Below are positions 1 to 64,000 of a stretch of 64,000 nucleotides of DNA, one piece after another; position 1 is the stretch's first letter, and every line of letters starts with the position of its first letter. Both the position numbers and the translations under genes were made by a program. Below the pieces are notes generated by a model, which did no database searches, was not told where the DNA came from, and worked only from the letters and a program-made list of their open reading frames with translations. Origin of the DNA: Selaginella tamariscina (taxonomy: Eukaryota > Streptophyta > Lycopodiopsida > Selaginellales > Selaginellaceae); assembly GCA_003024785.1 (NCBI GenBank), contig PUQB01000625.1:80010-144009 (forward strand). The letters are read 5' to 3'.

Positions 1-1390
1 AATGCCCAAATGGACAAGAGACTTAGGGTTTAGCCTAAGTCTCCCTAGATGTCTGCCCCCAGAACCCTTGAGGGATAACCCTAGTTTGACTTAGGGTTTA
101 GCCTAAGTCTCCCTAGAATGTCTACCCCAAAACCCTTGAGGGATAACCCTAGTTGACTTAGGGTCTTGCCCTAGAAGACCTAGACAGGCTCATGCCCTAA
201 CCCCCATCAAGGAGATGTGTGTTCCACACATACCCCCATGACAGAGCTAAGGCATTGTCACTTACCCCTTGAGGAATCACCCTCATTCGGGAGTACAACC
301 CCTTTAGGGCGACAAGGTGTACCCTGAACCACGACTAACCCCTAAGGGTTTGAGTGGCCAAGTTACACCCTAGACCTAGGGCTAGTACTTAGTGAGAACA
401 CGAGTGTGCGCCGTAGGCGAACATGAGTGTTCTGCTAAGCAAACTCCCTAAGGCTAGGTTTGGGATAACCCTAAGCACATGACCTTGCGAGTACCTTACG
501 AAAGGGCTTTGCTAATGAGCTTAGGTTGTTCAACCCCTGGATTCCAAGGAGAACACTCCCCTAGCCAAGTGTGCCAAAGCACACCTAGTTACGAGACCTA
601 ACCTCCCTCGAGCGGATGCCCAAGGCTTAGCACCCTAGTGCAAGCACAAACATGCCTGTTTGCTAGAGTATCCAACCCTTGGCGACAAGCCGATAACATA
701 ACCCCAAAGGGCGTGCTCGGGCGTTGTACCATGTGACGTTTAGCCCAGTGTCACATCCCCATGTGACACTGCCTTCCAAGATGTGAGCTATCATGACATA
801 GCCCTTAGATTCAAGAGTTGCACCAAGTACCACAAACGTGGTTCCTAAATGCCAACTCTAGAACCCCTCAATGAACCCTCAGGAACTAGGTAACGTGAAC
901 TTGTCAAACAAGATCCCACGCCCACAGTTGGACAAGGACACGGATGTGCCTTGCTTGGTCGTGAGTGCTGCACCTAGCTTGACGTGGAGGAGGAGGCTAG
1001 AGACAAGCCTCAACCTCTGCCTCTTGGAACGTGCATCCCGACAAGACCTCCCAGGCATGGATTCGCCAACGTTAAGGGTAAGCTACCCCGAAGGTGGGAC
1101 GTACCCCTGGCATCTGGAAGTTAGGGCGGCACAACAGAGGGTTGTACCTTAACGACACAAGCTGAAGCTTGCACCGGCAGAAGAGCAACGAACTCATTCA
1201 TGAACCCAGGAGCTCTCCTACATATACTCTACCTTATTTATGTGACGGACCCCCCCCCCCCCCCCTCTTTTCCTGTTTGTATTAGTGGGCTGGCACCGAA
1301 TTCTAGCCCCTTAGATAAATTAGCAATATGAGCCTATAACTCACCCTTACTCCTACCCCTAAACCCTACCCAAGGGGTGGGGTTTTAGGG
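1..1390 (+). repeat. Left arm of long inverted repeat
   Basis: This arm is rich in CCCTAG/CCCTAA motifs. It begins with two near-identical copies of an about 80-bp unit (around 1-80 and 86-165). A 93-codon open frame at 871-1152 lies in it, but it resembles no known protein and the mirrored arm does not keep it open, so it is not called as a gene. A C17 homopolymer at about 1249-1265 lies near the inner part of the arm. Confidence 0.75.
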
Positions 1391-2311
1391 CGTGGGTTAG
1401 GGCAACCCTAGGGTTAGGTCAACCCTAGGGTGTTCCTAACCCTACTTAACACGCCGAACTCATATGCAAAGACCAATCAACCTATTCGAGACGTCAAATT
1501 TGGGGGTGGGTTTCTAGAAGGTAAGTTCTAGCTTCGCTTAGAGTTTCCTGCAAATACCTAATGACACCCGGCCGGACCATCACCAGATACCCAAGTGCAC
1601 TAAGCGGCCTGTTTCCTACTACATCTAGGGTCCATCAACATAGTACAGTAGGTAACAACAGTCAACGTCCAAAGTAAGGGTCGAGTCATAGTAAAAACTA
1701 TGACAAACCCGTATTAAAGGTCAACCAAAATAAGGAGATAAAGAAATAATGTATAGATCAGACTTTCTAAAGCAGGAAAAGGTAAGGATGGCAAGGTATG
1801 TAGCAAGTAATAGTACTGTGAATCCCATCATAGTGCTGAGCAATGAATAGTATACATCAAAACAAAGTGATAAGTAAGAAAAGACGTATTGAGAGTAAGA
1901 AAAAACTTATATTATGTCCGCACACGGCACATAGTACATCATATAGTATACTCGAGATCCTCTCATAATCCTAATATGATCTATTTATATCCTTACTCCT
2001 GTTCCCATACTAGTAGTTATCGTAACTTCCTCTTAGCCTTATCCTTTCAGTTATCATGACTTTTTTTTAATTCTTATTCTTTAGTGTCGTACTCTGTCTT
2101 AAACATTATATTATGATAGCAAGCCCGCCATATTGCGTTAGTGACCCGTAATTTTGTATTTTCATCTGACTCTCGTTTTTCCACAATATATACTTTTTTG
2201 GTATTTTTCCATTATATGCCTAAGAAATAAACATAACTAGGAATCTTCTACATGACTAACTACAATCTTAACATTCTTTGAATTAAACTGTTGCATCACC
2301 TCGATACAACC

Positions 2312-2620
2312 TTATGACAGCCCCATTGTTATCCCGCAAATAAAAGCCACCACGGTCTTGAGCTTGTGGTTCTCCTCGTGTAGTTTGTGAACTTCTTTTG
2401 TGTCATCTGTATCCGTGGTATTGGTTGGGTTGAAGTTGTCCATCTTAGTATTGATGTTGTGTATTTGCTTGCCATGTGTATGCATCATGTCCATGAGTAC
2501 CTTATGTTGTTCGTACATGTGGTGCGTGATGTTTGATTGTTTTTGAAGTTGCCTATCCATGGAATTATAGTGATCATGGAGCTGTTGTGTGAGTGTTTTC
2601 TCCCTGCAATAAACATTCAC
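2312..2620 (-). CDS. Small hypothetical protein in foldback spacer
   Basis: A 102-residue frame lies in the unique spacer between the two arms. It is rich in His, Gln, Met and Asn with heptad-like spacing (residues about 10-55 and 75-90), suggesting a coiled coil, and ends in a hydrophobic stretch. I recognise no family. It may be a remnant exon of a transposon protein or a chance frame. Confidence 0.25.
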   Translation of the reverse strand: MNVYCREKTLTQQLHDHYNSMDRQLQKQSNITHHMYEQHKVLMDMMHTHGKQIHNINTKMDNFNPTNTTDTDDTKEVHKLHEENHKLKTVVAFICGITMGLS

Positions 2621-2689
2621 TTGATGTATTAGGGAGTAGACTACACTCTGGAGATTTGAGAGCTGACTCTTGAGACTTGCGTCATTTGT

Positions 2690-3962
2690 TGCCTTACCCC
2701 CACTCCCTTGGGTAGGGTTTTAGGGTTAGGAGTTAGGCTAAGTTCATCTTGTTAACTAAATAAGGGGTAGCTAATTCCGTTCCATCCCACTTACACATTT
2801 AGGAAAGGAGGGGGGGCTTCGTCACATAAATAAGGTAGGCTATGAGTAGGAGAGCTTCTAGGTTCATGACTGAGTTTGTTGCTCTTTGCCGATGCAAGCT
2901 TTAACTTGTGTCGTTAAGGTACAACCCTCTGTTGTGCTGTCTTAACTTCCATATAACAAGGGTATGTCCCACCTTTAGTATAAATCACCCTTAACGTTGG
3001 CAAATCCATACCTGAAAATCTTGTCAGAATGTACATTCCAAGAGGCAGAGGTTGATGCTTGTCTTCAACCTCCTCCTTCACATTAAGCTAGGTGTAACAC
3101 TCATGACTAAGCAAGACACATCCGTGTCCTTGTCCAAATGTGGTGGGATCTTGTTTAATAGGTTTATGTTACCGAGAGTTCATTGAGAGGTTTTAGAGTT
3201 GGCATTTAGGAGCCACGTTTGTGGCACTTGGTGCAACTCTTAAATTTAAGGGCTATGACACATACCCCACATTGAAGGAGGTTGTGTCACATGAAGATGT
3301 GACACTAGGTTAGACGCCACGCGATACAATGCCTGAGGCATGCCCTTTGGGTTGTTTGTCGCTAAGGGGTTGAATACTTTAGCAAACATGCATGCTTATG
3401 TTTGCACTAGGGTACTAAGCCTTGGGCGTTTGTTCAAGGGAGGTTAGGTCTTGTAGTTAGGTGTGCTTTGGCACACTTGGCTAGGGGAGTGTTCTCCTTA
3501 GAATCCAGGGGTTGAATAACCTAAACTTATTAGCATGAGCCTTATTCGCAAGGTTATGTACTTAGGGTTATCCAAACCTAGCCTTAAGAAGTTTGCTTAG
3601 CAGAACACTCGTGTTTACATATGGCACACACTCGTGTCCTTAATAAGTACTAGCCTTAGGTTTAGGGTATGACTTGGCCACTCAAACCCTTAGGAGTTAG
3701 TCGTGGTTTAGACCCTAAAGGGGTTATACTCCCGGATGAGGGTGATTCCTCAAGGGGTAAGTGACGATGCCTTAGCTCTGTCACAGGGGTATGTGTGAAA
3801 CACATCTCCTTTGTGGGGTTAGGACATGAACCTGTCTAGGTCTACTGGGATAGTATCCTAAAGTCTACTTGGGATATCCTCTAGGGTTCGAGGGATGTCA
3901 TTCTAGGGGACTTAGGGTAGGACTAAGTCTTCAGGCATCTGAGCCAGACTCTTGGGTCATTT
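2690..3962 (-). repeat. Right arm of long inverted repeat
   Basis: Read on the minus strand this stretch tracks the left arm from end to end, with many substitutions and small indels. It ends near 3962, where similarity to the first bases of the window stops. The arm diverges by visible point changes rather than being identical, so the insertion is not recent. Confidence 0.75.
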
Positions 3963-6385
3963 TAGAAGACATAGTGTTGCTCACACAAGGTGATGACACC
4001 GAAGGCCACTAGGCAACCATGTGTTGCCATGTGTTGGTCATTCAGCTAAAAACTTTGACATTATGACTTCAGATGTTAGGGGGAAACAAATAGGGGTAGA
4101 AAAGGCTTAAGATGCCACTATGTTTGCACGTTTTTGAGATTTTTTTATAGCTTTCTTTGTTCAATTAAGAACTCAATTCACTTTTTTGGAAATGATTTTA
4201 TTTCCTCCCATATGTTGATGCATTATATAATTTTACTTTTAATAACTACTTAATATAATTGAGAAGGAATATAAGTGAAAGGTGAATTTAAAGTTTTTTC
4301 ACTCATTTTAGGAGCATAAAATATATAAATACAAAATATACAATATATCTTCATAAACATGTATGAAAGTATTATGCATATATATTATAAATATTTTAAA
4401 ATTTTGGTGCAAGGCACTTTAAGGTTTGCCCTTCATGAATAACTTATCAATTCTTAAGGTTGATTCTCACCAATAATTAAATTATTTTATTTATAATTGA
4501 CCTAATTATATATTTTAAAATAATTTAATAGAAACTCATTTTCATAAGTTTGAGATAATGACCAATTACCTTGTAGTAAAGAATTGTAAAAATTACATTC
4601 ACACTTAATTAAATTAAGTTTATGTAATAGTGATAATATTGACTTTGCATTTTCACTAACAATAATAATATTAATAGAATAGAAGAAAAAATTATTTATT
4701 TTTATTTTATATATATAAAAAAAACATCCAGATTATAATTTTGGCTAATTTATAATGAGCTTGAGGGCATAAATAAAAGTGAGTAATAGTTAAATTTGAA
4801 CATGTACGAGTTTGATTTCAAAGCAGTTCACTCCTATTCTCAAAAACCAGTTATACAAACCATTCACTTTTGTAAAGAAATTGTTAAATTAAAAAAGTAT
4901 TAAAAATTGTGACAATAGAAATTCCTTAACTTTTTCCATTAACATTAAGCCATTAACTTTTAATTTAATTAGTGGTGGTGGGAATATAATCTCATTAAAT
5001 TAAGCTATTTAACCTAATTTAACTGTTAGTGTAATTTTGAAGGTGAAGAATAATCTAACATTTCAAAATAGTACCCTTTTTTAATACATAGAGGGCATCG
5101 AATTTATGCACAAACATGGTTAATTTATTGTGTACCATTGGTATATATAGTACCCTTTATTATGTTATATTTATTTTCCATCCACATGTTCTTCACAAGA
5201 TTTGAGATTATTAATTTTGTTTGTTAACCCTTAATTCATATCAAAATGAATTTCATACGACCATATTATATTTTATTACAAAACAAAATTTCTTACATGA
5301 ATTTTACATTTTTATAAGATTTGAGATTATATTTATTTAATTTCTTTTTTTGTTTCAAGTTTGTTTTCAAAGAGGGATGATGTGTCTTATTGGATGGCTA
5401 ATCATAGTATAATCATTATATTATATATTATTATTTGTTATACATGCCCTGGGCTCAAGAGGAATATTCGTATTCCATAGCAAAACCAGGATGTCGATGC
5501 ATTTTCTTTCTAGAATCGTTTAGAATAACTTAATATACTTTACTTAAAGTCTAATATATATTATTAAACTCATATTAATACATAAAAAATAATTTATTTA
5601 TTAATAAAGAGACAAAATTATGAGAATATATTATATTCTATATCCCCGCAGGAAAATCAATTAGGATACATATCTTAAAAATAAATGTCTTTTAGCCGAA
5701 TTTCTTTTCAATATCTACATGTGTGTGTGTGTGTGTGTGTGCTTTTTAATATATATAACCTAACTTCTATATATCTTTTTTCTTTTCTTTTTGAATAAAT
5801 GTTATTTAGCTATGGGCACCTTAAAGACATTACTTGTCTGAGTGTTTCCATTTATACTCATTTAACTCATATCTATTAGTAACCAGTTGACAATGCAAAC
5901 TAGCAACTTTTAACGACATATCAAACCACCCATGGGTCGTCTTCTAGATAGGTACTCTCTAATAAAACTTTTTCATCATCCAACACTCTACTAGTAAGTG
6001 AAAGTGGCATACTTTCATCAACAAACTAAACTAAGTGCTCAATAAGGTCCTACTAATTTGCATTGAAAGTGTTGATGTCCATGTCTATATGTGTCCTATG
6101 TGTGTGTGTTAGAGAGATGTTTTATTTAGACGAAGCTGCACCAAGTAAACTTAGAAACTTAATCTTAGACTGGGCTACCCATGACCACATACACACAGAG
6201 GCCGAATAAAAGCCCTCCCAGGCAACTCTCACATGAGATACTTGTTCTCTTAACAAGTACACAATCATTAACCATAATAGTGACTCCTCTTGAAACAGTA
6301 TTAGTAGTGTTGAGATTCTTAGAGAAACAGTCATGGAAACATCGGTGATCGTGCACCACAATTATGAACGAGTTACAACAAAATC
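3963..6385. other. AT-rich intergenic region
   Basis: About 2.4 kb without a supportable gene. The sequence is strongly AT-rich with no long conserved frame. A (TG)n microsatellite sits at about 5721-5741. The short minus-strand frames at 6122-6389 overlap the 3' side of the next gene and are probably its untranslated region. Confidence 0.6.
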
Positions 6386-7164
6386 TCATGTCTTTAGCTT
6401 CTTCCTGCTCACGGGCTTGGCAACAAAATCGTCATCGTCATCGGACTCTGACTCGTCGCGGTCTCGCTTCGATTTGGACTTGGCCACTGGCTTCGAAGAA
6501 GAACCATTGGCTTTAGATTTAGTCGATTCAGTAGCCTTGGACGAGGAAGGCTTGACAGGAGTCCCACTCTTGCCCTTTTGCTTCTGCTTCTTCTCGAACG
6601 CAGCTCTTGCTTCATCCTCGGGCAGCAATCCATGCTCCATTAACCAAGTCTCTGCCATCTCGCTCGTTGGTATCTGCTCTCGGAGAGTTTCATAGAAAAT
6701 CCTCAACGGGTCTCTCTGCACAAAACCAACAAGAATTTTGAGGTGCAAAGCAGCTACCATGTATTGCATATCCTACCTCTTCCGGAACATCGTGCTTCTG
6801 ACCAGGCAAATCATACGTTTTTTCTCCTTCTCCTTGACTACTCTCGTCCGCTTCACTGTCTTCTCGGTTTTTGTTTTCACCTTGTCATCCTTAGCCTCCA
6901 CCTTCGGAGCAAAGCAAGAACAAATGAGAAAGACAGAGCGACTGAATCAACCGCAATTGCCTTACCTCCACCTCCTCTTTGGTCTCAATCTTCTCTTCCA
7001 CTACCACTGTACCATTCTCCTGTTTTTTGGGCTTCGGGCTTGCTTGGGAGACGATTCTCCCTTCTTCACCTTCGACGCCGCAGCCGTCTTCTTCACGGCA
7101 GCATCTGATTTGGGCCCGTCCTTCGCAACGGAGAAGCATCCTTCTCCTTCTTCGCACGGGCCAT
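6386..7164 (-). CDS. Lysine-rich nuclear protein of a conserved plant family
   Basis: Three exons read on the minus strand: about 7164-6966, 6901-6777 and 6715-6386, with GTAAGG and GTAGGA donors and CAG/AAG acceptors. The product starts MARAKKEKDASP, has a Lys/Glu/Ala-rich first half, then a conserved block whose splice reads PEE-RDPLRIFYETL followed by PTSEMAETWLMEHGLLP, and ends in a Ser/Lys/Asp-rich tail with basic clusters. I recall this block from uncharacterised plant proteins but cannot name a function. The basic and acidic tracts suggest nuclear localisation. Exon 1 needs two one-base corrections to stay open (around 7128 and 7025). It is divergently paired with the DENND6-like gene, 29 bp away. 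Confidence 0.6.
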
Positions 7165-7193
7165 AATTCAAAACCCTAACCCTAAACAACCTA
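7165..7193. promoter_or_regulatory. Very short bidirectional promoter with telo-box-like motif
   Basis: Only 29 bp separate the two divergent start codons. The gap contains AACCCTAACCCTAAAC, a telo-box-like element common near transcription starts of plant housekeeping genes. Transcription must begin inside the neighbouring gene or in this gap, so one start codon may be misplaced. Confidence 0.5.
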
Positions 7194-9139
7194 ATGCAGC
7201 AGTGGCTGGTAGTGTGTGCGTTCCGCTTCGATGTGGAGCAGGGACAGGTGCTTGAGGATTGCTACCCCTGGATTCAACCCTTACAACAGAGGAGCAGTCG
7301 CACGTTGCATTCTCCGCCTTCCCTGACTCCTCCCCTCTGCACAACCATCACATATCGCAGCGGATCCGCGACTCCGTCTTCTTCTTCCGCATTCCTCGTC
7401 AGCAGGAGGCTACCAGCTCCAAGAGGTCCTATCTCTATGGGTACGTCTTCAATCGAGAGCGACAGGACGAGAGATTGAAACGGGGCGGGGAACAGAAGTC
7501 CGTGGTTGTCCTCTCCGAATTGCCTTACTGGTGCATTTTCAAGCCTCTGGTGCAGATCGCCGGCCCACTCTTCTTCGATCTGGGAGCTCCAGCACTGGAG
7601 AGCATAGCCACTTGTGTCTCTCAATGGCCTCCTCCAAAGCCCGGTTGTCTCGTGGAGTTACCTGTTTCCAACAACATGGTCATCCGATCCGATCTCTATT
7701 CGCTACAGGCGCTTCCTCCAGCTGAATTGGATTTGCAAGAGCGTGAGGACGAGCAAATGGCTTTCTCGAGGACAATGCCGCCTCAAGGTATCTTCCATGA
7801 CATAGATCTCTTCGGGCTGCTCAAGGGTGTTTTGATGCAGCTGTGGCTTCTGTGGGAGCTCATCCTCATTGGCCAACCCGTTCTAGTTCTTGGCCCGACC
7901 CCCTCAATCTCCAGCACTGCGGTGGCTGCCATTATTGGTCTCATTGCGCCGCTTCCATGCAGCTCCGACTTCCGTCCTTACTTCACCATCCACGACCCCG
8001 ACTTACAAATGCTACTTAAGACGAGGTTGTCCTACCCCTCGCTCGTTTTAGGCGTCACCAACCATTTCTTTCTCAAGTCGCTGCCCAACTTTCCCAATGT
8101 CCTCTCCCTCGTTGGATCGGCCAACAAGCAGCCGCAGTTCCTCAACTTTCTCAAGAACAGGACGAAGAATAATGCTCATCGCCAACCACAGCAAACGCTG
8201 TGGAGCAATCATGTTGCCATCACCAAGCCAGACACCGCAGTTCTCAACCGTCTGGTGCTAGATGCACCACCCTCACCGCGCTCTGACGAGTCCGTTGCAA
8301 TTGTCAACAGCGACATACTGCGTCACCATTTCTCGGAGCTCACCACCAACTTCCTTGCTCCACTGGCACCTTATTTACGTCCGGCTGTTCCTACTCTATC
8401 TCTCTTTGCAGATCCGCCTGCATTGCCTGCATTTGAGCCCTCCAGCTTCCTATCTTATTTGGCAGACAGAGGACCCGGTAAATTCCTCTCTAAACGACTT
8501 CGGGTAACTGGATCGATCTCTATCGGTGAGTACCCATCTCTGTCTTTTAACTCAACTCATGTATATACTTATGCATGCACAGCCAGTTCTCAACGGACCC
8601 AACTTCATGCCGTGGTTTCAATCCAGGCGTGCTGCTGCGTATAAGGAGCAGGAACGGATCTGGAAAACCGCCCGTGCCAAAGCCGATGTGAGATCCATCG
8701 TCGGCAGCATGTCTGAGGTTGAGCTTGTGGACACGTTCCATGCCATTGCCCGCCATCTTTTATCAGAAATACAGGTAGGTGACAATACAATACAATACAA
8801 TGGATACATGATTTGAAAGACACGTTCATCCAGATGAGCTCGAACCTGGCAGCAGCCCATGCCATTTGTGACAAACTTCGGACGGACATGCGCCTCGTGT
8901 TCAGTTTGCTACCTAGAGACACGCAACAACTGTTGCTCTCAAACCCCCGACATGCGGCACTGCTCCAGACCCAGAGCACCTCCACTGGTTCCACTACCAA
9001 GCTACCCGGCAAGCCATCCATTCAGTTGTCGTGGAGTTCCGAGCCATCTACACTGACAAGGCTGAACAGCCCCTTTGGATTATCAAGAAGACTAGCTCAA
9101 GAACTAGCCAGCGACCCGTTGGACCTAGACAAAGTTTGA
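7194..9139 (+). CDS. DENND6-like protein (DENN domain, AFI1/FAM116 family)
   Basis: Exons are about 7194-8503, 8583-8774 and 8834-9139. The product opens with QQWLVVCAFRFDVEQGQVLE, matching the uDENN start of DENND6/AFI1 proteins. It continues through SELPYWCIFKPLVQ-type and LWELILIGQPVLVLGPTP-type DENN motifs, then a helical C-terminal part including LNGPNFMPWF. Family members are guanine-nucleotide exchange factors for Rab GTPases in endosomal traffic. Length, about 630 residues, fits the family. A one-base deletion in a C run near 7265 breaks exon 1: the protein runs in one frame to DCYP and in the next frame from LDSTLTTEE onward. It faces the GOS1 gene tail to tail. Confidence 0.85.
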
Positions 9140-9264
9140 CATACATTTCATTTGGCCATCCAGTAAAGAATGCAGAGGCTAATTACACTCGAGAGACATA
9201 CATTTCATTTGGCCATCCAGTAAATCAGCAAGAATAGAATGCAGAGGCTAATTACACTCGAGAG
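9139..9264. repeat. Tandem microduplication across the 3' end of the SNARE gene
   Basis: Two copies lie head to tail: 9139-9195 and 9196-9264. Both contain the sequence that encodes the last residues (YWMAK) and stop of the minus-strand SNARE gene. The second copy carries about 12 extra bases. The first copy starts at the last base of the DENND6 stop codon, so the duplication fills the whole gap between the two convergent genes. Confidence 0.85.
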
Positions 9265-10195
9265 TATCAACGTATCTCTAGATCGCTTTCTTTTGATCGC
9301 TCCTGAAAGATGCAACAAAAACAAACAAACGCGTAAGCAGCAAGGAGGATCGGGAAACAAAGAAAGCCCACCTAACAGTCCTCGAACAACTGGAAACCGA
9401 TCGCTGAGCTGCTTGACCTTGCCTTGGATTTCTAAGAACGTCGACCTCTGAGCAGACAATGTGGCCTTGGTTGCTTGAGCTTGACCGATTACCTCGTCAA
9501 TCTACAAAGACCAAGTTACACAGAAAATCGCAAGAATTATTAATATCAGCACCTGCGAGACACTTCCGTGGATTGCAGCACGTTCTCGAAGTAGACTTGG
9601 CCCAGGTGAAGCACTTCCAGAAGCCTGTGAATAAACCATTGCTGTAGTGCTCACACGTTCGAACAAGTGGGTTGCTTACCTTGAATTCACTTATCTCATT
9701 GCGGACCGAAGTCAAGAGATCTGCGTGCTCCCGCATGGAGTTGATATTGCCCCTGGTTCGTCTAAACTCCTGTGAGAAGCCAAGTCGAATAAACTCAGAG
9801 AAAAACAGCAACCGACCTGTGTAAGCTCGTGGAGGATGTCCCGGTGCCTTGCAAGCTTCTGGCTAATGGATGGAGTGGATGTAGCCGAGGCTACGCAGCG
9901 GCTCATCGAATCGTTGAGGTCAAGCAGCTTCTCCAGAAGCGATTCAATTTCCATCTCCATGGAATTAAAGGTGACATCTCCGCCATGAGCATCGGCCGAG
10001 GAAGGATCCACATACCCTGGAAATGCGACGATCTATTCTACTGGACAATAAAAAAAGGAACACATCCGCGTTCCTACCTCCGTGTGCTAGCATTCCGCCA
10101 AGCTTGGCGTAGGAGGAGAGCTTGACATCGAGATCGCCTTCCACCTTGCGAGCTTCTCGCCTCAGCTCCTCCCATCTCCCATCTCCTTCCTCCAT
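9205..10195 (-). CDS. GOS1/GOS12-type Golgi Qb-SNARE
   Basis: Six small exons: about 10195-10078, 10016-9817, 9769-9680, 9624-9553, 9501-9372 and 9302-9205. The product begins EEGDGRWEELRREARKVEGD, includes the family signature HRDILHELTQEFRRT, LLRERAAIHGS and IDEVIGQAQATK, and ends FPVVRGLLGAIKRKRSRD plus a C-terminal membrane anchor (LILSSVISLCILFLLIYWMAK-type). GOS1 proteins are Qb-SNAREs for ER-Golgi and intra-Golgi fusion. The exon phases all join cleanly without frame correction. Start choice follows the conserved N-terminus. It is divergent from the RRP9 gene. Confidence 0.92.
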
Positions 10196-10268
10196 AATGC
10201 GAGGACCTGACCTAGAGGAATCGAGCCCGGAACCTGAACAACGTTGGGGTTTAGGGTTTAGGGCTGCG
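10196..10268. promoter_or_regulatory. Compact bidirectional promoter/5' region with telo-box
   Basis: The interval between the SNARE start and the preferred RRP9 start holds GGGTTTAGGGTTTAGGG at about 10247-10263. Telo-boxes are typical of plant ribosome-biogenesis promoters, which fits RRP9. The upstream in-frame ATG at 10197 would place this motif inside the coding region, which supports the start at 10269. Confidence 0.6.
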
Positions 10269-12013
10269 ATGAAGCGGCGTAGGACCGCCAAGGGCACCGC
10301 CACGAAGAAGCAGAAATCAGCCCTTCGCGACGATTTCTTCGAAGCCGACGACGACGACGATCTGCTCGTTGCCACCAGTGATGAAGAGAAGAGTGAAGGA
10401 GAAGCTGATACTGCGGCAGAGGAAGAGACAGCCCATGAGAAGAGAGTCCGTCTGGCCAAGGCCTATCTGGAGAAGCTTAAGGCAAGAGCAGCTGAGGAGG
10501 ACGAGGAGGGAGGTCAAGATGTGCGTGAAGATGAAAAACAAGGTAGAAGGGACACGATTGTTGCGGATCTGCTTCGGCAGGAGCAGCTCGAAGAAAGTGG
10601 GAGAGTCCAGAGGAAGCTGGCATCCAGGTACTATTGGTATTTCCTACGATTCACAGACAGAATTTAAGGAAATGGTTTTAGGTTGGTTCAGCCAGCAGAA
10701 GGAACGTATCTTATTCGGAAGCATCGATTGTCGGTCACAGCGTTGGCTCTTACAGAGGATGACAAATGTGGCTTCTCCGGTTCCAAGGAAGGGCTCATCT
10801 TGCAATGGGACGTGGAGACGGGGAAGTCGCACAAGTACGAGTGGCCAAGCCCAAAAGATTCCGGAAAGAAGCATAGCAGTAGGCGAATTCTCACGCTAGC
10901 AGTTGATTCGACTGGGCGCTATCTTGCAAGCGGAGGGCCGGATAGAGCTGTTCATTTGTGGGATGTTAGGACTCAGAAGCATATTCAAGTAAGGGCCCGA
11001 GTGCATTTGCTTCTTTCACTAATCTTTTCTTCTTCACAGTCGTTTCCGGGACATAGAGGACCTGTTTCTTCACTCGCATTCAGACAGGGTACGACACAGC
11101 TTTTTTCTGGCTCCTTTGACCGCACAATAAAATTGTGGAGTGCTGATGATAGATCGTACATGGACACACTTTTTGGTCATCAGAATGAGATCCTCACAGT
11201 AGACTGCTTGCGGCAGGAGCGCGTTCTTTCAGCAGGGCGTGACCGCAGTCTAAGGCTTTGGAAGGTATGCAACTAGTTCCTTCTTAATTGTTATATAAAT
11301 TCAAAGAGAATAGGTGCCGGAAGAGTCCCAACTTGTGTTTAGGGGCTATGCAGCGTCTCTAGAGTCGTGCTGCTTCGTAACAAATGGAGAATTCCTGTCT
11401 GGTGCTGATGATGGATCCGTTGCATTGTGGAGTGCACTAAAAAAGAAGCCCGTATATGTAGCAAGGAATGCGCACGGCCCTAGGAAGGCTGATGGAGATA
11501 CGGATGGTAAATATAGTAATGAATGCAAAGCTGGTTTAGCCGTCATATTTACATGTTACTACAGGACAGGCAAGCTCGGCTTCCCTTTGTGGTGCTGTTG
11601 AAGCCTGGGTTGGAGCAGTTGCTGTATGCCGAAGCAGTGACTTAGGAGCAAGTGGAGCTGGCGACGGCAAAATTCAGCTCTGGTCAGTTGAAGATGGAAA
11701 CAGGAGCATAAGAGCTTTGCACGTCCTGCATGTGGTACGTCTGGTTTCGTTTTTTTTTTTTTTTTTCCTTTTTGCATTGCTAAGCTATTGGACGATACGC
11801 AGAAAGGATTTGTGAATGCGCTGGCATTTGCACGAACTGGCCGCTTCCTGCTGGCTGGTGTTGGTCAGGTAAGTGTGTTTTTGACATTTATTCTCTTATG
11901 CAGCAATAGTTCAGTGATTCATATGTATACAGGAACCTCGGATGGGCAGGTGGGCACGGAATAGCGAAGCTAAGAACGGCGTGGTAATGCACAAGCTTGA
12001 GTTATCATCTTAA
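10269..12013 (+). CDS. RRP9: RRP9/U3-55K-like WD40 protein
   Basis: Seven exons: about 10269-10627, 10682-10988, 11040-11264, 11314-11506, 11565-11734, 11803-11868 and 11933-12013. The N-terminus (MKRRRTAKGTATKKQK) is basic, followed by an acidic Asp/Glu stretch and then RVRLAKAYLEKLK, a hallmark of RRP9. WD repeats include HLWDVRTQKHIQ, GHRGPVSSLAF, TIKLWSADDRS and SLRLWK. RRP9 is a core protein of the U3 snoRNP that processes 18S pre-rRNA in the nucleolus. All introns have GT-AG borders. The exon 1/2 junction splits an Arg codon. An in-frame ATG at 10197 would add 24 residues but includes the telo-box. Confidence 0.9.
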
Positions 12014-12154
12014 GGAATTTTTGCTAATGTAAGTGACTTAAAAAGAAAAGCACAACCTTTTGACATAGACTGACCCTCTCTCTCCCTCCCTTCCAAATAT
12101 CCAAAACATTAGTACTTACATTTGATGGGGCATGGCCAACATTCTTGACCAAGA

Positions 12155-12297
12155 TTCATGAATATTCTTGAATATTCTGTTGTTCTGCACGATTTCCGTC
12201 TAGATATTCTTGAATGTTCTGTACGGAAATTGTTCGTACTGCAAGTGTACACACAATTGGACCTTCCAAAATTTTCAAGAATATTTTAGAATATTTT
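12155..12297. promoter_or_regulatory. Cluster of heat-shock-element-like sites
   Basis: At 12155-12177 there is an uninterrupted series TTC-2-GAA-2-TTC-2-GAA-2-TTC, a perfect five-unit heat-shock element by pattern. A three-unit version follows at 12207-12219, and a degenerate run of alternating TTC/TTT and GAA units lies at about 12272-12297. The cluster sits beyond the 3' end of the MULE-like coding region, where the element's terminal sequence would be expected. Confidence 0.5.
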
Positions 12298-12474
12298 AGT
12301 GCAGCGGCAGTGTATAAAATATGGTAGTATATTTTTGTTGTATTTAAATGAAATATACGTTAAATTACTTTAAAATATATTAAGCATAAAATTACTATTA
12401 AAATTTATATTGAAAATTATAAGTTTGAAATAACAAATATAAAATCGAAGCTGTTTGAAAACAAACCAAACACA

Positions 12475-15400
12475 CTAAATAAATGGTGGAGGATGGAGGT
12501 TCTTTGGTAACATCAATAAAGAACTCAGTTCAGGGGGTGCAAGTGTACGACGTTGCAAATGCTTGACAACTCGAGGATCAACTCCCAGTACACGCTTGTA
12601 AACAAAGTACATATGTTTGCAAGGCACCCACTGACAACCGTTGCAGAACTCCGAGCATGAACAAGATGGTGCACTGCAAATGATAACCCAAGTAGATGTA
12701 TGGTCGTTGTCACATACTCTGAAGCGAATGCATGTTGGAGGATCAACCACGTCAACTTTTGCGACATATGCTCCCAACGTTAGACATGCTTCAAAACTTA
12801 CTTGTTGTTTCTTAGACATCCCTGAAGGTGTTCTTGTTGCATGACCAATTGCAGGAACAAGAGGTCCACAAAATTTTGTAGGGGTGTTGAAAATCCAGTG
12901 ACTCCAATAGGAACTGAAGGAACATGAGGTGTTGAAAAACCTGGCACTCTTGCATGAGCTGAAGGAAGCCCATCTAGCATGCCAGATCATTGATCTCCAC
13001 TGCTATCAGCTTCGTGCTCACTTGAACTTTCCAAACCAAGGTAGAAGCTGGCGGAGAAACAATAGTTGATCTTGGATGTTTGCTGCAGAGCATGTTTGTT
13101 GGACAAAAATACATCATTTGTGAGCGAAAGCATTCTTCACCAGTTTCTTTGTCATTGTATCTGATCCTTCCAAAAAAACAAGGAGCAGCCACTCGATTAC
13201 CACTAGGACTGATCTTTTTGCTTCTAATCGCCCATTGTCCATGTGTAACATCTTGTTCTTCAACCAGAACATATTCTTCATGTTCTTCTGCAATAGGAAA
13301 ATCCAACCGTCGCTTTCGTCTACACTATGTTGGAATAACCTGTTCACTATAGAAGATGTCCGGTTAGTGGGATTGTTTAGCCTCTGACCCATATTTCTTT
13401 GCACAGTGCAATGTTCAACATTTGTGGCAGCCACAAAAGCAGTATCCTGCATGCTTGATGGAGCAACATCTTCAACTAAGTCGATGATAACCTTTGTTGT
13501 AGGTGTTGTTGAGTTAGCATTTGACATTCTTCTCTCGAACCTTGCTGAGAGCTCCTCTGAAGTCGGCCCGGAACCACTATACCTTCCATCTTAAAAGCCT
13601 TCACAAGAGCACATTGTCGCACTGATTCAGTCAGGTCGTGGATTGTAGCTTGGTACAATGAAATGTATTTTGAATCTTAGCCCTCCTCCATCTTCCGTGA
13701 ACAGACTCCGACTGGTTTGTCATGGGCACAACCCTTATAGCATTCTCCGGCATGCTTTCAAGAACAACATTTGAAATATGATTCTTTGTCTTTCCCACCA
13801 TGAAAACCACGTCTGCATAACTCCAACATCCTTCACATTTTCATTCCAAAAGCGGAAAAGATTATTTTCAATTTCTTCACGATCAGTTGTTGATGTGGCT
13901 GTTGGCCATGATCTCAAAAGTTGAAGATGTTGTTGTTGATGTTCAAGAGGGACCCACTTCCTTGTCACACGTTGTATGGCTTGTTCATAGTGAAAGATAC
14001 AGCTCCGTTCACGTCCAGGAATTTCTTGGCCATTAAAGAACACATTCCTGATTGCTTGCCAGATCGCTCCTGCTTCATCGGACATAAACCCAGCGAACTG
14101 CACATTGTAGATTCCCTTCTCGAAGACATCCAACATAGCACGAAAAAACTTCTCCACTCCACCGTTTGTCTCTTCATGTCACCATAAGCAATGGTGGATA
14201 ATCGACACACACTATAAAATAATCAAAGAGTTAAGCAAACACAAAAGATAACATCTTACTTTGGGTCGTAAACATGCAATGCCAGAGTGATCCACTTATC
14301 AACAACACGTGTGTGTGATCAAGTAGAACCCAACTCTTCTGCAAAGGGCCAAGAGGAGGTTGGCACATCCTTACATAATCGATTCCAGAACCTGGCCCTG
14401 AAACCGTCATCTTAAAAACTAATGCCTGGTCGTCTGAACCACGGAAATTCATCCCAGGATAGTGAATCACGTGGATGAATGGGATAGACAACCTTCGTTT
14501 CAGCTCCAATAATCCATCAATATTCTCTGGCATTTCAGCAGCAGTTCTCTTTGCGGACGCTACCCATTGACGAACTCTGCATCAAAGGTATTATCAAAGA
14601 ATGCTCAGCACAAAGTAAAACTCTAATTGTACCTTCGATTGTTTGATAATGGCTGCAAATGATCCATGAGCTTATCCCAACTTCCAGGCTCAGAATTATC
14701 TAATAGGAAACCAAAGATAGCATCTTTACATGCTGCCATTTCGATGACTCTTGGACTAGCTCTGGGAGTTCTTTCTGTTGCATTCTGGAGCCATATGCAT
14801 TTCTTCTTTGTTCGATGCAGAAACACCATCACCCACTGGATGTGAATGTTTTCCCTGGTATAAACAATCTAGTCTTGGTTATGTCGTCTGGGAAAACGCA
14901 AACGCCACAGCAGACAAACTTCAAGGCACAATGGATTTTCTTTACAGAAAAAACATGTCAATCCTTTTGCCAGTTTGTCGATTGAAGGTGGGGAAACAAT
15001 ACATCCTTTCCATTTAGTGCAGTTCGGAAATCCTGCCTTAGAAGCAGGGCAGTCCGGGTTGATACAGCAAAGGCTCCCAACACATTTGCTCCTGGACACC
15101 CTCGCTTGAAAATTCCAGTTGCTGGTCGTTCCTGCTGTCCAGGTATGTCCATCCTCTTTCGATTCATTCCTTTGTATTTGTATTCGGAAGGAGGGAGCTC
15201 AAAAATGACATCCCATCATACGCAATAGGCAATTCATTTGTATGAATGATCGGAACCCTCGATAAGAATTCTTCCCTTTTTGCAGGTATTAGAAGTGAAA
15301 AGGTCCTTCAAGTTGAGTATTCAGAGTCAGAAGCAACGACAAGCTTAAACAATGGTCCTTCATCCGGTAACAAAATATATCCTGGATTATCCTTCCCTCC

Positions 15401-15622
15401 AGCATCTTGGTCCTCGTTTATTTCGATCTCTAAAGCAGATTGCCCATGAAGAAGTTTAAAAAGGAACACTTTGCCAATCAAAAATGCCAAAGAACGTTTA
15501 ATCTGATTAGTAAGAATGATTCCAACACCATCTATCACAGGAACATCGTGATCCAAATTGCCGTAAACAATCCTGGCCATTTTGCAAGCAGTTACCACAA
15601 AGTGACAGAAAAACAATAGCAT
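12475..15622 (-). pseudogene. MULE-like transposase with SWIM zinc finger (frames broken)
   Basis: A series of minus-strand frames gives one transposase-like protein. From its N-terminus: an unrecognised part (15622-15308); a Cys-rich zinc-binding block with CVGSLCCINPDCPASKAGFPNC (15099-14869); a region with LLDHTHVVDKWITLALHVYDP once a one-base shift near 14300 is allowed, carrying the first catalytic Asp; GFMSDEAGAIWQAIRNVF (13735-14157) with the second acidic site; and a C-terminal SWIM finger CSCSEFCNGCQWVPCKH (12475-12990). DDE core plus SWIM is the usual MULE/FAR1-like order. Frame changes occur about five times; some may be introns or assembly indels, so activity cannot be judged. Confidence 0.65.
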
Positions 15623-16228
15623 TACTTAATCATCTTTTGGTAAATATCGGATATTACCATTTCAAAAATTCACAATCATGACTCAACGTGGGAATATTTA
15701 ATTCAAGGAAACGTATAGATCTTAGATGCTAATATAGTATAGCACTTCACATAGAGATAGAGCAATCTTTATTGTCTTTTAAATAAATGTGTGTCTAATC
15801 TACATTCATCTGACATATTTATTTATGACTTGTTTATATTTTAATTTATTTATTTATAATTTATATAGTTATTTGATCCAGTATTTTATCTAATGTAGAC
15901 ATTATAAATACATATTTTTACACGAATATTTATTTAATTATATAATAATATTTTTTTAACATATAAATTTTACTTAAATATGTGTTTGTATTTTATCCTT
16001 TTATATAGTACATTATTTATCAAGTATTGTATATACTTTGTATGGTTTGATTAAACACAGTTTTATAGTTAAGGGTCAAAAGGTTAAATGTTAGATTTTA
16101 GGGTAAAGGTTTAGGGCCGCCCATTCTTCTTGTCCATTCTCCATTGCGAGAGGGCACTTTTGTTCTTTTTTGCGGCCGCTCTTGTTCTCCATTTGCGGCG
16201 ACAGGAGGCTAGTGTGAGCGTCACGGAC
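15623..16228. other. AT-rich gap ending in a short GC-rich patch
   Basis: Mostly AT-rich with no gene. From about 16100 to 16228 the composition turns GC-rich and contains GCGGCCGC-type sequence. This patch leads directly into an ATG at 16229 and looks like a 5' untranslated or promoter segment of the next gene. Confidence 0.4.
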
Positions 16229-17381
16229 ATGGCTGCAGATAAAATCTTATGTATGTGTGTGCAAATTCAATACCAATTTCTGTGCATGTATGTGCGAATT
16301 CAGTAGGATTTCTCTCTATTCACAATGTGCGTGCGCACACACACACACACACCTCCGACATGAGTTCCCATTTCGGCAAACACACACACACACACATTCC
16401 TGCCAAATTCGGCAGGAATTTGCCGCCTGGATGGTGCGGCGGCCGCATCATCTGGGCGGCAGGATTTTCCTGCCGAATTGGGCAGGAAAATCCGTGTGTG
16501 TGTGTGTGTGTTCGCTCACACACACAAATAACATTTATACACACACAAGCTTTTACACACACGTACCACATTATGATTATACAACATTAGACTTGTATAC
16601 ATGTGTGTGTGTGTGTCTCTCTCTCTTAAATATATATTATTATTATGTATATGTATATAATATATATTATTTATAATATATATGTATAAGTATATGAATT
16701 AAGACTTGTATATATGAGATGATGCTTTTTCGTCTGTATATACATGTGAAAGATATAATATACCCATATTCTCTCTCTCTCACACAGACACATCACAAAA
16801 CACAAACAACATTGCACACACACACACATAAGCAACATACACACATACACAAGTAACATTATATAATGAGCACACACACAAACAACATTACACATGTATA
16901 AATATGTGTGTGTGTGCGTGTGTGTCTATATATTGATAGGCATACATATACAGTAAATGTGTGTCCATAAATTAAAACTCACACACACACTCTTATTAGT
17001 TGTTATAATTGCAGAATGAGGCAAAGGCAGAGTAAGAGACTGCGAGATAAATACAAGACTTTGACACTTCAGGAACATATCGTCCAAGAAGCTCTTGTAG
17101 ATATGGCTCCAAAACCTCGTGGCAAGAAAGGAGGCCGAGGAGGTGCCAAGCAACAATTGCAGCGTGAAGAGATGATGTCGACGAACACTGAACCTGTGAA
17201 TAGTTCGCAAGTCATTGATGAACATTCTGTGGTGAGTGAATGGATGCCTAGAAATAGGGAGATTGCAGGAAGCTCTGCAGAACACGGTAATGTAAAAGAA
17301 GTATCGGACATTGATCTTGGTAGTAAAATGCACGTTGTAACTAAAGTGGGCATGATACGTGAAAATGGGAATATAAAATAA
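16229..17381 (+). CDS. Small basic hypothetical protein, probably transposon-associated
   Basis: The clear part is a 121-codon frame at 17016-17381, preceded by a good acceptor (TTGCAG just before 17016). The product is basic at the start (RQRQSKRLRDKYK), has a Lys/Gly/Arg patch (KPRGKKGGRGGAKQQ) and an acidic-polar second half. A possible first exon at 16229-16253 (MAADKILCI) would join in frame across an intron made almost wholly of TG/CA microsatellite with two GC-rich palindromes. I recognise no family. The basic patch suggests nucleic-acid binding. Confidence 0.35.
16397..16493. repeat. Two GC-armed palindromes flanking a NotI-like core
   Basis: The first palindrome (16397-16418) has arms TTCCTGCC/GGCAGGAA around a 6-bp AT-rich centre. 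The second (16462-16493) has 13-bp arms reading GGATTTTCCTGCC and its complement around another 6-bp centre. Between them is GCGGCGGCCGC. GC-rich arms around an AT-rich centre is the same design as the 18-bp palindrome arrays further on, but the sequence differs. Confidence 0.8.
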
Positions 17382-17615
17382 ATTACTAATTAATACTTAA
17401 GTTTTAATTATTAATTAATCATTTAATTAATATGTAATTAAGCCTTAAATATCAATTAATTAATTAATTAATCCTTCAATAACCTTACTTAGTAAGGAAT
17501 ATTCCTAAAATATCTTAGAATGTTCATATTATTCTAAAAATAGTTTATAATAATGAAGAAATACTATCAAACATAATTACAAATGAAATCATTTTCTTAT
17601 CAACATGTTAATTTT
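17382..17615. other. AT-rich gap with ATTA repeats
   Basis: This stretch is dominated by TTAATTAA and (ATTA)n runs and holds no frame of note. A perfect GGAATATTCC palindrome lies at about 17495-17504 and a GAATGTTC at about 17518-17525, both heat-shock-element-like by pattern. Confidence 0.5.
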
Positions 17616-19010
17616 TTATAAATACTTTCTTCCTATCATACAAAGAAATCTTCTTATTTTGTCTAAATCATCACTCTCCGGATTAATCAAATCATTTTGG
17701 TCAATATCTTGATGTTGTTGCCACCACTTAACACTCTCACGAATGCAATTGGGAGTTGCCATCCTTGTTAATACATAAGATGTGATAAGAGAAGGTCTGC
17801 ATAAAGGCTCATCTAAAAACTGATGTTCCTTAAGAATAATATTATAAAGCGCCCGGTTGCTATCCTTCATTTTATAAAATTCAATATCACGAAAAGAAAA
17901 GCTTCAGGAAATGTATGATACGGTGGATACTACTCACAAAAATTTTTGAGATTCTTCTTTTGAAGGCACGTATCCAAGTAGTTCACTAGCTCATCCATGA
18001 TATTGGTATCAGAATATGGATCGAAAGTGATTGGATGAATACAAGCAATGTTTTGGTTGAGCATAGCCTTCTGAGGAGAGTCGTCTACTACTAACATCTG
18101 TGCGTTCTTCATTATCCTTAAGCGACTGATCTCCCCATGAGTCCCAATTATTCTTTCATTCTTGAAGAAGTACGGCTTGCTTTCCTTTCTTATATTGTGA
18201 AATTCGAGAGGTTTATAACATATTCGCTGGTTAAAAATCAATCTTTACGAATCACCTCTTCTGCAACACTACAATGTTTCTTAAGTAAATTCAACATCGG
18301 TGTTAAGTTATGAATCTGCATGCATGACCAAATCCCCACAAGCGCACCCATCTCCTTAAGCTTTTGAAAGAGACGATCCAACCCTGGACGAAAAATAATA
18401 TCATATCGAAATTTACCATGACAAGGAATGAAATCTCCTTGTTTGATTTCTTTTTTTCTATCCTGGGGCCTTTGTCGATGAAGCAGAACACCATTGACAT
18501 CCAACAACACAATATGGCCATGAGTAACATGAGATAGCGTTGCCTCTTGAATACTTTGCAAATCACTTGTTTGCTCCCTTTCACATTTATCCGTTGCCAC
18601 TATCTCGTTGCCTATCCCTTCATCATTTAATTGTACATCATCTTTACAAGATTCAGATATTGCATGCGCTAAAGAAATTGATTTCGGAATTGAAGCCAAT
18701 AAAAATGATGATGAAGTGGCCCCCATAGTAACAATGTTTTGAGCTGCATTATTATCCATTTCCTGCATGAACTCTGTCATTCTGACATGTGGCACAAGAA
18801 ATTGTCGCCAAACCCCTCTCTTACCTCATGCCAATGCTGAAAATCCATGTTCTCAATTATTTCATTACATCTGCAAAATGATAATTAGCTCACCTTAAAA
18901 TTATCAAGGTATATTATTTACCTTGTTAATGTGTGACCCATGTTTGAACTAAAAGCTTCATTAATCCTTGAGAATTTATTTTCTGTACAAATATAAAAGA
19001 AATATACAAA
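17616..19010 (-). CDS. FCP1/NIF-like HAD-fold protein, possibly the 3' part of the ParB-MTase gene
   Basis: The main frames are 18795-18238 and 18241-17930, with a further exon near 17870-17616. The HAD core reads HIVLLDVNGVLLHR (motif I, DxNG rather than DxDG), FRPGLDRLFQKLKEMGALVGIW (motif II region) and MLVVDDSPQKAML (motif III/IV). This matches FCP1/NLI-interacting-factor phosphatases. Plant homologues with DLNG at motif I are common, so activity is uncertain. Upstream exons join in phase: NKFSRINEAFSSNMGHTLTR, CNEIIENMDFQHWHE, then EMDNNAAQN across a GTAAGA...TGCAG intron. The first of these could also splice in phase onto the last exon of the ParB-MTase gene, so the two may be one long gene. 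The last two exon junctions need a one-base shift. Confidence 0.6.
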
Positions 19011-19044
19011 AATGCCTTATGTTACACTCATTTACAACTATTCA

Positions 19045-22000
19045 TCACTCTAAATTCATTATCAATTCTTCTTCGCTATTACCTTCTGAGTGAGGCGAAG
19101 AAGGTCTAAGCCGCTTGTGAGATGGTTCAAGATCTTCTGCATCTTCTATTGATGTTTCCATGGGTCCTGGAGTGTGCGAATGTTCTGTACTCCTCGAGAT
19201 AACTTCCGGTCTAATATCTGATTGAAGTTCGTTCTCAGACTCCGAGATTGAACCAGATTCACCTTCAGAGCTATCGCACTTATCTGGAGGGAACTTTCTC
19301 AAATACGCCTTTATGGATTCGTTGGGGTACTCAGTTGAGACCCAATCTATCCACTTGTTCAGGTCCTCAACCATGGTCTTATCCTTTCAACGGCAAACAC
19401 ACATGTATGCCGAAGGTAACACTCCTTCAAGACGGACCCCCTAGTGCAGTAGTCAAAAACCCACGCATCACTGTGAGGACCCCTAATCAAGTTGACGATG
19501 CTCCGTGCCGCTTGACTTGTAATGTTTGGATAACGTACATTGCCGAATACGTCACTCATACCTATCGGTGTATCGGATGGAGGTTCAGGGCCGTTGGAGT
19601 GCAAACAGATGCCTGGCCAGTCATTTGGAAGCTTGAAATTGTTTGGCGCATTCCTAACAACCAAGTGAACAACGGTATCAATGCACTTGGGATTAGCATC
19701 GTTCATATAAAATCCTGTCCAACGATGTCTATTCTTCTTGGCGAAGGCGAAGGCAAAAGTATCGGTGACATGAGCAAGAATCAAGAAATAAATACCTGAA
19801 AAAGTAGGTATCAGTGAAGAGCGCAAGCATGAATTCAATAATAAATACCTTCTATGTATATGCTTGCACGGCTAAGTTTCTCCACCAGATCCTCTAGTGC
19901 CCTATCTGTCGAAAGATTTTTTGACACCCGCCGATCCATCACGAACAATTGAAACGGTTTCCTACAAGCAGTGATGTTACCCCATAAAGTCTCCGAATCT
20001 AACAACAAACATCTGTAGGGCTTGTCGTGATTCGTAGCATCCTCCTTTATAAGGTTCAATTCGGTTCTCCGCTGCTGAAGGACTGCCATAAGAGAAGGCG
20101 TCATCCCAATGTTCTCCTTTTTGGCGTTGGCGTGCAATAGATTCTTGCCTAGATCTTCCGATTGGTTCACCCATTCGACAAGCATATCATCGTTCGTCAC
20201 ATGCAAATATTTGCTGACCTCTTCATATGTTGAAGTCGAGGTCCAACCCAGTTTGTGGCAGTGTATTCCCAACCACTCCTTGAAATGCCTGACCGTCTTC
20301 AACTCCATTGCCTTGAGATGAAAAGGAGAGGTTGGGCTGCTGTTATTAATTTGTAGTTTGCCATCGATCACCAAATCAGCCAAGACTTCCATCTCCTCCA
20401 TCGTTGTTCCATTTAAAGGCTTCAACCATGTGAGCTTGAAATCGTTGTCTACATCCTTTGTAGATTGAACAGACTTAGCCTTCGGCGTCTTACTGGGTTT
20501 CTTTGCAGACTTTTCTGAGGGCTCCCTTCACTTGTCTGCTTCTTCTTCAGTGTTCCTTTTGAAAAGGATTCCATAATCCCCAACCATTTGGCAAAGATCC
20601 TATCTTCGGGGCAAGAAATCAACATCATCAGAAAGGATGTTTCCTTCCCGCCCACCTGGGCAAAATCAACTGCTGCAATTTCTTCAACTCTCTGAGGAAA
20701 AAGACAGATTAATATACCGGCGAGATAAATCCCGCCCAAACAATTTGCTTACCCGGTATTCCGCAGATTGTGTATTCCCTGCGGTAGCTCTTTGTGGTCG
20801 CTGAAGAGATTCCCACACGGCTCGCGTGTGTTTAAACTTCTCCCATATTTTGCTGTTGTAGTGGTTGGTGTCGGCAGCGTCCCATTCCGCCGATAACTTA
20901 TGGTACTGCTCGATTGTGAGATTCGGCTTAGCTAAAAACGCCGATCTTTTTGTCAGCTTCTCACGGGTATGCTCGGAAAGTTTTGTTGCCATCGTTCCTT
21001 TGTTGTGTTCATCGAGAAGTCGTTGGGCTGCCGTTATTGTGTGCTGGCCACTAATGATGTAGTACTTGATAGATTTTTATTCTCCGTCTGAATCTTCATG
21101 AGTTGTTCTGGTGTTGTGATCCAGACTTTGTCAGCGCCCTTCCTTCTTTCATAGTATGGACACAAAACAGCATTATGTGGAACGGTATAAGAATTGTCGT
21201 CCTTCATCTTCTCCATGAGCTCAGCTACACGTTCCTGGTTGAGTGGCCTGTAATTGAAGTTTGGGTTGACGCTGCAATATTTAACCCTACAAGGATAAAT
21301 CTTATCATCCAACATCATTTCCTTGTGACTTATTGCAGCATGAGATGCCACAGGTGCAGCTGACAAAACGATTGATGATTTTCTTTTGCGATCCGAATCA
21401 ACATGTGTGATCCCCGACTGCAGCTGTTCTAGTGTTCTCGGCACACTCTTCCAGCTCCCGAAGCTTCCTAAGCAAATTGAACGTGATCTGTAGAGAACCT
21501 GAGACCGAGCCACCCTCTCAATCTCCCTTATGATGTCGCTGTGTTCTTCTTCAATGTGAAGAGGGAAGATTGCTCCACTTGCTGATTTTCTGTATTGTGA
21601 AGCAATATCTCCTGACAATACACCTACTCGATGAGTCTGAAGATCTTCGAAGTAGACATCCAGATGGATCCCCTCCATAGATGGGCTTTCGTTGAGTTGA
21701 AGAAGAACTCCAAGGTCAACATCATTAGTGAACACGTGAACGTCATTATCCACAAGTCGACAAAACCACCCGAAATTAATGTTGTAACTGACGACCTCTG
21801 GATCCGAGAACGTGACATTGGATGGAACAAGGCATATCTGTCGAGAATCGTCCAATCTGGGTTCGCAGCCTGCTTTCGGGTGCTTGACTAGCGAATCTAC
21901 TTTCCATTGTTTTGCTTGTCCATGAGATGTGACAGAGGTTAATTTGACAGCAACCATGGTTGCTCCAATGCGCTTCCCATTTATCTTAAAATATGGCCAA

Positions 22001-22192
22001 GTTGATTCCAGAATCCCCCTGCCCATCTCTTCTCCTGCTCTTGTCTTTAATGTCACCTCAATTCCACATCTGAATACAAAAATGATTAGTTCAAGTATCC
22101 GAGTATAACAGATTTTATTTTAATTCTTACCCAGAATTTGACGACGACTCCATACTAATGACTCGATCTCCTTGTTTGATCAAATCGTCCTT
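19045..22192 (-). CDS. ParB/sulfiredoxin-like domain fused to N6-adenine-methyltransferase-like domain (copy 1)
   Basis: Exons on the minus strand: 22192-22131 (open, in phase), 22069-20753, 20691 to about 19850, and about 19800-19045. The ParB-like part includes VNPNFNYRPLNQERVAELMEKM and, after a one-base shift near 21070, YYIISGQHTITAAQRLL, which aligns with the ParB core (eL...I, then GxxR region; here GQHT, so the usual Arg is absent). The later part has a motif-IV-like FQLFVMDRRV (DPPY equivalent with Pro-Pro replaced by Arg-Arg), then DAWVFDYCTRGSVLKEC and VFAVERD, a motif-I/II-like end of a beta-class N6-adenine methyltransferase, followed by an acidic Ser-rich tail. A shift near 19384 in a G run is needed. 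ParB-MTase fusions are known in phages and plasmids; function here is unknown. Confidence 0.6.
20719..20736. repeat. Solitary near-palindrome inside an intron of ParB-MTase copy 1
   Basis: The sequence GGCGAGATAAATCCCGCC differs from the array palindrome by two bases and is identical to a variant in array 1 at about 23782-23799. It lies in a 61-bp intron (20752-20692, GTAAGC...CTCAG, phase 0) and takes up nearly a third of it. Confidence 0.8.
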
Positions 22193-22293
22193 CTGCAAAA
22201 TAATACACTATAATACAAATTATAAAAACGCACACACACTTGTATAAACCCGAATATACAAAAATAATACACAGAGAGAAGTAGACGTAATTA

Positions 22294-22378
22294 ACTGTCC
22301 GAAGCTCACATTTGTGTTAGTGCAAAAGAAAGATAACATTTCGTTTTAGAACCACCACAAATGTGAGCTCTGGACAGT
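22294..22378. repeat. Stem-loop with 23-nt arms upstream of ParB-MTase copy 1
   Basis: The arms 22294-22316 and 22356-22378 are inverted copies with 21 of 23 positions paired, around a 39-nt loop. It lies between the first visible exon of the ParB-MTase gene and palindrome array 1. It could fold in RNA or DNA. A MITE end or a small hairpin RNA precursor are both possible. Confidence 0.7.
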
Positions 22379-22493
22379 TTTACATAGATTCCTAGCTTTT
22401 ACTCGAAATATTATGATAAGATGATAAAAGTAAATAAAATGAGATATGCAACTTATATATACTAATACACATATATATTCACATGGAAGGTGC

Positions 22494-23960
22494 GGCGGGA
22501 TTAATCTCGCCACCCCTTCAATGCCTCCTGAAAGAGTGGGCGGGATTAATCTCGCCACCTTTCTGGAGGCCTTGAACGGGAGTGCGGAATTAATCTTGCC
22601 ACCCTTCTCGGTCTCAGAGAGAACTGGGCAGGATTTATTTCTCACACCCCTTCAGTGACTCCAGAAAGGAGGCGGGATTAATCTCGCCCACCATGTAAGG
22701 GATGGTTAAATGAATTTCCCCACCCTTCCCAATTCTCTCCATTGGTATGTTGAAACCTTCTACGTCTCAGACAGAAACGTTTGGGATTGGTCCGACTCAC
22801 CAATGGAGAAAAAAGAAGGGTGGCGGGATTCATTCCTCCAACAGGCATTGAAGACTCGGCGGGATTAATCCCGCCGCCCAGGGCCTTCACTCGGTCCCTA
22901 TGCGGCGGGATTAATCCCGCCGGACGCCAATTCCCTGCGCGGAATCGGGCGGGATTAATCCCGCCGCCTAGGCACTTCAGGCAGGCCAATGGCGGCGGGA
23001 TAAATCCCGCCCGATTCCGCGCAAGGGCATTGCGTCGCGGCGATTAATCCCGCCTCCCAGGCCCTTCACTCGGGCCTTAGTCGGCGGGATTAATCCCGCC
23101 GAACGCCAATGCCCTGTGCGAAATCTTGCGGGATTAATCCCGCCGCCTAGGCCCTTCAGGCAGGCCAATGGCGGCGGGATAAATCCCGCCCGATTCCGCG
23201 CAGGGCATGCGTACGCGGCGGGATTAATCCCGCCCACCATGTAAGGGATGGTGAAATTAATCCCACCACCCTTCTCAGTTCCCTCCATTGGTATTTTGTA
23301 AACCTTCTCCGTCTCAGACAGAGTTAGTCGGGATTGATTCAACATACCAATGGAGGAAAAAAGGGTGGCGGGATTAATCCCGCCACCGGGCAATGAAGGT
23401 TCGGAGAGATAATCCCGCCGCCCTCTCGTAAATCATGCGCTCACACATATATATTGGCTGCGGCATTTTGAACAGGGATGGGTGGGGCGGGATTAATCCC
23501 GCCGCTTATATCCTGCGGAAGTGCCTGAGCGGCGGGCGGATTAATCCCGCCGTTCATGTCCTGCGTGAATTTCCTGGGCGGCGGGATTAATCCCGCCGCC
23601 TTACGCGCAGGACATGTCATGCAGGCTCTTCGGTTAGCCTTCCGTGCAGGATCTTTCATGCAGCTCTTCGGTTAGCCTCATGAGCGGCGGGATTAATCCC
23701 GCCGCCCATCCCCTGTAAATGCCCTGCGCGGAATCCGCCGGGATTAATCCCGCCCATTAGGGCTTCACACAGGCCATTGCCGGCGAGATAAATCCCGCCG
23801 CATTCCGCGCAGGGCATGGGTGAGCGGCGGGATTAATCCCGCCGCGAGGCCCCTCACGCAGCCATGGGCGGCGGGATTAATCCCGCCGCCATGGCCCCAA
23901 CCATATAGCGGCGGATTAATCCCCGCCGAGGCCAAACTATAGCAGCGGATTAATCCCGCC
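22494..23960. repeat. Palindrome array 1 (GGCGGGATTAATCCCGCC)
   Basis: I count 11 perfect copies of the 18-bp palindrome, starting at 22858, 22904, 22948, 23083, 23217, 23367, 23486, 23580, 23686, 23826 and 23870. About a dozen variants (CTCGCC, GATAAATC, GCCGGG and others) lie among them and towards the edges, including 22494, 22539 and 22671. Larger inverted structures surround them: for example 22937-23022 is itself a palindrome of about 86 bp, and two hairpin-like units at about 22710-22830 and 23265-23375 are copies of each other. The array ends where TG/TA microsatellites begin. Confidence 0.95.
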
Positions 23961-23984
23961 GCTCGAGGGGCTTAGCGTGTGTGT

Positions 23985-24047
23985 GAGAGAAAAAATTAAT
24001 AAATAAAAAAATTATACAGATAAAAACCACACATATATATATGTGTG

Positions 24048-24098
<51 letters not shown>

Positions 24099-24990
24099 TA
24101 TGTATAGGAGTGTACGTGTGTGTGCAAGAGATAGATAAATAAATAAAATTATACAGTACTGGTACACATAATATATGTGTGTACATAGGTATATATATGT
24201 GTGTATATGTATATCGTGTGTATGCGTGTGAGCGAAACAAATAAAATCATACAGATAAACAAACACACATACACACATATATAACACAGGAGTGTGCGTG
24301 TGTGTGCGAAAAATAAAACTAATAAATAAATAAAATTATACAGATAAACACACACATATATATGTGTGTATATAGATATATAACCCATAGAGAAAGAGAG
24401 AGAGTCTGTGAATATATAAGCATATATATAAACTAGTGTTGTATACTATTTGTTAATATGCATTGATTATATATATATATATATATATATGTAAAGCAGT
24501 GTGCGTGTGTGTGGGAGAGATAGATCAATAAAAAAAATTATATAGATACTGGTACACATAATATATGTATGTATATATGTATATAGGTATAATATATGTG
24601 TATATGTATATTGTGTGTATGCGTGTGTGAGCGAAACAAATAAAATCATACAGATAAACAAACACACACACACATATATATACACAGGAGTGTGCGTGTG
24701 TGTGTGAGAGATAAAACTAATAATAAATAAAAATTATACAGATAAACACACACATATATATATGTGTGTATATAGATATATAACCCATATGATATATAAG
24801 CATATATATAAACTAGTGTTTATACTATTTGTTAATATGCATTGATATATATATATATATATATATGTAAAGCAGTGTGCGTGTGTGTGGGAGAGATAGA
24901 TCAATAAATTTTTTTTTATAGATACTGTACACATAAAATTATACGCACACTCTATACATATTACATACATACATATACACACACACACAC
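23985..24990. repeat. TA/TG microsatellites with an about 390-bp tandem duplication
   Basis: Long (AT)n runs at about 24050-24090, 24470-24490 and 24845-24866 alternate with TGTG and GAGA tracts. The segments about 24149-24530 and 24541-24910 are near-identical head-to-tail copies. Open frames here are low-complexity translations and not genes. Confidence 0.8.
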
Positions 24991-25384
24991 ACATCTCACC
25001 TGTGTGCACAGCCGCTGCCGTCGATTTCACAGCCGCCGCCTCCTTGAAACCCTAAGAATAATACCTAAACCCTAAAGAAATAAATATATATATTAACCCT
25101 AATAGAATATTCCTTCTGAGAATATACTTAAACCCTAAAAAGAATAAAATATAAATTCGCCCTAAACGAATATTCTTTCATTATATTATTAGCACGTGGC
25201 GTGTGCGTGGGTGTATCACATACACCCCAAAAATATAAATCATGCAGGGATTTAACATGTGTGTGTCCATGAGGTGTTAAAGTTTCATGTGTATCAATAC
25301 ATACATACACATTGCATATATAATACACATAATATACATACACACGTGTAACACACAGACATACACACATTATTACATGGTTTA

Positions 25385-25847
25385 GGGTTTTTGGATTTAG
25401 GATGGATCATGCATGGTGTTTATGTATGAGAGAAGAGAGAGTGTTAAAAATTATTTTTTGTACACATTGCATATATTAGTACACATATATAACTTACACA
25501 TATACACAGATATACATACATAGTATATGAGAGAAGAGAGACAGTACATATTATGGATCATGCATGGTGTGTATTATACACACAGACATACATACATATT
25601 AGTACATAAATTAGAGAGACCGAGTACATATTACATGGTGTGTATGTTTGAGAGAAGAGAGACAGTACATATTAACATGGATCATGCATGGTGTGTATGT
25701 ATGAGAGAAGAGAGAAAGTACACATATATACATACAGAGTACACATATATACATACACACGTGTATACACACAGACATACATACATATTACATGAGTAAA
25801 TTCATTGTGTTACATATTAGGGTTTAGGGTTTAGGGTTTAGGGTTTG
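25385..25847. repeat. GATCATGCATGGTGTGTAT tandem repeats and interstitial telomeric repeat
   Basis: A unit with GGATCATGCATGGTG and GAGAGAAGAGAGA recurs about four times between 25400 and 25720 with variable spacing. At about 25818-25847 there are four tandem TTTAGGG units, the plant telomere repeat, in an interstitial position. Confidence 0.8.
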
Positions 25848-27417
25848 CTCCCAGCAAGCTTAATATAAATATTACACATGTAAATTCAATGGTTACATAC
25901 ACACAGATTGAGTACATATATCATACATGCGTTGAACATGATGTTTTTAATAAAGAAGCAACATATTTCTTCAGTTTGGTTTAGGGTTGTGCATGTGTGT
26001 GCATATGTGTTTTTTGTAAGTTCTTGTAATGCGTGTGTAAATTTATGATTGTGTTTATATATGTGTGCAACAAACATCGAATAATTAAGAAAATAATATT
26101 AATAAACACACTAGGAACATATTTTAAATTATACATAATAATATATGATTTTATCTAATATATAGCCATATATAGTTTTAATAATATATATTAATTTAAT
26201 ATTGATAAAAAGGTTTAACATTGAAATATTCTTGAAATAATAAGAAATTAATTGAGAAAATCCCATTAATATATACAAATGTAAATTAAGTACTCAAATA
26301 ATTAACTAAATTAATTATCATAATCATGTTTAATATTGGAATATTCTTGGAATAATAAGAAAATAATAAAGAATATCCCATTAATATAAAGAAGATTAAT
26401 TACTCAAGTAATTAAGGAAATGATATTAATATATATATTTTAAAATTATATATAATAATATTATTAATATATGTATATATGTTTTAAAATATATATGTGT
26501 ATAATTTAATATTGATAATAAGGTTTAACACATGAATATTCTTGAAATAATAACAAATTAATTGAGAAAATCCCATTAATATATACAAATGTAGAATAAT
26601 TACTGCAATAATTAAGAACAAGACTAATTTAATTATGATAATCAGGTTTAATATTAGAATATTCTTCAAATATTAATAAAATATTAAAGAATATCCCATT
26701 GATACTAGGAAATGAAAACTAAATACTCGAGTAATTAAGAAAATAATAATAATAAACAGACTATGAATATATTTTAAATGATACATAATAATATTTAAAT
26801 TGTATAAGTATATATTTATATATATATATATATAAATATACTTGAATACTAAGAATGTAGAATATAGTCTAAAATTTCGTAATATTAAACAGCTTGAATC
26901 ACTTGAATAACATTAAATGCAATTTTAAAATACTCATTGGAACTGGAGAGTATATATGTCAGAGTGTCGGATATTTGTGTCAACTCATCTTAAATTTTAT
27001 TTTCTGTTCTTTTTAAAAAATTTGAATTTCTGACATATGTATTGTCGGTCTGACATGTAAATTTGAAAATGCATTTAATTTCCCACTCAAATTCAGATCT
27101 GGTTCTTTCTCCGGCAAGGGTTTCTTCATTTCTGTATTTTTCACTCTTTAGATCTTCTTTTTTCTTCATAGTGATCATCTCAGGAGCGAGATTAAATTGG
27201 GTGCTATTCTTTATAGGAAAGCACGGCGCCTTCAGTGCTGTTTACAAGTAAGTATTATAAACAAATTTAAAAATACTTATTAAGATTCACTCTCTTACAT
27301 TCTCTCTTAAAATTACAATTTAGGGGTTTAGAAATGCATTAGGATTATAATATATTCCGTTAGGGATTTATCACGTTTAAATATCCTTTTAACTTAATAT
27401 TCTAGGTTAACCGGGGC
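25848..27417. repeat. AT-rich spacer with tandem repeats of about 300 bp
   Basis: Segments at about 26200-26490 and 26505-26760 repeat the same order of short blocks (AATATTGATAA, GAATATTCTTGAAATAATAA, AATCCCATTAATATA). GAATATTC-type palindromes recur in each unit. No gene is supported. A possible 36-bp exon at about 27212-27248 is discussed in the findings. Confidence 0.6.
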
Positions 27418-28096
27418 GGCGGGATTAATCCGGCCATTTCTTTTTCGCCTCTTTGAAGAAGTGGCGGGATTAATCCCGCCACCATCTCCCGGGCAATGCT
27501 TCTCCGCCACTGAAAAAGAGTGGCGGGATTAATCCCGTCGATAACCTTCTCAACTGATGAAGAGTTACCAGAATTTATTAGAAAGAGTTGTCGGCGGGAT
27601 TAATCCCGCCAACCATTTTAGGAGGCAGGGAAGGGGTGGCGGGATTAATCTCGCCACCACTTCCTGTTTTAAAGATTTGGGGACAGGATTTATCCCGAGA
27701 TCTCTTTGAAATCATAGTTTTGGAGAGAGTTATGTGCGGGTTTAATCCCGCCACCCATTCCCCGTCGTAAGAATTGTGGGCGGGATTAATCCCGCCTTGG
27801 ACTCCCTCCGACAAGGAAGAGCCGGCGGGATTAATCCCGCCGCCTCTTCCTCCGACGAGGGAGTCCGGCGGGATTAATCCCGCCGACTCTCTCCGGGAGA
27901 GAGTCGGCGGGATTAATCCCGCCGGACTCCCCGAGGAGGAGTCGGCGGGATTAATCCCGCCGGCTCTTCCTTGTCGGAGGGAGTCCAAGGCGGGATTAAT
28001 CCCGCCGACTCTCTCCGAAGGGGTTGAGTCGGCGGCGGGATTAATCCCGCCGACCGTTCCTCGTCGGAGGGATTCGTGGGCGGGATTAATCCCGCC
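27418..28096. repeat. Palindrome array 2 (GGCGGGATTAATCCCGCC), regularly spaced
   Basis: I count 10 perfect copies starting at 27463, 27593, 27779, 27824, 27867, 27906, 27944, 27989, 28034 and 28079, plus variants at 27418, 27522, 27638 and 27735. From 27779 on, start-to-start distances are 45, 43, 39, 38, 45, 45 and 45 bp. The sequences between palindromes are themselves related: the first spacer is the reverse complement of the fifth, and the third (GACTCTCTCCGGGAGAGAGTC-type) is self-complementary. The whole is a nested palindrome. Confidence 0.95.
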
Positions 28097-28250
28097 CATC
28101 AGTTGTATTAATCAAACATGAGATATTATCTCTAAACATAATTATGTATTATTGCATATGCATATTATTAAGTAACCGTAATTCAGATTTCTTAAAAATA
28201 TTGCATAAACAGATATCATAAATAATACAATTATTTATGTGCAGGACAAT

Positions 28251-31200
28251 ATGTTTAATACTGGAGATAAAGTATGTCTTCTTCGGAACAACGAGATAGT
28301 TGGCACTGGAACTGTGGAAGTTCGAGATAATAATGCATCATGTCACAATATTTCCCAAGGATCTTGTGTGTACGTATGGGTGAACACCATTTACAAGCAT
28401 GTTGAGGTTCTGGGAATGGAATTTGAGGAGGGTTCTCCTGTATTGTGGAATTTGGATGAAGTCAAGGCTGACACAAAATATGCAGAGTCACAAACAAATA
28501 GTAGCACGAGTTTACCAGATGATGGCTTGCCTGCTGTGATGGATGAGGTGATTCTCTTTCTTCGTGAGATTGAAGTCGGAAGAGGCATCATCACAGCTAT
28601 AAATCCAATGGAAGCAGTGTCAGAAGAGAAACTAGGGTCCGACTTCGTGGGTGTAGTTGTGACAGAGGTTTCACCTAATGGCACATTGTATCCTGGATCC
28701 CTCGTGAGGTGGCGAACATCTGAATTAAGACGGCAAAGATGGGTCCTATTGTAAGAAAAAGGCGATTCATGGGTTGTAGATCTTCCCTGCAAGTTTCAGC
28801 AAGAGGGTAAAAGATGGATCCTACATCTTCCGAAAGTGTTACGAGCATTTCCACGATTGGACTGTTGCAAGAAGAAGTGTTGTCAGATGATAGACCGGAA
28901 TGAAATTACCCAATGTAGACATGTCTTTCGTATGCTCACCCAAAAGCAAAGGCATGAGTTTGTATATGCTGCACTAACTAGGTGTATTGATGGAATGGCC
29001 TCGGACACAGGTTATCAGAGTACATCCATGGTATTTAATAAGGGTGGCCATCTGCTTCAAAAGCTTGGTACAGTATATACGGGATCCAAAGACCACGTTT
29101 CTACCGTCGGAGGGATGAGTGGCTAGATGGAGCGCGAACCTCAGTTCATGGGAACACTCGCTTGGTCAAAACCCGCTCTCACATCATGGCAGCCATAGAG
29201 ATACTCAAGGCTTTTGTGGAAGCAAATGCAGACAGGATGCCTCACAATCCGAACCACAAATGCAGGGGTCAGGGAAAATCTCAAGGTTTTGCCTTCAATC
29301 TACACTCAATTGAAGCTGTGTGAACATGTGAACAAGTGCCTCAGTTTGATGGGGCCTCAGCAATCTGCACTGGTACCTTCAACAACATATGGAATACTCA
29401 TTTTAAGGATGTGGAGATTGCAAAACACTCTAGCTTTTCCAAGTGTGACACTTGTACATCATTGAAGGCTGCAGAGGCTTGTGCAAAAACCTTGGTGGAG
29501 ATCACTGCCATTCAAAGAAGATGGAGGCCCACATGATTGCACAACAAACTTGCCGGTCTCAGTACTATGCACACCGCATGCTTTCTGTGTCACGCCCATC
29601 AGAGTACCTGTGCTTGATCCATGACAAGATGGATCATTCAAAGACCAGCATTCCAAAGCTCTTTGCAACACCAAAGTGCCTTGGAAATGTCATGAAACTT
29701 CCGATTTCATTGACAGTGTGCTAACACATGGACACGGTTGTGAGTCATATGGACACTTTTCACTTCCACATTGGTCTAGCGACTCCAATTTCACTATTGG
29801 GTCGTTGCCATGTGTTTCAGAAACCTTGAAGCCCACTCACAGACAAGTCCTATCAGTGATCTCAAAGTGAAGAAACAACACCTTCAACCTTTACATAATG
29901 CTCTCATGAACACGTCTGCACTTGAGGCTACTTGGGAATATGAGAGGCATTGTCAACAGCCTGCACAAAAAAGATGGCCCTGTTGAGAGTTCAGGTTCAG
30001 TGGAGGGATCTAGCTCAAATAGTGTACATGTGTCCTCAACATCAAATAAGCTTCCTCGTCATTTGCTTTTACAGATGGATAATTGTGCAGGCGAGAACAA
30101 AAATAGGTAAATCATTTTACTTAAGGGTTTCTCAAGCTCATACTTACTTTTATTTTCTAGATATGTGCTAGCATACTTGTCAATGCTTGTTGCCAAAGGT
30201 GTGTTTGAAACAATCACGCTCAGTTTCCTTATGGTTGGTCACACTCATGAAGATATTGATGCGTTCTTCAGCAAGGTCTCCAACTCTACAAAAAGGACAA
30301 GTGCACTTACCTTACCGCATATGATGAATCTTTTTGAAAATTGCATCTCCAAAAAAAGTTGTGCTTTGCTTGTGACTGAGGTGCCAGACTTCAAAAAATT
30401 TCTCAAGGAGTATATAAAAGAAGGGAGTGATTCTTTAGTTGGTCACCTTGTGCCGCTACAATTCTTTTTCTCCATACGAGATGGTATACCTATTATGCAG
30501 TACAAGTTACGGCCATCAGAGCAGGAGTGGTTACCGAAAGAGGGCTTAATGCTCTTCAAAAGTGGAGAGGATGGAAAGCCACTTCTCCCAGAAGGACAAC
30601 CAGACCCTATTCCATTGAGTGCCCAGCTCAAGGAACAAGAGGTTATTATTGATGGCATCAAAAAATATGTGGCATGGGTTCAAAAATCGATGCCAAAGAA
30701 TTCTGATAAGGCAACTGGTTACTCAGAACTATATAAGCATGTGGTCGACTATTGGGAGACTGTTGTTCGAGAGTTGGAAGGGCCTACTGTCACAAGTACA
30801 GAATTGCAACACCCTTTCTGGCCTAAAACAAGGAGATTGAAATGACATCACTGAGCATAGACGACATAGAAGCCAGTAGTGATGTGGAAGTGCAAACCCC
30901 ACACTTTGTTGGACAAAGGAACCAAAAACCTAAAGCATACTTTGATTGCTGCAGGATCTTCAAAAACTAATGATGGTTCTCATTACTCCAGATGCGTCAT
31001 ATAATCAGCCTATTTGGATGGGTCAAATTATCGACACACCTGAAGTAATCACAAAAAATAGTATTGTTAAGGTTGCATGGTTCAAACCACAAAAAAGGCG
31101 ACACGAGAAGGAGAGCGAAAGATATAATGGATGCCTAGAGAAAACATGGTCTCCCAATCAAAAAGACCCAGCATGTTTTATAAATGTTAAATCCATTCGA

Positions 31201-31296
31201 TATGGTGGATGTCAAGAAGCGTTGATAAAGTCACGATTAACAAAACTGCAAGGGAATGTATGTTTTCTGAAGCTTAAAGCAATTACAAAATTATAA
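28251..31296 (+). CDS. DUF7869-like RNase H-fold transposase-like protein
   Basis: An N-terminal exon (28251-28754) reads MFNTGDKVCLLRNNEIVGTG and resembles the small N-terminal domain of plant transposon proteins. A Cys-rich part follows (RLDCCKKKCCQMI, FSKCDTCTSLKAA). The core has LIHDKMDHSKTSIPKL, LLQMDNCAGENKNR and LMVGHTHEDIDAFFSKV. These give the ordered acidic residues of an RNase H-like nuclease and match my memory of DUF7869 proteins. An intron at about 30108-30161 splits this core cleanly. A C-terminal piece (30946-31296) has a WMGQIIDTPE...VAWFKP block. Several frame changes and a TGA near 29323 lie between 28755 and 29970, so the middle is unreliable. Array 2 ends 155 bp upstream of the ATG. 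An acceptor directly before 28245 suggests a further 5' exon. Confidence 0.6.
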
Positions 31297-31756
31297 AATA
31301 TCATATATTTAATATTCATAATTATTATAAACTCTTTAATAATAGTACCAAATTGTATACTTAACTATATAAATTTAAAAAATGATATGGAAGATTGACT
31401 ATATTATTATAGGATTTTATATATATATTATTACTACTACAAATTTTTAATTAATAATGTTATATTTAAATATTAATATTTTAATAACAACATCAATATT
31501 TATATAATGTACCTCTTATGCTCTTCCTTAATTGTTATATTAGGCAATATATTATATAATTTAATACCTTCTACTTTTATAATGTTATTAATTTTTGTTC
31601 AATGAATGCTATAATTTATTAAAGGGTAGAATACAAAATAGAATATTCTAAAGAATATTCTATTTTCAAACATATATTCTAAAGAATATTCCTTTAATAT
31701 TAGAAAATGCTAATTAAATAGCTAAAATTGCTAATTATTAGAAATGGACTATAGCC
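31297..31756. other. AT-rich gap with heat-shock-element-like palindromes
   Basis: No gene. GAATATTC palindromes at about 31641-31648, 31653-31660 and 31684-31691 are arranged as two closely spaced pairs sharing the sequence TTCTAAAGAATATTC. Confidence 0.5.
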
Positions 31757-34700
31757 ATGCCCATTTTAGTTACAACTTGCATTAAAGCTTTTAACAAGAA
31801 AAGGAAACTGGATGCTCCTGAGGATGTTGCCGAATCATATGTAATTCCGGAACGGCTGACACTTGAGGCTCCATCCAAGCTTCTTGGATCTTGTTATTCG
31901 GTATGACACGGATATTGACACATCGCTACAAAGACGAGACCACTACGTTGCAATTGAGCTTGGTGAGCCTCCGCGTATCCCGGTTCACAGGTTGCTCCCA
32001 CACCAACGTTTGAGGAATGTCACTAACGTTTAATGTCACTAAAAATGACGTGAAAGACCTTGTTGGACGGATTAGAGCTGAAGGATTTTACCAGGAGATG
32101 TCAGTGTTCACCTTATCTTTTGGACCACAGTTGAGTGCTGACGAACGCCGAAGCTGGAATGAGTCAGAAGCACAGGTCGATAGAGAGTTTGAAGCAGATT
32201 TGCATAAGCCAACATTTTCTGTGTGGTATCAGTTTTTAAAAGATGCAAAGTTTCTGGTGTGGGATGGGAATCATCGTTGGGTTGCTTTGAACACTTTGCT
32301 TGCTGAAGAGCCAGGTTTGAAATGGACTTTGCGTGTACGTGCAACACTCATAACATCCACAGCGCAGGAGGAGAAGAGACTGATCGTTGCTTGCAATCGG
32401 TTGAATGAGTAAGTGACTTGTTTGTTTCATTATTTAAATACTAAACAAATGTTGTTTTGTTTTGCAGAGCAACTGCTCGTGTGGTTCCTACAACGATCAT
32501 TCACACCTTGCAGTTCTTACGGAATTGTTGTGTGAAGTCTACAGATCTTTCTACCGATCATGTTCTTCGCGGGATGTCGGAGGAAGATAAAAAAGCTGTG
32601 GAAGTGTGGAGATCAAATAGAAAAGAAGACGTTTGGTACGAGTATCCAAAGACGACATTGGTGAAGATTTTTTGGGAGGTAATCTTTTCTTCTTCTTTTG
32701 ATTGCTTTTTGATTTTTGGTTTCTTTTGCAGAATCAATTGAAGCAACAAATCGCTACAAAACTTGCGAACAGGAAACCAAACCAGACAGAATCTCAGATC
32801 CTCTCTAGCATTTACAAGACATTCACAGTTCGGATGAACAAATTCCTCACCATTGTGATTCGGCGGTCAGCAAAGATTGGTTCAAGGCGATCACAGATAT
32901 CATTATCAAATGATCGACGAAGCAAATAACTTGGAGAAGCTTCAAATGCTCACGAAGTCCCAGCTTCCTTCCAACGTCAAGGTTGATATCCTTGGGAAGT
33001 TTGTGCACATTCAAGAACGTGGCGTTCTTGAGAAGCTGGTGAACATGACGGAGAAAGACAAGAAGGAAGGTGTCACCAGCTGGCCTGACAAGGACTTCAT
33101 CAAGTTTTTGCACATCTTTACTTACTGGTTCCAGGTAATTTAGTATTATATTTTCATTTTTACTCATTTTATCGTGCAAGGTTGGGAAGGCAACTAAAGA
33201 GCTTTTGGTCGAGCATGTAGACGAGTTCATGGCCTGGTATACGAAGATGCACAATGAAATCAAGTTGGATATGTACCAGAACATGCTCGAGAACAAGGAG
33301 TTCGGTGCGACAATTCCACCTTCTCGACTATTTGAGCTGGAAAAGTTTGCAAAAAGAATGGCATTCAGGCAAGTCTTTTTTTTGTTTCTTTACAGATTTT
33401 TATCTATTTTTACAGGTTTTTAAAATGGAAAAATGATGCACTCCCTAAAGATTTCGAAGAGTGGATGGATGTTGCCAAGGATTCTAGCATGTGGAGCCGG
33501 TTGTTATGTGATATCAGTGATTACGAAGTGGAACACTATCCTTTCTGGCTGGATTTCCTTCCTAGTGACTATTCTGAATGGGAGATGGCCAGCTATAAGA
33601 TACACAAGGATGATCGATGAGAGCTATTACGGAAGAACGACAATGCTGCAAGGAAGCTCTATGTGAAGATGGATATCAGGTATGCTAGATCGGCGAGCAA
33701 GGTCAGCAAGGGACAGCTTCTTCTTCAGCCCCATCCTTCATCTTGGCTAGATTGGAAAAATGATATGTTGAGGATGGTGATGCCTGAGCAGGGAAACGGA
33801 AGCTAGGAAATCATTCATGCAGATTCAGAGAACCTTGTAGTCTAGTACTTCAAAGCCGAAAGGCCTTTTCCGTCGAGATTGAAGGAGCTTGAGGATTGGA
33901 TCGTGAGTCACAAGTCAAGTTGGACTATTCATGTGTTTGGTGCGAAGCCTCCACCAAATGCATCCAGGGAGCTGTTGATCTCGTTGTCATTGACCCACCT
34001 ACCGGTTGCGTTGCTGAGGCAGGAGGGATGGTGGATCAATACACAAAGTTCTCGAATGCTTTACTAAAGAACTTGGTGAACCTTGCTTTCGGGATACTAG
34101 ACAAAGCTGGCCATGTGGTGGTGTTTGTGCTACCGGATGATGTTCTAGCTTTGAAGAACACTACAGAAACTTGCAAGCTAAAGTTTCTGTAGATGAGTTA
34201 TATGCACACGACATGGTCATGGGGATACCGTCTCTCTAGAAAGGTAATTCTTCTTTTTGAGAATGTCATTTTTTAATGTTTGTTTTTTCAGGAAAGCATC
34301 ATTGCCATGTGTATTTTTGGTTCCCCCTACTCTAAGGTTGCAAAGAACAAGGAGATCCTGGACACTCGCTACACTCTTTTCTTGATGAGCCAGAAGATTT
34401 CCAACTCCCATGGTATAATGTTGTTTGTTATTTCTCATTTTTTAACATTGTAACTTTCAGGATTTCAATTAGCCTGAAATCTCCCAAGTTGTTTGTGATG
34501 CTAGTGGAGAAGCTCACAACGCTTGGTTATGGAATCGACATCAACAAGGATCTGGTTTTAGCAGCCAGAGATGTCTTCAGGAAGGTCATTTAAGGTGTTA
34601 CAGCAGCTAAAGGTGGTGGGATGATCAAGTCGTTTCCATGATTACTCCTTTTGATGAGTGGAAGAGGGCCATGGAAATAGAAGCATAGGATTTGCCTTTT

Positions 34701-35025
34701 GCTAGCGACAACGATAAAGACTAGGATCTGCCTTCTCGAAACGACGAGGATGTTGGTCCGTGGAGCACAATGACAAGTCATCAAATGAGTCAGCAAAAGA
34801 GAGATTATACGAGTCATCAGATGATGAGTGAGATTTGTTTATCATTTCTTTGGTTTTAATATGTTTTCAATATTGTCCTACCAGACTACGCTAATCAAAT
34901 GGCAAAGAAAATGGTTGAAGAGTTCGAAGTTTACGACAGATAGATTTTGGAGAAACGTTCACGACACCATAACAATGCATTCATTAATGATGAGGCATGG
35001 CTGGTGGAAACGAGTCTTCATGATT
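31757..35025 (+). pseudogene. ParB/sulfiredoxin-like domain fused to methyltransferase-like domain (copy 2, decayed)
   Basis: The N-terminal part reads AIELGEPPRIPVHRLLPHQR, then NVTKNDVKDLVGRI and FLVWDGNHRWVALNTLL, a ParB-like core with GNHR at the GxxR site. A 16-bp tandem duplication at about 32004-32036 breaks this frame. A long helical middle follows (32457-33360). The methyltransferase-like part has GAVDLVVIDPPTGC (motif IV, DPPT) and GHVVVFVLPDD, then LGYGIDINKDLVLAARDVF (motif I/II-like end). In-frame stops are TGA at 33618 and TAG at 33804, 33843, 34686, 34722 and 34941, with recognisable coding on both sides of each. Introns with GT-AG borders remain visible. It is divergent from copy 1, sharing little sequence but the same domain order. 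Confidence 0.6.
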
Positions 35026-37056
35026 GAGTTATGTTTTTATTGTAATTTTTATTTAGTTTGATGCGGTATTTATATAAAAATATAATTATAGTTATAAATA
35101 TAAATATTAAAAAAATAAAAACATAAATATAAATATATATGTCAGATTAACCCCCCAAATTTGTGAAACTTGACACCATTGCCCACCACACCGGAATATT
35201 CTTTATACGAAAACAAATATTTTGTACAAAATGGAATATTTCTGTATGACGGAAATCCGTACGCTCAGCAAACTGTGCTCGAGGAAATGTCAAACCCGCA
35301 TTTGATTGATATTTTGCACTATGCCTTCTCTTTATATTAAGAAAATAATAATGATATAGAACTTAGTCAAGGGAATTAGAAACCCGTGTTTCTCACCTCA
35401 CCTCACCATACACGGATTTGGGTGCATGTGCTATGTGGTTAGTTGTAGACCAACCATGAAGCCCTTATTCTATGTTGGAATGTTAGAAATTTATTCAATG
35501 GGCTAATAAGAATGTACATTAAAACATCTAAGGATTTCATATTTCCGTCTTGTTAAGACTTAAGCATAGTTAAGTGTTTAAAGAAGAAAGTAATCGAATC
35601 AAATTTTATGGGTCTAATTTCTTACCTAAATTGTCTAAGTTTCAAATTTTAAATCATAGTTCACCAAGTATACATCAAAGCAAAAACAAATAAATACAAA
35701 CAAAAATTAAACCATTTTGTAACAGATGCCTAAAGTAGCCTTATGACAACCACTATAATATGTCATATACACATCGACCAAGATCGTAAATAATATGTTC
35801 AACACACCTCAAAATGATCATTTATTACAAATACACTAAATTTCTTAGTAAACAAGAATCATTGCCATATTAGAAGATACCCATTAAACCTTAAAGCAAT
35901 CCCCTACAAACTCTATAACAAATGCATATCAAAGAAGAATGACATGTACCAGAATAGTCACGTTTGTTTTCAAACACATGAGTATAATGCTCGGCTATGT
36001 GCTAGGCTCATTGCACAACTCATAAACAAATATGGTGGTTCACTACCACCTCAAACATGGAATTATATTCCATTAGTAACTCAAATCTTAGGAAGCCAAT
36101 TAAACAAATGCCACTACTGCAAATAGCAAAAGGTAATGAAATATTATACATAAATGCATAAACCAACAAATTGCATAACTTTTTCTAAGCAAACCAACCA
36201 AACATAACATGTCACTCGAGGTCTTTAGTCCTCTACCTTTCAACACAAGCCCGTAGGCAGTGCTAACCTAAGTAACAAGCCAATCAAGTGCATTTATTGT
36301 TACCATGAAGTCGCCACACAACATTGCCCATTCATTACAAATGCCATAAGAAATAACTATTCTCGCAAAGAACATGACCATCAATATACACATGCAAATG
36401 CTTGAACTAATAAATTATTGATAAATATCACTTTTGTACTAAATATAACCAACTTAATTTCGTAATTCATATATATAATTCAAATTTGCTATGCATGATA
36501 ACACTGTGTTTTTAGACCCATTGCAATAACAATTACTTACATGACCTCATTAAATTGCTATATAGTTTTGCCCTTTCTAAATAAATGTAACAAAACTTAA
36601 TTACAACACGTGTCATTCAAAACTTCAAATCTTTACTTTAAAAAGAATTTAAAGAGAGGCATGAGAAATCATTTCCTCCTCACTACCCCGTCTCCTCAAT
36701 TTTATAAAAAAATAAACAAACAATGAGGCCACATACATTAAATCTTAAAGTAAACCCTAAAACCACTTAAACCACCAAATTTTTGGATAGGTCGAAAGAT
36801 CACTCCTTACTTATGTCTTCAATTCACCAAAAAACTTAGTAATCAATGGGACACATGCATCAAACCCTAACCTTATTACATAATTGAAAATCCCCATTGA
36901 AATGTGAAATTGAAGTCCAAAATTCTAAGTAGCTCTTAAACATTATTTCTAGCAATCCATCTTCTCATATCCAAGTGATTTCAAACTATTAAAGCGTTTT
37001 AAAATGCAAACTTTTGTGAACTTAAAAAACATTAAAAATTCGTCCGAATCTATTCA
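34638..37056 (+). repeat. Tandem duplication, copy A
   Basis: This 2.4-kb segment begins within the 3' exon of the decayed ParB-MTase gene and runs about 2 kb downstream of it. It is followed after 16 bp by copy B. It contains a 60-codon frame at 35944-36126 (QNSHVCFQTHEYNARLC...KCHYCK) that I do not recognise; the Cys pairs hint at a zinc knuckle but are incomplete. Confidence 0.95.
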
Positions 37057-37072
37057 TATTTATTGATCTCAT

Positions 37073-39230
37073 ATGATTACTCCTTTTGATGAGTGGAAGA
37101 GGCCATGGAAATAGAAGCATAGGATTTGCCTTTTGCTAGCGACAACGATAAAGACTAGGATCTGCCTTCTCGAAACGACGAGGATGTTGGTCCGTGGAGC
37201 ACAATGACAAGTCATCAAATGAGTCAGCAAAAAGAGAGATTATACGAGTCATCAGATGATGAGTGAGATTTGTTTTATCATTTCTTTGGTTTTAATATGT
37301 TTTCAATATTGTCCTACCAGACTACGCTAATCAAATGGCAAAGAAAATGGTTGAAGAGTTCGAAGTTTACGACAGATAGATTTTGGAGAACGTTCACGAC
37401 ACCATAACAATGCATTCATTAATGATGAGGCATTGGCTGGTGGAAACGAGTCTTCATGATTGGAGTTATGTTTTTATTGTAATTTTTATTTAGTTTGATG
37501 CGGTATTTATATAAAAATTAATTATAGTTATAAATATAATATTAAAATAAAAACATAAATATAAATATATATGTCAGATTAACCCCCCAAATTTGTGAAA
37601 CTTGACACCATTGCCACCACACGGGAATATTCTTTATACGAAAACAAATATTTTGTACAAAATGGAATATTCTGTATGACGGAAATCCGTACGCTCAGCA
37701 AACTGTGCTCGAGGAAATGTCAAACCCGCATTTGATTGATATTTTGCACTATGCCTTCTCTTTATATTAAGAAAATAATAATGATATAGAACTTAGTCAA
37801 GGGAATTAGAACCCGTGTTTCTCACCTCACCTCACCATACACGGATTTGGGTGCATGTGCTATGTGGTTGTTGTAGACAACCATGAAGCCCTTATTTATG
37901 TTGGAATGTTAGAAATTTATTCAATGGGCTAATAAGAAATGTACATTAAAACATCTAAGGATTTCATATTTCCGTCTTGTTAAGACTTAAGCATAGTTAA
38001 GTGTTTAAAGAAGAAAGTATCGAATCAAATTTTATGGGTCTAATTTCTTACCTAAATATTGTCTTAAGTTTCAAATTTTAAATCATAGTTCACCAAGTAT
38101 ACATCAAAGCAAAAACAAATAATACAAACAAAATTAAACCATTTTGTAACAGATGCCTAAAGTAGCCTTATGACAACACTATAATATGTCATTATACACA
38201 TCGACCAAGATCGTAAATAATATGTTCAACACACCTCAAAATGATCATTTATTACAAATACACTAAATTTCTTAGTAAACAAGAATCATTGCCTATTAGA
38301 AGATCCCATTAAACCTTAAAGCATCCCCTACAAACTCTATAACAAATGCATATCAAAGAAGAATGACATGTACCAGAATAGTCACGTTTGTTTTCAAACA
38401 CATGAGTATAATGCTCGGCTATGTGCTAGGCTCATTGCACAACTCATAAACAAATATGGTGGTTCACTACCACCTCAAACATGGAATTATATTTCCATTA
38501 GTAACTCAAATCTTAGGAAGCCAATTTAAACAAATGCCTACTGCAAATAGCAAAAGGTAATGAAATATTATACATAAATGCATAAACCAACAAATTGCAT
38601 AACTTTTTCTAAGCAAACCAAACCAAACATAACATGTCACTCGAGGTCTTTAGTCCTCTAACCTTTCAACACAAGCCCGTAGGCAGTGCTAACCTAAGTA
38701 ACAAGCCAATCAAGTGCATTTATTGTTACCATGAAGTCGCCACACAACATTGCCCATTCATTACAAATGCCATAAGAAATAACTATTCTCGCAAAGAACA
38801 TGACCATCAATATACACATGCAAATGCTTGAACTAATAAAATATTGATCCTCACTACCCCGTCTCCTCAATTTTATAAAAAAATAAACAAACAATGAGGC
38901 ACACATACATTAAATCTTAAAGTAAACCCTAAAACCACTTAAACCACCAAATTTTTGGATAGGTACGAAAGATCACTCCTTACTTATGTCTTCAATTCAC
39001 CAAAAAACTTAGTAATCAATGGGACACATGCATCAAACCCTAACCTTATTACATAATTGAAAATCCCCATTGAAATGTGAAATTGAAGTCCAAAATTCTA
39101 AAGTAGCTCTTAAACATTATTTCTAGCAATCCATCTTCTCATATCCAAGTGATTTCAAACTATTAAAGCGTTTTAAAATGCAAACTTTTGTGAACTTAAA
39201 AAACATTAAAAATTCGTCCGAATCTATTCA
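37073..39230 (+). repeat. Tandem duplication, copy B (about 250 bp deleted)
   Basis: Copy B matches copy A from end to end except for many single-base indels and one deletion of about 250 bp corresponding to roughly 36424-36675 of copy A. It repeats the ParB-MTase 3' exon with the same premature TAG codons. A 65-codon frame at 38634-38831 (IKCIYCYHEVATQHC, zinc-knuckle-like) is open here but broken in copy A. Confidence 0.95.
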
Positions 39231-39731
39231 AAAAAGTCGTAGAGATAACTCCATAAAAACAATAAACCTTCCGCGTCCCACTGCCAAGGCACTAGGCGCC
39301 AAGGTGGCTAGGGTTTTATTGGTTTTGCCCATGCTGATGTTGTTGGTCAGCTTGAAAGCATAGTGGGATCTTCACTACAAGCCGGTCTCTGGGTCTCAAA
39401 TTTTACTTGAGGTGGTGAAAACAAAGATTCATACACACACAAGTTTATGCTTTTCAAAGGACGTTGGAGGCGGTTAATTCTGACAGTTGATCGTTTCTTT
39501 TGTTCCCAGGCTTGTCACCGCAGGCTCTGGTCACCGTACGTACATCAAGGATCGTGGCCATGATGATCACTTGTGTAGGTTGCAATCTTCTTATGAATTG
39601 TTTTTATGTAGTTTGTTACGTATCAATTGTGTGTACTGAGCATTTGCCATACCTGGGAATCTGTAACTAGACAAGCATTGAACTAATCGGAGGGTTGAGA
39701 TGTGTTGGATTTGAGAAACCCTAAACAGAGC
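39231..39731. other. Intergenic region before the pectinesterase gene
   Basis: About 500 bp with no gene. It contains the right junction of the duplication and presumably the promoter of the pectinesterase gene. I see no clear regulatory motif. Confidence 0.5.
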
Positions 39732-41196
39732 ATGCTTGAAGAAATCAAAGCTTCATTTCGACATTTCAGGGCCGCTATGAGGAGCACGGATTGTACCGCT
39801 GTGCGCGTAGCACAGGATGGATCAGGGCAATACACTAGTGTTCAGGATGCCATTGATGCAGTTCCTTTGTGTAACAGGCAGCGGATCGTTATCTATGTTG
39901 CACCAGGCTTCTACAAGCAGCCAGTCTATGTGCCAAATCCAAGAATCTCATCACCCTCTTTGGTAGCTGCGCTGAAACAACTATTCTCAGCTGGGGAAAT
40001 TGTGCCACTTCAATCAATCACCATAAAGTGTGTGTGTGTGTGTGTGTGTGTGTGTTGTATATATTGTGTAAATTGCGTTCTCGGTCTATTGTTACAGGCA
40101 GCACGAGTGATCGGAACGGGCACATTTGGTTGTGGGACTGTTATTGTAGAAGGTGAAGACTTCATTGCTGAAGGTATCACTTTCGAGAATTCTTCACCAA
40201 AGGCAAGAATCTTTTAAATGTGCTATGTATCTTTATATGTATGCTATCCGTATGTGATTGATAATAATGTAATCATATTATTGGATATAAAGGGCTCGGG
40301 CCAAGCGGTGGCAATCCGTGTTACAGCGGATAGATGCGCTTTTTACAGCTGTCGCTTTCTGGGATGGCAGGTACACACAACATACTTTGATGTGTTTCTA
40401 CAAACGTACATGCATGTGTAAAGTATATGTGTATATACTGAAACAGCTTGCAGGATACCGCGTATCTCCACTATGGTAGACAGTATTTCAGAGATTGCTA
40501 CATAGAAGGCAGTGTGGATTTTATATTTGGAAATGCAACTGTGTTGTTAGAACATTGCCACATTCACTGCAAATCAAGTGGTTTCATTACCGCCCAATCT
40601 CGAAAGAACTCAGATGAAACTACTGGTTATGTTTTCCTCAGGTTATATATATATATATATGTACTTCTCATGCTTACTTAATATCTTCTCTTCTAAGGTG
40701 TGTGATTACTGGTATTGGAAGTAAGTCACCTTACATGTATTTGGGACGTCCATGGGCACCCTATGCGAGAGTCATTTTTGCATATACTTGGATGGATGGC
40801 TGTATTATGCCTGTTGGTTGGAATAATTGGAATAATCCTGATAATGAGAAGACTGCTGCATTTTACGAATACAGGTATGTGTATGTAGTTCTCTGTCTAC
40901 AACTTTATGTATGCTTTTTTGAAGTGATCTGGTCCACCAGGGATGCATTATTGATAGAAAGACTATGTGCATGTGTTATGAAGCACCGTGTTTTTACTTA
41001 CAAGCGTGTTACCTTTTACAGATGCTCTGGTCCAGGGAGTGCATTATTGAACCGTGCTGCATGGGCTGGACATGTGAGGGATGCGGATGTGGAGCACCTT
41101 TTATCAGCACGATTTGTTGATCACCAACAGACTTGGCTCTCGTGGGACGTTTCAAAGGCACCTCATATACCGGTCCCAAGCTCTGCCACTCTATGA
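39732..41196 (+). CDS. Pectinesterase of the PME31 type (no signal peptide)
   Basis: Six exons: about 39732-40027, 40098-40202, 40293-40370, 40454-40641, 40698-40874 and 41022-41196. Catalytic motifs are present: GQAVAIR, GWQ-DTAYLHYG (split by an intron), VDFIFGNA with the nucleophile Asp, and YLGRPW. Sequence such as GTGTFGCGTVIVEGEDFIAE matches Arabidopsis PME31-type enzymes, which lack the pro-domain. No signal peptide is visible. Pectinesterases remove methyl esters from homogalacturonan. Two oddities: a one-base deletion in an A run near 39935 breaks exon 1, with the frame after it reading SKNLITLFGSCAETTILSW, and the second intron uses a GC donor (GCAAGA at 40203). The first intron starts inside a (GT)n microsatellite. 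Confidence 0.9.
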
Positions 41197-41899
41197 AACG
41201 AAATAGCAGAATGTGTAGAGGTATTCTCACGAGGATAATCAAAAAATCAAAAAGATTAATGTTAATCATTTTACAAGATTTAGCGAAAGCAGTTTGCTAC
41301 TAAGCTAGATCACATGAATTGACATTTTTAATAACTACTAAGATTGTGCCCCTGGCTTTTATATAATATTTGCAAACAAAATGTACACATATTATAGCAC
41401 CGCGTAATCATGTGTAATGCTTTTCATCAGTTCATACATATATATCATATATTCATTATAAAGCAGCACAGAAGAGTCGTATATACAATTTGCAAATGAA
41501 GATTGCGTAAAGAAGAAGCATCACTCCCTGCGCGATGAGATGTTCTTCCATCTTCAGGCCGACCGGCCTCCTATTTTTGGTTTTTAATTAGTCTACTATA
41601 CTAATTATAATTACATTGGGCGTACCTTGGCAAGGCTTGGCCATGAGAAGAAGAGCAACACGAGTAAGAAAATGTGGAACACGCAATTGAATCTCATGTG
41701 CACACGCAAAATGTGGAACACTCTGAATTTTGGAGGCCTTCTCAGTGGAAGACAGAATTGTTTGTGTGGACCTCTTAAAGAAACAAAAATGGATTAAATC
41801 ATAATTGTGTGGGTTTACAAAAATGAATTAAGTCATAATTATGTGGTTTAAGTCATAATTAAGTAAACTTTGATTATTTAAACAAACTAAAATAAGAAT
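41197..41899. other. Intergenic region between pectinesterase and tRNA
   Basis: No frame of interest. The stretch is AT-rich and presumably holds the pectinesterase 3' region. An imperfect inverted GGCCGACCGGCC is present near 41560. Confidence 0.4.
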
Positions 41900-41972
41900 T
41901 GGAGATGAGGGGCATCGATCCCCTTACCTATCGCATGCGAAGCGATCGCTCTACCATCTGAGCTACATCCCC
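41900..41972 (-). tRNA. tRNA-Ala(CGC)
   Basis: Read on the minus strand this 73-nt sequence starts GGGGATGTAGCTCAG and folds into a full cloverleaf. The acceptor stem has the alanine identity pair G3:U70. The D arm is GCTC/GAGC. The anticodon stem-loop has loop TTCGCAT, giving anticodon CGC (Ala codon GCG). The T arm has stem AGGGG/CCCCT with loop ATCGATG. There is no intron. The start codon of the next gene on the plus strand is six bases beyond its 5' end, so the two share an extremely short divergent spacer. Confidence 0.96.
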
Positions 41973-41977
41973 TTGCC

Positions 41978-43206
41978 ATGGGGACATTTACACGTAATTT
42001 TACAAGAATGATTTGCTCACTTGCAATCACATATCCATTCGTTTGTGTGCAATCTTACAAGCGGAATACTGTGCGGTGCTGTGCTCTAAACGAGGCCACG
42101 GGAATTGTACAGCAAGCGCTTACCAATGGCAATCAGAAAAGGGCTCTTCAAATTGCCAGTAAACTCCGAGCATTTGGTGCAGCTCGTCAGGTAATATATA
42201 ATCAATTACACAGATTCATCGTTGTATTTTATGAGTTTATGTATACATGTGTTTGTATATAGAGAGAGTCATCGTTTGCTTTGACGAATCTTGCATATTG
42301 AAGAACAAAACAGAGTGATATATATATACATATATATTTCTCTGGTTGATTATATATATCTTATCCATATATTTCTGTTAAGTATTATATAGAGAGTAAC
42401 CGTGAAAAATAGTGTGTATGTGTGCATGTAGGTTCCACAAAAAACTACACGTTAGAAGAGCTACGTTTAAACAACATTGACACGTCACGGTTTCTCTCCC
42501 CAGTTGATTTCACACTGGGCACTGTACGTAGGAACCTCCAGCTTGCTGCATTGGCCGGTTTTATATCAGCATGGCAAATACTCCACTTGGATCAATTGCA
42601 AATTCTATTCGCTGTTGTAGTTTTCCTTTTCATTGGAACGGCGGACCAGGTATCCCATTACATATGCATGCATATTTACATATGAGAGATATACGCTTGA
42701 CGTATTATTTTCCATCAACAACCACACACACATGGGCACTTGACTAAATGCCAGAATGTAATATGATTATTCTATAATTGTATGTACAAACTGCAGGTTG
42801 TTAATGGTGGCGGTGTGGAAGCTTTACTAGTTGACACACTTGGTCGTCTAGTGAGCAAGAAGTATAAAGAAAGAGTAGCTCAGGTCCGTTGTCACACAGA
42901 CATACATGTATGTATATATTGTATTGGTGTCTGTAGGCACATACTCATGTATTTATATATACCAACAAGCATTGCAACATGTACAGCACGAAGCAGGTCA
43001 TTTTTTGGTGGCTTATCTACTAGGGATCCTGCCAGAAGACTACACTTTGTCCAGCCTCAATGCCTTCCAGAAGAAAGGCTCGTTGAATATTCAGGCAGGG
43101 ACTACATTTGTTGATTACGAATTCCAAGAAGAGGTGAACTCCAATATAAACATTGAAAATAAACTAACAGCCTTCTCTTCTCGTGTCTCTCTCTCTCTCT
43201 CTCTCT

Positions 43207-43253
<47 letters not shown>

Positions 43254-43721
43254 CTTCATATATTGAAAGCTTTCTGTTAACTTACAGATTCAATCTGGGA
43301 AGCTAACATCTACAGTAAGCTGGTTGCGTTTTATCTTTATCGATCTAATCATCAAACTTCCAGACTTTAAGCAAATACGTATGTGTGGCTCTTGCTGGGG
43401 TTGCAACTGAGTACCTCAAGTTTGGGCTTGCTGAAGGTGGTCTATCGGACATACAACAGGTAGCGTGCATGTGTATATACATGAAAGAAGATAACTATGT
43501 ATTTGCTTGTTTACTAGTTAGATGAGCTTCTTAAGAGGCTCAACTTCACACAACTCAAGGCAGATTCACAAGTTCGCTGGGCAGTGCTTAACACGGTGTC
43601 CATCTTGAGACGGCATATGAATCTCCATGCAAAATTATCACAGGCCATGCTACAAGGTAGAAGTGTGGGTGAGTGCATTGAGCTCATAGAAACAGATCTC
43701 TCAACATGTAATGATATTTAA
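41978..43721 (+). CDS. Plastid FtsH-like protein without ATPase domain (At5g27290-like)
   Basis: Seven exons: about 41978-42190, 42432-42648, 42797-42883, 42987-43133, 43288-43314, 43364-43459 and 43518-43721. The N-terminus is basic and Ser/Thr-rich, consistent with a transit peptide. A membrane segment lies in LAALAGFISAWQIL...ILFAVVVFLFIGTADQ. The FtsH-like part has HEAGHFLVAYLLGILP, the HExxH-type zinc motif in the form HEAGH, and later ALAGVATEYLKFGLAEGGLSDIQQ. It resembles Arabidopsis At5g27290-type proteins, which have the M41-like part without an AAA domain. Exon 5 is only 27 bp. All exon junctions are in phase, with a small ambiguity at the start of exon 2. Confidence 0.85.
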
Positions 43722-43753
43722 CTGAAAGCATACTGCAGGTACAGATATGTCTT

Positions 43754-43790
<37 letters not shown>

Positions 43791-44069
43791 TTTATGGCAT
43801 CAACTGCACATGTTTACCGAAACAGAAGGCATATATCATCTGAAATTCACTATTCCACACGCGCGCTCCCACATACACATCTGTTAGAGTAGAAAAGCGG
43901 ACAATACATAAATACTAGTCATAAACTTGAAGGAAGTGTTGTACATGTTCTAGATCACCGAAGAGCAAGCTAGGTGCATGTAGTGATATGAACGTGTGGT
44001 ACGAAATTCTTACGAGACATTTAAGACAGGTAGAGCTATACAATGTTTTTTGACGGGGTTTCTCATTTC
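43722..44069. other. Convergent intergenic region
   Basis: A (TG)n microsatellite lies at about 43757-43788, between the 3' ends of the FtsH-like and ribosomal protein genes. Nothing else is seen. Confidence 0.5.
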
Positions 44070-45296
44070 TCATAAGGTTGTGGATAAAAAGTCGGCTTCT
44101 GCAGCCGGTGCTGCGGCTACGTCGTCTCCACCAAGGCCGAGGATATCCGCACCTAATCCAAACCTTCCAGCTCCCTGCTGAAACTGCAAGTCTTCAGCCC
44201 GTGCAGCAGCTTCAGCCTGTGCCACCCTTTGCCTAAATGTCATTGCCATCTCATCGGCCTTTTCATACACAAGGGCCGGGTTCCTGAGCATGTCACCTGG
44301 TGTTGGCTCCAGTTTCTTAGTGGACAAGCTGATGCGGCCCCTTTCTTTGTCGTGGCTAAGTACCATGACCTTGATCTTGTCCCCTGGCTGGAGAACATTC
44401 TCTACCGTTGTAATGCGGTCGTGACTTATCTGGCTCACGTGAAGAAGACCAGTGAGGCCTCCCAAGTCGATGAATGCACCGTATGGTTTCACCGTCTGGA
44501 CTGTTCCCACAACTACGGAACCAATACCCAAAGTCGCTTGATTTTCGGCTAGTGCCTTTCTGTTACTTACCACCAACCGCTTCTGCTCCTCGTCGACCTC
44601 GATAACCTTGACGGGCAGCTCCTTGCCCATGAGATTCTCCCTCTCTTGGTTGAGAGTTCCAGCTAACTGGGAAAAGGGAAGGAATCCCTTGAGGCATTCA
44701 ATCTGTAAGGTCAGCCCCCCTCTGTTGCTACTGACCACGGTTCCCTTACAGACAGCGTCCTCGGTCTGAATTTGCTTCATCCGCTCCCATGAGAGCTTGA
44801 GATGAATCTCCCGGAGACTGAGAATGTATCTGCTGTTTTCTTCATCCTCACGGTACACCTCGAATTCCTCCTCAACGCCTGGAAACAGCCCCATGACTCT
44901 CAAGTCCTTGAGCCTGAACACGGAGGCCAGGTCCATCGGTAAGAAAGCCATGGACTTGCCACCTACATCAACGAGCGCTCCTGTCTTATCCGTCGTGAAC
45001 ACAGTGCCCCGGACACTATCACCGACCTCATGGTCGAAATCGTACTTGGACAGAGCTTCCTCCAGCTCCTCCGCTGTGAAGGGCACCCCTTCGAGTGGAT
45101 TGTTCTGAATTGCCTCCCAACGGCGCTCAATTTCGTCCTTGAGGTCTGCATTCCGTGCACGTGGATCCGCAAGTGCAACAACGCACTGAATCCTGTTGCG
45201 ACCTCTCTTGCTTGCTGCGAACAAGGCATTCCTGCCAACACCCGTGAAGTGACTGCTCAACACGAGCTGGCTGCACACCAAATGAGTCGTTGCCAT
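44070..45296 (-). CDS. Plastid 30S ribosomal protein S1
   Basis: A single intronless frame of 408 residues. The N-terminus (about 45 residues, Ser/Thr/Arg-rich, few acids) is a likely plastid transit peptide. Three S1 (OB-fold) domains follow: VGDSVRGTVFTTDKTGALVDVGG, DAVCKGTVVSSNRGGLTLQI and IGSVVVGTVQTVKPYGAFIDLGG. The third is the best preserved. Three S1 domains are the plastid form, shorter than the bacterial six. The protein binds mRNA at the plastid 30S subunit and helps translation start. The C-terminus is Ala/Gly-rich. No defect is seen. It is the largest uninterrupted frame of a recognised family here and shows high local sequence quality. Confidence 0.95.
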   Translation of the reverse strand: MATTHLVCSQLVLSSHFTGVGRNALFAASKRGRNRIQCVVALADPRARNADLKDEIERRWEAIQNNPLEGVPFTAEELEEALSKYDFDHEVGDSVRGTVFTTDKTGALVDVGGKSMAFLPMDLASVFRLKDLRVMGLFPGVEEEFEVYREDEENSRYILSLREIHLKLSWERMKQIQTEDAVCKGTVVSSNRGGLTLQIECLKGFLPFSQLAGTLNQERENLMGKELPVKVIEVDEEQKRLVVSNRKALAENQATLGIGSVVVGTVQTVKPYGAFIDLGGLTGLLHVSQISHDRITTVENVLQPGDKIKVMVLSHDKERGRISLSTKKLEPTPGDMLRNPALVYEKADEMAMTFRQRVAQAEAAARAEDLQFQQGAGRFGLGADILGLGGDDVAAAPAAEADFLSTTL

Positions 45297-45980
45297 CTAC
45301 TGCTTGCTTGCTCACTGTTGTAGCCTACTCTCTACTCATACCTCACGCGCTGAAATTGAGATCGTCCTGCTTCCACCGCCAAGCTCTACTCTGTGTACAC
45401 AAGCCGCTCTCAGCCACAAGTTAAAGGCCAAATCATCATCTGTATTAGGGCACCCGATCATTAATGTTAGTGTGCATCCTTAAACACGAGTCAAGTTGTT
45501 TAGGTTTATGACAAGAACAGGAGCAGCTGTCCTCAAAGTTTTGTTTTGTTTTGCCAGCAACAATGGGTGGTGTGCAAGCCTGACTAACTTGCTGTTTTAG
45601 TAGTTAATATGCTTGACTGGATATGTACATCTTCTCTTGTAGATGAACCGTGGTGGGTTTCTATCACAGTAGCTATCAGTTCTTTGCGTCTTTCAGCCTG
45701 CTACCGTATACGTTGCTTTCTGCATCGATCCCTCCAGCATTTGTAGTGTGCATTACTAAGTAGGTGCGTTTGTTTTGCATCCCTTTCATTCTCAAAGGAT
45801 AACTCTATTCTTCATATTTATTACTTCTTCTTCTTCAAATGAGCTCCTGAGTTTCCATTATGGGAACTCTACCAGTCAGCCTAGAGAAACGTTTCTTGTC
45901 CAGGCGAAGCTGTTGCTACTCGGCAAGGAAATGTAGAATTGTTCAATTGCTCAGATCTATCGCATACTGCGGATTGGACA
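45297..45980. other. Divergent promoter region between S1 and remorin genes
   Basis: About 680 bp without a gene. It includes pyrimidine-rich stretches near 45820-45840. It separates two divergent transcription units and probably holds both promoters and a remorin 5' untranslated region. Confidence 0.4.
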
Positions 45981-48202
45981 ATGTCTGTTGAAGTCATACA
46001 AAGTGGTGCTCCGGCCAAGTTCGATGCCGTGAAATCAGTGAAAATGGAGGCGAGTCCCAAACACATGCTCATGGGTGAAGGTAAACAAATGCACAAATGC
46101 GGGACTTCCAAGGACTTACGACATATGTTCTCTCTTTCAGGGAAAAATGACAAGCTATTACAACCAGGGCCCGAGGGAATGGGAGCCCACAGCCGGCACG
46201 CATCTGTTCCAGAGTCCCTGCTTCTCAAAGGTGTGTTTTAGTTGTTGCCGTTAATCTCCTCCTCAACAATTGCCTGTCTTTTAGGTGCTAATACAATGAG
46301 CGAAAACGGCTGGTCTCCCGCTCACGAGAGATTCCTGGGCTCTAAACCGGATTTGAAGCAAGCTGCCAACGTAGCAAAGCTCCAAAACAGTGGGGGAAAG
46401 AAGCAGAATTCCAATGCAGCTGCTGGGTGCAGACAACAACAGCAGCACATGAATGGGGGAAGCAGAACAACGGACGAGGAATCAGGCGAGTATGACAGCA
46501 GCCTGGAGAATACAAGCGTTTCCAGCTTTGATTTCAATAGGGAACGGGGTGCAGGGGGCAGGTCAGTGGTCGGCTCTCTGCATCCGAAGCCAGCTCCATC
46601 TAAATGGGACGATGCTGAGAAGTGGCTGATTTCAGCTGATGCAGCTGCAACGCGGGGCAGCAAGGCCAAGGTACAGCAGCTCTTGTCAACGATACCAAGT
46701 CATGTTATTATCAATGCTAGTAAGAAGGCTGCGCTTCTCGGGCAACAGGCTCGTTCAGGTGTTGGAAACAAGCTCAACATGGATGAGAGTGGGACTGATA
46801 TGCTTCTAGCGGATCACATGTGCACCAAAAAGATTGACACGGCCGGTAAGTTCTCATTCATGCCAAGTCCGGCTGTTCCTGCAAAGGCAAGATCCATGAG
46901 CTCTCTAGACCGGTATCCACTCGAGGAGTTGCTCACTTGCGACGAAGGCAACCTCAAGGCTGTCAACCTGTCCGATGAAGCAGTCGACGAAGACATGTCT
47001 AAGCCCGCACTTAGGACTGAAAAGCCGACTTCGGATTTTTCAATCTTGGGTACGTACACGTTTCTTGTTTATGAGGGAGCTGGTTTAGTTACATTCTATA
47101 TACATAATACATGCAGATGGACAGCACAGTAGCAAAGCTGAGACTCCCAGAAGTCCCGCATCATCCCGTGATACTGCATCGTACGTGACTCCACCGGGTC
47201 TGAGGTCAGTGTCCATGCGTGATATGGGCACGGAGATGACTCCGATAGCAAGTCAGGAGCCTTCCAGGACCGGGACTCCATTAAGAGCTACAACGCCCAC
47301 AATCCGGAGCCCAGTGTCTTCTCGGCCTTCAACTCCCGGCCGGTTACAGGCGTCCAACTGTGAGGATCCCACGGATTCCGCAGAGGCAACTAACGTCCAA
47401 TCTGCTGCACAGACGCCACCACTTGAGCTCTCAGAGAAGCAACTGCAATCAAAGACAAGGCAGGAGATACTGGCTCTGGGTACGCAGCTGGGCAAGGCCA
47501 ACATTGCAGCGTGGGCTTCCAGGGAAGAGGAAGAAGAGGATGCTTCCAAGTGTCTCAAGAACATCGACTTGGAAGAAGTGAAGAGGAATGTGCTTGAAGC
47601 GAGAGCATCTGCATGGGAAGAAGCGGAAAAAGCCAAGTATGAAGCCAGGTACGGACCCAACTCGGTGTTATTTTATCATATTAACAATTCATTTTCAAAC
47701 CAGATACAAGCGGGAGGAGGCCAAGATAATAGCATGGGAGAACCACGAGAAGGCTAAAGCAGAAGCGGAGATGCGCCGTATTGAGGTAAACGAAAGCGAT
47801 AGTGTCACAGCCTGCTCATTTCGAGATGATTGATAGTTACTTTCAGTTTTCGTTTGACTGGGCTGGTCGTAGCGTGACTGACTGACTAGTCAAGGGTTGC
47901 TGCTCCCTAGGAGGCTTTGTTTAATCATTTTCCTGTGGTGGCGTGGAATTAACTGCGGTTTTACTGGCTGGCAGGTGAAGGTGGAGCGCATGAGGTCCCA
48001 CTCTCACGAGCAGCTGATGAATAAGCTAGCAGTAGCTCACAGGAGAGCAGAAGATCTACGGGGAGCAGCTGAGGCACGCCGGGTGGAACAAGCGGCCAAG
48101 GCTGCACAACGAGCTGAATACATTCGACAAACTGGTAACATGCCACCCGCAAGCTCCTCTCCGTTTTCGGTGTTTCTCCAACTCGGGAGATTGTGTTGCT
48201 GA
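45981..48202 (+). CDS. Remorin
   Basis: Six exons: about 45981-46080, 46141-46230, 46284-47049, 47117-47648, 47704-47785 and 47975-48202. The long N-terminal region is Ser/Pro/Thr-rich and disordered, with VTPPGLRSVSMRDMGTEMTP and repeated TP/SP sites. The C-terminal remorin domain starts near ANIAAWASREEEEE and includes AWEEAEKAKYEARYKREE and IIAWENHEKAKAEAEMRRIE, a coiled coil. The tail LQLGRLCC ends in two Cys, typical of remorin C-terminal anchors that are S-acylated. Remorins are plasma-membrane nanodomain proteins. The long N-terminus fits group 5/6. The start ATG at 45981 is the first in phase after an upstream stop. Confidence 0.85.
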
Positions 48203-48615
48203 TGTCATGTCACCTGCTGGCCTCCATCCAAGGCGCATGTTAAGCTAACAAGAGCTCCCAGCACATGGCCTGTTTTCTTTTTTGGAGTTGAAGCTCTCAC
48301 CTATAAATTTAAACGTAAAATATTGCTACGAGTAACATGATGCTCATGTGCCAAAAACGATCATGTGGAGGCGTAACTTTCGTGGTCACGAGACTAAGAC
48401 ACAAGTTAATTCAAACTCTCGTTTAGGCGCCTGGCATTTGGCATCTATCGATAACATAGCCAACCTGTAAATCCCAGTTCCCTGCCCGAAGACAACGTAC
48501 CTGTGGACAAGACACAAGGCCGTACCAATGCACCAGTGCCTGATTGTATATCCCAGGTGCCAGCTGTGCCTAAAAGTTGGTGGTGAAAAGCTCTTCTCAC
48601 ACAATCAGCTACCTT
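48203..48615. other. Convergent intergenic region
   Basis: About 400 bp between the 3' ends of the remorin and epimerase genes. No gene or clear repeat is seen. Confidence 0.5.
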
Positions 48616-48936
48616 CTACGATGCAAAAATTGCCTTCAGAGCTTCTCCAATGTAGCGATATTTGAACTGGAAGCCCAGCTCTACAGCTCTCTTTGGTAGC
48701 ACCCGTTGTCCATCCAGAACCTGTTACAGACAGCCACCGGTTAGCTTTAATGATGGAAAGTTCTGTTTCACATACGGCACTGGCTCCCTCTCCTAGTACT
48801 GCTTTCAGAGCTAGCTCAGGCACCGGAAGCCATGAAGGACGATCTAGTACTCTCCCTAACGTGTCACATATCTCGGCCATCCGAACTGGATTCGGAGCTG
48901 TACCATTGATTACCCCTGCATAAACTCACGCGTGTG

Positions 48937-48991
<55 letters not shown>

Positions 48992-50009
48992 GTCGTTTCA
49001 CACAACCTGACCTTGGTAAGAGGGATTTGTAAGCGCTTCAATTATTAGAGACACGAGATCTTCCCTATGAACCCAAGAGAACCTGCCAATGTTCACCATT
49101 CTTTAACTAGGCAAGTTGGTGAAACGCACTTCCGACGTACCACTGTTTTCCAGAACCCAATGGACCGCCAGCAAATACTTTGAACAAGGGAACCATTTTT
49201 GCTGCATGCCAGTATAAAGAAATAGTTAGGTGAACTCAGACTTCAACTTATATATGCATGCCTAAAGCGCCACCGTCCTTGTCAAGTACCACTCCGATAC
49301 GGAGGAGTACCAGCTTCACACTATCGTCAACTTCTCCTGCAGCCGCTTCCCATTCGCGGCAAACCTGGCAAGCAAACAGTGGTTGAATACTATACCTTCG
49401 TGAAGTTGGCGTCATTACCCCTGCGAGGTAGTCCTTCCCTGAAGGACTGGTCTCGTCATACGTGGAAGTCTCGCTTGCTCCATAATATCCCACAGCGGAT
49501 GCACTGACTAAAACCTTGGGCCGGACGTCTTTGGGTGTAGAGTTGATGGCCTCCACAATCTGTTCATGATTTACTTAAGTAACGTGTAAGAAGGAATGCG
49601 GTACGGGCTTGCCTTGGACGTGACAAGTACTCTGCTCCGTTTGATCTCTTCTTTCACCTGTAAGCTTGCTATATTCTGAATACACACGCCAGAAAGGCAA
49701 ACTCACCTCAGAAGTCCATCGTGTGCTTATTGGCGTTCCAGTGAGATTTACAACACCGGTTGATCCTTGAATGCATTTCTCCAGTTCACGCTCCAAAGAT
49801 ATATCTACTGTTGGGTATTCCCTCGCCGGGAAGAGGTCGGCTGCCTTTGAGATGGAACGCGAAATCACTCGAACTTGGTGCCCATCTATTCAAGAGAGTT
49901 AGTGAGACAAAATTTCATCACTGAGTGCATTCATATTCATACCTGCGGCAAGCCTGTGCACGAGTCTTCTCCCGATGAAACCGGTAGCACCTGTGACGGA
50001 TACGATCAT
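48616..50009 (-). CDS. SDR39U1/SulA-like NAD(P)-binding epimerase family protein
   Basis: The product starts [20 protein letters not shown], a Rossmann GxxGxxG motif. Later blocks are [71 protein letters not shown] and [17 protein letters not shown]. This is the SDR39U1 family, called GC1/SulA in Arabidopsis, where it is plastid-located and affects plastid division. There are at least six short introns. The likely plastid transit peptide should lie upstream of 50009 (Ser/Arg-rich open stretches at 50045-50230), but the frame there needs a one-base correction or an extra exon, so I keep the Rossmann ATG as start. A (TG)n(AG)n tract fills much of the intron at about 48936-48991. Confidence 0.85.
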
Positions 50010-50302
50010 CGTCTGGCATGCAAAAGAGATAGAATGACGAACTTCTTTCGAATTAAGAGCATCGGTTACCTCGGGTAGTGCATTGCAGGAAATGCGGAAT
50101 CGGACTCCATGTTTCTGCTACTAGAAAACGTCAAGCGCCATGCGAAGCCCCATGCAAATGCAGCTCACCTTTGCAGGAATTGCATGCGAAAGCGGAATCG
50201 AGACGCCACTCACAAGCGGAGAAGACTCCATCGCTCGCGACGTGCAACAACTGAGGCCTCTATTTCGTTGATAAACCCTGGGCTACCGTCGGATCATATG
50301 CA

Positions 50303-50637
50303 ATGGAGGCGCACCGAAGAATGGCGGCACTGAGGCGCTCCAATGCAGCTCTCAGGACTCTCGTTCGCTTGCAAGCTGCTGCTCTCTCAGGTCGCTTTCG
50401 TACATTCAAACCCACAATTCTCATTCCGGTTTGGTTTCAGAAGATACGAAGGGAGAAAACGAGCAGAACTACGAAGATGTAGTGGCCGCGATCAAGCTGG
50501 AGATGATGCCCAATACGAAGCGCCGGGGGCTGGCGGCAGATTGCGGCAGGCTGCTGTTGTGTGTGGTGACAACAGCAGCCATTCTCTTTATCGTACTCTC
50601 ATGCAACAAGGCCAATACCCATCCTTACTTAGGATGA
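50303..50637 (+). CDS. Small single-pass membrane protein
   Basis: Two exons, 50303-50390 and 50441-50637, join within a Glu codon. The product of about 94 residues begins MEAHRRMAALRRSNAALR, has a charged middle (TKGENEQNYEDVVAAIKLE) and one hydrophobic helix (LLLCVVTTAAILFIVLS) near its C-terminus. It is tail-anchored in layout. I recognise no family. Its stop codon lies inside the last exon of the convergent EamA gene: the coding regions overlap by 13 bp on opposite strands. Confidence 0.6.
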
Positions 50638-51996
50638 TGTTTTTGCTCGCATGTATTACTCTGTCTTGAAACAAATGCTGCGCTTAAAGCAATGAAGAGT
50701 GCTCCAATTGCACCGTAGAAGCTTGGCTTTTCTCCTAAGAACGCCACTCCAAGAACGTAGCTACACACCACCTGCATTGAACTGTGAGTAAAAGCTGACT
50801 AATCGATCGCCATCTTGATTGTTACCTTCACATATTGTATGGAGGTTGCCTTCGCCGCTTTCTCCAGTTGCAAGCCTCTCGTCAGAAATATCTGTGAACT
50901 TGAAGTTCAACTCTCTACATGTGTGTCGTATAGATACTGGGCCGTACCTGAGCTGCATATGCTGATAAACCAACACCTAAGAGTTGCACGCTGTCCATCA
51001 GATTCGGCATCTTCACTCCCTGCACGTCTTGACCATTTACTAACTTATTTGGTACGCACGTTAGATGGATACCTGGAACACGAGCATTACAAGCACTGCC
51101 AAGGGAGTCGAGAATGCGGCAAAGGAAAAAACACAGACCCTGCAAAAGGGAACGATGAGCATTAGCATCCACAGTCTATGCCATACATACGCTGGAGGCT
51201 CTCCATGCTTGCCAATTATGCGGATGGTAATATAAGAGAGTGCACCTAAGAGAGCTCCAACCATTGCCATGCTTAGTCCAATATATACTTCACGGCTCTT
51301 CCCTGACGGTCAAGTTTTTGATATAGCATTGAAGCAGGTACTTCATGTCTTACCTTTGAATGATAACTGCGGTTGCATGACCAGTAGCACGCCTAGAAAG
51401 CTACAAAGAGTACCTACAATTGGCGATGGTCAGTGGAGGAAAGAGGAGTAAACTAGCAAATCACCTGCGGCTTCCAAACGTCCCCAAGGCTCATGTAGCA
51501 TGCATGCGGCTAAAATGGCTGTAAACACAGGCATTGTGAAGTTGAGTATAGTGGCATCCCGCAATGGAAGCACCTGTATGCTGCATCATTTGTTATGTAT
51601 GCATGTGTTAGAGAAAGGTGCAGCTCTGTCACCTGTAGAAGTAGGCAGAGAGCGCTACAAATCCAACAAGGGCTCGAACAATCACCAAGTGTCGCACTGG
51701 TTTTGATCCCAACAGGGGATGATGCATCCTGTTGAGTTCAAAGCCTGAGAGTAAAGCGACAATTCCACACCGGAATGCCACAATTTGTGATGACGAGAAT
51801 GACTTGACTGCTCATGGAGGAAAACAGGATCAGCAAGCTGCGAGCAATCCAGACATGTCATACCTGTAAGCATCTTTACGAGGAGGCCCATGACGCTGTA
51901 AGCGGCAGAAGAGATGATCATGCAAGCTACTCCAGAGCGGATGGAAGAGCTTCTTCTCCCCGATCCATGGCCGGCTTCTAAGTCCTCTTCTTCCAT
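50625..51996 (-). CDS. EamA/DMT-family transporter (SLC35G-like)
   Basis: About seven exons, each carrying one or two membrane helices. Readable blocks from the N-terminus: MEEEDLEAGHGSGRRSSS, VACMIISSAAYSVMGLLVKML, VAFRCGIVALLSGFE, LPLRDATILNFTMPVFTAILA, LCSFLGVLLVMQPQ, AMVGALLGALSYITIRIIGK, FSFAAFSTPLAVLVMLVFQ, LLGVGLSAYAAQ, and YVKVVCSYVLGVAFLGEKPS. Ten helices in two EamA repeats is the family layout. The substrate cannot be inferred. It is divergent from the SAC gene (163 bp apart) and its last codons overlap the small membrane protein gene. Confidence 0.8.
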
Positions 51997-52159
51997 ACAA
52001 CCCTAATCAGAATGTACTACAGAGATGAATATATGCTGCGTATTTATACTCTTATATGTATCTCTCTCTCTATATATATATCTAAAATCTGTTTAAAGTT
52101 TTTTGTTTTTTTTTGGTTTACTCTTTATTATGAATGTTGTGCGATAGCCCTAATCAGTA

Positions 52160-55052
52160 ATGGCGGGGCAGATGCGCTTGTGGGAGCTGCAGAATCGATT
52201 CGTCTTCCAGCCGGATTCTGCACCCCAGCAGCTTCTGGCGATCGATCGATCAACAGGAAGCGCCTCCCTAACCGGTAAGTTTTTTTTGCAGCAGTTCGAG
52301 ATCCGTATGTCCCATTCCTTGTATCAGATGAGTCGTTTGAACAATCGGGAAAATCTTCCATTGTCTACGGAGTTCTAGGAGCCATCAAACTTCTCACAGG
52401 TACAATCAACATACACATTATCAGAATTTACCTTTGGATCTGATCAGGGACTTATGTTCTGATTATCACTGGGAGGGAGCCTGCCGGATCTTATAGGAAT
52501 GCACCAGTGTTCAAGGTCACATCAATGCGTTTTCTAAGTTGTGAATCCACCCCGGACTTAAGCATTCATAAGGTAAGAACATTCACGTTAATATGATATT
52601 ACAGTCGCTCAGTTATCATCTCAGAAAACTGAAGAAGCTTATTTGCGGAGTTTGCTCAAAATTGTGGTGAAAACTTCCGGTTTATTCTTTTCATATGAAA
52701 CCGATCTTACCAACAAGTAAGCAGGCTAGTCCTCCTATATGTGTATATGTTTCTGTAACGTATTCTTACCAGTACACAACGTTCATACAAGTTAAAAGAG
52801 GCTCATCGGAACCAGCCTTTGTGGAAACAGGTTTGAAACCTTGGATAGTAATCTCTGTCTTTGTTGACTGAGTCTATGTAGGCTGATCCTTTATTCTTAT
52901 GGAACAACTATTTGATGGAGTACTTGTTGGAGTGCAAGGTAACGAGACGTTCAAATGTTACACAAATCACTGATTATTACTCTGTATTTGCAGGCAGAGA
53001 ACTACATTTTGCCAGTCATTCAGGGAAATATCCTTTCAAAGTGAATATTTGCTACTTACTACTGGTAGTTCTTTAACATAGGAATACGCTTTCAGAACAT
53101 GCAGGTCTTACTTGGAGAAAGACTTCTCAGTCTTACTCTAATATCCAGAAGAGGCGTTCGTCGATCTGGTCTCTCCCCCCCCCCCCCCCTCTCACACACA
53201 CGCACACGCACACGCGCACAGGCACACAGTTTATTATCAAAACTTATACGTATTATATCGTCATGTAATGAAAACCATACAGGGACACGTATGTGGCGTA
53301 GAGGAGCTGATAAGGAAGGTTCTGTGGCAAACTTTGTTGAGACGGAACAAATACTAGAAACTGGTGGATTTTGTGCTTCTTATGTTCAAGTAAGTGCTTA
53401 TGGGTATGCACCAGTTCCTTACACTTAATATGTGCAGGTTCGAGGCTCCATTCCTGTCTTCTGGGAGCAGATAGTAGATTTAACATACAAGCCAAAGATA
53501 AAGTCCATCCATCGTGAAGACACGGTAAGCTATCTTTTTTTCTATTCTTTACGTAATGAATTATTCTACTGCGCTTGCAGTTGAAAGTGGTAGAGCAACA
53601 TTTTGCTGGCCTCATAGATCGGTATGGATCCGTCTTAGCAGTTGATCTCATAAACCAGGTAAATTAACACACACAGAGAGCATGCACACAGGCACCACCT
53701 ATTCGAACGATGTATAAGCTTAAATGTGCAAGGCAGCAAGGCAGCGAGGGTGTTTTGAGCACTTCATACCGGGACGCAATGCAGAGTTTGGAAGATCAGC
53801 GTGTAAGGTAGAACGTTACCTAGTCGGCTGTTTTCAGGCAGGTTGTGCTGATATTTCTTGTCCAGATATGTCCCTTTTGACTTCCACCACATTTGTGGAC
53901 AGATACACTTTGAGCGTCTTTCCGTTCTTCACGACCAAATCACTGAGGATCTTTTACAGCAAAGGTACGAATTTGGCAATTTTTTATTTTCCCCATAAAA
54001 GTCTTATGGTGTTTTCTGCAGGTTTTTCTTGCTCAATCCAATGAGAGAAGTCGTGGAAGAGCAGAAAGGAGTTGTAAGAGCAAACTGTATTGATTGCCTG
54101 GATCGAACAAATGTTACTCAGGTTTGGACAAAAGTCATATTCTGAAGTTATGTGCATTATATAAGTGTATATACCATGTAGTACCTGTCTAGACGCAATC
54201 ACATGCTTCATTATAGTATTCTGCAGAGCTTGCTGGGAAGGAAAGCACTTGAAGAACAACTTCGAAGTCTTGGCTTACTGAATTCATCCGAGACTATAGA
54301 CAAGGACAAATTATTTGATTCACAGTTCAATATCTGTAAGTTTCTTTGTTTAGCTTCTTTAACACCATGTTTCTAACCTGCTGTACTAACAGTGTGGGCT
54401 GACCATGGAGACGATATCAGTTATCAGTACGCAGGCAGCCCAGCTCTCAAGGGGGATTTTGTGAGGTCCGTATACTGGACCTGGGGAATGTGCATACAGT
54501 AACTATATTGCTGTATACAGGTATGGAAGACGTACTATTGCTGGAATTATACGGGACGGAATGAGTGCTCTGGGTCGCTACTACCTGAACAACTTTCATG
54601 ATGGTCTTCGTCAGGTAATTGTGTTAACAAATCTGTAGTTTATTTTTAAAACTTGATTTCGCGCAGGATGCACTTGATTTGGTAGCAGGCCATTACAGAG
54701 CTGGCCACGATAGCTCCCCCCATCAATCTGTAATTGCGGGTTTAGCTTCGGTAAGCTGCACACATAATAAATACACAAGCACACATATGTATACTTGGCA
54801 ATTTCACAGTATCTTCCGATCGTCGCGGCGACCGTGGTGGTGTGCATTAGTTTAACAGCCATGTCAATATGGAAAGGTATAGTGGTGACAATTGTATGTG
54901 ATATTTGCTGAGAATTGTGAGCAGTGAGTCGCGGGGAGGACCGTGTCTGGTCCAGCATGGTATGGGCCACATTAACTGCTGGGATTGGAGTCGCTGTAAG
55001 AACGAATGGTCGTCAACTGTGCTCGAGGCCTCGCCTGAGAGAGTTGAAGTGA
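52160..55052 (+). CDS. SAC-domain phosphoinositide phosphatase (Sac1/RHD4 type)
   Basis: More than a dozen short exons. The product starts MAGQMRLWELQNRFVFQPD and includes GVLGAIKLLTGTYVLIITGRE, LEQ-like helices, RRGADKEGSVANFVETEQI, GSIPVFWEQIVDLTYKPKI and the catalytic RANCIDCLDRTN (CX5R, with the nucleophilic Cys). After DALDLVAGHYRAG there are two C-terminal membrane helices (YLPIVAATVVVCISLTAM and VWATLTAGIGVAV), as in Sac1-type plant SAC6-8 proteins, which turn over PI4P at Golgi/ER and secretory membranes. One intron begins with GTCTCTC followed by a C14-type run and CA repeats (about 53170-53220), an unusual donor context. Confidence 0.92.
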
Positions 55053-56036
55053 GGTTGGTATTTTCTTTTCTTGTCCTAGAACACCTCATATTGTTGATTT
55101 TATACGGATTGATTGGGTAGTTCTGGAGTTTAATGCACACACAGATGGGGTACGTCCATGTGCAACAGGGAAGGTTTTTAGGTGCAAGAAGGGGGACCAC
55201 GCTGGTATGTCAGGTTCATTGTCCATAGTGCATTGAATCCAATACTACTATGTCAATTGTCATCCATTGGGTGAAACACTGTGTTGGTTTCCAGCAGAGA
55301 TAGCAATGATGGTGAGTGTTGGTAAGGTGAGCCATCGCCATCAGTTAGTTCGCTCCGATATACATTCATTCGCATAAAACCGTACCCTTTTTTTCTTGTG
55401 TGGGGTGAAAAACTGCGTATACTTTTAATTTAAGTTGGTTTCAACCGCTGCATTTACTATAAGTGGCTTGTAAACATTAGCGCTGACACTTGGAGCTGCC
55501 AACGCATTCATTTATAAAGAGGGAACCGCCACCTCGCGTAGTCCGAGATGGAATGTATGTATAAAAACGAGTATATATGCCCGTGTGCGTGCATAATGAG
55601 GCTGGCAGAGAGGTTTTTTCTTATTATATAGTAAACATTGATTAATAAGAAACCCAGTAATGCACAAGGGGTGATTGGTGGAACAAGAGAATATATGAGC
55701 AGGTGTATATGTGGTATACAGCTTTGGAGCTGGACAGATTATGATGGTTTTACCTTGTTTGGTTAGGTGAGGAGGTTTCTGGTAGCTGGACCATAAATGC
55801 GGTGGAGATTGATCTAGTCTCACACAACAGATTAGTCCCTTTGGCTAATCGTGGTTGGAGGATCTTTCTTTATGTTTAATTGTCTAAGGGAGGGAAAAAA
55901 TTAAAATAAAGTGTTGGCTCGCTCACATGGCTCATTAACAGCTCACAAGGAATTAGGAGGACCCAACCACGTTATATATTTTCACATTTTGGCTACACAA
56001 TACAACGTTCTTTCCCTGTGCCAGCTTTGTGCAAGA
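55053..56036. other. Intergenic region between SAC and BAHD genes
   Basis: Nearly 1 kb with no supportable coding region on either strand. Composition is mixed, with no strong repeats. It likely holds the SAC 3' untranslated region and the BAHD promoter. Confidence 0.5.
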
Positions 56037-57466
56037 ATGGGAGCTGAGGCAGTGCACCTCTTGATGCCGGCAAACTTCAAGGTGGAGCTCGTCAAGGAGC
56101 CTGAGCTGGTCCCTGCTCCCGACTGCATTGAGGAGCAGCACTACTACCTGTCGAATCTGGACCAGAACATTGCAGTTGTCATGAAGACCATCTACCTCTT
56201 CGAAGCTTGCGCGAGCAAGGCCAACGAGGACCCTGCGGAAGCGATCAGGACGGGCCTGTCCAATGTGCTCCTGCATTACTATCCCCTTGCCGGCAGGCTG
56301 GGAATCAGCAGCGAGGGAAAGCTCGAGGTTGTGGTGAAGAAGGAAGGACAAGGAGTGGTGTTTGCCGAGGCCCAAGCAGACGCGCGCATATGTGATCTCG
56401 GTGACATTATCAGGCCCGGCTCTACGCCTCTCCTGCAGCTGGTTTACACTACTCCCGGTGCCAAGCACGTGCTGGAGGTTCCTCCAATGACTGTCCAGGT
56501 AGAGAAATGTTGGTTGGTTGTGCTGTGAGTAAGCTTTTGGTTGGTTACATACAGGTTACGAAATTCAGGTGCGGTGGCTTTGTTCTCGGCCTCTGCATCA
56601 ACCACTGCATGTTCGATGGGATCGGAGCAATGGAATTCATTCACTCGTGGGCTGAATTGACAAGAGGCGTCCCCATGTCTCTCACTCCACACCTGGACAG
56701 GAGCATCCTCAGAGCCAGGAGCCCTGCAACAGTTGAATTCAAGCATCTCGAGTATGCACAAGTGGAGGACCTTGGTTTCCAGCCGGAGCTCCATGTGAAC
56801 GACGAGGAGGTGATATACAAAGTTTCTCGCTTGAGTGGTGAACAAATTGAGCAGCTCAAGGCAAGGATCGACGAACAAGGCGTGGTTAAGAGTGAAGAGA
56901 GCTCAGGTTGGCGAAAGTGTTCCACGTTCGAGGCGTTGTCTGCTCTTGTTTGGCAATGCAGGACAAAGGCACTGGCTATGCACAAGGATCAGCAAAGCAA
57001 GCTACTGTTTGCAGTGGATTACAGGTCGAGAATTGAGCCTCCACTCCCCAAGACGTTTATGGGAAACGGGATCATGCTCACTTATGCAATTGCACTGCTG
57101 GGGACCTCAACAGCAAGGAGCTCTTCCAAGTGGTGCTGCTCGTCCGACAAGCAATTGCTCGCATTCACAACTCGTACATCCGCTCCTCCATTGACTACTT
57201 TGAGCTCCACAGGTTCTGTCCGAGCCTGTTTGCTACCCTCCTGGTCAGTACATGGTCCCGTTTATCGTTTCACACGACAGACTTCGGCTGGGGGGAACCG
57301 CTCCACTCCGGTCCGGTTGGTTTCTCTGAGCCCGAGGTTTGTTTGTTTCTCTCCCATGGCAGGGACACCAAAGACATGAACCTCATTCTTGGTCTCCGTC
57401 GATGCCATGACGCGTTTCCTTGACGAGCTCCGACAGGTACTTGGTCACGTACTCTGCTCCACCTGA
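56037..57466 (+). CDS. BAHD acyltransferase, omega-hydroxyacid O-feruloyl transferase (ASFT/HHT) type
   Basis: Two exons, 56037-56499 and about 56555-57466. Motifs: YYLSNLDQNIAVVMKTIYLF, HYYPLAGRLGISSEGKLEV, TKFRCGGFVLGLCINHCMFDG with the catalytic HxxxD (HCMFD), LLFAVDYRSRIEPPLP and the structural DFGWGEP. These match ASFT/HHT-type enzymes that transfer feruloyl from CoA to omega-hydroxy fatty acids in suberin or cutin, in the cytosol. A one-base deletion in an A run near 57087 shifts the frame just after FMGNGIMLTYA, and another shift occurs near 57400 before DAMTRFLDEL. Because all motifs persist, these look like sequence errors rather than gene death. Confidence 0.88.
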
Positions 57467-57861
57467 TTCGATCAACCATGGATTAGATAGATAAAATATA
57501 GACATTACCACCTCTGCTGCTGCATGCACGTACACGCACAAGCTTCTTGTTTCCGTTGTAAAGCCTCCTCCTAGTTAAAGCAAAAGATATTAAAAACAAA
57601 GTTTGGCATGGCACCCTCTGTAAAGTGCGTCCGTTACGTAACGTTTGGATGGATCACGCTACCTACCTACTCGACGGACATAAATAAACCTAAAGTTCTT
57701 TCTCTAATGCTATGTAGCTTGTTATTGACTAGTGCCAAAACTTATATGCCTTTCCACAAAGCTTCTGTGAGACAGAGCTGCAACTGCAGAGTTGCATTCC
57801 TTCTCTAACTGCTTGTCAACACCGCCATCTCGCTGGAGCTGTGTATGTAGTAACGATGCAA
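57467..57861. other. Convergent intergenic region
   Basis: About 400 bp between the 3' ends of the BAHD and PTAR1-like genes. No gene is supported. Confidence 0.4.
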
Positions 57862-59545
57862 TTAAGAAAAGACCAAGTTCGACAAAACCAGGTACAGTAC
57901 CTTAGAATAGAAAAGCCATACTCTGTAGCTGCACGAGTGCTCCCGTACATTCTCTTCTCTGTCAAAAGCTTTTGCAAAATCAAACTCCTTAGAAACAAAC
58001 CAGGCCAGCTTATCATCATTCTCCTCCAGAAGGTTGTCTAGCAGCTCCTTGTAAGACACGAGGCAGTCTGCAAGAAACCTTCTGTGTATCCACAAGGCCT
58101 GCAAAGCAAAGTTAACATAACAAAAACTCAAGCCTTTTGTTTCAGCCAACCTCGTGAACAAAGCCTCCTTCTAATAGCTCTGTATTCCACTCCATTTCCT
58201 CCTGCAAATCAAAGCTCGAATTTAACAAGAATGACTTATGCATACTATTTGATTTTGGTCAGCAAATACTGTTTTAATCACCTTCCATAACGTGGCAAAG
58301 CGGATTCCATTGAATCTTGAAATCGAGTGCTGTAACATGCACTGCAACGACACAAAAAAAAAAAAAAAAAAAAGTTATATTTATGTGCCTGAATCAAGGG
58401 AATAAATACATACCCGTCGATAATGGAAGAAACAATTATCTAAAGTATAAAGAGACTTTGTTCTTCTCAACTCTTGTTCAACCTGGATATGCATGTATAG
58501 AATAAGCACGTGAGAAGAACGATGATACTCACTTGAGAGGGTGTCATGTTTGACACAAGCCAGCAACGGTGCCTCCAAGCACGATAATTCATCACCGATC
58601 TCTGTCAACATCTCAATCAGGACACTGGCACTAACAATGGTCTCTGCAATGAGTTTGCCAAGACATAAGAGAAAAGACGGCTCTCAATCCATACTAAAGA
58701 CATGTATATGCAGTACTAACCTGAACAAGAGTTTCCACAAACTTCGATTCGGACCCTATGATTCCACCATATGCCTGAGATGTTAGCATACGACTCACTA
58801 TCCACCTTCTACAATATGTAAACTAAGAACGTCTGAGTTATTTGACTTAAACGTACCGATGAGACCACGTTTCCTCACTCTTTGGAGCATATGATAAAAC
58901 CAAACCAGTCAGGCGAAGTTCTTGAACCAGTAGTGACGGACTGGTGCTGGACTCGCTCACAATTATACGCTTCCTGAACAATATCATCTGGTCAGTTGGT
59001 ATATATGATATGTGAGAATGGATACATGAACCGCCACCTTTTTACCTGGCATTCCAAGCACTGTTGTTGTCCGAATTCACAATGACTAGAGCTCGCGTGG
59101 CCTTCAGTATCCTGTCCACTACTTGAAAAACACCGTTATTCTGCTTCCTAGAATCACGACGCTCTTCCTTTTGTGCAACCAGCAAAGCCGCCTGTGCCGC
59201 ACGGTACAAAGGCCGCAAGGCAGTCACTGAGATTGCCAATTTGTGATCGCGCAACCAGAAGCAAAATTCTGTATTCTTGTCCGCAGCAGCCTCCATAGAA
59301 TGATCAGAGCTTACTTCATCCTCATCGAAACTAAAGAAGATGGCAATATCGGAAGAATTCGGCAGTGAATGGAGCTCCATCATTTGTGAAGGTAGCAGAA
59401 AACCCAATTCATCACTGCAAAGAAGAAGAAAAAACAGATAATCACGAGATGCACAATGCTGTTGCTAGGCGACTTACATTTCGAGGTCGGACTCCAGAAG
59501 CGCGTCCAGATCGACCAGAAGCCTTCCTCCGTGCAACTCCTCCAT
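57862..59545 (-). CDS. PTAR1-like protein prenyltransferase alpha-subunit repeat protein
   Basis: About nine exons. The product starts MEELHGGRLLVDLDALLESD, joined in phase to EIDELGFLLPSQ, and includes ALRPLYRAAQAALLVAQ, LQ-type helices, ETWSHRRWIVSRML, NTELLEGGFVHEALWIHRRFL and SCSYRVWLFYSKVL. The WxHRRW and WxxR patterns are prenyltransferase alpha-subunit (PPTA) repeats. The N-terminus and order fit PTAR1, the alpha subunit of the third type of geranylgeranyl transferase. It lies 121 bp from the divergent TBC gene. An A19-type homopolymer sits in the intron near 58355. The C-terminal end is less certain. Confidence 0.7.
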
Positions 59546-59666
59546 CAGTCTTCGGTCTTGAATTAGGGTTCTTCAATCAAAGTTGTTAGGGCAGGAGGCA
59601 GGGAGGTTTCAGTGTGATCTCCGCTCGAATGCAGCTCCCAATGGCACTGCCGTGATCTGGACCCTC

Positions 59667-61489
59667 ATGTCAAAGAACTGGTATGGGTCTTGTTATGCTT
59701 CTTAAGGATTCATTGGGATTGATTCTTCAGGATGCTAAGAGGCCGGAATTTCCCTGGAAAACTGCTGCTCTCGCGTAAAGCCGACTCGAGTCCTAATGTG
59801 AGAGAGCACTCCTCGGATAGCAGGAGCTCGGATGAAGAAAGCCGCGCATTCTCAGCTCAGAAGAATCGGGTATGCATTCTCATTCTCTTTTTCTGCACAA
59901 TTTCCCCAATTTTAATGCACCAGGATCTGGACATCAATGGCAATGATACTGTGGGAAGCTCATCATCTGGATCTGCTGCAGAATCGTCTAGTAAAGAAGT
60001 CACTTCATCAGATGCTCCACGACCAGGCTCTGGAGGTCGTGCAACAGATTCTGCCCGTGTTGCGAGGTTTAAGAAGGAATTATCTGCCTCAACTGTTAAT
60101 CTAGGTGACTAAACTTTGAAGTTTCTGAATGTGGTTTTGATGCATTGTCTTCTGTAGATGCGTTAAGAGAGCTCGCATGGAGTGGTGTTCCTGCTGATAT
60201 GAGGCCCACAGTATGGCGACTGCTACTGGTATATACATATAGCTTTTTCTTCTTTTCCATAGTTTTATTGAAGCATGGTTATATACTTCAGAACTCTGGA
60301 TGCAGGGTTACTCGCCTTCAAACGTGGACAGACGAGAGATGGTGCTCAGTATGAAAAGGCAAGAGTATTTAGAAGATATTGCACAGTTCTTCGATATACC
60401 TGATTCAGATCGCACAGAAGACGAGATAAGAACAGTGCGACAGGTCAGTCTGGTTGGCTTTCACATAGATAACACACATGTTAAAGGCTTTTGGAGTGCT
60501 AACTCGTGCCTGCAGATTTCCGTCGACGTTCCTCGAACAGTACCTGATGTTACATTCTTTCATCAACAGATTATTCAGACTTCATTGGAACGAATTTTAA
60601 ATGTCTGGTAAACCAAACTTAGAACGTGTTTTTGCAGTTTATATAATGTGTTTTTTAACAAACAGGGCGGTTCGGCATCCAGCAAGTGGATATGTTCAGG
60701 GGATCAATGACCTCGCAACTCCGTTTCTGCTCGTGTTTCTCTCCGAACATTTTGAGGGGGAAATGGAGAACTGGGATGTCTCTACTCTGACAACAGAAAA
60801 GCTTAGACAAGTCGAAGCCGATAGCTATTGGTGCCTGTCGAAGCTACTTGATCGTATTCAAGATCACTACACCTTTGCACAGCCTGGGATTCAACGACTT
60901 GTTTTCAAACTCAAGGAACTTGTTCGCCGCATAGATGGTAAGCTTTTGCTTAATATATATTGAGAAATAACTCAGAATATGTAAGCTGTACAAATACACT
61001 AACTTTTCGAGTTTATAGATCCTGTTGCCAGGCATCTGGAAGAGCAAGGATTGGACTTCTTACAATTCGCATTCCGGTGGTTTAACTGTCTACTGATACG
61101 AGAGGTACATATATATACACAGGTATACACACATTCTAACTTCTTGTTGTAGATTCCTTTCTCGCTTGTTACCAGACTGTGGGACACATATTTGGCAGAA
61201 GGAGATGCTTTTCCAGAGTACCTAGTGTACGCTTGTGCAAGCTTGTTATTGACGGTACGTGATTGTCTAAAACTTAAGTTGCGTAGTAAGCTGACGTTGT
61301 TCCCTCGTTCTGTGTAATAAATAGTGGACGGACCAACTTCAACAACTAGATTTCCAGGAGATGGTTCTTTTCCTGCAGCATCTACCCACCAAGAGATGGA
61401 CTCATCAGGAGCTGGAGATGGTACTTTCTCGCGCTTTCATGTGGAGAGTCATGTTTGACCGTTCCCCGAGCCATTTGAACTCTGGTTAA
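59667..61489 (+). CDS. TBC1D22-like RabGAP (TBC domain)
   Basis: About nine exons. The first (59667-59680, MSKN plus a split Trp codon) joins MLRGRNFPGKLLLSRK. The N-terminal region is Ser-rich and disordered. The TBC domain has LRELAWSGVPADMRPTVWRLLLG, SVDVPRT, QTSLERIL, RHPASGYVQGINDLATPF and IPFSLVTRLWDTYLAE. The YVQGI Gln-finger region is intact. The Arg-finger motif is SLERIL, with Glu where most TBC proteins have Asp; TBC1D22 proteins share a Glu there. The final exons read WTDQLQQLDFQEMVLFLQHLP and end HLNSG. TBC1D22 proteins act on Rab GTPases at the Golgi. Confidence 0.88.
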
Positions 61490-61874
61490 AGGGGCTGGTT
61501 TGTTTTGTAAGCAATTTTCACTTGTCATATAATCCATCTGTTATATATATATATATATATATATATTCTTCGAGGATATATAATGTATGTGTCCAGGAGA
61601 TGTGTGCTACAGAACTTATTCGAGAATATATGATTAAATTTGTACTTGGCCTCTCAAACAATGCTTAAACCCACAACTAGACAGATGGTACTGTAGTATG
61701 TCACTAAAATTCAGACGAGAATTGCCTTAGAGAGCTTTCACCATTTGTTTGTATTGGCAACACATGAGAAATGGGATCATGCGCCGTACTCTTGAAGAAA
61801 ACGAGGAGAATCTTCTTGGTGACAGTGTGTATTTATTTATTATCAATCAAGGGAATATGCAACACAGGTGTTTT
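61490..61874. other. Downstream region of the TBC gene
   Basis: About 385 bp, AT-rich, with an (AT)n run at about 61541-61565. Nothing coding is seen. Confidence 0.5.
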
Positions 61875-63885
61875 TTTTACGCACCACACTTAACTTAACT
61901 TAGCATGCATAAGTTAAGTAAGGGTTAAGGGTGAACTCTTCTTTAACAAGAAAAGTTAAAGGTTTTGGATTCGTACTAACCATTAACTTAAATTAAGGAA
62001 TTGTGTTAATGGCAACTCATCAAGTTTTAACTTTTTTACTTAAATTAAGGGATTGTGTTAAGGGCAATTAATTCGAATATTGCCCTTAATATAATATATT
62101 TTTTTATTTACATTTTAGTTAAAATTATTAACTTAATTATTTTTAATGAACTTAACATATTTACAACAATTTAACATTATTACGTTAAGTTATAATAAAT
62201 ATTTTTAAATAATTTTTAATTTGTAATAATATTTTTAACCACTATAAAATATATTTATAATATTCATGGTCTAATTATAATTTTTATTAACATTTAAAGT
62301 GATTTTAGTTATTATAAAAAACATAAAATATGTTGAGATGAATTATATACTTATATATAATATTGTATACAAGTACATTCTATAGATAATTAGATTTTAT
62401 ATATTTTGAATATGTTTAAACAAGTAAAAACTTTGTAAAAAATATTATATATACATATGCATGTTGTGTATATACATGTATTTGCATTTCATATTTTTAT
62501 TTATTTAATAAAAAAAATGCAGAATATATTCTATTTCTAGTATACATCCTTTTTCATATTTCATGACACATGATATTTATTGTGGTAAAACAAAAATAAT
62601 AATTATAATTATAGGGTTAGCGAGATCCACCCTCCCAAAAAGTTCATAATAACTAATGATTATCATACTAATGATTATCATCTGGCCTTCTTATTGCTTT
62701 ACCAAAGTCTCCAATAGCATTGAAATAAGGTAAAGCTTCTTTTTAAAATGGAAGTTTGCCGAACCTCCTTTTGAGTTTGCATATAATATACTGATGCATT
62801 GTGTGTGTGTGTTGATATGTATACATTATTATAACATAAGCAGTGTTATATGATTTGGCATTATATATTAACTTGAATCAATTCTACATTAATACCTGGA
62901 GTTTAATTTCTTCATCCTGAAGTGCCACCTCACAGTGTTTATTAGTGGAAGTTGCAATGAATTATACATGTATATTGATATGTAAATGCTAGCTCTTTGT
63001 ACATTAAGAATTAAAAGAGTACACATGTTATAACATGTACATTATAGACTATGTGTGTAAAGTGGTATCCATTTGAGAATTTTTGAAATCGAAATAAATA
63101 TTACATATAACAATTTTTATTTATAAGTAAATCTCACTCACACATGCAAACAATGCACGCACGCAGCCAGGGTCGCAAAAAGCCCGGCAACAGTTGTTGT
63201 CGGGCCTTCGACTAGCCCATGAGCTTGGCCAGCATTGGCTTTGCTCAAGCCAGCCCAGCCAGGCTTGGCAAAAAGTTCTACAGTAGTTGCTGCTGGGCTT
63301 TGGGCCACCCCTTGAGCTCAAGCCATCCTAGCCAAGGGCGGCTAAAAGCCCAACAGCAGTTGCTTGTCGGGCTTTGGGCTGCCCCTTGAGCTCAGACAGA
63401 GCTAGTGAGCTCAAACCAGACTTAGTAGTTGCTATGGGGCTTTGGGTTGCCTCTTGAATGCAAATGAATGCAAGAAAAGAAGAAGAAAGGATAAAAGATT
63501 ACCTATTTGCTTGCTCTTCTGCCATTCCGAATGGATTTATTCTCTCCCGATGGCGCAGAGCATAATGAGAATATACTAAGAATATATTGAGAATAATGAA
63601 AATACTTTAAATGTATTATTTTTTTAATACCCCACCACCCTTAAATTTTCTTTGTAATTTTGCACTATTCCTTAAAATAAGTTAAGGGAATGTTGCAAAA
63701 TCACTACCCTTAATGGTCTAACCTTTAAAAAATCTTAAATAAGTGATTTCTTAAGTTAAGGCCCTTAGCAGTCAAACTATTAAAAAAGTTAAGTAAGTGA
63801 TTACTCAACTTAAGGGCGAGTACGAATCCATTTTCCCTTATTTAAGCCCACTTAAGTTTAAGTGGGGTGCAAACGACCCTTAATA
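61875..63885. mobile_element. Non-autonomous element with imperfect TTAAGT-rich inverted termini
   Basis: The left part (about 61875-62090) and the reverse complement of the right part (about 63680-63885) share GCACC(C)CACTTAA, runs of TTAAGTTAAG, and GGATTCGTACT in the same order. The interior is AT-rich non-coding DNA with a tandem repeat at 63176-63470. This fits a large MITE or a deleted DNA transposon of about 2 kb. Exact ends and target-site duplication are not clear. Confidence 0.55.
63176..63470 (-). repeat. Four degenerate tandem units of about 74-92 bp
   Basis: Units start near 63176, 63268, 63344 and 63418. Each begins with a variant of AAAAGCCCAACAGCAGTTGC and continues GGGCTTTGGGCTGCCCCTTGAGCTC. 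This GC-rich block stands out in AT-rich surroundings. The 66-codon frame across it (63121-63321) is repeat translation and not called. Confidence 0.75.
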
Positions 63886-64000
63886 TTAGGCGTGAAATGT
63901 CTATAAGATATTCTTTTTCTTATTTCACATGTGGTGATCAATATGTACAATCGCAGTTTGGGCTGTTATCAACAACTCGAATAATGATGACAATGTGGAA

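Follow-up and report, generated by a model that had tools for sequence, protein, structure and literature searches.

Two nested DNA transposons of Selaginella tamariscina, each carrying a ParB-like gene and a palindrome of its own

Bacterial ParB-parS systems combine a ParB-type core motif with clustered palindromic sites. Both features recur in the locus described here, a 64,000-nucleotide stretch of Selaginella tamariscina contig PUQB01000625.1 (the window), although it differs in having no ParA-like match among the scanned frames, no canonical GERR motif and many arrays per genome. Sola1-1_Ec32, a large DNA transposon of the brown alga Ectocarpus, encodes on the strand opposite its transposase an accessory protein with a ParB-like and an N4-cytosine/N6-adenine methyltransferase domain, and its authors suggest that the protein binds and modifies its own transposon (PMC12477816). 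Similar proteins in green and red algal transposons are cited there to Iyer 2011 and Petroll et al., and the excerpts of PMC12477816 available to us mention no palindrome or array for Sola1-1_Ec32. As far as those excerpts allow, the two elements in our window, TE-A and TE-B, resemble it in that the TE-B gene is predicted to have both domain types and the TE-A gene is carried by a DNA transposon opposite the transposase; they differ in being two different elements of a plant, each with its own upstream palindrome, and in the degenerate look of the methyltransferase half in TE-A. In Arabidopsis, VANDAL transposons encode VANC anti-silencing proteins, which recognise short motifs repeated in the non-coding sequence of these transposons, upstream regions and introns among it; these motifs are family-specific, evolve as tandem repeats, have 8-9 bases in one orientation, and their binding and the accompanying methylation loss were measured, according to the portions of PMC5735166 consulted. 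TE-A and TE-B likewise have a family-specific motif repeated in their own non-coding regions, and differ from the VANC system so described in that the motifs are palindromes of 17-18 bp, the protein is ParB-like and the system is known from sequence alone. Prokaryotes offer further examples: in Bce_0392 a ParB domain, which nicks nonspecifically, is fused to an adenine methylase, and phage polyvalent proteins bring ParB-type domains to mobile DNA (excerpts of PMC5512222).

The locus holds two nested DNA transposons: TE-A sits within the 5′ portion of the coding sequence of the TE-B ParB-methyltransferase gene (Table 1). The terminal inverted repeats (TIRs) of TE-A score 25.4 as a pair against at most 16.8 in eight shuffles, joining its flanks leaves the TE-B reading frame open across the junction, and a copy in the same genome that lacks TE-A (C1g) has window position 17327 directly adjoining 31787. 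Of the two genes described in an earlier note on this DNA, the right one does not begin near 31.7 kb; the 5′ portion of its coding sequence is found at 17.0-17.3 kb, across the inserted TE-A. A candidate home for TE-A is the Sola superfamily, whose elements follow a rule of 4-bp target site duplications (TSDs). Among the five TE-A copies with both ends seen, the TSDs match exactly in three (TAAA in the window, ATAA and ATGT), that of C1a fits only if a 1-base loss is assumed, and that of C1b is mismatched. The parts of PMC9587614 and PMC12695648 available to us neither settle the superfamily of TE-A nor mention ParB. The exact TIR pattern is found at 2,642 ends in the 300.7-Mb genome (control 0), and the copy number is estimated at 1,200-3,900 in 300 Mb, with open copies among them, so TE-A has been a successful family in recent times.

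Table 1. Coordinates of the TE-A and TE-B features in the window, in positional order
Feature	Position	Strand	Remarks
TE-B transposase-like gene	12475..15625	-	open frames; MULE/SWIM-like by eye only
TE-B palindromes, including GGCAGGATTTTCCTGCC at 16458-16474	16397..16508	.	
TE-B ParB-methyltransferase gene (predicted), 5′ coding part cut off by TE-A	17016..17327	+	
TE-A target site duplication TAAA, left copy	17324..17327	.	
TE-A, inner DNA transposon	17328..31782	.	14,455 bp; TIR pair, TSD and empty site elsewhere
TE-A left terminal inverted repeat	17328..17354	+	27 bp; 25/27 identical to right TIR
TE-A phosphatase-like gene (NIF/FCP1 domain)	17616..18825 (approximate)	-	PF03031 2.1e-12 on joined exons
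TE-A ParB-like gene, apparently degenerate methyltransferase-like C-terminal part	19045..22207	-	single-base frameshifts in window copy
Single palindrome, 2 mismatches, in intron of TE-A ParB-like gene	20719..20736	.	in 20/20 loci
Left palindrome array, 22 sites	22494..23887	.	upstream of TE-A ParB-like gene
AT-rich, tandem-repeat-rich stretch between arrays	23976..27414	.	
Right palindrome array, 14 sites	27418..28096	.	upstream of TE-A transposase
TE-A transposase gene (DUF7869), decayed in window copy	28239..31296	+	PF25273 4.2e-27
TE-A right terminal inverted repeat	31756..31782	-	27 bp
TE-A target site duplication TAAA, right copy	31783..31786	.	
TE-B ParB-methyltransferase gene (predicted), remainder	31787..35024	+	stops, frameshifts, motif I deleted

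Besides both palindrome arrays, TE-A carries genes for a DUF7869 transposase and a NIF/FCP1-like phosphatase and, on the strand opposite the transposase, a divergent ParB-like gene. The phosphatase-like gene is matched in seven of nine stretches (C1a, C1b, C1c, C1e, C1f, C1g and C1i), and all 150 scored genome matches to the ParB exon, among 3,774 candidates, are at 100% identity. Both ParB-like genes in the window are decayed: each has frameshifts, and the right one has stops as well. Open-frame copies occur elsewhere in the genome, for TE-A in L035. Programmed frameshifting in the TE-A gene was considered and dropped, other copies being in frame at that point. The dN/dS of the TE-A gene is 0.06-0.57 over four segments among the listed pairs with dS above 0.12, which points to coding constraint, and that of the TE-B ParB piece is 0.65 over 52 codons; both ratios are biased downward because the filter used removes poorly matching residues.

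We assign both genes to ParB on their core motif and layout, and the assignment is a predicted one. The core motifs of both genes were read by eye, and a canonical GERR motif is absent; GQHT and GNHR stand, again by eye, in its place. Searches of Pfam, PHROG and NCBIfam returned no ParB family match for either gene, with only a DndB-like match below the Pfam cutoff for the TE-B core (E 0.0098), and a large protein database gave no match for either gene or for an open ParB reading frame. The TE-A and TE-B cores match each other weakly (one pairing at E 0.062, five more at 0.24-0.6). Of the features of a ParABS segregation system, a ParA partner found no match among the scanned frames, a subset of the element frames, and the GERR-type CTPase motif is missing by eye. 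The ParB and methyltransferase folds proposed in the earlier note were not confirmed by structure: the TE-B ParB exon, the one piece modelled with AlphaFold, gave a low-confidence fold (pLDDT 52.8), and a PDB search with this model gave nothing below E 0.38.

The two C-terminal parts differ. The same note had read a methyltransferase in beta order (motif IV before motif I) in both genes, and this holds for the right gene family only. The TE-B gene carries a predicted N4/N6 DNA methyltransferase domain: motif IV (VIDPPT) is present in the window and motif I is read in another copy, copy C1g matches PF01555 (6.2e-5; 23.5 bits against a curated cutoff of 26.7), the methyltransferase part matches a PHROG DNA methyltransferase (5.2e-5; for the window copy, phrog_6025 at E 0.11), and MboIIA, matched at E 0.0052, likewise has motif IV ahead of motif I. 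For TE-A the methyltransferase half is doubtful and looks catalytically degenerate. The motif IV position reads DRRV in the window, C1a, C1b, C1c, C1g, L035 and L040, the stretch is lost in one diverged copy, and a motif I-like stretch is visible by eye; no family library searched gave methyltransferase support, and the part does not match its TE-B counterpart (hhalign E 0.52). Its C-terminus also matched a designed repeat protein (E 4.7e-6; also 0.00096), a hit we rejected because the score sums nine weak repeats. The TE-B transposase-like gene has a second copy in C1h at about 90-91% DNA identity, and is called MULE-like by eye only because Pfam gave no supporting match.

The palindrome arrays reported earlier are real. 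The TE-A palindrome, GGCGGGATTAATCCCGCC, has 37 sites in the window at up to three mismatches, 21 of them exact, against none in 100 shuffles, and its 16-bp core occurs in 31,192 exact copies in the 300.7-Mb genome (controls zero). A link between the arrays and the ParB-like gene that a large plant transposon carries was also borne out: 20 TE-A ParB-exon loci were cut out, and all 19 that extend far enough have the palindrome upstream. Fixed distances were found for 16 of the 19 arrays examined, at 426-442 bp from the ParB-like exon or 149-158 bp from the transposase. Arrays spread through the genome with no tie to the fusion genes had been named as evidence against the idea; the link holds, the other three arrays also lying 1.4-2.1 kb from a TE-A gene. 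Intervals between palindromes measure 42-46 bp in 149 of 253 cases. Array length varies between TE-A copies. Among viral contigs the palindrome was found in one only, and no close relative of the TE-A or TE-B ParB exon was found.

Palindromes diverge less than the adjoining spacers in all nine copies compared (p 0.0065 to 6e-13), with 4/643 differences against 38/1470 in the closest copy, C1b; spacer differences may be inflated, since array alignments can pair non-equivalent units, and the count uses a loose palindrome definition against the bias from choosing palindromes intact in the window. Relative to other transitions, CpG transitions are fewer in arrays than in genes in eight of nine copies (the exception being C1i). 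As a proxy for DNA methylation this is suggestive only, and we do not rely on this comparison because spacers are possibly misaligned and the palindromes were chosen as window-intact.

Each family has one distinct palindrome. That of TE-B, GGCAGGATTTTCCTGCC, differs from but is related to GGCGGGATTAATCCCGCC: the half-site GGCRGGA is similar in the two and the centres differ (TTAA in TE-A). It occurs in 12 exact copies genome-wide, in every case upstream of a TE-B ParB exon and at a distance of 0.94-1.70 kb. The genome holds 871 candidates for this exon, so most TE-B copies must have diverged palindromes or none.

On balance it seems probable that the ParB-like accessory protein of each element recognises that element by the palindromes near its promoters. 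Each element has a ParB-like gene divergent from a transposase gene (the latter by eye in TE-B), with private palindromes in the shared upstream region. We infer that the ParB-like protein is the palindrome binder, and that binding would either mark the DNA or block silencing. The sites bound would be the palindromes of the same element, next to the promoters of the ParB-like gene and of the transposase. In the dense TE-A arrays neighbouring sites are most often 43-46 bp apart, nearly four helical turns, a spacing that would put bound dimers on the same side of the double helix. Binding would amount to self-recognition of the element, and two outcomes can be envisaged. The TE-B protein, with its predicted N6-adenine/N4-cytosine methyltransferase domain, could mark its own DNA, and the TE-A protein, whose catalytic motif is apparently lost, could occupy the DNA and keep the promoters unsilenced.

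The upstream position of the palindromes, taken alone, would also fit binding by the transposase or by a host factor. If the arrays were transposase binding sites, like En/Spm-type subterminal repeats, the ParB-like protein would have some other role, and both the array 149-158 bp from the transposase start and a weak TNP1/En/Spm match at the transposase N-terminus (E 0.044) fit this. The arrays are internal rather than subterminal, however, with 5,166 and 3,686 bp between them and the TIRs, and the TE-B palindrome follows the ParB gene in every one of its 12 cases; we regard this explanation as unlikely. We hold it just as unlikely that the palindromes are captured host transcription-factor promoter sites. 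The half-site GGCGGGA/TCCCGCC resembles an E2F core, and on this reading transcription of the element would fall in S phase; the promoter-proximal arrays and the similar half-site in both families would fit one common host factor. Ordinary promoters need few sites, whereas TE-A copies carry 8-26 exact core sites (six copies with both arrays counted), at near-helical spacing and with a TTAA centre, and the palindrome centre is not the same in the second family.

Tandem repeats expand by slippage, and the differing array lengths between copies could suggest functionless satellite DNA expanding and homogenised in a high-copy element. This we find distinctly improbable, given the lower divergence of palindromes than of spacers in 9/9 copies, the constant distance of most arrays from one or the other of two genes, the single conserved intron site and the distinct palindrome of TE-B. 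Least credible of all, and already refuted by copy C1g, is a single system for segregation or copy control made up of both ParB-methyltransferase genes together with the arrays, as the earlier note's picture of two genes flanking the arrays implied. A gene with a ParB-like core motif does lie on either side of the arrays, each pointing outward, but the copy without the insertion (C1g), the TIRs and the TSD show that the right gene was interrupted by the element that bears the arrays and the left gene; the genes belong to two nested families, the arrays are those of the inner one, and TE-B has its own palindrome.

ParB-methyltransferase accessory genes were already known from algal transposons (PMC12477816, as excerpted), and what is new here is their cognate palindromes; no target site for the algal proteins is given in the small part of the literature surveyed. 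With two families in which an exact candidate target precedes the ParB-like gene, the guess of self-binding becomes testable, and two proteins with two palindromes offer a built-in specificity control by palindrome swap. More tentatively, and with a good deal less confidence than self-recognition itself, several unrelated plant and algal transposon superfamilies may have acquired a module for self-recognition that pairs a ParB-like protein with a matching palindrome array, a eukaryotic parS-like arrangement in which the protein would load at promoter arrays, spread over the element and keep the family readable, apart from host silencing and, by a changed half-site, from other families.

The window sequence looks like plant nuclear DNA, with matches to pectinesterase, a BAHD-type transferase, Rab-GAP, S1 and WD40 around the region; ARAGORN also predicts a minus-strand tRNA-Ala (CGC) at 41900-41972. 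The palindrome arrays that the earlier note described between two divergent ParB/methyltransferase genes are indeed present. The 18-bp palindrome occurs at 37 sites with at most three mismatches (21 exact, against 0 in 100 shuffles); two arrays hold 22 and 14 of them, and one lies in an intron. Across the window and nine stretches of contig C1 of the same genome (C1a-C1i), 149 of 253 intervals between sites measure 42-46 bp. GC-rich palindromes with 7-bp arms cluster at just three places in the window, namely both arrays and 16.4-16.5 kb. An exact copy of the array palindrome was also seen at L001:146-163 in one IMG/VR contig, the sole occurrence found in that collection.

The same note read the two genes and the arrays as a single system, but they are two systems, one nested in the other. 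A search of the DNA flanking the arrays for inverted repeats turned up a single pair well above chance (score 25.4 vs at most 16.8 in eight shuffles), bounding an inner transposon, TE-A, with 27-bp terminal inverted repeats (TIRs) identical at 25 of 27 positions and a TAAA target duplication. When its flanks are joined with a single TAAA the reading frame stays open through the junction, and in C1g, which lacks the insertion, bases 9474 and 9473 directly match window positions 17327 and 31787; C1g is itself decayed, making it evidence of an empty site and not of a working gene. The open frame and the uninterrupted C1g copy show that TE-A inserted into the right-hand ParB-methyltransferase gene, within its 5′ coding part; this gene belongs to another element, TE-B, whose outer ends were not found. 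Between C1g (L022/L023), near 9796-9826, and C1h (L024/L025), near 4719, a TE-A copy and a TE-B copy appear to have swapped halves. In TE-B each break is at position 17006/17007, and in TE-A the breaks lie close to the left array's inner edge and spacer, inside intergenic palindrome/microsatellite regions; this exchange could be an inversion, a reciprocal rearrangement or an assembly error.

Elements and genes located in the window
Feature	Position	Length	Strand	Basis or remark
TE-A	17328-31782	14,455 bp		bounded by top-scoring inverted-repeat pair
DUF7869 transposase gene, TE-A			+	PF25273, 4.2e-27
ParB-like gene, TE-A			-	
NIF/FCP1-like phosphatase gene, TE-A	17616-18825		-	PF03031, 2.1e-12
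TE-B transposase-like gene	15.6-12.5 kb			left of ParB-methyltransferase gene, divergent; MULE-like by eye

The nine C1 stretches were picked because the palindrome search gave its first sites on that contig, and are not a random sample. Each of them contains TE-A gene matches and one or more palindrome arrays, and TIR ends were found in eight; C1g showed no TIR end at up to 6 mismatches, though its window match stops at 17328. Among five copies whose target duplication could be judged, it is exact in the window, C1e (ATAA) and C1f (ATGT), fits in C1a only with one base assumed lost, and is mismatched in C1b. The NIF/FCP1-like (CTD-phosphatase-like) gene moves together with TE-A. In the whole genome (300,702,823 bases, 1,391 contigs, the window being C977:80010-144009) the 16-bp palindrome core has 31,192 copies and its control 0; since the count per element is 8-26 cores (mean 15.3) in the six copies that have both arrays, this would mean about 2,000 TE-A copies, with a range of 1,200-3,900. 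The exact TIR pattern gave 1,350 and 1,292 matches (control 0), and 16 inward-facing pairs 10-16 kb apart were picked out by eye among 100 matches listed. For the TE-A ParB exon there are 3,774 first-look candidates, and all 150 scored are 100% identical over 130 residues. Five of 20 loci cut out have an open frame of 478 residues in this exon, and in one open copy (L035) the next exon is also open and the last is open to the locus edge. The window copy of the gene is frameshifted, and the window TE-A is therefore a decayed member of a recently successful family.

The tie between array and ParB-like gene holds at the loci cut out around the ParB exon, with a palindrome upstream of TE-A ParB in 19 of 19 loci reaching far enough (the 20th is too short) and the intron site in 20 of 20. 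Counting arrays of at least four sites in the window and the nine stretches, and taking distance to the first matched residue, 16 of 19 have a fixed position, eight at 426-442 bp from the ParB-like match and eight at 149-158 bp from the transposase match. C1i holds the remaining three, whose closest TE-A gene match is 1.4-2.1 kb away; one of them lies beyond the neighbouring copy's TIR. At C1i (L027-L029) 21249-21930, a 9-site array sits just past a TE-A terminus, with no TE-A gene at the usual distance. Palindromes diverge less from the window than the surrounding spacers in all nine copies (4/643 vs 38/1470 in C1b, p 0.0019; 19/554 vs 171/1221 in C1e), where pairing of non-equivalent array units in the alignment may inflate the spacer counts. 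The dN/dS ratios for printed pairs with dS above 0.12 are all below 1, at 0.12-0.57 and 0.06-0.45 (TE-A ParB segments), 0.12-0.35 and 0.23-0.46 (TE-A C-terminal segments), 0.36-0.56 (TE-A transposase segments) and, from one TE-B pair each, 0.65 for ParB over 52 codons, 0.33 for the methyltransferase portion and 0.35 for the transposase-like gene, with every ratio pushed downward by a filter that discards poorly matching residues. The phosphatase gene had no sufficiently divergent pair for this ratio.

The core of the TE-B ParB-methyltransferase gene, FLVWDGNHRWVAL, has a weak DndB match (E 0.0098). The beta order of methyltransferase motifs proposed earlier stands for the TE-B family, as read in C1g (motif IV, VIDPPI, then motif I, VVDLTVGTG); motif I is absent from the window TE-B copy. 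The C1g methyltransferase part matches PF01555 (6.2e-5, 23.5 bits vs a cutoff of 26.7) and a PHROG DNA methyltransferase (5.2e-5), and its best PDB match, for a query of three joined C1g pieces, is MboIIA (E 0.0052), in whose alignment motifs IV and I keep the same order. In the decayed window gene (31787-35024) several stops are TGA or TAG, which C-to-T change at methylated cytosines could produce, and a tandem duplication of ~2.4 kb (34638-37056 and 37073-39230, 98-99% identity) takes in its 3′ end. By eye, the TE-B transposase-like gene appears MULE-like, with a SWIM-type motif; a Pfam scan of it gave no MULE or SWIM match. TE-B is likewise a multi-copy family, with 871 first-look candidates for its ParB exon; about 60 of the 150 scored have 91-92% identity without stops, and one has an open frame of 941 residues.

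The 16.4-16.5 kb cluster sits between both divergent TE-B genes. One of its palindromes, GGCAGGATTTTCCTGCC, has 12 copies genome-wide (control 0), and each of the 12, spread over 11 loci, has a TE-B ParB exon match 944-1,703 bp away and is upstream of it, on the correct side, an agreement that is not forced because just 150 of the exon candidates were scored. In the window this distance is 1,081 bp once the TE-A insert is subtracted. As 12 sites are few against the 871 candidates, most TE-B copies must have diverged palindromes or none; the C1h copy lacks GGCAGGATTTTCCTGCC. The TE-A and TE-B half-sites differ by one base (GGCGGGA vs GGCAGGA), and the palindrome centres are TTAA and TTT, respectively.

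Each element carries a ParB-like gene with its cognate palindrome set upstream, in TE-A also upstream of the transposase. Judging from sequence, the ParB-like protein would bind the palindromes as a dimer, and dense, phased sites may load many dimers at both promoters. The TE-B protein could then mark the site through its methyltransferase domain. For TE-A a binding role is favoured, because the motif-IV position reads DRRV in seven copies (all where it was read), and this binding might shield promoters from silencing or serve autoregulation. VANC proteins (PMC5735166) are the closest functional parallel. The open-access literature searched contained neither the name DUF7869 nor a report of palindromes linked to ParB-methyltransferase transposon genes. 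The finding is real and interesting for a reason other than the earlier note gave, namely that two families are nested and each brings a gene-palindrome pair of its own; the ParB-methyltransferase accessory gene is already known, and what is new is the family-specific palindrome.
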